Virus record (IMG/VR): IMGVR_UViG_3300028738_000050
Location: 1-34,369 of that record
Length of the DNA stretch: 34,369 nucleotides
Reading direction: 5' to 3' (one strand)
Source: a virus
A program made the position numbers and the translations under genes. Shown here piece after piece: positions 1 through 34,369 of the stretch. How positions within the stretch are numbered: the stretch's first letter is position 1; every line of letters starts with the position of its first letter. The notes beneath the pieces are model-generated. The model was not told where the DNA came from. It ran no database searches and saw only the letters and a list, made by a program, of their open reading frames with translations.

Positions 1-948
1 TTGTTCCTGAACTGCCTGAACTACCATTTGTTCCAGAAGTTCCTGACGTTCCATTTGTGCCTGAACTACCTGAACTACCATTAGTTCCAGACGTTCCTGA
101 ACTACCATTTGTTCCAGAAGTTCCTGACGTTCCATTTGTTCCTGAACTACCTGAACTACCATTTGTTCCTGAACTACCTGAACTACCATTTGTTCCTGAA
201 CTACCTGAACTACCATTTGTTCCAGAACTGCCATTTGTTCCTGATGTTCCATTTGTTCCAGAACTGCCATTTGTTCCAGACGTTCCATTTGTTCCTGAAC
301 TACCTGAACTACCATTAGTTCCAGACGTTCCATTTGTTCCTGAACTGCCTGAACTACCTGAACTACCATTTGTTCCAGAAGTTCCTGACGTTCCATTTGT
401 TCCTGAACTGCCTGAACTACCATTTGTTCCAGAAGTTCCTGACGTTCCATTTGTGCCTGAACTACCTGAACTACCATTAGTTCCAGACGTTCCTGAACTA
501 CCATTTGTTCCTGAACTACCATTTGTTCCTGAACTACCTGAACTACCATTAGTTCCAGACGTTCCATTTGTTCCTGAACTCCCTGAACTACCATTAGTTC
601 CAGACGTTCCATTTGTTCCTGAACTACCTGAACTACCATTAGTTCCAGACGTTCCATTTGTTCCTGAACTGCCATTTGTTCCAGAAGTTCCTGACGTTCC
701 ATTTGTTCCTGAACTACCATTTGTTCCTGAAGTTCCTGAACTACCATTTGTTCCAGACGTTCCTGAACTACCATTTGTTCCTGAACTACCTGAACTACCA
801 GACGTGCCATTTGTACCAGAACTACCAGACGTGCCATTTGTACCAGAACTACCAGACGTGCCATTTGTACCTGAACTACCATTAGTTCCTGATGATCCAG
901 AAGTGCCAGAACCATTAGTTCCAGAGCTACCTGCTGGTCCAGGCGCAC
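1..948 (-). repeat. Gly-X-Y collagen-like repeat region 2, continues past the left edge
   Basis: At least 315 codons of Gly-X-Y, starting at an APGPAG junction after the insert domain and still in repeat at base 1. Composition is the same as region 1 (Gly, Ser, Thr, Asn), with proline only at the junction. Confidence 0.95.
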
Positions 949-2914
949 CTCCTAAATTTATAGACCAAGGCGTTAATGTTATACCTGTTCCAACATTAGT
1001 ACTTGATGATACTACAAATTGACCATTTACAGTATTATATGACGCAATTGTAGCCGTAAAATAATTACTTATACTATTGGCTATAATTGCTTCTTGCCCT
1101 ATGGTCCAAGATAAATTTGTACCACCTGTTAAATAAATTATAGATGGATGTGATGTTGGTACATTTAATATTGTATTTGATGTTGTTTGATATTTATCTG
1201 ATACACCAGCAACACCTGAAGTTCCAGCTGTTCCTGAACTACCAGAAGTACCATTTGTACCAGACGTACCTGAACTGCCTGAACTACCATTAGTTCCAGA
1301 AGTACCATTTGTTCCTGAACTACCAGAGGTTCCATTAGTTCCATGAATGCCTGAACTACCTGAAGTACCATTTGTACCAGAACTACCATTTGTACCAGAA
1401 CTACCATTTGTACCAGAACTACCATTTGTACCAGAACTACCATTTGTACCAGAACTACCATTTGTACCAGAACTACCAGAAGTACCTGAACTACCATTAG
1501 TTCCAGAAGTACCATTTGTTCCTGAACTACCAGAGGTTCCATTAGTTCCATGAATGCCTGAACTACCTGAAGTACCATTTATACCAGAACTACCATTTGT
1601 ACCAGAACTACCAGAACTACCATTTGTACCAGAACTACCATTTGTACCAGAACTACCAGAAGTACCTGAACTACCATTAGTTCCAGATGTACCTGAACTA
1701 CCATTAGTTCCAGAAGTACCATTAGTTCCAGAAGTACCATTTGTACCTGAACTACCAGAAGTACCATTTGTACCTGAACTACCAGAAGTACCATTTGTAC
1801 CTGAACTACCAGAAGTACCATTTGTACCTGAACTACCATTAGTTCCAGAAGTACCATTTGTTCCAGAACTACCAGAAGTACCATTAGTTCCAGACGTACC
1901 TGAACTACCTGAAGTTCCATTAGTTCCATTAGTTCCATTAGTACCTGAACTACCAGAAGTTCCATTAGTACCTGAACTACCAGAGGTTCCATTAGTACCT
2001 GAACTACCTGATGCTCCATTAGTACCTGATGTTCCATTAGTACCTGAACTACCAGAAGTTCCATTAGTACCTGAACTACCAGAAGTTCCATTAGTTCCTG
2101 AACTACCAGAGGTTCCATTTGTACCTGATGATCCTGCGGTGCCATCAGAACCAGAATATCCTATTGTTGATAATAATCTAAATTCAGTGCCAGTATATGA
2201 TAAAAATGCACTTGAATTAGCATGAATATCACCTACTACTAAATTTACATAAGTATTAGATACAGTATTAAATTTCTTTATACTCTTAGCACCTAGATTA
2301 TTTATATTTAATGTTACACCAGTTGTAGTATTTCCAGATAAAAAATTAACTATGTAAAGTAAATTAGATGAATATGCATTTAAACTATTTGTTATAATAT
2401 ATGTATCACCTGATGTTGCGGTTAAAAAAATATCAGAAACTGATTTAGCACCAACATACTTATAAAATGAAATTTTTGGTGGCATATTTGAAGGAACAGT
2501 ACCATAAAATGAAAGCACACCAGCTTCGGTATCTAATAACCAATCACCTTGTCCAAAAACAATATTTGTATTAGTTGAATCCTTTATAGAATAATTATAA
2601 GAAACACCATCACCAAAATTAAAAGGTATGACATCTTTTAATGTGCCACCAGAATCATAAAACGCATTTGTTGTACCAACAACAGCATTAAGAGTTAATC
2701 CAGTAACATATTGAACAACACCTGAAGTACCATAAGATGAAAGAATTGGAGCAGTATTAGGAATAGAATTATAATCCAGCCATATACTTGTAGTTGGTAC
2801 ATAATTATATGTATTAATAGTTTCTTCAAAAAACGTTCTACCTGAATATGTTTCAGTTTTACCAAGTGACTTTTTGAATAATTTGCTAGCTAATTGTGCT
2901 GTTGTTAGTGCCAT
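1..2914 (-). CDS. collagen-like tail fibre protein, C-terminus cut by window edge
   Basis: The frame opens at ATG 2914 ([13 protein letters not shown]) and stays open to base 1, giving about 971 residues with the C-terminus missing. Residues 1-250 form a globular N-terminal part that includes the stretch [14 protein letters not shown] near residue 125, a pattern I associate with phage tail proteins. Residues about 253-569 are Gly-X-Y repeats ([10 protein letters not shown] type), almost free of proline. Residues about 570-658 are an insert domain ([11 protein letters not shown], then [15 protein letters not shown]) ending in a junction with APGPAG. This resembles the small beta domain often placed between collagen stretches in phage fibres. 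A second Gly-X-Y stretch then runs off the edge. The gene follows the 611-aa gene by 14 bp in the same operon and has no clear Shine-Dalgarno. Likely a trimeric virion fibre or adhesin; receptor unknown. Confidence 0.85.
1278..1580. repeat. 96-bp exact direct duplication (1278-1373 and 1485-1580)
   Basis: Bases 1278-1373 recur exactly at 1485-1580, an offset of 207 bp (69 codons), so the reading frame is kept. Both copies include the rare Gly-Ile-His triplet, and they diverge at 1277/1484 and 1374/1581. This is a recent in-frame duplication inside the collagen-like region. Confidence 0.9.
1367..1474. repeat. six perfect 18-bp tandem repeats
   Basis: The unit ACCATTTGTACCAGAACT occurs six times without a mismatch. 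On the minus strand each copy codes for Ser-Ser-Gly-Thr-Asn-Gly. Perfect identity among copies points to recent slippage or unequal recombination. Confidence 0.95.
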
Positions 2915-2928
2915 TTCTTATAATTATT

Positions 2929-4764
2929 TTATACCACAGTAATTGATGTTAATGTATCATTTGAACCAGATGCCATTCCTAATCTAACATATAATGTTCC
3001 ACTATAATTTCCTGCGCCAAAGGTTACATATTTAAGCAATGTTGTTGTTGTAGATGTACTACTTGCAGTTACCATTGCATAATCTCCATCATTAATTGGT
3101 GTTCCTACACCTGGATATGGATTATTAGCATCTAGCCAACCAGTACCACCTTCTACTTTTATAAAAATTTTCATGCTATCTGTAACTTGAGTTCCTGCAA
3201 CAGTTGACATATTTGCACCATTAACTGTAACAGTTATTGATGATTTAGTAGTTATAGTATATGAAAACATTACCCATCTATAATCAATATTTGAATCACT
3301 ACTATAGTTTGGTCCTGCAATTGGAAAATTATTTGTATAATTACCTGTTATTCTTCTATATACACCATTTAACATTTGTAATTCATATAAATAATCACCT
3401 GATATTAATGTTAAGCCTGAAACAAATAATCCACCATATGTTACTGGAAAATTACCTGCTATTCCACCTGATAATTTCCTTGTTGATTCATTTGAAACTG
3501 TATCAACTCTCATTGTTTTACCTGCTTGGGATGTTGCAATTAACATATTTGAATATGTTGTCACTGTACCTTTAGCATTAGTTGCTGTTACAGTCACTGG
3601 AATATCTTCTACATATTTTGATGTTTGTATCACAGGATTTATCACACCACTAATTGTTGTACCACTAAGTTGCGCACCTGATAATGTATTTGAAACAGTT
3701 GATGCATAAGATGATGTTGCTTGAACTGGGTTTGGTCTATAAATTTGAGAAACTAAACCTGTAAATCTATAATTTACTGCTAATAAATCATTTGTACTAA
3801 ATGTTGGCACACCTGATATCCATCTTATAACATATGTTTGGGCACTTAAATTTAAAGTCAATCCTGAAGGTGTAATTGGGTTATCATAATATATTGTTAA
3901 TAAATTAGTTGTTTCTAATTCTGTTGAGCCGGACCATGATATTTTTGATGTATGAGCACCATAACTTCTACCATTAAATACATTATTTACACTAGCAACA
4001 ATTGCAGGCCAAAAATTTGATTTACCAACAACTCCACCCCAATAATCATATTCTATTGCAGTCAAAATTCCATTAGTTGTTGTACCAGTATTTATATTGC
4101 CATTAGGATAATTAATAGAGCCAACAGATACATTATCTATAAATCCAGTTAAATTTGCACCAATATATTTATTAAAACCACCACCAGTTGATACAATTGT
4201 CATATCACTTAATTGTACATTTGTAGTAGTTAAATCACTAACCAATAAATATGATACCGCAGCGCCATCTGACGCTTTATTCATAGTTGCATTAGGATAT
4301 GTTGAACTTAATAATATAGTCTTTGTTGATAATTCTGGTGGTTTAGCTGGAGCCAATTTTTTAATAATATCACTAATATCATCAACAGCATTAGCTATTG
4401 GGGTTGAAGATGTCCAAGTATCAAAAAAACCGTCTGTATATATACCAGCATCTGTTGGTGCACCTATAACACCAACTGAACTTGTCCAAGTACCACCACT
4501 CCAAATTAAAAAATCATTTTGAACAGGTGAATCATTGAAATAATATGTATTACCGGAAAAATCTACAAAAACAAATCTTGTTAAGCCTGTAAGGCTTGTT
4601 ATACCTGTTATTTGTAATGTATTTGTAATTAAATAATCAAGATTTAATCCTGATCTATATTTCACTAAACCATCTACATCCTGTACTAATACATGATTTT
4701 CTGTTATACCAGATTGAACATCTTTAATAACCAAGCCCTTTCGAGCTACAAATTCTGATCCCAT
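2929..4764 (-). CDS. tail fibre-like virion structural protein
   Basis: This 611-aa protein starts MGSEFVARKGLVIKD. The N-terminal region contains a stretch around residues 128-146 (DDISDIIKKLAPAKPPELS) that I associate with conserved phage tail/fibre proteins. The rest is rich in Thr, Ser, Asn and Gly with alternating hydrophobic residues, as in beta-structured fibre or adhesin domains. It has no collagen repeats, signal peptide or membrane segment. The gene lies between the two collagen-like fibre genes, 62 bp after the upstream one and 14 bp before the next, in the same direction, so it is probably co-transcribed. A specific role (receptor binding, fibre joint or adhesin tip) cannot be assigned from the sequence. 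Confidence 0.75.
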   Translation of the reverse strand: MGSEFVARKGLVIKDVQSGITENHVLVQDVDGLVKYRSGLNLDYLITNTLQITGITSLTGLTRFVFVDFSGNTYYFNDSPVQNDFLIWSGGTWTSSVGVIGAPTDAGIYTDGFFDTWTSSTPIANAVDDISDIIKKLAPAKPPELSTKTILLSSTYPNATMNKASDGAAVSYLLVSDLTTTNVQLSDMTIVSTGGGFNKYIGANLTGFIDNVSVGSINYPNGNINTGTTTNGILTAIEYDYWGGVVGKSNFWPAIVASVNNVFNGRSYGAHTSKISWSGSTELETTNLLTIYYDNPITPSGLTLNLSAQTYVIRWISGVPTFSTNDLLAVNYRFTGLVSQIYRPNPVQATSSYASTVSNTLSGAQLSGTTISGVINPVIQTSKYVEDIPVTVTATNAKGTVTTYSNMLIATSQAGKTMRVDTVSNESTRKLSGGIAGNFPVTYGGLFVSGLTLISGDYLYELQMLNGVYRRITGNYTNNFPIAGPNYSSDSNIDYRWVMFSYTITTKSSITVTVNGANMSTVAGTQVTDSMKIFIKVEGGTGWLDANNPYPGVGTPINDGDYAMVTASSTSTTTTLLKYVTFGAGNYSGTLYVRLGMASGSNDTLTSITVV

Positions 4765-4777
4765 TTAATATTTAATT

Positions 4778-4803
4778 CTTTTTTCACTTTCCAAAAGAAA
4801 AAG
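4778..4803 (-). terminator. weak AT-rich hairpin between fibre genes
   Basis: On the minus strand CTTTTTC and GAAAAAAG flank a short loop containing TTTTGGAAAG, in the 62-bp gap after the 2424-aa gene. The stem is A/T-rich with one bulge, so it may be a weak attenuator or have no function. Confidence 0.25.
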
Positions 4804-4826
4804 TATTTGATGTATATATTAATTTT

Positions 4827-7800
4827 TTAAATGATTTTTATAGAAGATTTAACATCCCAAGTACCTGAAATTATAGTTACTAATAACCTTATATTAGAAC
4901 CTGATATATCAACATATAATATAATATTACTTGTTGATCCATTCAAATCTTGTGTAGAATAATCAGTATAAATTACATTTGTACCATCCCAAATTGCAAT
5001 TATTGTTCCTGCTCTCATAGTTATACCACTCATAACATAATAATCAACATAAGCTGCTCTTCCTACTGTTTTTAATAATGAAGAAATTGTAGTCGTTCCA
5101 GAAGTTAATCCAGTAACAACATCAGTATTATTATATAAAATACCATTAATTATTACATCACCAAGCACTAATGTATTATCACTATATGTTAAGCCACTAC
5201 TTGTGTTATATCCATATGTTGTAGTGCTATCACGATATAATATCTCTCCATTATTTCCAATTCCTGGTAATAATCCAGAACTACCTGAGCTACCATTAGT
5301 TCCTGACGTACCATTTGTGCCGTTAGTTCCTGACGTACCATCTGCACCAGAACTACCTGATGTTCCTGACGTACCATTTGTTCCAGAACTACCAGATATA
5401 CCGTTAGTTCCTGAGGTTCCAGATGTACCTGAGGTTCCAGTACTTCCTGATGTGCCTGACGTACCATTTGTTCCAGAACTACCTGAACTTCCTGACGTAC
5501 CATCTGATCCAGAACTACCAGACGTGCCGTTAGTTCCTGACGTACCTGAAGTTCCAGAACTACCTGAACTACCATTAGTTCCTGATGTTCCATTTGTACC
5601 GTTAGTACCAGATGTGCCATTAGTGCCATTAGTGCCAGATGTTCCATTTGTACCGTTAGTACCAGATGTACCATCTGTGCCATTAGTGCCAGAACTACCT
5701 GATGTTCCTGACGTACCATTTGTTCCAGAACTTCCAGAAGTTCCATTAGTGCCTGAGGTTCCATTAGTGCCTGAGGTTCCATTTGTTCCAGAGCTACCTG
5801 AAGTACCAGAAAATCCACTTGTACCTGAACTTCCACTTGTGCCTGAACTTCCACTTGTGCCTGAACTTCCTGAGCTTCCGTTAGTACCTGAACTTCCATT
5901 AGTACCTGAACTTCCTGAACTTCCTGAGCTTCCGTTAGTACCTGAACTTCCATTAGTACCTGAACTTCCTGAACTACCAGAACTTCCATTAGTACCAGAA
6001 CTTCCTGAACTACCACTATTTCCACTTATACCTGAAGTTCCAGATGTTCCATTAGTACCACTTGTTCCGTTCGTACCTGAACTTCCATTAGTACCACTTG
6101 TTCCATTTGTACCTGAACTTCCATTAGTACCACTTGTTCCATTTGTACCTGAACTACCTGATGTTCCATTAGTTGCACTTGTACCTGAACTACCTGATGT
6201 TCCATTAGTTGCACTTGTACCTGAACTACCGCTAGTTCCAGAACTTCCTGAACTCCCATTAGTTCCAGAAGTTCCATTAGTTGCACTTGTACCTGAGGTT
6301 CCTGATGTTCCATTAGTTGCACTTGTACCTGAGGTTCCTGATGTTCCATTAGTGCCTGATGTTCCATTAGTTCCATTAGTGCCTGATGTTCCATTAGTGC
6401 CTGATGTTCCATTAGTTCCACTTGTACCTGAGGTTCCGGAGCTACCTGATGTTCCATTAGTTGCACTTGTACCTGAACTACCTGAGGTTCCATTAGTACC
6501 TGAACTACCACTAGTTCCAGAACTTCCTGAACTACCATCAGTTCCATTAGTTCCGGATGTACCATCAGTTCCATTAGTTCCGGATGTACCATCAGTTCCA
6601 TTAGTTCCAGATGTTCCATTTGTTCCTGAGCTACCTGATGTTCCATTAGTACCAGAAGTGCCATTTGTACCAGAAGTTCCTGAACTACCATAAAAAATAC
6701 CATCTTTTCCTGATGTTCCTGATGTACCATCTGAACCTACACCTGAGGTTCCTGAACTTCCAAAAAATGTACCATCAACACCTGATGTGCCTGAAATACC
6801 TGAGCTACCTGATGTTCCAGACGTACCCCTTGTACCTGAAGTACCAGAACTTCCATAAAAAATGCCATCAACACCTGATGTACCAGAACTTCCTGATGTT
6901 CCAGTACTTCCTGATGTGCCTGATGTTCCGTGTGTTCCTGAAGTGCCTGAACTACCATTTTTACCAGAGGTTCCATTCGTACCACTTGTTCCATTTATAC
7001 CTGATGTGCCAGAACTACCTGATGTACCAGTACTTCCTGATATGCCTGACGTACCTGATGTTCCAGTACTTCCTGATGTGCCTGAACTACCAAAAAATAT
7101 ACCATCAACACCTGATGTACCTGAACTTCCTGAGGTTCCAGTACTACCTGAAGTTCCTGAGCTACCTGAAGTTCCTGAGCTACCTGAAGTTCCTGATATA
7201 CCTGAACTACCTGATGTACCAGTACTTCCTGATGTGCCATTTCTACCAGATGTACCAGACGTACCACGGGTTCCTGATGTACCTGAACTTCCAGAGGTTC
7301 CATCGGTACCACTTGTGCCAGAAGTGCCAGTGCTTCCAGAAGTTCCTGAAGTTCCATTAGTGCCTGATGTGCCTGTACTACCTGATGTGCCTGATGTACC
7401 TGCACTTCCAGATGTTCCTGTACTTCCAGATGTTCCTGCCGTACCTGATATTCCAGATGTGCCTGAACTTCCATAAAAAATACCATCAACACCAGAAGTT
7501 CCTGCTGAGCCTGAAGTTCCTGTACTTCCAGATATACCAGATGACCCAGATGAACCAAAAAATGTACCATCTTTACCTGAACTACCAGAAGACCCTGATC
7601 TGCCTGAACTACCTGATGTACCTGAACTACCTGATGTGCCTGAACTTCCATAAAAAATACCATCAACACCAGAAGTTCCTGAACTACCAAAAAATGTACC
7701 ATCCATACCTGATGTACCTGATGATCCATAAAAATTACCATCAACGCCTGAACTACCTGATGTACCTGATGATCCATCTGTTCCACCACTAGGTGTTATA

Positions 7801-10800
7801 AAAATTTCACCATCAGGATAAACCTTTACATATCCTGAAGTTATTCCTGTATATTGATTAAAATATATTGTTCCACTATTTTTAACATCTAATAATTTTC
7901 CAGCATCTCCAATAACTTCTAATTTTGAATCAATAGTATGCTCAGATGAACCAATAATAATCTGTTTAGTATCAAATAATCTACCTTGTGCATCAATATA
8001 AAATTGTGGATTATGATCCATATATGATGAATATGTTGCAAATCTATAATTACTATGAGGAACAATAGTTGAAATAATTGGACTTATTTCAAAACTTGAT
8101 AAAGATGATAATCTTAACCAATATAAATTATATCCAGACTCAATTAAATTATATGGTGGATTTGTTTTACTCCAAGACATAAATTCATCTTCAAAACTAA
8201 TCATACCTGAATTAGTTAAATTATTAGTCATATCATAAATTTCATTAATAGAATTTATAACAGTCCAACCAGAATTAGAATCATAATATTCCAACTTTAA
8301 TGTAAATCCAGATGTCTTTGAACTATCATTTAATCCAATAAAAAAACTAGAAAATGTTGTATTAAATCCAATATAAATTTTTGATGTTAAACCAGTTAAT
8401 AATGAAATATTATTTGAGTCATCTGAAGCATCATGTGTAACATCTAAATATGTTATATCATCATATGAAATATTAACCTCTGTAAACAAAGGTGGTGCAA
8501 TAGTAAAAGTTCCTGATTGTAATTGTGGAAATGCAGTAAAATCCCAAATATCAAATAAATTATGTCCAGTAATATTTTCAAAAGAAATATACGCACCATT
8601 CTCAAGATATATATCATCAATACTACAAGGTAAATCAGATGACCAAGATGTAAAATCTATTTCATTTCTACTTTTTCTCCAAGAAAATGTATCAGTTGTT
8701 CCAGTAGTAGATATTTTTATCTCATAAAAAATTTGATAATTCCTTGTATAAACACCAGAAACTATAACATCATCTAATCCAGATCCATTCACTCTATCTA
8801 TATAATGTGTATGATAATCTAAAACATTAGATTGTTTATTTACACCAAATCTACCTCCTTGTGATACGACATAAACATCACGACCTAATTCATAATTATA
8901 TAAATATTTAAAATGTCCACCTTCATTTCTATAAATATAATCTTCCCATTGTGGTGTACCATTATCAGCTATTACAAATCCTTTATCACCATCTGATATT
9001 CCATCAACCATAATATTATTATTCATATCATCGTATTCATCTGGCACATTATCAATACCATATGTATGAACAAGATTTTGTGGATTATCAATATTAACAC
9101 CCAAATAACCAGGAAGAGCAGTTTTATTCATTCTATTATAATCACCCATTATAGTTCTACCAAGAGCATCAACATAAAATGCTGGCAAAGGATCTAACTG
9201 TGATGATCTAACACCAAGTCTTCTAAAACCATGTGATGAAACTAAATATACACTTGGCGCAGAAATTATAGTACTTATTGAAGATAATCTAATCCAATTA
9301 TAAGAAGAATCTGTAATATCAGATAAAATAACTGATGCCCAATCATTCATTAATGATATATCCCAAGAAATTAATCCAGACGTAGTTAAATTTAATGATT
9401 GATCTATATATGAATGATCATTAAAATTTAATTCTGTCCAACCACTTAATGTTGAATATTCGACTTTTAATGTGACACCTGAGCCAAATTGTCGAATAGC
9501 ACAATAAATAGAATTAAATTTTCTTAACTGACCAATATATGCTTGTGAAGTAGAACCAATTTCTAACAAATTAAATTCAGAAGATGATGAAAAAGCAGCA
9601 TTGTATGTTTTATCTTTATAAACAACTATAGGAGCTTCAGAATCTGATGTAATTTTAACTTGAGCAAACATATCTGGTGCAATAGATAATGAAGATCCTG
9701 GCAATTGTGGAAATGCCCAAAATCTCCACATATCATTTATTGAATGACCAGCTAATATTGTAAAGCTAATCGTAATACCATTATCTAGCATATTAACAGT
9801 AGAACTACACATCATATCAACAGAATATGGTGTCCAAGTTGTACCATAATCAATAGATGATCTCCATTGATACCAATTTGGTGTACTACCAGAATCTGTT
9901 ATTTTTATTTCATAATATCTAATTATTCTTTTATCGTAAGAACCTCCCACAACTAAACTATCATAGCCAATATCATCGATATTATTAAGATATAATGCGT
10001 GTGAATTCATACTATTTGATGACCAGTTTATACCAAACCTACCTCCTTCAGATTCCACTAAAATATCTCTTTCAGATGCATAACTATATGTATATTTAAA
10101 TTCACCACTCTCATTTCTATATAAATACTCTTCAAATTTATTAATATTATTATCAGCATACATTATACCTTTATCCCCATCAGGTATACCATCAATCATC
10201 AAATGATTATGTTCAGTGTCACTTTCATCAGGCATATTATCCAAGCCATAAATATGAACCATATCTAAAGGTTGAACAGTATTAACGCCAAGATATCCAA
10301 CATTAGTATATGGGCTTTCAGTTAATAAATGATTATAATCTCCCAATATAACTCTACCAGAACCATCTACATAAAACGAAGGATTTGCATCCATATACGC
10401 ACTATAAACAGCTAATCTAGCTGTACCACCTAATGATAATGAATCTATAACTGGGGCAATTGATGGAATTGTAGTAGTAGTAATTCTAATCCAATATAAA
10501 TTGTATTCAGATTCTCTACCGTATAATTTATATAATATCCAATCTAAATCTTGTCTATCCCATTCTATTTTACCGTCGTCAGTTAAATTATTAGTAAAAT
10601 CGCTAAATGAGCCGCCACTACTTACAATTAAAATTTCTGTCCAGCCAGAAGGTGAAAAATATTCAGCTTTTAATGTAACACCAATTGCATTTTGTCCATT
10701 ATTAAAATAAATTGAGTTATATGGTAATTCCCAACCAACATATATAGCGTCTGTCAATCCTGATAAACAAGTTTCAAATCCACTATATGTAGTTGATAAA

Positions 10801-12101
10801 CCATTTGTTATATCGTTATATGTTATTCCTGTACCAGCATTAAAATCTGTAGTTGTTAATATTTCAGTAAATCCATTAGCAGCAATAGTAAATGTACCTT
10901 GTGGTAATTGTGGAAAAGCTATAAATTGCCATCTATCATATAATGTATGTCCATTATTATTTTCAAATGTAACGGTAATAGAATACTCAATATCAATAAT
11001 ACCATTTATTGGTATATCATTAGACCAATCACTCCATGTTTGTCCATTATCTCTTGATTTTTTCCAATGGATTTCATCTATTCCAGAAGTTACTGAAATT
11101 CTAACTTCATAAAGTGCTTGATATAATCTATCATACCATCCACCAACAATCATATCATTTAATGCACCATCAAAACCACCAAGATATTGACTATGATAAT
11201 TCATTACATTAGATTGTTTATTAATACCAACTCTACCTGATCTTGAATATACCTGATTTAAATCTCCAGTTAATAAATTAGTAACATAATAATAATCACC
11301 ACCTTCATCTCTATAAGTTTGAAGAGCCCATTTTTTTAAACCATCATCACCAAATACAACACTTTTATCAGATGATAGTGATCCATCTAAAAAAATAGCA
11401 GAATCTGGGCTAATATCTGTTTCATTAAGATAAGAACCTTCATTTTCACCATAAATATGAATTCTTGTCTGACCTGATAATATATTACCAATTTTTAAAT
11501 AATTTCTATTATGATCAAATGTAAATCCACTATCGGTATTATATCCATAAGTAGTTCCTGTTTCTCTAAACAATATATCATATTGATTACCAATAATAGG
11601 TATTCCACCACCAAAAGTAGCGCCTGTTACATACCAAGTTTGTGTTGATGCTGAATATACTAAAATATATTTATCCTGAATGTCAGTAATATTCACATCT
11701 GATAATGTGCTTAAAGTTCCACTTATAACTAATTCCTTCCAATCTGAATCTGTTGTTAAAGTTCTATCTTCACGATCATAATCAGGTAAAGGATTTACAC
11801 TTGGGTTATTTATTAATTGCCAAAATTTCTGATCGTCTAAAGTATAAACAACCATGCCTAACTTTCTCTTATCAAATGTTACATAATTTCTATAATTAGG
11901 AATAGGCACATCAATATCAGATATACTTGGAAATGGTGTAGAGCCAGAAATTGTATCACAAATTCTAAACCCACCTTGAAGATAATAATCTTCCAGCATA
12001 GCATATATTTGTCTAGGATCTTGATTACTATAATCAGGAACTATTCTTGAATCTAATTCGTGTCCGTATTCTACTGGGTTATAAAATTTTTGACCACTCA
12101 T
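4827..12101 (-). CDS. giant collagen-like tail fibre with three tandem globular modules
   Basis: This 2424-aa protein has four visible parts. Residues 1-210 are an N-terminal attachment-type region. Residues about 213-1370 contain three related modules of about 365-400 residues. Each module opens with H-[IT]-YG and has a [GS]GR[FV]G[IV]N motif, an AFPQL motif and a closing FY[VI]D..GR. Modules 1 and 2 each carry a canonical Asp-box (SRDNGQTW; SIDYGTTW), which is degenerate in module 3. Residues about 1436-2276 are Gly-X-Y repeats, with D-G-x-F-[FY]-G-S-S inserts concentrated in their N-terminal part. The last 150 residues form a tip with YVDYYVMSG, RAGTIIAIWDGTNV and SGTWDVK, a pattern I associate with phage tail-protein C-termini. 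The protein probably forms a long trimeric fibre. It is the largest gene here, in the operon from 13,599. Confidence 0.85.
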   Translation of the reverse strand: MSGQKFYNPVEYGHELDSRIVPDYSNQDPRQIYAMLEDYYLQGGFRICDTISGSTPFPSISDIDVPIPNYRNYVTFDKRKLGMVVYTLDDQKFWQLINNPSVNPLPDYDREDRTLTTDSDWKELVISGTLSTLSDVNITDIQDKYILVYSASTQTWYVTGATFGGGIPIIGNQYDILFRETGTTYGYNTDSGFTFDHNRNYLKIGNILSGQTRIHIYGENEGSYLNETDISPDSAIFLDGSLSSDKSVVFGDDGLKKWALQTYRDEGGDYYYVTNLLTGDLNQVYSRSGRVGINKQSNVMNYHSQYLGGFDGALNDMIVGGWYDRLYQALYEVRISVTSGIDEIHWKKSRDNGQTWSDWSNDIPINGIIDIEYSITVTFENNNGHTLYDRWQFIAFPQLPQGTFTIAANGFTEILTTTDFNAGTGITYNDITNGLSTTYSGFETCLSGLTDAIYVGWELPYNSIYFNNGQNAIGVTLKAEYFSPSGWTEILIVSSGGSFSDFTNNLTDDGKIEWDRQDLDWILYKLYGRESEYNLYWIRITTTTIPSIAPVIDSLSLGGTARLAVYSAYMDANPSFYVDGSGRVILGDYNHLLTESPYTNVGYLGVNTVQPLDMVHIYGLDNMPDESDTEHNHLMIDGIPDGDKGIMYADNNINKFEEYLYRNESGEFKYTYSYASERDILVESEGGRFGINWSSNSMNSHALYLNNIDDIGYDSLVVGGSYDKRIIRYYEIKITDSGSTPNWYQWRSSIDYGTTWTPYSVDMMCSSTVNMLDNGITISFTILAGHSINDMWRFWAFPQLPGSSLSIAPDMFAQVKITSDSEAPIVVYKDKTYNAAFSSSSEFNLLEIGSTSQAYIGQLRKFNSIYCAIRQFGSGVTLKVEYSTLSGWTELNFNDHSYIDQSLNLTTSGLISWDISLMNDWASVILSDITDSSYNWIRLSSISTIISAPSVYLVSSHGFRRLGVRSSQLDPLPAFYVDALGRTIMGDYNRMNKTALPGYLGVNIDNPQNLVHTYGIDNVPDEYDDMNNNIMVDGISDGDKGFVIADNGTPQWEDYIYRNEGGHFKYLYNYELGRDVYVVSQGGRFGVNKQSNVLDYHTHYIDRVNGSGLDDVIVSGVYTRNYQIFYEIKISTTGTTDTFSWRKSRNEIDFTSWSSDLPCSIDDIYLENGAYISFENITGHNLFDIWDFTAFPQLQSGTFTIAPPLFTEVNISYDDITYLDVTHDASDDSNNISLLTGLTSKIYIGFNTTFSSFFIGLNDSSKTSGFTLKLEYYDSNSGWTVINSINEIYDMTNNLTNSGMISFEDEFMSWSKTNPPYNLIESGYNLYWLRLSSLSSFEISPIISTIVPHSNYRFATYSSYMDHNPQFYIDAQGRLFDTKQIIIGSSEHTIDSKLEVIGDAGKLLDVKNSGTIYFNQYTGITSGYVKVYPDGEIFITPSGGTDGSSGTSGSSGVDGNFYGSSGTSGMDGTFFGSSGTSGVDGIFYGSSGTSGSSGTSGSSGRSGSSGSSGKDGTFFGSSGSSGISGSTGTSGSAGTSGVDGIFYGSSGTSGISGTAGTSGSTGTSGSAGTSGTSGSTGTSGTNGTSGTSGSTGTSGTSGTDGTSGSSGTSGTRGTSGTSGRNGTSGSTGTSGSSGISGTSGSSGTSGSSGTSGSTGTSGSSGTSGVDGIFFGSSGTSGSTGTSGTSGISGSTGTSGSSGTSGINGTSGTNGTSGKNGSSGTSGTHGTSGTSGSTGTSGSSGTSGVDGIFYGSSGTSGTRGTSGTSGSSGISGTSGVDGTFFGSSGTSGVGSDGTSGTSGKDGIFYGSSGTSGTNGTSGTNGTSGSSGTNGTSGTNGTDGTSGTNGTDGTSGTNGTDGSSGSSGTSGSSGTNGTSGSSGTSATNGTSGSSGTSGTSGTNGTSGTNGTSGTNGTNGTSGTNGTSGTSGTSATNGTSGTSGTSATNGTSGTNGSSGSSGTSGSSGTSATNGTSGSSGTSATNGTSGSSGTNGTSGTNGSSGTNGTSGTNGSSGTNGTSGTNGTSGTSGISGNSGSSGSSGTNGSSGSSGSSGTNGSSGTNGSSGSSGSSGTNGSSGTNGSSGSSGTSGSSGTSGSSGTSGFSGTSGSSGTNGTSGTNGTSGTNGTSGSSGTNGTSGTSGSSGTNGTDGTSGTNGTNGTSGTNGTNGTSGTNGTNGTSGTNGSSGSSGTSGTSGTNGTSGSSGSDGTSGSSGSSGTNGTSGTSGSTGTSGTSGTSGTNGISGSSGTNGTSGTSGSSGADGTSGTNGTNGTSGTNGSSGSSGLLPGIGNNGEILYRDSTTTYGYNTSSGLTYSDNTLVLGDVIINGILYNNTDVVTGLTSGTTTISSLLKTVGRAAYVDYYVMSGITMRAGTIIAIWDGTNVIYTDYSTQDLNGSTSNIILYVDISGSNIRLLVTIISGTWDVKSSIKII
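5274..7795 (-). repeat. Gly-X-Y collagen-like repeat region of the giant fibre
   Basis: About 840 codons of Gly-X-Y. The N-terminal third is interrupted by the module D-G-x-F-[FY]-G-S-S (VDGNFYGSS, MDGTFFGSS, VDGIFYGSS). The rest is nearly pure GTSG, GSSG and GTNG. There is almost no proline and very few charged residues. Confidence 0.95.
7985..11465 (-). repeat. three tandem globular modules of about 365-400 aa
   Basis: Module starts lie near 11,465 (RIHIYGENEG), 10,265 (HIYGLDNMPDE) and 9,080 (HTYGIDNVPDE); module 3 ends near 7,985. Shared landmarks include DGDKG in modules 2 and 3, RNE.G.FKY, N.LT..G.I.[WF] and YN..W[IL]R. The copies have diverged at protein level and are not nucleotide repeats, so the triplication is old. 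Confidence 0.85.
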
Positions 12102-12116
12102 CTATTATTAATTTTT

Positions 12117-12632
12117 TTAAAATGAATATACATAATATTCTGGATATGCTGATGATTTTGATATTGTCCTATATATTCTATATACAATACCATTTATTGT
12201 AATATTTCCATATGTTACAGATTGTGTAGGTGTTGGATTTATTTGATAATACCTATAATATGAATCATATGCTAGAACATTAATACCTGACGTATCATTT
12301 ATTTCTTTGATAACCTTATTACCAGCATTAGATAAATCAGGGATACACCAATATTTATATGTGAAACCAGCACCAAAAACATAACGTCTACCAGTAGGAG
12401 AGCCAACATATCCAACATCACGATTAAATGTTGTGAGAATTGTACTTTCAGTAACTCTAGAATTAGAATTACTACCATAATAAATATCAATAATCAAACC
12501 AGTTGTGGTGGTTGTCGTTGTTCCTGGTATAGTTGTGGTTGTTGTAGTAATAGGCACACTGAATGGTCTAACATAAATTAGATCATCATTATTACATAAA
12601 ATTTTTGAAGATTCAAAGTAAACATATTCCAT
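12117..12632 (-). CDS. small virion-associated protein with poly-threonine linker
   Basis: This 171-aa protein starts at ATG 12632 (MEYVYFESSKIL). An upstream TTG could add two residues, but ATG is the likelier start. Two runs of six to seven threonines separated by IPG (residues about 30-45) form a flexible linker between a 28-residue N-terminal piece and a Tyr-rich, probably beta-structured C-terminal domain. Thr-rich linkers are common in virion proteins and can be glycosylated. It sits between the 313-aa and 2424-aa genes, with gaps of 25 and 15 bp, in the adhesin operon. I do not recognise a family, and a structural or accessory tail role is inferred from context only. Confidence 0.65.
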   Translation of the reverse strand: MEYVYFESSKILCNNDDLIYVRPFSVPITTTTTTIPGTTTTTTTGLIIDIYYGSNSNSRVTESTILTTFNRDVGYVGSPTGRRYVFGAGFTYKYWCIPDLSNAGNKVIKEINDTSGINVLAYDSYYRYYQINPTPTQSVTYGNITINGIVYRIYRTISKSSAYPEYYVYSF

Positions 12633-12657
12633 CAACAATTATTAATTATTTTTACTA

Positions 12658-13599
12658 TTAACTATCTGTATAACCTGTATATAAACCATTAGCAAAATGT
12701 AAAGTTCTAGTGCCTGTTCCACTATCTCTATCAACAGGAACATCTTCTGTCATGCCAATTACAGTAGTTATATATAATTTACCAGTAGTATCAGTAACAA
12801 TATAATTTGTTAATCCTGAAGATGTTAATCCTGTTAATGTTAATCCTGACGCAACAAGCAACGGTACATATAAAGATGTATTACCAGTTAAATAATAAAA
12901 TTCATTATGTATAGTAGCTCCTGTCCATGCGCCATTTATGCCAGATGTGCCAGATGAGCCTGACAATCCATCCTTTCCAGATGTTCCTGATGAGCCAAAG
13001 CCACCAGTACCCCCAGAAAATGTATAAGGTACATTATGCCAGAATCCATCAAAGTACATAAGAGTATCACCTGAAGTTAAACCTGAAAGTATAACATCAT
13101 CCAAATCTACAACACCAAATCCACCATATGTAGTACCACTATCATATTCAGAATCAATAGTTGCGTGTAATACATCTAAAGTAACATCATAATCTAAAGG
13201 ATTACTTAAATATATTTGTGGAATTTTTACATCAACAGAGCCAGTCATTATTAATAATCTACCTAATGATTTTACAACAGGATCATTATCAAAATAATAT
13301 GAAATATTATATTTTTCTTGTTCATACTGATAATATGGATCGTTTACACTATCATAAGTAACTTTTATCATTAAAAACGTAACTGCTTTACCTATAAATC
13401 CATAACTTAATGGTTGATCAGTATCACCAGCTTTTAAAATTACACGGGCTCTATATTGAGATTCGTATGGAATTTCTAAATCCTCTAAACTCAGCTTATC
13501 TAAAACATTAGGTCCTTCAACTGCGATAAAAGAACAATTCCAATTCTTTATTGTTTTTTCTGTAGGATTAAGAAGATCATTAGGAACAATCTTTGTCAT
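12658..13599 (-). CDS. tail fibre attachment-type structural protein with short collagen-like segment
   Basis: This 313-aa protein is first in the leftward adhesin operon. Residues 1-150 form a globular domain with PLSYGFIGKAVTFLMIKVTY and IPQIYLSNPLDYDV, patterns I associate with virion proteins of large Bacteroidota-type phages. A short Gly-X-Y segment ([20 protein letters not shown], near residues 198-220) follows, then a C-terminal beta-type region. Its position, size and short collagen stretch fit an adaptor or small fibre that joins the larger collagen-like fibres encoded next. The start ATG lies 17 bp from a TATATATAA element in the divergent promoter region. The exact role is not known. 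Confidence 0.7.
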   Translation of the reverse strand: MTKIVPNDLLNPTEKTIKNWNCSFIAVEGPNVLDKLSLEDLEIPYESQYRARVILKAGDTDQPLSYGFIGKAVTFLMIKVTYDSVNDPYYQYEQEKYNISYYFDNDPVVKSLGRLLIMTGSVDVKIPQIYLSNPLDYDVTLDVLHATIDSEYDSGTTYGGFGVVDLDDVILSGLTSGDTLMYFDGFWHNVPYTFSGGTGGFGSSGTSGKDGLSGSSGTSGINGAWTGATIHNEFYYLTGNTSLYVPLLVASGLTLTGLTSSGLTNYIVTDTTGKLYITTVIGMTEDVPVDRDSGTGTRTLHFANGLYTGYTDS

Positions 13600-13684
13600 A
13601 AAAAATCTTTTTTCTTTATATATAAAATTTTATTTTTAAAAATTCATATCTAAATTTTTTATATATAAGAAAAAAGAAAATTCG
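13600..13684. promoter_or_regulatory. divergent promoter region with mirrored TATATATAA elements
   Basis: The 85-bp gap drives genes both ways. A near-perfect inverted repeat is present: 13,607-13,629 (CTTTTTTCTTTATATATAAA...) mirrors 13,653-13,676 (...TTATATATAAGAAAAAAG). Each arm places TATATATAA then an A-rich purine tract about 16-17 nt upstream of its own ATG (13,599 minus and 13,685 plus). The same element precedes other genes in the window. Confidence 0.6.
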
Positions 13685-16108
13685 ATGCAATATATTTTCA
13701 CCAAAAAATTTGATGGAACTTTTACAATGAGCTGGATATCACCACCAGAGGAAGTATCAACACAATATCGTGATGTAAAAACATTCTCAATCACTCCAAC
13801 AAACAGTATAACATCAATAACAAATTTTACTGATATCGTCAGAGGTGAAACAGATAAGCATTATTTCAAAAAATATTTTTCTTATAGTAACATAAGAAGT
13901 GGAATTAGTTATAGTGAACCAGCGGCAATTACTGGAATAACACAAGAATATTGTGCATTAGATATGCTTTATTTAAATTTATCATATTTTAGAATTGATA
14001 CAGATACAATAACATTACCAACTCTTACTATAAATACTATTGTAATTGAAGGAACTTATGATATTACAGAAACGGATGAAATTATTAATGTACCTGATGA
14101 TGGATATATTTTCACACCAAAAGATATTTACAAAGTTTTTAAATTAACAGGATTTGAATTATATGGAATAAATATCAATAATCTTATAATAAAATATAGA
14201 TTCACACAAGATAGTGGAAGATTATATACTCCTTGGGAAATTTTAACAACTGAAAATATATCTACAATAAAATTAAATCCAGTTAGGTTTGCACAAGTTC
14301 AATATAGTGTAACAAAAATAGATAATAATATTACTTCTAAAGTTTATGATATTATATTATTAGGTGATTTTCAAAATATTAATAACAACTACTTAAAAAC
14401 TAATAGATATGGTGTAAGAGAAGATTGTGCAAATTCATATCCACAATGGTCTGGTGCAACAAGTGCGCCTGGTACAGGCACTAGTAATAGTTTAGTGTGT
14501 TTATCTGGAAAAACATCTTACATGGGTGATGGTAAAGCATATAACTATAATAAAGATTGGACAACACAAGGATTAAGTTGTTATTTAACTGGTAATGTAA
14601 TTGGAAATTTAACTACACAAAGTAATGATTCAACTACAAGTGCAGGCAATTTCAATCCTTATAGCTCAGATAAAATTGGTCAATGGTATAATTTCTTAGC
14701 TGGTAGCACAAATAAAATATTAGGTTGGACAATTGATTATCACTTAACAGATCCAGATGGAAATGGTATTGATAGATATTTACACGAATATCAATTATTT
14801 AATATTATTGATGTACAAAAAATAAAAATAATTGTACCAGAAAATACATTTCCAGATAATCAAGTACAAATAAATGAATATATGTTAGATATGATGGACA
14901 CATTTAATATAATCATATTAAAAGATGAATTTCATAAAGCATTTGGTATTGAAAAAAGACCAGCACAAAAAGATATTATATTCTTCTGTGCTCAAAATAG
15001 ATTTTATAGAGTAAGACATTCACAAGTAAAACGTGATATTATGAATATGGGTATTTATTATTCTGTAGTATTAGAAAAATACGAAAAACTTGCAAATGAA
15101 CAAAATCTTTCAGCAGCATCTAAAGCTCTAATTGAGCCATTAACAGCAAATAATACACTTGATGCGCTATTCGGATTTGAAAATCATCAAGAAGAGAATA
15201 AAATTGCTAATAAACAATTCAAACCAGAAACACACGAAGTTTATAGAGCAAATATTAATCCTAAACTATCTATTATTAAAAAAGATATATTCAATTCATT
15301 AAAAGGTATAAAAATTGCAGATAATTATTACAATTTAACATCACTTTCTGCTGGTACATCAGCAGTAACATATTCATTACAAGATTCAATATTAAATGTT
15401 AGTGATAATAGAGCATTTAATGTATGGTTCAATTTTAATAATAAATTTAATGAAAATAAAATAATAGATGAATCTGTTTATCAATCATATTATATAAATA
15501 ATAATTCATATTTTGAATTTTTTAATAATTATGATTCAGACCTACAACAAGGTTATAAAGTATCATATTCTAATCAGCAAATAGTTCTAACTATAAATAA
15601 TCTAAATTATTCTCTAAATGTAACTGGAATAACAACAAATATTTGGTATGGCTTGACAGTAAATATTGATAACAGACAAAGAGTTATTAGTTTAAATTTA
15701 TATAAAAGAAATTATAATTATAATATAAATATGTTTACTGATAGTTATCAAAGTGCATCTGTTGATTCAAATGATATAACAGGTATAACATATTATACAT
15801 CAAGAGGATATAGGCCAGTTAAAAATACTGAAATTAATTCTACTTTAACAAATACAGATTTGATAAGTGTTGCGGCTATTGATTATAGTAATGTATCATT
15901 AAACAAATTTAATATTAATAAAATTATTACAATTTTTGCATCAGATATAAAATTAACAAATTTAAGAATCTTTAATGATGTAATACCAAATAATCATAAA
16001 TCTATATTAATACAAAGAATTGTACAAGATGCTAATTATTTAATATTAGCAGATAATGCAACAAAGCAATTATATACAGCAAATATTAAAAATACTAGAT
16101 GGGAATGA
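13685..16108 (+). CDS. large virion structural protein, baseplate- or tail-associated
   Basis: This 807-aa protein starts MQYIFTKKFDGTFTMSW. The central part (near residues 413-475) holds KDEFHKAFGIEKRPAQKDI and then MNMGIYYSVVLEKYEKLANE. These match my memory of a conserved structural protein in large marine and Bacteroidota phages, but I cannot give it a T4 gene number. Residues about 575-780 (FNVWFNFNNKFNE onward) have the strand-rich look of a laminin-G/concanavalin-like domain, which in tail proteins can bind carbohydrate. It is the first gene rightward from the divergent promoter. Its stop overlaps the start of the next gene (ATGA), so the tagged small proteins downstream are probably expressed with a late structural gene. 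Confidence 0.7.
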   Translation: MQYIFTKKFDGTFTMSWISPPEEVSTQYRDVKTFSITPTNSITSITNFTDIVRGETDKHYFKKYFSYSNIRSGISYSEPAAITGITQEYCALDMLYLNLSYFRIDTDTITLPTLTINTIVIEGTYDITETDEIINVPDDGYIFTPKDIYKVFKLTGFELYGININNLIIKYRFTQDSGRLYTPWEILTTENISTIKLNPVRFAQVQYSVTKIDNNITSKVYDIILLGDFQNINNNYLKTNRYGVREDCANSYPQWSGATSAPGTGTSNSLVCLSGKTSYMGDGKAYNYNKDWTTQGLSCYLTGNVIGNLTTQSNDSTTSAGNFNPYSSDKIGQWYNFLAGSTNKILGWTIDYHLTDPDGNGIDRYLHEYQLFNIIDVQKIKIIVPENTFPDNQVQINEYMLDMMDTFNIIILKDEFHKAFGIEKRPAQKDIIFFCAQNRFYRVRHSQVKRDIMNMGIYYSVVLEKYEKLANEQNLSAASKALIEPLTANNTLDALFGFENHQEENKIANKQFKPETHEVYRANINPKLSIIKKDIFNSLKGIKIADNYYNLTSLSAGTSAVTYSLQDSILNVSDNRAFNVWFNFNNKFNENKIIDESVYQSYYINNNSYFEFFNNYDSDLQQGYKVSYSNQQIVLTINNLNYSLNVTGITTNIWYGLTVNIDNRQRVISLNLYKRNYNYNINMFTDSYQSASVDSNDITGITYYTSRGYRPVKNTEINSTLTNTDLISVAAIDYSNVSLNKFNINKIITIFASDIKLTNLRIFNDVIPNNHKSILIQRIVQDANYLILADNATKQLYTANIKNTRWE

Positions 16109-16395
16109 AATATATTAAAACATTTGAAACATTACAAAAAGAACCACAAATAGGTGATTATGTTGCTATTCGTTTACCACACATGGTAGCATCTCAATAT
16201 GTTAGAGATAACAATCCAGGAATATTTATAGCTAAAATAGTGGATATGAAAAATAATATCTATAGAGTTCAATATGATAATACATTTAAACATATATGGA
16301 AAAATTGGTGGGTTCAAAAATTTGAATTTATTGATCACGCAAAAAATAGACGAGATTTAGATTATATCTTTAATATAGATAAATATAATCTCTAA
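16105..16395 (+). CDS. tagged small protein 1, SH3-like barrel, MKYIKTFE leader and KYNL end
   Basis: ATG 16105 overlaps the previous stop as ATGA. An ATG six bases earlier is also in frame, but starting here gives the leader MKYIKTFE shared with the next two genes. The 96-residue product is leader (1-8), then a small domain with IGDYVAIR and a beta-rich body (IFIAKIVDMKNNIYRVQYDN) like SH3/KOW barrels, then a short helix and the C-terminus DKYNL. Its first 25 nt are identical to those of the next gene. The KYNL-type end recurs in all five genes of the cluster. I know no assigned function. By analogy with T4 internal proteins, the leader could direct the protein into the prohead core; this is inference. 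Confidence 0.75.
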   Translation: MKYIKTFETLQKEPQIGDYVAIRLPHMVASQYVRDNNPGIFIAKIVDMKNNIYRVQYDNTFKHIWKNWWVQKFEFIDHAKNRRDLDYIFNIDKYNL

Positions 16396-16399
16396 AATT

Positions 16400-16720
16400 A
16401 TGAAATATATTAAAACATTTGAAAATCTACAAGATATAATTAAATATGGTTATTATGTCACAATAAAAACTCCTGATGATTATCATTCAATAGATTATAA
16501 TGAATTTTTAAAATCTCATATTGGTAGAGTTGAACTGATAGATGGAGATTTTAGATTATGCTATATTTATGTCAATTTTATATTTAATAATAGTGATACA
16601 AAAGAAATTCGGACACAATTTAATTATTTGCAATCATTTAATATAAATAAAGTAGATTTGTATGCACCTACTTTAGAAGACTTAAAAATAAAAATAAAAA
16701 CAGAAAAATATAATTTATGA
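16400..16720 (+). CDS. tagged small protein 2, MKYIKTFE leader and KYNL end
   Basis: A 106-residue protein, four bases after the previous stop. The leader MKYIKTFEN is followed by a small barrel-like domain (KYGYYVTIKTPDD, IGRVELIDGDFRLCYIYV) distantly like that of the preceding protein. A lysine-rich helix (LEDLKIKIK) and the C-terminus EKYNL follow. The TGA stop overlaps the next ATG. The bases coding for the KYNL end are therefore also the start-proximal leader of the next gene, which is one possible non-protein reason for the conserved end. Function unknown; probably a paralogue of the gene before it. Confidence 0.7.
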   Translation: MKYIKTFENLQDIIKYGYYVTIKTPDDYHSIDYNEFLKSHIGRVELIDGDFRLCYIYVNFIFNNSDTKEIRTQFNYLQSFNINKVDLYAPTLEDLKIKIKTEKYNL

Positions 16721-17574
16721 AATATATAAAATCATTTGAAAATCAGCAAAATGAAAATTGGAGACAATTCAAAGCCTATTTGATGTTACCACAAATTATA
16801 ATAGAAAAAATACTATCTAAATTAATCAAATTGGTTCCTTATCTTAATATAAAATATGATGAATTAGCAGCTAAAATAGATTTTGATAGAGCTTTTGAAC
16901 CATACATAGTTAAAAATGAACCAAAAAAATTAACTCTTAATGATATAGAAAATATAACATTAAGAAACAGTTTAAAAGTAACTGGATTATTTAATAACTG
17001 GAACGTATATTTTTTAAGAACAACTAAAGATCTATCAAGTTCAGTTGAAAAAGATAAAAACGTTCTATATATTTCAAAAGAAGAAATGAAAAAAGGAGAT
17101 AAATATTTTGGTGAAAGATTAAGTGTAGATAACGATAATCAGATGTACATAATGTTTGCTATTAAATCTCATAGACACGACGATATGAGAAAAGAAAGAG
17201 ATATTGCTTATAATAAAAAGGAAAATAAAGAATTAGAAAAAGCCGTTAATGCAGCTATTAAAGAAAATAGATATAAAAGAAGTAGATCATTTACAGGTGA
17301 ATGGAATAATGATCCAATACTATTCAAAGTTGTTAGAGCAAATAGATTAGACCTTTTTAATAAAATAATGAATGTAGTATCAAAAGACGAAGCAAAAGAA
17401 TTAATATCAATGAAAATAAATTCTGATGGCTGGGAAGATAATTATTATGGAAAATCTATATTAAAAGACTCTAAATCTGAAGAAATGACAAACTCTATAA
17501 ACTCAATTCTATATACTCCAGAAGAATTAGAAGAAATGGAATTCAAGAATAACTTAACTAAGTTTAATTTATAA
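16717..17574 (+). CDS. tagged protein 3, helical, MKYIKSFE leader and KFNL end
   Basis: A 285-residue protein with leader MKYIKSFENQQNE, then an unrecognised body. It has a helical segment (QIIIEKILSKLIKLV, near residues 26-40), a very polar Lys/Glu-rich middle (near 160-190) and a segment PILFKVVRANRLDLFNKIM that weakly recalls an ankyrin-type helix pair. It ends NNLTKFNL. No catalytic motif is visible. Its start overlaps the preceding stop (ATGA). Its 3' end overlaps the convergent gene by 6 bp inside a 26-bp palindrome. It shares only the terminal peptides with its neighbours, which argues that they act as portable tags. Function unknown. Confidence 0.7.
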   Translation: MKYIKSFENQQNENWRQFKAYLMLPQIIIEKILSKLIKLVPYLNIKYDELAAKIDFDRAFEPYIVKNEPKKLTLNDIENITLRNSLKVTGLFNNWNVYFLRTTKDLSSSVEKDKNVLYISKEEMKKGDKYFGERLSVDNDNQMYIMFAIKSHRHDDMRKERDIAYNKKENKELEKAVNAAIKENRYKRSRSFTGEWNNDPILFKVVRANRLDLFNKIMNVVSKDEAKELISMKINSDGWEDNYYGKSILKDSKSEEMTNSINSILYTPEELEEMEFKNNLTKFNL

Positions 17575-17584
17575 ATTAAACTTA
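17559..17584. terminator. 26-bp perfect palindrome at the convergent gene ends
   Basis: TAAGTTTAATTTA is followed directly by its reverse complement. Both converging genes end inside it, and each reads AAG TTT AAT TTA TAA (KFNL stop). It could form an A/T-only hairpin in either transcript and act as a bidirectional terminator or 3'-end stabiliser. It has no GC stem, so intrinsic termination would be weak. Confidence 0.45.
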
Positions 17585-18399
17585 TTTCCAATGTCTTTCA
17601 TATTATAAACATTAATAATTTTACAGTAATAAATTTGTGTAAATTTTACACCTAAATATTCATTATGCGCTTTTACTTTAGCTGTTAGTTTTACCGTATC
17701 ACCATTTTTCACATCTTGACCAATATCATAAGTTGAATATTTATTACCTTTTTCATCAATCAATTTACATTGCATTTGATTTTTATTATTATAAGCACTT
17801 GGAACTTTTAAAGCACCATATACATCAGCTTCAATTGTTATTTTATCACCAATATTACCAATAAATTCACTTGGACTTTTTTCACGATTTTTTTTGGTAA
17901 CAGTTTCATAATAAAGTGCAGTATAATATTTTATCTTATCAATCATTATAGGATCATTTCCTTGATAATGATTTTCTTTAGAAAGCCAAACTATATACGT
18001 TGGATCTTCTACAAAAACCTCACCAATTGTCTCTCCACGATGCTTACCACCTGAAAAAATTTCAGATTTTGCAGCTTGAAACATACCAGCTTTTGTTCCG
18101 GTTCTATCAATAATAACTGGTATTCTACCAGCAGCTTTCTTAGCCTTCTCAACTGCGGTCATAAAATCTGTACTTAGATTTGAAATAAAATGACTACCCC
18201 TAAGACTCTCTTTCCAGAAAGTATAATAAACTGAGTATCTACCAGTTATATCTATCAGAAAATGACCATTTTTGTAATCCCAATCAGAATCAATACCTTT
18301 TTCTAAATATTCTTCAGCTTCTTTAACTTCTACATCTGTTGGTTGATGTAAAGATGTCATTTTTTGACCTTCGTTGAATTGATTATATTTTTTTATCAT
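17569..18399 (-). CDS. tagged protein 4, exonuclease-tail-like domain plus OB-fold, MIKKYNQFNE leader and KFNL end
   Basis: A 276-residue protein. Residues 1-13 (MIKKYNQFNEGQK) form a leader like that of the next gene, and a second Met at 14 would start a leaderless form. Residues about 116-140 contain GGKHRGETIGEV and DPTYIVWL, the pattern of the small domain found at the C-terminus of exodeoxyribonuclease X-like and DnaQ-like proteins. Residues about 183-262 (IGDKITIEADV, TVKLTAKVKAHNEYLGVKFTQ) look like an OB-fold. The protein ends NKFNL. The parts suggest nucleic-acid binding, but I see no nuclease active site. Its start overlaps the upstream stop (ATGA). Confidence 0.65.
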   Translation of the reverse strand: MIKKYNQFNEGQKMTSLHQPTDVEVKEAEEYLEKGIDSDWDYKNGHFLIDITGRYSVYYTFWKESLRGSHFISNLSTDFMTAVEKAKKAAGRIPVIIDRTGTKAGMFQAAKSEIFSGGKHRGETIGEVFVEDPTYIVWLSKENHYQGNDPIMIDKIKYYTALYYETVTKKNREKSPSEFIGNIGDKITIEADVYGALKVPSAYNNKNQMQCKLIDEKGNKYSTYDIGQDVKNGDTVKLTAKVKAHNEYLGVKFTQIYYCKIINVYNMKDIGNKFNL

Positions 18400-18707
18400 A
18401 TATTATATTTATATAATTCTTGTTTTACTTTATATTCTTCTATTTCTTTTTTTGTTAATAATCTTATAATATTACTTTCACGAATAATAAGGCAACCATT
18501 CATATTAGAAAAATGTACGTCATAATATTGTACTTCACAATCACCATAACGTATTTCATATATTAATACAAATGATTCAATTTTAAAATTTCCGTTATCA
18601 TCTATTATATCATATTCCTTATTTACTAAATTCAAATCTAATAAAACATAATCTCCTATATTATATTTATATTTTAATTTGAATTTATTATATTTTTTTA
18701 TCTTCAT
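18396..18707 (-). CDS. tagged small protein 5, SH3-like, MKIKKYNKF leader and KYNI end
   Basis: A 103-residue protein with leader MKIKKYNKFK, then YNIGDYVLLDL and a beta-rich body (FVLIYEIRYGDCEVQYYDV), like the small barrel of tagged protein 1. A Lys/Glu-rich helix and the C-terminus YKYNI follow. Its first 20 bases overlap the 3' end of the receiver-domain gene in another frame, so leader and receiver C-terminus are encoded together. The leader's A-rich segment is nearly identical at nucleotide level to that of the next gene. An AAGGAG tract lies about 20 nt upstream of the ATG, too far for a normal ribosome site. Function unknown. Confidence 0.7.
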   Translation of the reverse strand: MKIKKYNKFKLKYKYNIGDYVLLDLNLVNKEYDIIDDNGNFKIESFVLIYEIRYGDCEVQYYDVHFSNMNGCLIIRESNIIRLLTKKEIEEYKVKQELYKYNI

Positions 18708-19062
18708 AATATTTTATACAACGATTTATCTCCTTTTGTAGTTTATTTGGGACAATTGGTTTTTGGACATAAAATAAAATTCCCATTTCTTTAATCTTTT
18801 TAACAATTTGATTTCCGCCAGCGGTTACAATTATAATAGGTATATTAAAATTCTCTTGAATATATTCAATAGTTTCATAGCCATCCATTTGTGGCATAAA
18901 TATATCTAATAATATAATATCTGGCAAATCTTGTCTAATACAAGTGATAGCATCAATTCCATTTATTGCAACTTGAGTATAATATCCTAATTTTTGGGCT
19001 ATTGATTGTTGAATTATTGAACTATCAGAATCATCATCAACTATAAGTATTTTATTGTTCAT
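18688..19062 (-). CDS. stand-alone response-regulator receiver domain (CheY-like)
   Basis: A 124-residue protein that is one complete receiver domain. Acidic pocket residues D9 and D10 (ILIVDDD), phosphoacceptor D53 (LLDIFMPQMDG), switch T80 (IIVTAG) and K101 (VQKP) are all present. No output domain follows, as in CheY, Spo0F or CpdR-type proteins, which act by protein-protein contact. No histidine kinase is visible here, so a host kinase would be the likely phosphodonor (inference). Upstream lies a TATATATAA element; downstream the gene overlaps tagged protein 5 by 20 bp. Intact active-site residues suggest function. A receiver domain in a phage structural region is unusual and probably host-derived. 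Confidence 0.9.
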   Translation of the reverse strand: MNNKILIVDDDSDSSIIQQSIAQKLGYYTQVAINGIDAITCIRQDLPDIILLDIFMPQMDGYETIEYIQENFNIPIIIVTAGGNQIVKKIKEMGILFYVQKPIVPNKLQKEINRCIKYYEDKKI

Positions 19063-19081
19063 AAATATTATTTAATTTATA

Positions 19082-19093
19082 TTTATATATAAA
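19082..19093 (-). promoter_or_regulatory. TATATATAA promoter-like element before the receiver gene
   Basis: TTTATATATAAA lies about 20 nt upstream of the ATG at 19062 on the minus strand, in the divergent 85-bp gap. On the plus side the gap carries TTATAAAAATAA about 10-20 nt before ATG 19148. Confidence 0.45.
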
Positions 19094-19147
19094 TAATTTT
19101 AAACAAAAATTAAAAAAAAATCTATACTTATAAAAATAATTATATTC

Positions 19148-19633
19148 ATGAACATAGTTGCCACGCCTGACGATATTTTACGTCGTTGCCTTTTTTCTGA
19201 TTTTAAGAGATTTGTATTAAAAGATAAATCAGAAGCTGAAATTCAGCTATTAGTAAAAGAAAATAAGCCTATATCATTATCTGAAAATGATGCATATGCT
19301 ATTGGTTTGCTTAAAGTTATAGAAACAGATAATTTAATTCATAGATTTATGGTACACATGAAAGAAATAATAAACATTAAATCTACTATCTTTGATAAAA
19401 ATGTATATATTTCTGTTAGAATAATTGAAAATGAATTGGAAAGTTTTAAGAAAAGATTTCCAGAGTATTGGATTGCTGATTCTGTTTATGAAAAATCAAT
19501 TGCTGAAGTTATTGAGCATATTAATAAATCACAAGCGTTAATTAAAACTTTTGAAATTTTTGAATTCAAAATTAAAGATAAGAAAGTTAGGTACTTCTCA
19601 TCAAAGGATATTAAAAAAATGATTGAAAACTAA
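19148..19633 (+). CDS. hypothetical phage protein, 161 aa
   Basis: Starts MNIVATPDDILRRCLFSDFKRF and is predicted largely helical with mixed charge. No catalytic motif, signal or membrane segment is visible. The N-terminal half (SENDAYAIGLLKVIETDNLI) looks like a compact conserved core; I believe similar proteins occur in other large phages but cannot name a function. It is a single-gene unit: a divergent promoter region on the left with TTATAAAAATAA close to its ATG, and a strong intrinsic terminator directly after its stop. That isolation suggests independent regulation from the flanking operons. Confidence 0.65.
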   Translation: MNIVATPDDILRRCLFSDFKRFVLKDKSEAEIQLLVKENKPISLSENDAYAIGLLKVIETDNLIHRFMVHMKEIINIKSTIFDKNVYISVRIIENELESFKKRFPEYWIADSVYEKSIAEVIEHINKSQALIKTFEIFEFKIKDKKVRYFSSKDIKKMIEN

Positions 19634-19659
19634 AAAAAGCCTCTTTAAGAGGCTTTTTT
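19632..19659. terminator. intrinsic terminator, likely bidirectional
   Basis: GCCTC, loop TTTAA, GAGGC, flanked by A6 on the left and T6 on the right. It overlaps the end of the stop codon at 19,633. On the other strand it also has a T-tract after the stem, so it can end the leftward gene that stops at 19,661. Confidence 0.9.
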
Positions 19660-19660
19660 A

Positions 19661-19822
19661 TTATAATTTAATCTTACTAATTATTATTTTTTCAATATAT
19701 TCAGAATAATTCTCTATTCCATTCTCTAAACAATATTTTTGCCACAATTTATACACATCAGGATCAATAGCAATTGTTATTGTTTTTCTTTTTTTATTCT
19801 CTGGTACAGTTTTTCTAACCAT
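19661..19822 (-). CDS. small ribbon-helix-helix (CopG/Arc-like) DNA-binding protein
   Basis: A 53-residue ORF (MVRKTVPENKKRKTITIAID...). It matches the ribbon-helix-helix layout: a basic N-terminus, one beta strand (KTITIAID), helix 1 (PDVYKLWQKYCLENG), a turn and helix 2 (NYSEYIEKIIISKI). Such proteins dimerise through the strand and bind DNA as transcriptional regulators. The gene is divergent from a second small protein of the same type across 144 bp. It ends against the shared terminator at 19,632-19,659. An A/T-rich TATATTAAAATAAAAA leader precedes the ATG, without a Shine-Dalgarno. The target is unknown; autoregulation from the 144-bp gap is plausible. Confidence 0.65.
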   Translation of the reverse strand: MVRKTVPENKKRKTITIAIDPDVYKLWQKYCLENGIENYSEYIEKIIISKIKL

Positions 19823-19966
19823 AATTTTTATTTTAATATAATTTAAAAATAATTAAAAGTTTATTTTTAGTTATATTGTTGATAATTAAATATTTGGTTA
19901 AAAGTTGATGTAAAATTGATGTTTTTTGACTTTAAAATATTTATATATAGAATAAAACAATTTATT
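19823..19966. promoter_or_regulatory. 144-bp divergent regulatory gap between two RHH-type genes
   Basis: Contains two TTGATGT direct repeats at 19,905-19,911 and 19,916-19,922, one helical turn (11 bp) apart, as expected for a tandem ribbon-helix-helix operator. A bacterial-type promoter, TTGACT (19,926) with 16-bp spacing to TAGAAT (19,948), overlaps a TATATATAG element 16 nt before ATG 19967. Confidence 0.45.
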
Positions 19967-20149
19967 ATGAGAAGAAAAATAGAAAAAAAGAAAATGACAT
20001 TTTCAATATCATTGGATGTTGATGTATTAAAAATTATAAATGAAACTATAGCCAACAGATCAAAATATATTCAGAATTGCATAATAGAAGAAATGTGCAA
20101 AAGTTTAGAAATAAAGGAAGAACTTACAAATAAAAAAATTATATTATGA
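19967..20149 (+). CDS. second small ribbon-helix-helix-like protein
   Basis: A 60-residue product from ATG 19967 (MRRKIEKKKMTFSISLDVDV). A longer in-frame start at 19916 would add a hydrophobic 17-residue extension that breaks the family pattern and overlaps the promoter, so I reject it. The layout is basic arm, strand (MTFSISLD), helix 1 (VDVLKIINETIAN), turn, helix 2 (SKYIQNCIIEEMCK). It overlaps the nuclease gene by 4 bp (ATGA) and is probably co-transcribed with it. A role as repressor of the nuclease unit or of the divergent gene fits the layout but is inference. Confidence 0.6.
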   Translation: MRRKIEKKKMTFSISLDVDVLKIINETIANRSKYIQNCIIEEMCKSLEIKEELTNKKIIL

Positions 20150-21045
20150 TAATAAGTGAATTTGCAAACGTGAAAATAGGTTCTAAAAATTTTTTATATT
20201 ATAAAAATCTTAGATATCAAGTTAAATATGGCAATGAAATTGAAGTAAAAATTGAACATCTACCATCAAAAACAAAAGTTATAGTTAAAGCAAAATGTGA
20301 TATTTGTGGAGAAATAAAAGAACTAGAATATCGTTCTTATCTAAAAAATATATCAAAGTATCCATTATATTGCTGTAATACATCTTGTGCAAAAATTAAA
20401 GAAAACAAAACAAAAATGGAAATATATGGTGATAATTATGAATCTATTAGAGTAAATAATATGAAAAAAACTAATAAAGAAAGATATGGTAATGAAAATG
20501 CTTCGCAGGTTTTTAGAAGAGAAAAAGATCAGACTGTTTTCATAAATCAATTAAAAAAAATTTATGAAAAAGAGGATTTTGATTATTCTAAAGTTAATTA
20601 TATAAACAATTATACTAAAGTTGAAATTATATGCAAAATACATGGATCATTTGAAAAAAGACCAAATGAATTGTTATTAGGTCAAAATTGTCAAAAATGT
20701 GGTAATATTAAACATAGATTGAATATAATAAAAAGAATATCCGAAAATAAATTTAATGGTAATCAAATTTTTCCATTTTTTAATGAAAAAGGATGTGTAG
20801 AATTTGATAACATAAGTAAAAAAGAAAATATTCATATTCAGCATGCAATGAATGGTGGCGAATATTATATAAAAGAACTAGGATATTGGTTAGATGGATA
20901 TGATAAAATAAATAATGTTGTATATGAATATGACGAAAAATATCACTTTACAGAAAAACAAATAATTAAAGACATAAATAGACAAAGTGAAATAGAGTCT
21001 TTTTTAAAATGCAAATTTATAAGAATTAAAGATTTTATAATTTAA
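20146..21045 (+). CDS. homing-endonuclease-like protein, Vsr/PD-(D/E)xK-type C-terminal nuclease with Cys-rich DNA-binding modules
   Basis: A 299-residue protein. The N-terminal half has a Cys cluster (C51-x2-C54 with C77-x3-C81) and a repeated YG-N module (IYGDNYESIRVNNMKKTN, then ERYGNENASQ, residues 93-121) typical of phage-borne endonucleases. A second Cys/His module follows (C163, H166, C182-x2-C185). The C-terminal nuclease segment reads YWLDGYDKINNVVYEYDEKYH (247-267, given in parts: D250, E261, D263, H267), followed by D276, R279 and FIRIKD. This resembles the very-short-patch-repair-like (EDxHD) homing endonuclease group. It is likely a free-standing mobile gene: it is oriented opposite to the uvsW operon and overlaps the uvsW 3' end by 11 bp. 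Exact family and target site are uncertain. Confidence 0.7.
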   Translation: MIISEFANVKIGSKNFLYYKNLRYQVKYGNEIEVKIEHLPSKTKVIVKAKCDICGEIKELEYRSYLKNISKYPLYCCNTSCAKIKENKTKMEIYGDNYESIRVNNMKKTNKERYGNENASQVFRREKDQTVFINQLKKIYEKEDFDYSKVNYINNYTKVEIICKIHGSFEKRPNELLLGQNCQKCGNIKHRLNIIKRISENKFNGNQIFPFFNEKGCVEFDNISKKENIHIQHAMNGGEYYIKELGYWLDGYDKINNVVYEYDEKYHFTEKQIIKDINRQSEIESFLKCKFIRIKDFII

Positions 21046-22594
21046 TTTTTAGTTCCTCATGAGGATATTGTTGCTTAACATAAACTTCAGCTTTTCTTGA
21101 TTCATATTGATTCCATAATATAGTTTTAAAATCAGCATGAAATATATCAACAATATCAAAAACAATCAATTTTGTTTTCTCATTATGTAAACGAAGACCT
21201 CTACCAATTGATTGGCGAATCAACTTAGGCTCACGGAAACTGTCTGCAAACACTATATTAGTAATAGCTTTCACACTAACACCAGTCGAGAATACACCAA
21301 AACTTGCTATAAGTATTTTTGGATTAGCAGAAGTGTCCTCCATTTGCTTTTTTATATATTCCCTTTTCTCAGTAGAAGTTTGTCCATCAATATAATAAAC
21401 ATCCTTACCAACACAATTATCTTTTATATAATTATATAACTCTGTACCATAAACAATAGTGTGAAATAATATTAATGAATTTTGTTTAAATTTATCAACT
21501 AAATTTTTAACAAATACCTTTCTTTTAATAGAATTATGAATATACTCACGTTCAAGAGTGTACGCAGATTTGCCATCACCTCTCTTTTTAATATTATATA
21601 CTCCCTCAGCAAATTTACGATTTTCATGATGAAGAAGAATAGCTTTAACCTTAAGATCAGATATAAGACCCTTATCTATTAATTTCTTCGCACTTATGTT
21701 AATTAATTTAGGACCTAAAAGAGATTGAATAGTTAATATTTCAACTGAAGTATCTGAAGGATAAGACCCACTCATTCCAAACCTAATTTTAGCACTACCA
21801 AAAGTTTTTGTTAAAATTTCTATAAGAGTATTTGCTTTTGCTGTATGTGCCTCATCACAAGCCACAACCGTAAATTGCTTGAACCATTCTCTAGGATATT
21901 TCTCCAATGATTGATAAGTACCAATATATATATTAGGTTTTTTTTCCTCTTCCCTATATTTTCTTGGTTTGTCACTCATAACCTCATCAATTCTGATATC
22001 TAAAGGCAACTTATTATCACTATTAAACCCATAATTATAATCACCTAAATCATTATAAAATTGCGTGACTAAAGAGATACTAGGAACTATTAATAAGAAT
22101 TTGGAATTAGGATCAATATGTGTTAAATAATAAAAAAGTAACGTGCCAAAAACCAATGATTTTCCTCCAGCAGTTGCAATTTCAACAATTCCAAATTGAT
22201 GTTTTAATATCTGAAAAATAGCATCTACTTGATGCTCATATGGTACAAAATCTTTACCATCTGAAGTTTTATGATCTTTATAAAATTCATTCACAAATTC
22301 TTGTACGTGATCTTTTGTTATTTCATTATTACGTGGAAATTGTTCTTTATTCTCTATAATAAAAGGATAACCATATTCTTTACAACATTTATAAACTTCT
22401 TGCCATAACCCAAAATTAATCACTCCATCAGAAAAATATGAAATGTCACCATTCCAAACACCTAATTTAAATCTTTTCATAAAGCGATAATTGTGTACCT
22501 TTCGTGTTAAATATAATTTTAATTGATTATACTCACCTTTAGTTGATTCTATTAAAATTAATTTACTATTATCTTGGTTAAGCTTGAACTTCAT
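21035..22594 (-). CDS. uvsW: UvsW-like SF2 DNA helicase
   Basis: A 519-residue protein, close to the roughly 500 residues of T4 UvsW. Motif I ATAGGKS is at 140-146, motif II DEAH at 247-250, motif III SGS at 275-277 and motif VI QSIGRGLR at 461-468. About 115 residues precede the helicase core, as in UvsW, where this part helps bind DNA. UvsW unwinds branched DNA and RNA-DNA hybrids, resolving recombination intermediates and switching origin-dependent to recombination-dependent replication. It is the last gene of the unit that begins with the uvsY-like gene. Its start overlaps the 81-aa gene by 17 bp, and its 3' end overlaps the convergent endonuclease gene by 11 bp. All helicase motifs look intact. 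Confidence 0.85.
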   Translation of the reverse strand: MKFKLNQDNSKLILIESTKGEYNQLKLYLTRKVHNYRFMKRFKLGVWNGDISYFSDGVINFGLWQEVYKCCKEYGYPFIIENKEQFPRNNEITKDHVQEFVNEFYKDHKTSDGKDFVPYEHQVDAIFQILKHQFGIVEIATAGGKSLVFGTLLFYYLTHIDPNSKFLLIVPSISLVTQFYNDLGDYNYGFNSDNKLPLDIRIDEVMSDKPRKYREEEKKPNIYIGTYQSLEKYPREWFKQFTVVACDEAHTAKANTLIEILTKTFGSAKIRFGMSGSYPSDTSVEILTIQSLLGPKLINISAKKLIDKGLISDLKVKAILLHHENRKFAEGVYNIKKRGDGKSAYTLEREYIHNSIKRKVFVKNLVDKFKQNSLILFHTIVYGTELYNYIKDNCVGKDVYYIDGQTSTEKREYIKKQMEDTSANPKILIASFGVFSTGVSVKAITNIVFADSFREPKLIRQSIGRGLRLHNEKTKLIVFDIVDIFHADFKTILWNQYESRKAEVYVKQQYPHEELKIKL

Positions 22595-22823
22595 TCAATT
22601 TTTTTAATTTTTCTTTCCTAAGCTGTATTATAAATAAATCAACAGCATCATCAACAATATTACTGTCATATAATTCAGTCATTGTTACTGGTGGATATCT
22701 CATAAAACTACCATCATTACCTTCAACTATCACTGATGGTTTCCATGTATTTTCATCAATTGGTATTATTATTTCAATACCTAATTCTTCTAATCTTTCT
22801 TTTGTATATTTTATGCCGTACAT
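22578..22823 (-). CDS. hypothetical protein, 81 aa, between uvsY-like and uvsW
   Basis: Starts MYGIKYTKERLEELGIEIIIP. A probable alpha/beta fold is followed by a charged C-terminal helix (LFIIQLRKEKLKKLNE). Its ATG follows the upstream stop directly (TAAATG), and its end overlaps uvsW by 17 bp, so it is translationally coupled on both sides. No known motif is seen. Its position in a recombination operon suggests an accessory role in DNA metabolism, but nothing in the sequence proves this. Confidence 0.6.
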   Translation of the reverse strand: MYGIKYTKERLEELGIEIIIPIDENTWKPSVIVEGNDGSFMRYPPVTMTELYDSNIVDDAVDLFIIQLRKEKLKKLNEVQA

Positions 22824-22994
22824 TTAAGAATTTAATCGTTCTTTAATTGATATATAATCTCGAGCCAATTTAATTACATCTTCTTCTGGTGTTGCACTTG
22901 ATATATCAAATTTATATTCTTTACTTTTATACGTTGCTAGAATTCTAGTATGATTATCATCTTTTTCTAATACTACAATTTGAATTTCTTCCAT
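22824..22994 (-). CDS. small hypothetical protein, 56 aa
   Basis: A short ORF (MEEIQIVVLEKDDNHTRILA...) that fills the gap between two genes exactly. Its ATG directly follows the stop of the 122-aa gene, and its TAA is directly followed by the next ATG, so two TAAATG junctions frame it. The pattern is two or three beta strands then a helix (EEDVIKLARDYISIKERL). The tight junctions and balanced composition support a real gene. Function unknown. Confidence 0.6.
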   Translation of the reverse strand: MEEIQIVVLEKDDNHTRILATYKSKEYKFDISSATPEEDVIKLARDYISIKERLNS

Positions 22995-23363
22995 TTAATT
23001 AATTAATTTTTTTAATTTATTCAATTTTTCTATTCTAATTTTTCTTTTAATATAATAATTAGAATAATTTTTAACATATTCTAACTCATAATCAAACTTA
23101 TCATCATAATTAAATAAAGTTTTATTATACATTTTATTTATTATTTCAAAAACATCATCATTAGTTATATCAATCACTTTTAATATTCGGAGTATCACTG
23201 CTAAAATAAGTAAATTAATATCATCACTATTTAAATCATTATCAGTAATATAATCACAAGCATAATAAAACATTTGTTGATAATATTCTTTATTTTTTTT
23301 TTGACTTTTTGATAAAAAACCTTTCCATGCTTTATTTTCTTTAAATTCTTTAACAAATGCCAT
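22995..23363 (-). CDS. hypothetical helical protein, 122 aa, with a strong ribosome binding site
   Basis: Starts MAFVKEFKENKAWKGFLSK. It is predicted almost wholly helical and ends in a Lys/Arg-rich stretch (IKRKIRIEKLNKLKKLI) that could contact nucleic acid. It starts two bases after the uvsY-like stop and has the only consensus Shine-Dalgarno I noted in the window (AGGAGGA, 8 nt before the ATG), which overlaps the end of the uvsY-like gene. No family recognised. Its place between uvsY-like and uvsW suggests a DNA-metabolism partner, by context only. Confidence 0.65.
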   Translation of the reverse strand: MAFVKEFKENKAWKGFLSKSQKKNKEYYQQMFYYACDYITDNDLNSDDINLLILAVILRILKVIDITNDDVFEIINKMYNKTLFNYDDKFDYELEYVKNYSNYYIKRKIRIEKLNKLKKLIN

Positions 23364-23365
23364 AA

Positions 23366-23818
23366 TTAATATCCTCCTAAAATATTTGCAAGTTCTATTC
23401 TATCTTTAACAGCAAAATTTATAGATTCTAAATTTTTAGATGTATCCTTTAAAAAATTAACATGTTCATCCAACTCATCTATAAATGATTGATGTTCAGA
23501 TAAATCGGCTTCTATCAATCTAAGTTTTTCGGTTCCAGAAGTTTTAACTTGATAAGATGTTGCATAGAATTCAAATTTTGCTTTATGTAAAACCTTCATT
23601 TTAGCAACTAATTTATATATTTTAACTGTATATACCTTAACCTCTTCAATAACACTTTGTCTATGACTAATTGCTTCGGCTTTCACATCAACAATAGTTG
23701 CAATATCGCCTTTTAATCTTGCACTTAAATTTTTAACAATAACATTCCACTCTTTTGTTGATTCTATCATTTTCTTAGACATATCTTTACGTGAATCAAT
23801 TTTTTCTTCTTCAGGCAT
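23366..23818 (-). CDS. uvsY: UvsY-like recombination mediator
   Basis: A 150-residue, all-helical, strongly charged protein; T4 UvsY has 137. The segment KLVAKMKVLHKAKFEFY, a short loop (TSGTEKLRL), then IEADLSEHQSFIDELDEHVN and SINFAVKDRIELAN follows the helical layout I recall for UvsY: Lys-rich helix ending in a tyrosine, polar loop, long C-terminal helices with an AIKH/AVKD-like segment. UvsY loads the RecA-like UvsX onto SSB-coated ssDNA. Co-transcription with uvsW supports the call, since the two genes also neighbour each other in T4, although there uvsW comes first. It opens its operon behind a TATATAATAAAAAA element. The identification rests on pattern and context, so it is moderate. 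Confidence 0.55.
   Translation of the reverse strand: MPEEEKIDSRKDMSKKMIESTKEWNVIVKNLSARLKGDIATIVDVKAEAISHRQSVIEEVKVYTVKIYKLVAKMKVLHKAKFEFYATSYQVKTSGTEKLRLIEADLSEHQSFIDELDEHVNFLKDTSKNLESINFAVKDRIELANILGGY
23372..23378 (-). promoter_or_regulatory. Shine-Dalgarno AGGAGGA inside the end of the uvsY-like gene
   Basis: AGGAGGA lies 8 nt before ATG 23363 and at the same time codes for the Leu-Gly-Gly near the uvsY-like C-terminus. It stands out because most starts here have only A-rich leaders. Confidence 0.8.
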
Positions 23819-23830
23819 AGTTATTCATTA

Positions 23831-23846
23831 TTTTTTATTATATATT
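23831..23846 (-). promoter_or_regulatory. TATATAATAAAAAA promoter-like element before the uvsY-like gene
   Basis: On the minus strand AATATATAATAAAAAA ends about 12 nt before ATG 23818. It closely matches the element before the 1061-aa gene (TATATATAATAAAAAA) and lies in the 46-bp gap after the 241-aa gene. Confidence 0.45.
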
Positions 23847-23864
23847 GTTTAATTGTATATTAGT

Positions 23865-24590
23865 TTAGATTTTTGTAAAATTAAGGTTAAAATAATAATC
23901 AAAACTATATTGAGTTGATGATTTTGATTGGTTATACTGAATAGTAATAATATCAAACTTATAAGGGTCATAATTAATAACACTTTTATTAATCAAATTT
24001 TCTGATTTATATACACTAACATCAAAAGTTGGATTATATTGTAGCATTATATTATCATAAATAGTTTGTTGTTTAATATCATAATATCCAACATAAAAAT
24101 CTATTTTATCTAATCTATATCGTCCAAATATATTATTTGTAACATATTCATAAATAGCATTATTTATATTATTAGAATATACTTCATTAGCATTTATAAT
24201 CTTAAACACTCTTTGTTCTTTAATTTTAAAAAATAAGTAATCTTTTAATATAGCTGAGCCATTTATAATTATCTGCCATCTTGTGTTATCACTTAAATTA
24301 GATGTTGTTTGAGTATATAATGATATATTTTGATTATTACCTTTTAAATCTGTTAAATTCTCATAAAATTGAGTTTCCCAAATTTCTGGTATTGTATCTT
24401 TATCATAATATTGATAACCATCATTATAATTACCAACTACTTGACTAAAATTTATAGAATCATCATTAATAACAATATTATCTTCAGAGTAAATAATTTT
24501 TCCACCGAAAAATGTACGTAACTCAGTTTGATTCATAGTACCAGGAACCGAATTCACACTAAATTTTTTTAACATTAAATTGCTCTTCAT
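23865..24590 (-). CDS. hypothetical virion protein, 241 aa
   Basis: Starts MKSNLMLKKFSVNSVPGTMN; an internal Met at 6 is a possible alternative start. It is rich in Asn, Tyr and Ile with alternating beta-type strands (RWQIIINGSAILKDYLFFKI; KIDFYVGYYDIKQ) and has no membrane segment. It lies 3 bp after the 1139-aa structural gene and is probably co-transcribed with it. Size, composition and position suggest a small tail or baseplate component, but I recognise no family. Confidence 0.6.
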   Translation of the reverse strand: MKSNLMLKKFSVNSVPGTMNQTELRTFFGGKIIYSEDNIVINDDSINFSQVVGNYNDGYQYYDKDTIPEIWETQFYENLTDLKGNNQNISLYTQTTSNLSDNTRWQIIINGSAILKDYLFFKIKEQRVFKIINANEVYSNNINNAIYEYVTNNIFGRYRLDKIDFYVGYYDIKQQTIYDNIMLQYNPTFDVSVYKSENLINKSVINYDPYKFDIITIQYNQSKSSTQYSFDYYFNLNFTKI

Positions 24591-24593
24591 AAA

Positions 24594-27500
24594 TTAGTCT
24601 AATTGTTTTGTTTGAATTGGATCAATAATATAATCAATATTATTGAGATTTGCAAAAGCCATCTTATTTATATTTTGATCTAAATTGGTTAAAATATAAA
24701 AATCTTTATCCCAAGATGAATTAAATATAAATCTTGAGCCATAAGAATAACCATACTCATCAACCATTGGATAAATAGATTTATCAGTATCTGTATCTTT
24801 TAATTTTAATGGTGATAAATTTGGATTAATTTTTGAATAAACTAATTCTTCTATCATACCAAAATTTTCAAAAGATGTATCAAATTTATAATTTGAATCC
24901 CATTGTTTAATACTTGTTCCTGTATATAAATATATATTATTAAATATAGGAATATCTGTAAATATTGGTTCATAACTACCATTATATCTATAAATTACAT
25001 TATTTGTTGATACTGCATTTGATGCAAAAACAGTATTCATATTATTTTCTTGAATATTTAAATTCATATATCTTGCTAACGGTTCGATAACATTGTATTT
25101 TTGTTTTTGATTTGAATCATAAAATGTTTCATAATCACCATAAATATTAGAAGATGGTCCTTTTATTGAACCTTTTATATAAGATTGCTTTTTTGTTTCT
25201 AATAATTCTGGGTCATTAACAGTTAAAATAAATGGTGGATCTGCTTTTCCCCAATTTGTACCAATCATTGTACAGCCAGAATTAAAAATATTTATTGGTC
25301 CAGTTGATCCTAAAACACCTTTAGAATCAAAATAATAATATGTTATACCAGACTCAAATTCTGATAATGTATTCATATCATCAAAGGCATCATTAAAATT
25401 AGCCGCCGTAATTAATGCTGGGTCATATTCTATTGCAGTAGCAGGATAAATTAAACTATTACCAACAAGTGTTTTAGAATTATAAAATCCATATTTTTCA
25501 CCAAAAACAGGAACATTATTTAAATTAATAAAAGAAGTTTGTATAGGTATTATAACATTAATAACAATTAAAATATTTTTAAATACGTCATTTAAGAAAA
25601 CATGAATTCCGTTAGTTCCACTATCTATTATATTATTACTATCTATTATTCCATTTTCATATAATCCAATATATGTAATACCACTATAATAATCATACAC
25701 ATCATTCAATATAATTGAAAATTTATAATCATTATAATTCTTACTATAATCTGAAATAATATTTAATATTTTACCAGAAGTATCTCTTGATATCTTATTT
25801 ATATTAACTGCACTAAAATTTAAGCCTTTAAATAATGTAGATGATGATGAATATACATCACCAGATTGAAAAGTTGAATACTTTAAGGTTGCTCCAGTAT
25901 AAAGTAATTCATTTACCGAAAATAAATGTTTATTTTTGAAAAAATAATTAAAATAATTCACATCTTTGTTTAAATATAAATCTAAATCAAATTTATTATT
26001 AATCATAAAATCGGTTTCAATATTAGTAGTTTGATTTAAATATCTAACAATATTTCCAGTACTACCAGAAAAGAAATTACCTATTCTATAAAAATAATCT
26101 AAATTTTTTTCGGTTTCGTGTGGTACATTACTTTTAGAATCACACGCACTATTATAAATATCTCCAACATCTATTGAATTATTTAATTTATAAGGATAAT
26201 CACAATTAGAATTTGAGCCAGCATACCCCCATTTAACAACCGATTGATTTTTTCTCCAAATTCCTGTCAAATCGTTAAATGAAATTTCAAATAACTCATC
26301 ATCAGAAACATATTCAGATGAAACATTCATAATTTGATATTGTCCATCTTCACCTCTTGGATGTGTCATAAAACTTTTATTTAGAACTGAGATATCAGTA
26401 TAATCAACAGCATATAATTTATGTTCATTAGTTACATGATAAATATCTTTTTCATAATCAAAATCAGCAAAATGAGTATTAACTCTATTAAAATCAAAAT
26501 CTTTAATATCACTAAATTTTAATCTATAAACAGGATAAACAATTGGCTTAACACCATATGAATATATTGGCTTTGTATTATAATATTTACTATTTTTTCC
26601 ACCTTTCCAATATTCTAATTTATCTGGATAAGAATTTATAGCATAATCACTCTGAACAAAATACTCATCACCTCTTTTCTTTAATATATGATAAATACCA
26701 TCAATATTAATTATGTAAAGGTCACCAAACATAGATTTAAGCTCACCATTATCATAATATGAATCTATATTAAATCCAGAAGTATATCCGGAAATAAAAT
26801 TAGTATATCCAGATGTGTTTCCAATTCTATTACAATTATAATCATAATCTTTATCCATATAATTAATAAAACATGATCTATCATTAACAGTACTAAATGT
26901 GACAGCACTCATATCAAATGTGCTAATTACTTGATAATTATAAACCAACCCATTTGGAATTCTATTAACTTGATAAAATTGGTCGTTATATTGAATCCAA
27001 TATGTTTTATTTGTATAAAATCCTTCAACAAAAGGGGAATCTGTAATTTTTGTTGTCCCACTCATAAAAATATTATTCTTCAATGATAGTCCTGGTTTCA
27101 AATCAGGTGTTACATAGGATGTCAGATTTGTTATAAATTCTAATTTATCAATGTAAAATCCATAATACCTATTTAATGAATAATTTTTAATATTATCTGG
27201 TGTTGCCGGAACATCATTAAATAAAAACTTCATATTTAATATATGTGGAAAAATTAAATCATTACTTCTAAATGAATCTAATATTTCTTTTTCTAATTTA
27301 AAATGTGGTTGTTCATAATATAATATTTCTTGTAAAAATTTAGATTTAGAAGTATAAAATCCATTAACATAATCTATACCATAAAATTTAGAATATTCAT
27401 ATTGCTTAAAATTTAATTCAAATGAATTTTCTGGAAATAAATCATTATTTGTATAATTATTATATAAGAAATAACCTATATCACTTTGATATCTCATATC

Positions 27501-28013
27501 AGAAAAACTAACACATTTCCATTTATCAACAATTTGAGAATAAAAATTATCCTTATTTAATTTACTTACACTAAAATCATTATATTCTTCTTCGTATGGT
27601 GTAGGATCATCAACTCTTAATATTATAAACCCTTCAGGTAAATTATTTTTTTTTATAAATAATGGCGCTAAATATTCATAATCTTCATTATACCAATTAT
27701 CCTCAACTGACTTAGCACCAGACCAATAAATATCATCAAATTGCTGACTATATTTAGAAAATGTAGTATCATTATCAGAATCATATTTAACATCAAATGC
27801 TATTTGTGATGATAATCCATCATAAAACTTAATAATCTGATCATCTAATAAATTATTTTTATTTAATAAAAAATGTTTAAATTTTTGATCTGATAATTGT
27901 TTATTGGTATCAAATGATTCTAAATATAAATTGTAATCAGAAGCAACAACTAACTTAACATTAGTTGTCAATGCTGGATTTGTTCTTAAAAGTTGAAAGC
28001 TATTATTAATCAT
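24594..28013 (-). CDS. large virion structural protein, 1139 aa (tail/baseplate type)
   Basis: The N-terminus NSFQLLRTNPALTTNVKLVV begins a very large Asn/Tyr/Asp-rich, mainly beta protein. Segments such as YLESFDTNKQLSDQKFKHF (residues 30-48), DDIYWSGAK (near 93) and LPEGFIILRVDDPTP (near 125) match what I remember as conserved in uncharacterised structural proteins of large Bacteroidota phages. No enzyme motif, signal peptide or coiled coil is seen. It lies 14 bp after the 1061-aa gene and 3 bp before the 241-aa gene, in one leftward operon. A tail-tube-distal or baseplate role is likely, but no T4 counterpart can be named. Confidence 0.75.
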   Translation of the reverse strand: MINNSFQLLRTNPALTTNVKLVVASDYNLYLESFDTNKQLSDQKFKHFLLNKNNLLDDQIIKFYDGLSSQIAFDVKYDSDNDTTFSKYSQQFDDIYWSGAKSVEDNWYNEDYEYLAPLFIKKNNLPEGFIILRVDDPTPYEEEYNDFSVSKLNKDNFYSQIVDKWKCVSFSDMRYQSDIGYFLYNNYTNNDLFPENSFELNFKQYEYSKFYGIDYVNGFYTSKSKFLQEILYYEQPHFKLEKEILDSFRSNDLIFPHILNMKFLFNDVPATPDNIKNYSLNRYYGFYIDKLEFITNLTSYVTPDLKPGLSLKNNIFMSGTTKITDSPFVEGFYTNKTYWIQYNDQFYQVNRIPNGLVYNYQVISTFDMSAVTFSTVNDRSCFINYMDKDYDYNCNRIGNTSGYTNFISGYTSGFNIDSYYDNGELKSMFGDLYIINIDGIYHILKKRGDEYFVQSDYAINSYPDKLEYWKGGKNSKYYNTKPIYSYGVKPIVYPVYRLKFSDIKDFDFNRVNTHFADFDYEKDIYHVTNEHKLYAVDYTDISVLNKSFMTHPRGEDGQYQIMNVSSEYVSDDELFEISFNDLTGIWRKNQSVVKWGYAGSNSNCDYPYKLNNSIDVGDIYNSACDSKSNVPHETEKNLDYFYRIGNFFSGSTGNIVRYLNQTTNIETDFMINNKFDLDLYLNKDVNYFNYFFKNKHLFSVNELLYTGATLKYSTFQSGDVYSSSSTLFKGLNFSAVNINKISRDTSGKILNIISDYSKNYNDYKFSIILNDVYDYYSGITYIGLYENGIIDSNNIIDSGTNGIHVFLNDVFKNILIVINVIIPIQTSFINLNNVPVFGEKYGFYNSKTLVGNSLIYPATAIEYDPALITAANFNDAFDDMNTLSEFESGITYYYFDSKGVLGSTGPINIFNSGCTMIGTNWGKADPPFILTVNDPELLETKKQSYIKGSIKGPSSNIYGDYETFYDSNQKQKYNVIEPLARYMNLNIQENNMNTVFASNAVSTNNVIYRYNGSYEPIFTDIPIFNNIYLYTGTSIKQWDSNYKFDTSFENFGMIEELVYSKINPNLSPLKLKDTDTDKSIYPMVDEYGYSYGSRFIFNSSWDKDFYILTNLDQNINKMAFANLNNIDYIIDPIQTKQLD

Positions 28014-28027
28014 TCATATAGTTATTT

Positions 28028-31000
28028 TTAAAGCATTGTTGATGTATTAGGGCTATTGAGAGTTCTTGTTGTGTAAGTTTTATTTCTAAATATTTGAAAA
28101 TTAACTTCAAATTCAAATGGCCTACTTAAATTTTCTGGTTCTAAAAATATTCTTAATTTTCTAGTTACAGGGGTTGATGTTGATAAAGTTGATGGAAAAG
28201 TAACTTTATCATTTGTTCCACCAGATAATTTAAAGAAAATTTTAATTGGTAATGTGAATTTTGTACTAGCATTTATTAATTTAACTCCACCAACATCTGA
28301 ATATACATAATTGTTAATATTATCAATATATGGATGAACAGTAACAGGAAAATCAGATTGATAATTAGCATCAGGAAGAGTAATTGTCAATCCAGTCCAA
28401 CTAACACCACTAGTTACAGTAGAGTCAAACAAATCAATTGTAGATCCAGATGCAACACCAAGATTCCATTTATTAGAATAAAGTGAATTTCCTCTATCAT
28501 CAACAGTAGAACCGGATCTATATATAGGATCAGTGCCAGAAGAATCAGATACCCAAATAAATTGATTATCAACTTGCTGATTTAACTGATCAGACGAATC
28601 AACATATGCTGCTAATGACCCATTTGCAATAGCGGTATTATAAAATCTATTATCACCAACTGTAGAAGGTACGTATTTTCTATATGAAAGTAAACCAAGT
28701 TGGTTACTAGTAGAAATATTTTCAAATTGTAAATAATAATCATCAATAGAATAAATATTATTATAATAAGTTCTCGATGTGCCGCCAAATAATGTGGCAT
28801 ATTCTTCACAACGAACTGCAACATTAACTGAAGCACCATTTGCTATTAAAATTTCATTTGAATTTTTAAGTAATTTAACAACAAGTTCACCTTTAGCAAG
28901 CAATATAGTTTGTTCAAGTGTTGATATTTTATCAGTTAATAATTTTAAATAAGCATTTAACATAATGACATTACCATTGGCATCCTTAAAAGATGTACCC
29001 AAATTAACATCTTGATGTGCAACATATAAATCATTAACATTATATGATTGTTGTAAATGTGTTGTCAATCCCATAGAATTAAAATTACTTAATAATTGAG
29101 ATGAAATTTGATCAGTTTGTGCGTTTTGTAAAATAGTAGAACTATCATTACCAACTTGTGCTAAATCATCTGGGAATTCTATTGTTAATATATCACTCCA
29201 ATCAGATTCAAGAGGAGCATTTGGCCAACCAACTTCTGATATTGATTTAACTCTAATATCAACTTTTTCATTTTGCTGTATTGAAACATCTAATTGATTT
29301 ATATTTGGAGCATTAGCATCAGTAACATCTTCCACATTCCAAGTCCAAACATCTAGCGCACTATTATAAGTTCTTCCTCTTACATCACTTGAAAATTGAT
29401 TCCAATTAGAAAAATATCCAGTTACAGTTGAATTTTGAGTTGAAACACTAGGATTAGTATATGCTTTAGATTGGTCTAAGACATCTCCAGTTGAGGTAGC
29501 ATTTGTATAAATTGTTTGTGTCATGTTTAAATTAAAACCTTCTGTGGTGGGTTCTGAACCACCTTTGGCGCTATATCTATATTGAACCTTAAATTGTATC
29601 ACCTCTTGTTTTTGTTGCTGTCCTGATGTTGTAACAACAATTGGTGCTGGAAAACTCCAAAATCCACGAATTCTGAATTTTGGTGTTTCAGTTGAAGATG
29701 ATCCAGTATTTTCTGCGCTAATTTTATTTACAATAGACGTATATAATTTCGTTTGTGAATTTTGCTGATCAATTAAAGAATTTAATTGATTTTGTGCAGC
29801 TTGTTTATCAGAAACCGATTTATATTGTTTAGTGCTAACTTCCTTAGTTTTTTGCGTAATAGCGTCATTCAATTGACTTAATTGTGAATTAACAGATGTT
29901 TTTTGTGATTGTAATGCTTTTAACTTCGCTGAATTTGCAGTATTTGTCAAATGTGTATTAATTTGTACAACTTTAAAATTAGTACTATCTAAAGTAAGAA
30001 CATTTGGTGTAGAACCGAATTTACTAGGAATATTTTTAACAATCATATCCTTTAATACTGATCCATAATCATATACAGTTTCACTATAATATTTATTCAT
30101 TGAAACTGTATTATTAGTATCTAATACTAAATCATTACTATAAAAACAAGTACCATATGACCAAGTTGATGCTACTATACCAGAATCTGTATTAATTGGC
30201 TTAACAAAAACTACATTATATTCATCATAACCAATTGTCACTTTAATTGATTTATTAGATAATGTTGGACTATAAAATTTTAACGCTTTTGAAATAATTG
30301 GCACAGGCTCTAAACCTTCAGTTCTTTCTAAAATAACTCTAAAATTAGATTTAGCTGTACTAATCTCTTTAATTTTCCATTTTGTTGATGAATTTTTTTT
30401 ATTAATAATTAATTCATCACCAATTGCTAAAGTATTTGTATTACCAGAATAATCGTAATATGTAATTGAACCTAACGCATACCATAATTTTTTATTAATA
30501 GTGTCATTATCAACGCCAACAACATCAAAAGTACCATAATATTGTAATTTCTCATAATCTAAATCAAATTGCTGTTCATCATAAGGCTGATTAGAAAACA
30601 TCACACCATAATTTTTTGGATTACCATACCAAGTTGTTAAATCATCAATACTTATATTATTTTTATTTAAAAATCTATTTTCAAAATCTTTTTTAGATGT
30701 TAAACCATCTGTAGTATAATTTCCAGATGTATCTTTTTGAAATTTAATAATATATCTGCGAGATAATACTTTATTAACTTTTATATCTATTTGATCGGTT
30801 AAATCAAGTTCAACCGCTAGCATAGGATTAGACAACGATTCAAAAAATGAATTATTAATTGATGTAAATTTTGATACTGTATTTAAATTATCAATTGGAT
30901 CTGGCTCACGGTTTAAGTCATCAACATAAACCCTTCTCATAGTTGTACCATCTGATACATATGCAGTTGAGTCTGCTAAACCAGCTAGTTTTCTAATATT

Positions 31001-31213
31001 TCTATTAGCGATATCTAATTCATTTTTTAATTGACCAACTGTTGGAAATTGATATGTTGATGATGTTCCATCACTATTCATTAAATTAACACTAACAACC
31101 GAATTTCTATTAGTTACAACATCATTTAATTTGGTTATAACTTCAATTGAATTCTTATTTAATAATGCTAATTGTTCTGCAAAAGATACAAAGGTGTTTT
31201 TCTGATTTATCAT
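28028..31213 (-). CDS. large virion structural protein with coiled coil and Fn3-like region, 1061 aa
   Basis: The N-terminus (TFVSFAEQLALLNKNSIEVITKLNDVV) is helical and resembles the opening of structural proteins in large phages. A beta-rich part is followed by a Gln/Ser/Lys-rich coiled coil at about residues 428-500 (LKALQSQKTSVNSQLSQLND...). Next come FRIRGFWSFPAPI and a fibronectin-III-like region that ends with VKSISEVGWPNAPLESDWSD (near 653-675). A second helical stretch (LLTDKISTLEQTILLAKGEL) precedes a beta-type C-terminal region. The mix suggests an elongated, perhaps trimeric, tail or baseplate protein. It is the first gene of its operon, behind a TATATATAATAAAAAA element. Confidence 0.75.
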   Translation of the reverse strand: MINQKNTFVSFAEQLALLNKNSIEVITKLNDVVTNRNSVVSVNLMNSDGTSSTYQFPTVGQLKNELDIANRNIRKLAGLADSTAYVSDGTTMRRVYVDDLNREPDPIDNLNTVSKFTSINNSFFESLSNPMLAVELDLTDQIDIKVNKVLSRRYIIKFQKDTSGNYTTDGLTSKKDFENRFLNKNNISIDDLTTWYGNPKNYGVMFSNQPYDEQQFDLDYEKLQYYGTFDVVGVDNDTINKKLWYALGSITYYDYSGNTNTLAIGDELIINKKNSSTKWKIKEISTAKSNFRVILERTEGLEPVPIISKALKFYSPTLSNKSIKVTIGYDEYNVVFVKPINTDSGIVASTWSYGTCFYSNDLVLDTNNTVSMNKYYSETVYDYGSVLKDMIVKNIPSKFGSTPNVLTLDSTNFKVVQINTHLTNTANSAKLKALQSQKTSVNSQLSQLNDAITQKTKEVSTKQYKSVSDKQAAQNQLNSLIDQQNSQTKLYTSIVNKISAENTGSSSTETPKFRIRGFWSFPAPIVVTTSGQQQKQEVIQFKVQYRYSAKGGSEPTTEGFNLNMTQTIYTNATSTGDVLDQSKAYTNPSVSTQNSTVTGYFSNWNQFSSDVRGRTYNSALDVWTWNVEDVTDANAPNINQLDVSIQQNEKVDIRVKSISEVGWPNAPLESDWSDILTIEFPDDLAQVGNDSSTILQNAQTDQISSQLLSNFNSMGLTTHLQQSYNVNDLYVAHQDVNLGTSFKDANGNVIMLNAYLKLLTDKISTLEQTILLAKGELVVKLLKNSNEILIANGASVNVAVRCEEYATLFGGTSRTYYNNIYSIDDYYLQFENISTSNQLGLLSYRKYVPSTVGDNRFYNTAIANGSLAAYVDSSDQLNQQVDNQFIWVSDSSGTDPIYRSGSTVDDRGNSLYSNKWNLGVASGSTIDLFDSTVTSGVSWTGLTITLPDANYQSDFPVTVHPYIDNINNYVYSDVGGVKLINASTKFTLPIKIFFKLSGGTNDKVTFPSTLSTSTPVTRKLRIFLEPENLSRPFEFEVNFQIFRNKTYTTRTLNSPNTSTML

Positions 31214-31295
31214 TTTGAACGATTTAATTTTTTATTATATATAAAAAAATTAACTCTACAAAATATTTTTTACTATTAAATGAAACACCTTTGTA
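31187..31295. repeat. 13-bp perfect inverted repeat flanking the 1061-aa gene start
   Basis: TACAAAGGTGTTT at 31,187-31,199 (inside the gene) is matched by AAACACCTTTGTA at 31,283-31,295 (just after the methyltransferase gene). The arms bracket the promoter element and start codon. They could pair in a read-through transcript and mask the start, or be protein-binding half-sites. Confidence 0.4.
31233..31245 (-). promoter_or_regulatory. TATATATAATAAAAAA promoter-like element before the 1061-aa gene
   Basis: On the minus strand TTTATATATAATAAAAAA lies about 20 nt upstream of ATG 31213, in the 84-bp gap after the methyltransferase-like gene. It has the same form and spacing as the elements before 13,599, 13,685 and 23,818. 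Confidence 0.5.
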
Positions 31296-31297
31296 AA

Positions 31298-31837
31298 TTA
31301 ATAATAGTTATTATCTTCTATTACTTTACTTTTTTTCTTTAATGCCACAATTCCTTGACCATCTGTTAATTGCTCAATAACATTATAATATTTTAAAGTC
31401 ATTTGATAATCTTCTCTATTAAAATCATGTATCATTACAATAACATTTTCATCTATCATATCATATATTGCTTTAGCACAATATTTTCTTGCTCTTCCAT
31501 CTATTAACACTTTAGTAAATTTCAAATTATTATTTTTTGGAAATTCAATATAATTCTTAAATTGTTCATATCTACATGGAATTGGATCTGGTGTATGTGC
31601 TGCAATATAATTCAATTCAATATTTTCTATATTGTAATTATCAACAGCAATTTGAATATTATTAATCCAATCTTTATCATGCTCAATAGATATTACTTTT
31701 TTTACTAATCCAGAAAAATATAAGGTAGAATTACCTGAACCCCATTCTAAAAAAATATCATCTTTATTCAAATATTTTTCAATAAACTCATATTCATATT
31801 TGTGCATTAGTGGTGTAAAAAAACTTAATTTATTCAT
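31298..31837 (-). CDS. class I SAM-dependent methyltransferase-like protein
   Basis: A 179-residue protein with a Rossmann-type methyltransferase pattern. Motif I is FLEWGSGNST (29-38), the acidic end of strand 2 is IEHD (51-54), and later elements are VLIDGRARKYCA (110-121) and IVMIHDFNR (133-141). The motifs resemble methyltransferases acting on sugars or glycan-linked groups more than DNA methyltransferases, and no DPPY or PC motif is present. It is last in the leftward sugar-modification block, 23 bp after the sulfotransferase, with its own TTTATAAAAATAAAAATAAA leader before the ATG. A role in capping or modifying a glycan fits the context. The substrate is unknown. Confidence 0.6.
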   Translation of the reverse strand: MNKLSFFTPLMHKYEYEFIEKYLNKDDIFLEWGSGNSTLYFSGLVKKVISIEHDKDWINNIQIAVDNYNIENIELNYIAAHTPDPIPCRYEQFKNYIEFPKNNNLKFTKVLIDGRARKYCAKAIYDMIDENVIVMIHDFNREDYQMTLKYYNVIEQLTDGQGIVALKKKSKVIEDNNYY

Positions 31838-31848
31838 ATTTTATTTTT

Positions 31849-31858
31849 ATTTTTATAA
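31849..31858 (-). promoter_or_regulatory. TTTATAAAAATA element before the methyltransferase gene
   Basis: TTTATAAAAATAAAAATAAA directly precedes ATG 31837 on the minus strand. It resembles the element before 19148 (TTATAAAAATAA) and loosely the T4 late motif TATAAATA. It may instead be only an A-rich translation leader. Confidence 0.3.
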
Positions 31859-31860
31859 AT

Positions 31861-32568
31861 TTAAACCAATAAATTTATTTTATCTATCAAATCCTGAGAC
31901 ATCCAATTCTTATATTCTCCAACCACGCCTTTACCAGGATTAAAATTTGGTAAATTTTTATCATTAACATTAGGTATTACATCCCCAATTTTTTTACCAA
32001 TATAATTTTCAATTATCAATTTTTGATTATTAAAATCTAATAATATATCTTCATAATTCAACACAAGCATATTATCCTTATATTTCATCCATCCATCAAT
32101 ATGTAATTTCCACCTATTTACATAATTTTCAGGCTCAATTATAACATGAGGATCTGGTGAATATGGCAGCAAAAAATCTCTACCAATATCATCAGGTTTA
32201 CTAAAAATCCAATCTTCAAATTTTGGAAATCTATCTAAATCTTTAGGAAATGGTATAAACTTATAATAACTAACCAAAACATCTTTAACATCTCTTTTTA
32301 AATAAATAACTTTATACTTCTCAAATAAAAAATCTAAATAAGACAAAACAAATTCAACTTGATGATGTGATTTACAAACTATATTTTCAATATACGAATT
32401 AACAACAATATCTTTATATGTATAATGTTTATAGTTTTCTAAAGTATATGGTATAGACTGTGGAATAAAACCAATAGTATGAAATTCTCCATTCTTATCA
32501 TAATTTATTAAATTTATTAGCAAGTGAGTACCTGACCGTTCGTGAGTTATTACTATTATTGGCTTCAT
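31861..32568 (-). CDS. PAPS-dependent sulfotransferase
   Basis: A 235-residue protein with the full sulfotransferase signature. The 5'-phosphosulfate loop is THERSGTHLL (8-17), KSHH (66-69) supplies the usual central histidine position, and the 3'-phosphate site is YLKRDVKDVLVSYYKF (89-104, with R92 and S100). LVLNYEDI (168-175) follows, then the C-terminal GKGVVGEYKNW (212-222), which matches the G-x-x-G-x-W-K-type loop. It would transfer sulfate from PAPS to a hydroxyl, probably on a sugar given the neighbouring glycosyltransferases, in the host cytoplasm. Its start overlaps the glycosyltransferase stop (ATGA). No PAPS synthesis gene is visible, so the host would supply PAPS. Confidence 0.85.
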   Translation of the reverse strand: MKPIIVITHERSGTHLLINLINYDKNGEFHTIGFIPQSIPYTLENYKHYTYKDIVVNSYIENIVCKSHHQVEFVLSYLDFLFEKYKVIYLKRDVKDVLVSYYKFIPFPKDLDRFPKFEDWIFSKPDDIGRDFLLPYSPDPHVIIEPENYVNRWKLHIDGWMKYKDNMLVLNYEDILLDFNNQKLIIENYIGKKIGDVIPNVNDKNLPNFNPGKGVVGEYKNWMSQDLIDKINLLV

Positions 32569-33212
32569 TTATATTTTAAAATTATTTCCTTACATTTTTT
32601 AATAAATTGATATGCATTTATTTTATCTTGAGTTGCAATATCAAAAAATCGTATTTCAAATTGATGATATAGCCAATCATCATATGTTGTACCATTACCA
32701 TACCGTTTATTTAAACATTTCCATTTTTTATTTAATGACGAAGTTATTTCAAATAATTTTACATTCACGCCATATTTTGGAGCAACCCAACTAAATTCAC
32801 CACCACAATCATATTCGTCTCTCAATTTGAAAGATGGACTATTCAATTTTTCATAAACTTTTTTTGTTATTCCAAAACAAGCTGGAGCAGCATAAACAAA
32901 ATTAGGAGTTCTAGTTTGATTTACCTGTTCAACACCTATAATAGAATTATCATCTGAAATTTGATCAACTATATATTCATATAATTTAGGTTTTAATGGA
33001 ATGCAATCAATATCAAAAAATATTAAGATATCAAAATCTAAACTTTTTATTTTTTGATCCATCCAATCATGATGAAATGATAAATCTGTAAATTCTTGGT
33101 TCAATTCCATATTAAATGTATCAAAAACTTGCTTTTGACATTCAACAACTCTTTCAGGAATATTATTCATATAACAAGAAAAAACCTGTACATTTCTACC
33201 ATTAATTTCCAT
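32565..33212 (-). CDS. glycosyltransferase-like protein with DxD motif
   Basis: A 215-residue protein. The central segment FDILIFFDIDCIPL places a DID (67-69) at the end of a hydrophobic strand, as in GT-A fold glycosyltransferases that bind a divalent metal and nucleotide-sugar. Later elements are PACFGITKKVYEKL (110-123) and a basic Trp/Tyr-rich region (KKWKCLNKRYGNGTTYDDWL) that could form the acceptor side. It overlaps the GT2 gene by 11 bp and the sulfotransferase by 4 bp, so it is translationally coupled. The CAZy family cannot be fixed by eye. Donor and acceptor unknown. Confidence 0.65.
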   Translation of the reverse strand: MEINGRNVQVFSCYMNNIPERVVECQKQVFDTFNMELNQEFTDLSFHHDWMDQKIKSLDFDILIFFDIDCIPLKPKLYEYIVDQISDDNSIIGVEQVNQTRTPNFVYAAPACFGITKKVYEKLNSPSFKLRDEYDCGGEFSWVAPKYGVNVKLFEITSSLNKKWKCLNKRYGNGTTYDDWLYHQFEIRFFDIATQDKINAYQFIKKCKEIILKYK

Positions 33213-34074
33213 AAACTATCAAATAATCAACGCCTTTTTTAGTGATAAATATTTTTTCTCCATCATCAAAAATTTCCATTTTATCTGGAATAATATTCCA
33301 TTCTTTTAATTTTTTAACTAAAAATAATTCATTTTTTCTTCTATCAGAATTTGTCCATTGACGATTTCCTGATTTATGATCAAAATAAAGATGATAAATT
33401 TTAACTTGTGGTATAACAATTAAATCATAACCTTTTCTAAATATATTATAAGTAAATACTGTTTCTTCTCTATGAGATGATGGCGACATTTCTAAAGGAT
33501 AATCATCAGCAACAATTCTATTAAAAAAATAATTAGAATATAAATGCTCTACTTTTTTTATATCTTTTGATTGTTCGTGAACCATTTGAATATTAAATTC
33601 TGAATAAATGTTTTCTATTTTAGAATAATATCCATTTTCTTCCTTCGGCCTTTTATCAGGATTATCTTTATAAAATGAATATAAATATTTATCTATAATA
33701 ATACCTGACATTGCACCAATATTAGGCTTAATATTTTTAACTAATATTTCTAATGTATTACTAGATAAAATATTATCATCATCTGTTTTAAAAACCCAAC
33801 CATCTTCTATATTTTCTAGTCCTATCTGAAGAGCTGGTACAGCTCCTTTACATTGACCATAAAAATAATCAAATTCAATATTTTTTTCTTTGAATAAAAC
33901 TAAAATATTTTTTAATATTTGAAAATCATAAAATTTTTTTTGTTTACTATCATCAATCAAAACTACTCTATATGGAGAGTAGGTTTGACTGAAAATTGAC
34001 ATTAAACAAAGTGGTAAAGTTGTTTCGTATCTATCACAAGTTGTCAACAGAATAGTAACTTTATTCTTCTTCAT
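33202..34074 (-). CDS. family 2 glycosyltransferase
   Basis: A 290-residue protein with the GT2 pattern. The N-terminal strand VTILLTTCDRYETTLPLCL, then VVLIDDS (37-43), the DxD-type motif FKTDDDN (95-101) and an acceptor-side HREETVF (201-207) follow the order of GT-A family 2 enzymes. No membrane segment is seen, so it is soluble. It adds a sugar from a nucleotide donor to a glycan or protein. It overlaps both neighbours (14 bp upstream, 11 bp downstream), so the block is translated as a unit. Linkage and substrate cannot be deduced. Confidence 0.85.
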   Translation of the reverse strand: MKKNKVTILLTTCDRYETTLPLCLMSIFSQTYSPYRVVLIDDSKQKKFYDFQILKNILVLFKEKNIEFDYFYGQCKGAVPALQIGLENIEDGWVFKTDDDNILSSNTLEILVKNIKPNIGAMSGIIIDKYLYSFYKDNPDKRPKEENGYYSKIENIYSEFNIQMVHEQSKDIKKVEHLYSNYFFNRIVADDYPLEMSPSSHREETVFTYNIFRKGYDLIVIPQVKIYHLYFDHKSGNRQWTNSDRRKNELFLVKKLKEWNIIPDKMEIFDDGEKIFITKKGVDYLIVYGN

Positions 34075-34369
34075 ATATTCTAAGAACTTCTTTTACAACA
34101 TCTTCTGGTTCAGGTAAATAATCATATAATGTTTTACCTTCTGGAATTTTATCAATAGTATCTGTATAAAATTCTGTATGTCTTATTTCAAGATCATCTA
34201 GTAGTAAAGATTTTTGCATTGCTCTTGTTTTATAAGATTGTGTGCCATTTCTAAATGGTAGTATATGCTCAGCATGTTTACAAGTTGGCATAACGACAAT
34301 CCAATTATCAAATGCGCCAGCAATATGTAAAGGTGATGAATCGTTAGTTACAAGCACCTTTGATAATGA
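34061..34369 (-). CDS. GT9-like glycosyltransferase, N-terminal part outside the window
   Basis: The frame is open to the right edge, so only the last 102 residues are visible. An apparent GTG start at 34,357 is just an internal valine codon. The visible part reads VTNDSSPLHIAGAFDN and then HILPFRNGTQSYKT. The first matches the ND-S-P-x-H-x-A motif of heptosyltransferase-type GT9 enzymes, which contacts the nucleotide-sugar. The C-terminus is acidic (EDVVKEVLRIYEEE). It overlaps the GT2 gene by 14 bp and is the first visible gene of the block. Confidence 0.65.
   Translation of the reverse strand, partial: SLSKVLVTNDSSPLHIAGAFDNWIVVMPTCKHAEHILPFRNGTQSYKTRAMQKSLLLDDLEIRHTEFYTDTIDKIPEGKTLYDYLPEPEDVVKEVLRIYEEE

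Follow-up and report, generated by a model that had tools for sequence, protein, structure and literature searches.

The stretch of phage DNA analysed here (34,369 nucleotides, positions 1 to 34,369 of IMG/VR virus record IMGVR_UViG_3300028738_000050; hereafter the window) encodes two proteins with collagen-like repeats, A and C, as well as a cassette of genes for sugar-adding enzymes. The question that this locus raises is what takes the place of proline in collagen-like shafts that are almost free of it, and whether the cassette has a part in the answer.

Proline-free Gly-X-Y tracts in proteins A and C

Table 1. Features of proteins A, B and C and of the glycosyltransferase cassette, with positions in the window.
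Feature	Position	Strand	Remarks
Protein A	2..2914	-	At least 971 aa, C-terminus beyond window edge; anchor domain, two Pro-free Gly-X-Y shafts, small linker domain
A anchor domain, residues 1-251	2162..2914	-	
A first Gly-X-Y tract, residues 252-572	1199..2161	-	107 triplets, 321 aa, 0 Pro, 36 N-X-S/T
A linker domain between tracts, residues 573-669	908..1198	-	
A second Gly-X-Y tract, residues 670-971	2..907	-	101 triplets to window edge, at least 302 aa, 0 Pro, 36 N-X-S/T
Protein B	2929..4764	-	611 aa, without Gly-X-Y
Protein C	4827..12101	-	2424 aa in three parts: a long N-terminal one, a Gly-X-Y shaft with breaks, and the C-terminal tip
C N-terminal part, about residues 1-1441	7779..12101	-	
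C Gly-X-Y region, about residues 1442-2280	5265..7778	-	About 838 aa, 1 Pro, 52 N-X-S/T, breaks
C C-terminal tip	4827..5264	-	All-beta model, pLDDT 81
Methyltransferase-like protein	31298..31837	-	Weak; no Pfam match over cut-off
Sulfotransferase	31861..32568	-	PF00685, 1e-12
215-aa protein, DxD-like stretch, possible glycosyltransferase	32565..33212	-	No Pfam match
GT2 glycosyltransferase	33202..34074	-	PF00535, 2.4e-9
GT8 + GT9 protein, C-terminal end	34061..34369	-	Complete (533 aa) in L503 8413-10014

Both proteins match the Pfam Collagen model PF01391 far above its cut-off (291.6 bits for A and 309.8 bits for C vs. 27.2); as this model does not require Pro, membership by sequence holds, and collagen-type stability is not implied by it. 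The imino acids that favour the helix (Pro or Hyp) are absent from the tracts bar a single Pro. Measurement thus agreed with the initial annotation, which had described three long Gly-X-Y tracts without Pro: Pro was found in 0 of 321 and 0 of at least 302 residues in A and in 1 of about 838 in C, vs. 60 of 1934 in the remainder of the two proteins, and at that background rate the probability of 0 Pro in 623 residues is ~3e-9. The annotated interval, 1-7795, spans the tracts and also takes in protein B, which has no Gly-X-Y. The region in C has several breaks, with uninterrupted runs of at least 8 triplets summing to 237 triplets. The composition described earlier, Thr or Ser at X and Ser or Asn at Y, likewise holds; in the second tract of A, for example, X is Thr 61 times and Ser 40 times, and Y is Ser 64 times and Asn 36 times.

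The 1-kb blocks that bear tracts are richer in G+C (0.39-0.44) than the other blocks of the window (0.21-0.31), so the absence of Pro, encoded by CCN codons, is not due to AT bias. Comparison of repeat units with one another gave pS of 0.45-0.69 vs. pN of 0.22-0.35, with pN at Gly of 0.00. Synonymous sites have therefore diverged beyond the amino acids while Gly is invariant, which indicates that the protein pattern is under selection. Additionally, different phages encode Ser at the same position with different Ser codons, the grammar of the repeat being unchanged. Within the window Asn follows Thr without exception (GTN 116, GSN 0); this coupling was rejected as a general rule because it is reversed in one lineage, and we read it as repeat descent.

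Relatives of the fibres and their likely place in the virion

The window is a fragment of a giant phage that is kin to a 735-kb megaphage, whose record is described as the largest of the huge-phage set (PMC7162821). This relative carries the same kind of Pro-free shafts, on a 700-triplet scale and with Asn nearly absent, and shaft lengths vary widely among relatives. Over 1266 aa the N-terminal part of C shares 61% identity with LR756501 114573-118385, and the tip of C is 52% identical to the tip of a different LR756501 collagen; a protein search of IMG/VR with the C N-terminus returned no match. Homologues of the A anchor were found in PTm1, beside its neck gene, in LR756504 and at 16 IMG/VR loci, of which 3, near-identical to one another, have Gly-X-Y attached and the others have different C-terminal parts or none. 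In LR756504 a homologue of protein B directly precedes the A anchor, and the order in the window is the same. On these alignments A and C are modular, with domains apparently swapped on both sides of the tracts.

PHROG matches of A and C are to tail and fibre families, with the fibre matches falling within the repeats. The best PDB matches of the modelled C tip are phage tailspikes and T4 gp9 (E 3.6e-4 to 8.4e-4, with low TM), and the modelled A anchor (mean pLDDT 64.5) had no PDB match below E 0.09. Matches of the repeat itself in the PDB were all Pro-containing collagens, driven by the Gly period, with no solved Pro-free GTS/GTN repeat among them. These results suggest that A and C are probably trimeric virion fibre shafts, both the virion location and the triple helix being predictions. 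In such a fibre the N-terminal part would fix the protein to the particle and a long flexible Gly-X-Y shaft would carry a beta-rich tip, with three chains probably winding into a collagen-like shaft. With the collagen value of 0.286 nm for the rise of each residue, shaft lengths would be about 240 nm in C and about 92 nm and at least 86 nm in A.

The glycosyltransferase cassette and its link to Gly-X-Ser collagens

Within the window the cassette lies 19 kb from C, so that A and C are both at least 19 kb away. A further contig, L503, matches the window at 99.97% identity across 11,165 bases and extends beyond the window end, and its gene order on one strand is a collagen of 628 aa, a collagen of 1188 aa, an RCC1-repeat protein, GT8/GT9, GT2 and sulfotransferase. 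Both of these collagens are Pro-free and lie upstream of the cassette on the same strand (in the 1188-aa protein, Y is Ser 90 times and Asn 30 times, with 0 Pro), and the unit of a Gly-X-Ser collagen with GT2 downstream on the same strand is thus present in the same phage.

Relatives of the window GT2 were then sought irrespective of collagen. A Gly-X-Y tract was present at 58 of the 79 distinct loci obtained, 64 of the loci belonging to a single lineage and the search pair having included P19250A, which itself adjoins a collagen; counted by lineage, 4 of 7 are collagen-linked when lineages are drawn at 60% identity, as are 4 of 6 drawn at 50%. Among 38 representatives, 26 have a tract, which lies on the GT2 strand in all 26 and upstream in 25, at a median distance of 1.3 kb; the fraction of Ser at Y in these tracts has a median of 0.77 (minimum 0.62) and Pro a median of 0.4%. 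Ser at Y is common to all GT2-linked collagens. The cultured Methylophilaceae phage P19250A (KX815270) has an operon of collagen, methyltransferase, GT2 and a GT9-like gene in which GT2 (29.6% identity), as in the window phage, comes after a Pro-poor Gly-X-Ser collagen, here directly and with tracts of 138 and 127 triplets; X is here Tyr, Ile, Phe or Ala, unlike the Thr or Ser of the window. This collagen, P19250A_0023, carries the annotation tape measure protein. The tie between glycosyltransferase block and repeats proposed in the initial annotation is strengthened by both the L503 collagens and these GT2 relatives. In the 735-kb relative the window's GT2, its GT8/GT9 protein and its sulfotransferase all lack a homologue, and across 24 records GT2 domains in general (PF00535) are no nearer to a tract than expected by chance (combined p 0.97).

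A wider survey of IMG/VR used a repeat pattern biased to some Ser codons, together with its X/Y-swapped form. Among the matches listed by either scan, 118 of 210 classified loci have Thr at X, 53 Thr at both positions, 24 Thr at Y and 15 some other arrangement. Of 120 Pro-free-pattern stretches, 98 have more Thr at X than at Y, and the reverse holds for 96 of 120 Pro-pattern stretches; as the pattern and Pro scans cover only the matches listed (120 each), they give no estimate of prevalence. Sampling from the matches listed, we compared GT2 in 50 of 103 Thr-at-X loci, all with at least 40 triplets, and in 50 Pro-class loci (48 of the 63 with at least 40 triplets plus two shorter ones), and found 86 matches in 4.87 Mb vs. 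16 in 2.63 Mb, related records being kept in. A correlation of Asn fraction with GT2 density (Spearman 0.28, p 0.051) was not relied on. For GT60 and 2OG oxygenases, removal of 5 near-duplicates left 45 Thr-at-X records, and 20 of 50 Pro records were dropped, mostly the shortest, with a few of those dropped being as long as ones kept. Among the matches listed, GT60 occurred in 7 of 45 Thr-at-X records vs. 0 of 30 in the Pro class, and a 2OG oxygenase was present in 3 of the 45 vs. 10 of the 30 (p 0.004-0.04 for the presence tests, which ignore kinship and the several families tried); proximity of GT60 or GT9 to the tract gave p 0.03-0.08.

GT60 enzymes are described as polypeptide alpha-GlcNAc-transferases of mucin type, which place GlcNAc on Thr, as does TcOGNT1 of T. 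cruzi (PMC9472816, PMC8724618). Their Thr-rich substrates resemble the phage collagens, and phage GT60s do occur near Thr-at-X collagens: in a survey that started from GT60, 12 of 61 distinct loci had a Gly-X-Y tract, Thr-at-X in 12 of 12, and 49 of 61 had no Gly-X-Y nearby. Phage GT60s also lie near TPT-rich proteins. No GT60 was found in the window, itself a fragment, or in four huge-phage records that include the 735-kb relative (0 of 5), and GT60 is therefore a parallel case outside this phage as far as seen.

Proposed modification of the shafts, competing readings and known systems

Since Pro-free fibres stand beside genes for sugar-adding enzymes in the same phage and in several unrelated ones, sugars may replace the stabilising role of Pro. 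Our preferred reading, in which we place about even confidence, is that A and C are modular virion fibres with Pro-free collagen-like shafts probably O-glycosylated by the phage's own cassette. The shaft would have given up Pro for a uniform, uncharged, hydroxyl-rich surface, on which the hydroxyls of Ser at Y and of Thr or Ser at X would probably receive O-linked sugars from the GT8/GT9, GT2 and DxD proteins; sulfate or methyl groups may cap these sugars, which would act by stabilising or protecting the helix or by displaying glycans. The acceptor of the probable O-glycosylation would be Ser at Y or Thr. D-[ST]-[AILMTV], the motif for O-glycosylation in Bacteroidota, was tried as acceptor and rejected (0 copies in all three tracts). 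The initial annotation had drawn an analogy with the glycosylated Thr of low-Pro collagens, and this analogy fails on position: in the Riftia Thr-galactose work the glycosylated Thr is reportedly at Y, whereas here Thr is at X and Y is Ser or Asn.

The same annotation had argued from repeated N-X-S/T sites. These are indeed numerous, 124 across the three tracts (36, 36 and 52), and over 51 rows Asn is followed by G-T rather than G-S with a Mantel-Haenszel odds ratio of 3.7, kinship ignored. However, as X is nearly always Thr or Ser, nearly every Asn at Y makes N-G-T or N-G-S automatically, and the sequon count adds nothing beyond the count of Asn. The 735-kb relative, with the same shafts and almost no Asn, has 1.0-1.7 sequons per 100 triplets vs. 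34.8 and 19.4 in the window, so the sequons are a by-product and are not conserved; P19250A has 1. Furthermore, protein A shows no preference between N-G-T (37) and N-G-S (35), the extended bacterial sequon D/E-X-N-X-S/T occurs 0 times in all three tracts, and the cytoplasmic N-glycosyltransferase family GT41 was found in 0 of 9 related genomes. N-glycosylation at these sites is accordingly extremely unlikely. The annotated role of the repeats as glycosylation scaffolds keeps the linkage of the cassette to Pro-free repeats but loses the sequon argument, and the modification itself is something that we infer.

A hydrophilic shaft that is left unmodified, a weak or partly disordered bristle held by trimeric anchor and tip domains while the glycosyltransferases act elsewhere (on the host surface, DNA or fibre tips), is a rather unlikely but serious competitor. 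It would fit the 735-kb relative, which has giant similar shafts without the window cassette or GT60, the lack of proximity of GT2 in general, and EPclA, which is Pro-rich at X and, as described, is stable in the unglycosylated form that E. coli produces (PMC3368898). Related GT2 genes recur, operon-like, downstream of Gly-X-Ser collagens, and in the window phage itself the cassette lies beside collagen genes; both findings argue against an unmodified shaft, as does the host-guest helix scale, which rates Thr in position X and Asn in position Y as poor at forming the helix. Glycine-rich chains may also pack otherwise than as a collagen triple helix, in a polyglycine-II-like bundle of the kind known from phage adhesins and the snow-flea antifreeze protein or as a disordered entropic brush. 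The missing Pro, the many breaks in C and solved matches that all contain Pro and follow the Gly period would suit such packing, which we nevertheless consider improbable, given that period-three Gly over hundreds of triplets, unchanged between units, is what a triple helix demands and that the tracts are flanked by domains of a kind usual in trimeric fibres. Repeat expansion that is selfish or neutral, with the tract doubling as a joint at which recombination exchanges fibre domains and with its composition incidental, would account for the shuffling on both sides and the variable lengths. We judge it very improbable in view of the strongly diverged synonymous sites, the fixed Gly, the restriction of X and Y to two residues each and the common grammar written in different Ser codons across phages, which point to selection on the protein.

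Returning to O-glycosylated shafts, we tentatively suggest, at somewhat less than even confidence, that phage collagens follow two routes, one Pro-rich and accompanied by 2OG oxygenases, which are candidate prolyl hydroxylases, the other Pro-free (Gly-X-Ser or Gly-Thr-Ser/Asn) and stabilised by O-glycans from dedicated phage enzymes, whether a GT2/GT8-GT9/methyl/sulfo cassette or mucin-type GT60. If true, the Pro-free route would yield a mucin-like collagen that the virus encodes and that receives its sugars, like its chain, in the bacterial cytoplasm; stable collagen-like fibres would have evolved by means other than Pro and hydroxyproline as well, and many orphan phage glycosyltransferases would have found a role. 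The route would also offer a genetically simple source of glycosylated collagen, and the glycans on virions may then influence how large phages adsorb and how the immune system recognises them. Because P19250A, a member of the unit, is a cultured phage, the folding of Pro-free collagens is directly testable. The literature searched yielded no description of Pro-free phage collagens coupled to glycosyltransferases.

The closest known fibres, the side tail fibres EPclA/EPclB of E. coli prophages, are described as having, like A and C, a Gly-X-Y shaft that follows an anchor and leads to a trimerising part at the C-terminus, with high Pro at X, many charged residues and col domains of about 111-322 aa, and the account of a recombinant protein of this type reports that no glycosylation was observed (PMC3368898). 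In A and C, unlike these, Pro and charge are nearly absent and the shafts reach about 840 aa. BclA-type bacterial collagen-like proteins, as described, have Pro at X and Thr at Y and are O-glycosylated (PMC8968730); the tracts of A and C differ in having Thr at X, Ser or Asn at Y and, but for one residue, no Pro, and the idea that they would share with BclA is decoration of a collagen-like shaft with O-glycans.

Pro-free collagen tracts in the window and in its relatives

The three proline-poor Gly-X-Y tracts claimed in the initial annotation are confirmed; they lie in two minus-strand proteins, A and C. Proline makes up 0 of 321, 0 of 302 and 1 of 838 tract residues, compared with 60 of the 1934 residues that the two proteins have outside the tracts, and charged residues are scarce in the same three tracts (1, 0 and 24). 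Collagen is the sole Pfam match of either protein, and tract G+C exceeds that of the rest of the window. Comparison of repeat units within one tract gave 0.45-0.69 synonymous and 0.22-0.35 non-synonymous differences per site, with no non-synonymous difference at Gly. Ser codons in the window are mainly AGT at X and mainly TCN at Y; the Y-Ser of LR756501, a 735-kb uncultured phage record, is drawn from both codon groups. Sequence comparison indicates that the tract pattern is under selection at the protein level, and that the tracts are old repeat DNA held to a grammar rather than recent slippage.

Pro-free Thr/Ser repeats, judged from their occurrence in IMG/VR, are a class and not an oddity, with at least 120 matches to each of two scan patterns. 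The most frequent form has Thr at X and Ser or Asn at Y; its tracts are long, and most of them lack Pro altogether (61 of 78 among the matches listed for the first set). In Pro-class tracts of the IMG/VR sample, X is occupied by Pro and Y by Thr.

LR756501 was the top match for the helicase (57%), the N-terminus of C (61% over 1266 aa) and a 1061-aa protein (40%). Remoter relatives comprise other huge-phage records, Sphingomonas phage PAU, Tenacibaculum phages and Prevotella Lak phages, from which we infer a host among the Bacteroidota. Three Pro-free proteins of LR756501 (2816, 1664 and 3487 aa) contain 779, 280 and 833 triplets; if triple helices, the 779- and 833-triplet tracts would measure roughly 0.7 micrometre, exceeding most virions in length. 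LR756501 uses Ser at Y, and its tracts of 779, 267, 121 and 827 triplets contain 8, 4, 2 and 12 N-X-S/T sequons. Since LR756501 additionally carries Pro-rich GPT/GPQ tracts, one genome keeps the two kinds apart.

The N-terminus and the tip of C have their best relatives in two separate LR756501 proteins. The anchor of A was found at 16 IMG/VR loci, of which 3 (near-identical) bear Gly-X-Y while the remainder end or bear other parts; in PTm1 its homologue sits between a protein weakly resembling B and the neck protein. For the tip of C the model is a beta domain (pLDDT 81), whose structure weakly resembles tailspikes and T4 gp9.

Coordinates of features in the window, its relatives and sampled loci
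Feature	Location	Remarks
Pro-free collagens	LR756501 102894-111344; 399879-410342	2816 and 3487 aa; 779 and 833 triplets
P19250A_0023	L402 3756-7361 (KX815270.1)	Annotated tail length tape-measure protein; is Gly-X-Ser collagen, runs of 138 and 127 triplets
Example GT60 loci	Within L419-L498, e.g. L470, L442	GT60 at start of each match
RCC1-repeat beta-propeller protein	L503 6023-8314	PF25390, 4.4e-153; between collagens and sugar cassette
Second RCC1-repeat copy	L502 474-2249	Appears to be a variant in the same position
Sulfotransferase	L417 10423-11238	PF13469, 3.7e-16; 55 bases from Thr-at-X collagen gene; echoes that of the window block
N-terminal part of C	Window 7779-12101	Resembles roughly three copies of one 390-residue module, judged by eye from translation
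Short weak collagen-like match	Window 12931-13008	E 6e-4, below cut-off; inside 313-aa protein 12658-13599
Lone response-regulator receiver domain	Window 18688-19062	PF00072, 1.8e-21; in phage genome

Enzymes encoded beside the tracts

The initial annotation had also tied the sugar block to the collagen repeats. This gains support from L503, a contig of the same phage (99.97% identity over 11,165 bases) that runs on past the window end and places the block beside Pro-free collagens: on a single strand follow collagens of 628 and 1188 aa (the latter with a Peptidase_S74 end), an RCC1-repeat protein, a GT8+GT9 protein, GT2, a DxD protein, a sulfotransferase and a methyltransferase-like protein. 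Tested on all GT2 enzymes, the proposed link fared worse: GT2 density was higher in Thr-at-X records, but distance to the tract was not below chance, which alone counts against it.

Relatives of the window GT2 gave a different picture. Among named phages it matched a single protein, P19250A_0025 of a cultured Methylophilaceae phage, which directly follows a methyltransferase that in turn comes after a misannotated collagen (Ser at Y in 225 of ~280 triplets). Searching IMG/VR with an alignment of the window GT2 and P19250A_0025 returned 275 relatives, of which 80 were kept (79 distinct). A Gly-X-Y tract lies at 58 of the 79 loci: 51 Gly-[Tyr/Phe/Ile/Ala]-Ser, 4 Thr-at-X and 3 with at least 5% Pro. 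Among 38 representatives 26 have a tract, on the GT2 strand in all 26 and upstream in 25, typically with one gene between. Tracts occur in 4 of 7 lineages when these are drawn at 60% identity and in 4 of 6 when drawn at 50%, so that the independent evidence amounts to four lineages, not fifty-eight. The genome collection yielded one relative, in an archaeal bin (39-kb contig), directly downstream of a 212-triplet Gly-X-Ser collagen; because search patterns differed there, the absence of others is weak evidence.

Neighbors of Thr-at-X tracts (150 proteins) include GT9, GT1, GT60, FkbM methyltransferase and one sulfotransferase; those of Pro tracts (150 proteins) include 2OG oxygenases. By presence per record (Fisher p, uncorrected), Thr-at-X compared with Pro-class gave 7/45 against 0/30 for GT60 (0.037), 23/45 against 7/30 for GT9 (0.018) and 3/45 against 10/30 for 2OG oxygenase (0.004). 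The 2OG-Fe(II) oxygenases accompanying Pro-rich phage collagens (L171-L290, G051-G100) are possibly prolyl hydroxylases. IMG/VR is rich in phage GT60 enzymes, whose family comprises polypeptide GlcNAc-transferases (575 of 600 stretches among the matches listed). Outward from GT60, a tract is present at 12 of 61 distinct loci, Thr-at-X in all 12, and the distance from GT60 to a collagen gene is 48 bases at one locus and 92 at another. Outside Gly-X-Y, protein stretches in which Thr reaches 30% or more occur at 58 of 70 GT60 loci versus 3 of 70 control loci; GT60 neighbors include Thr-rich, mucin-like proteins of TPTNTPT type. As six aligned GT60s are 72-83% identical, this evidence too is one lineage.

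A possible glycosylated shaft

Neither Asn nor Thr at X runs through all GT2-linked collagens; what every one of them shares, at the sequence level, is Ser at Y without Pro. Counting against glycosylation, the searches made found no cassette homologue in LR756501, which has ten GT2 matches elsewhere. We regard a glycosylated shaft as an evenly balanced prospect, and a fibre-shaft role in general as clearly more probable. The simplest reading is that Y-Ser would be O-glycosylated, as would Thr where GT60 is present; known glycosylated collagens are stabilized by sugar on the Y-position hydroxyl.
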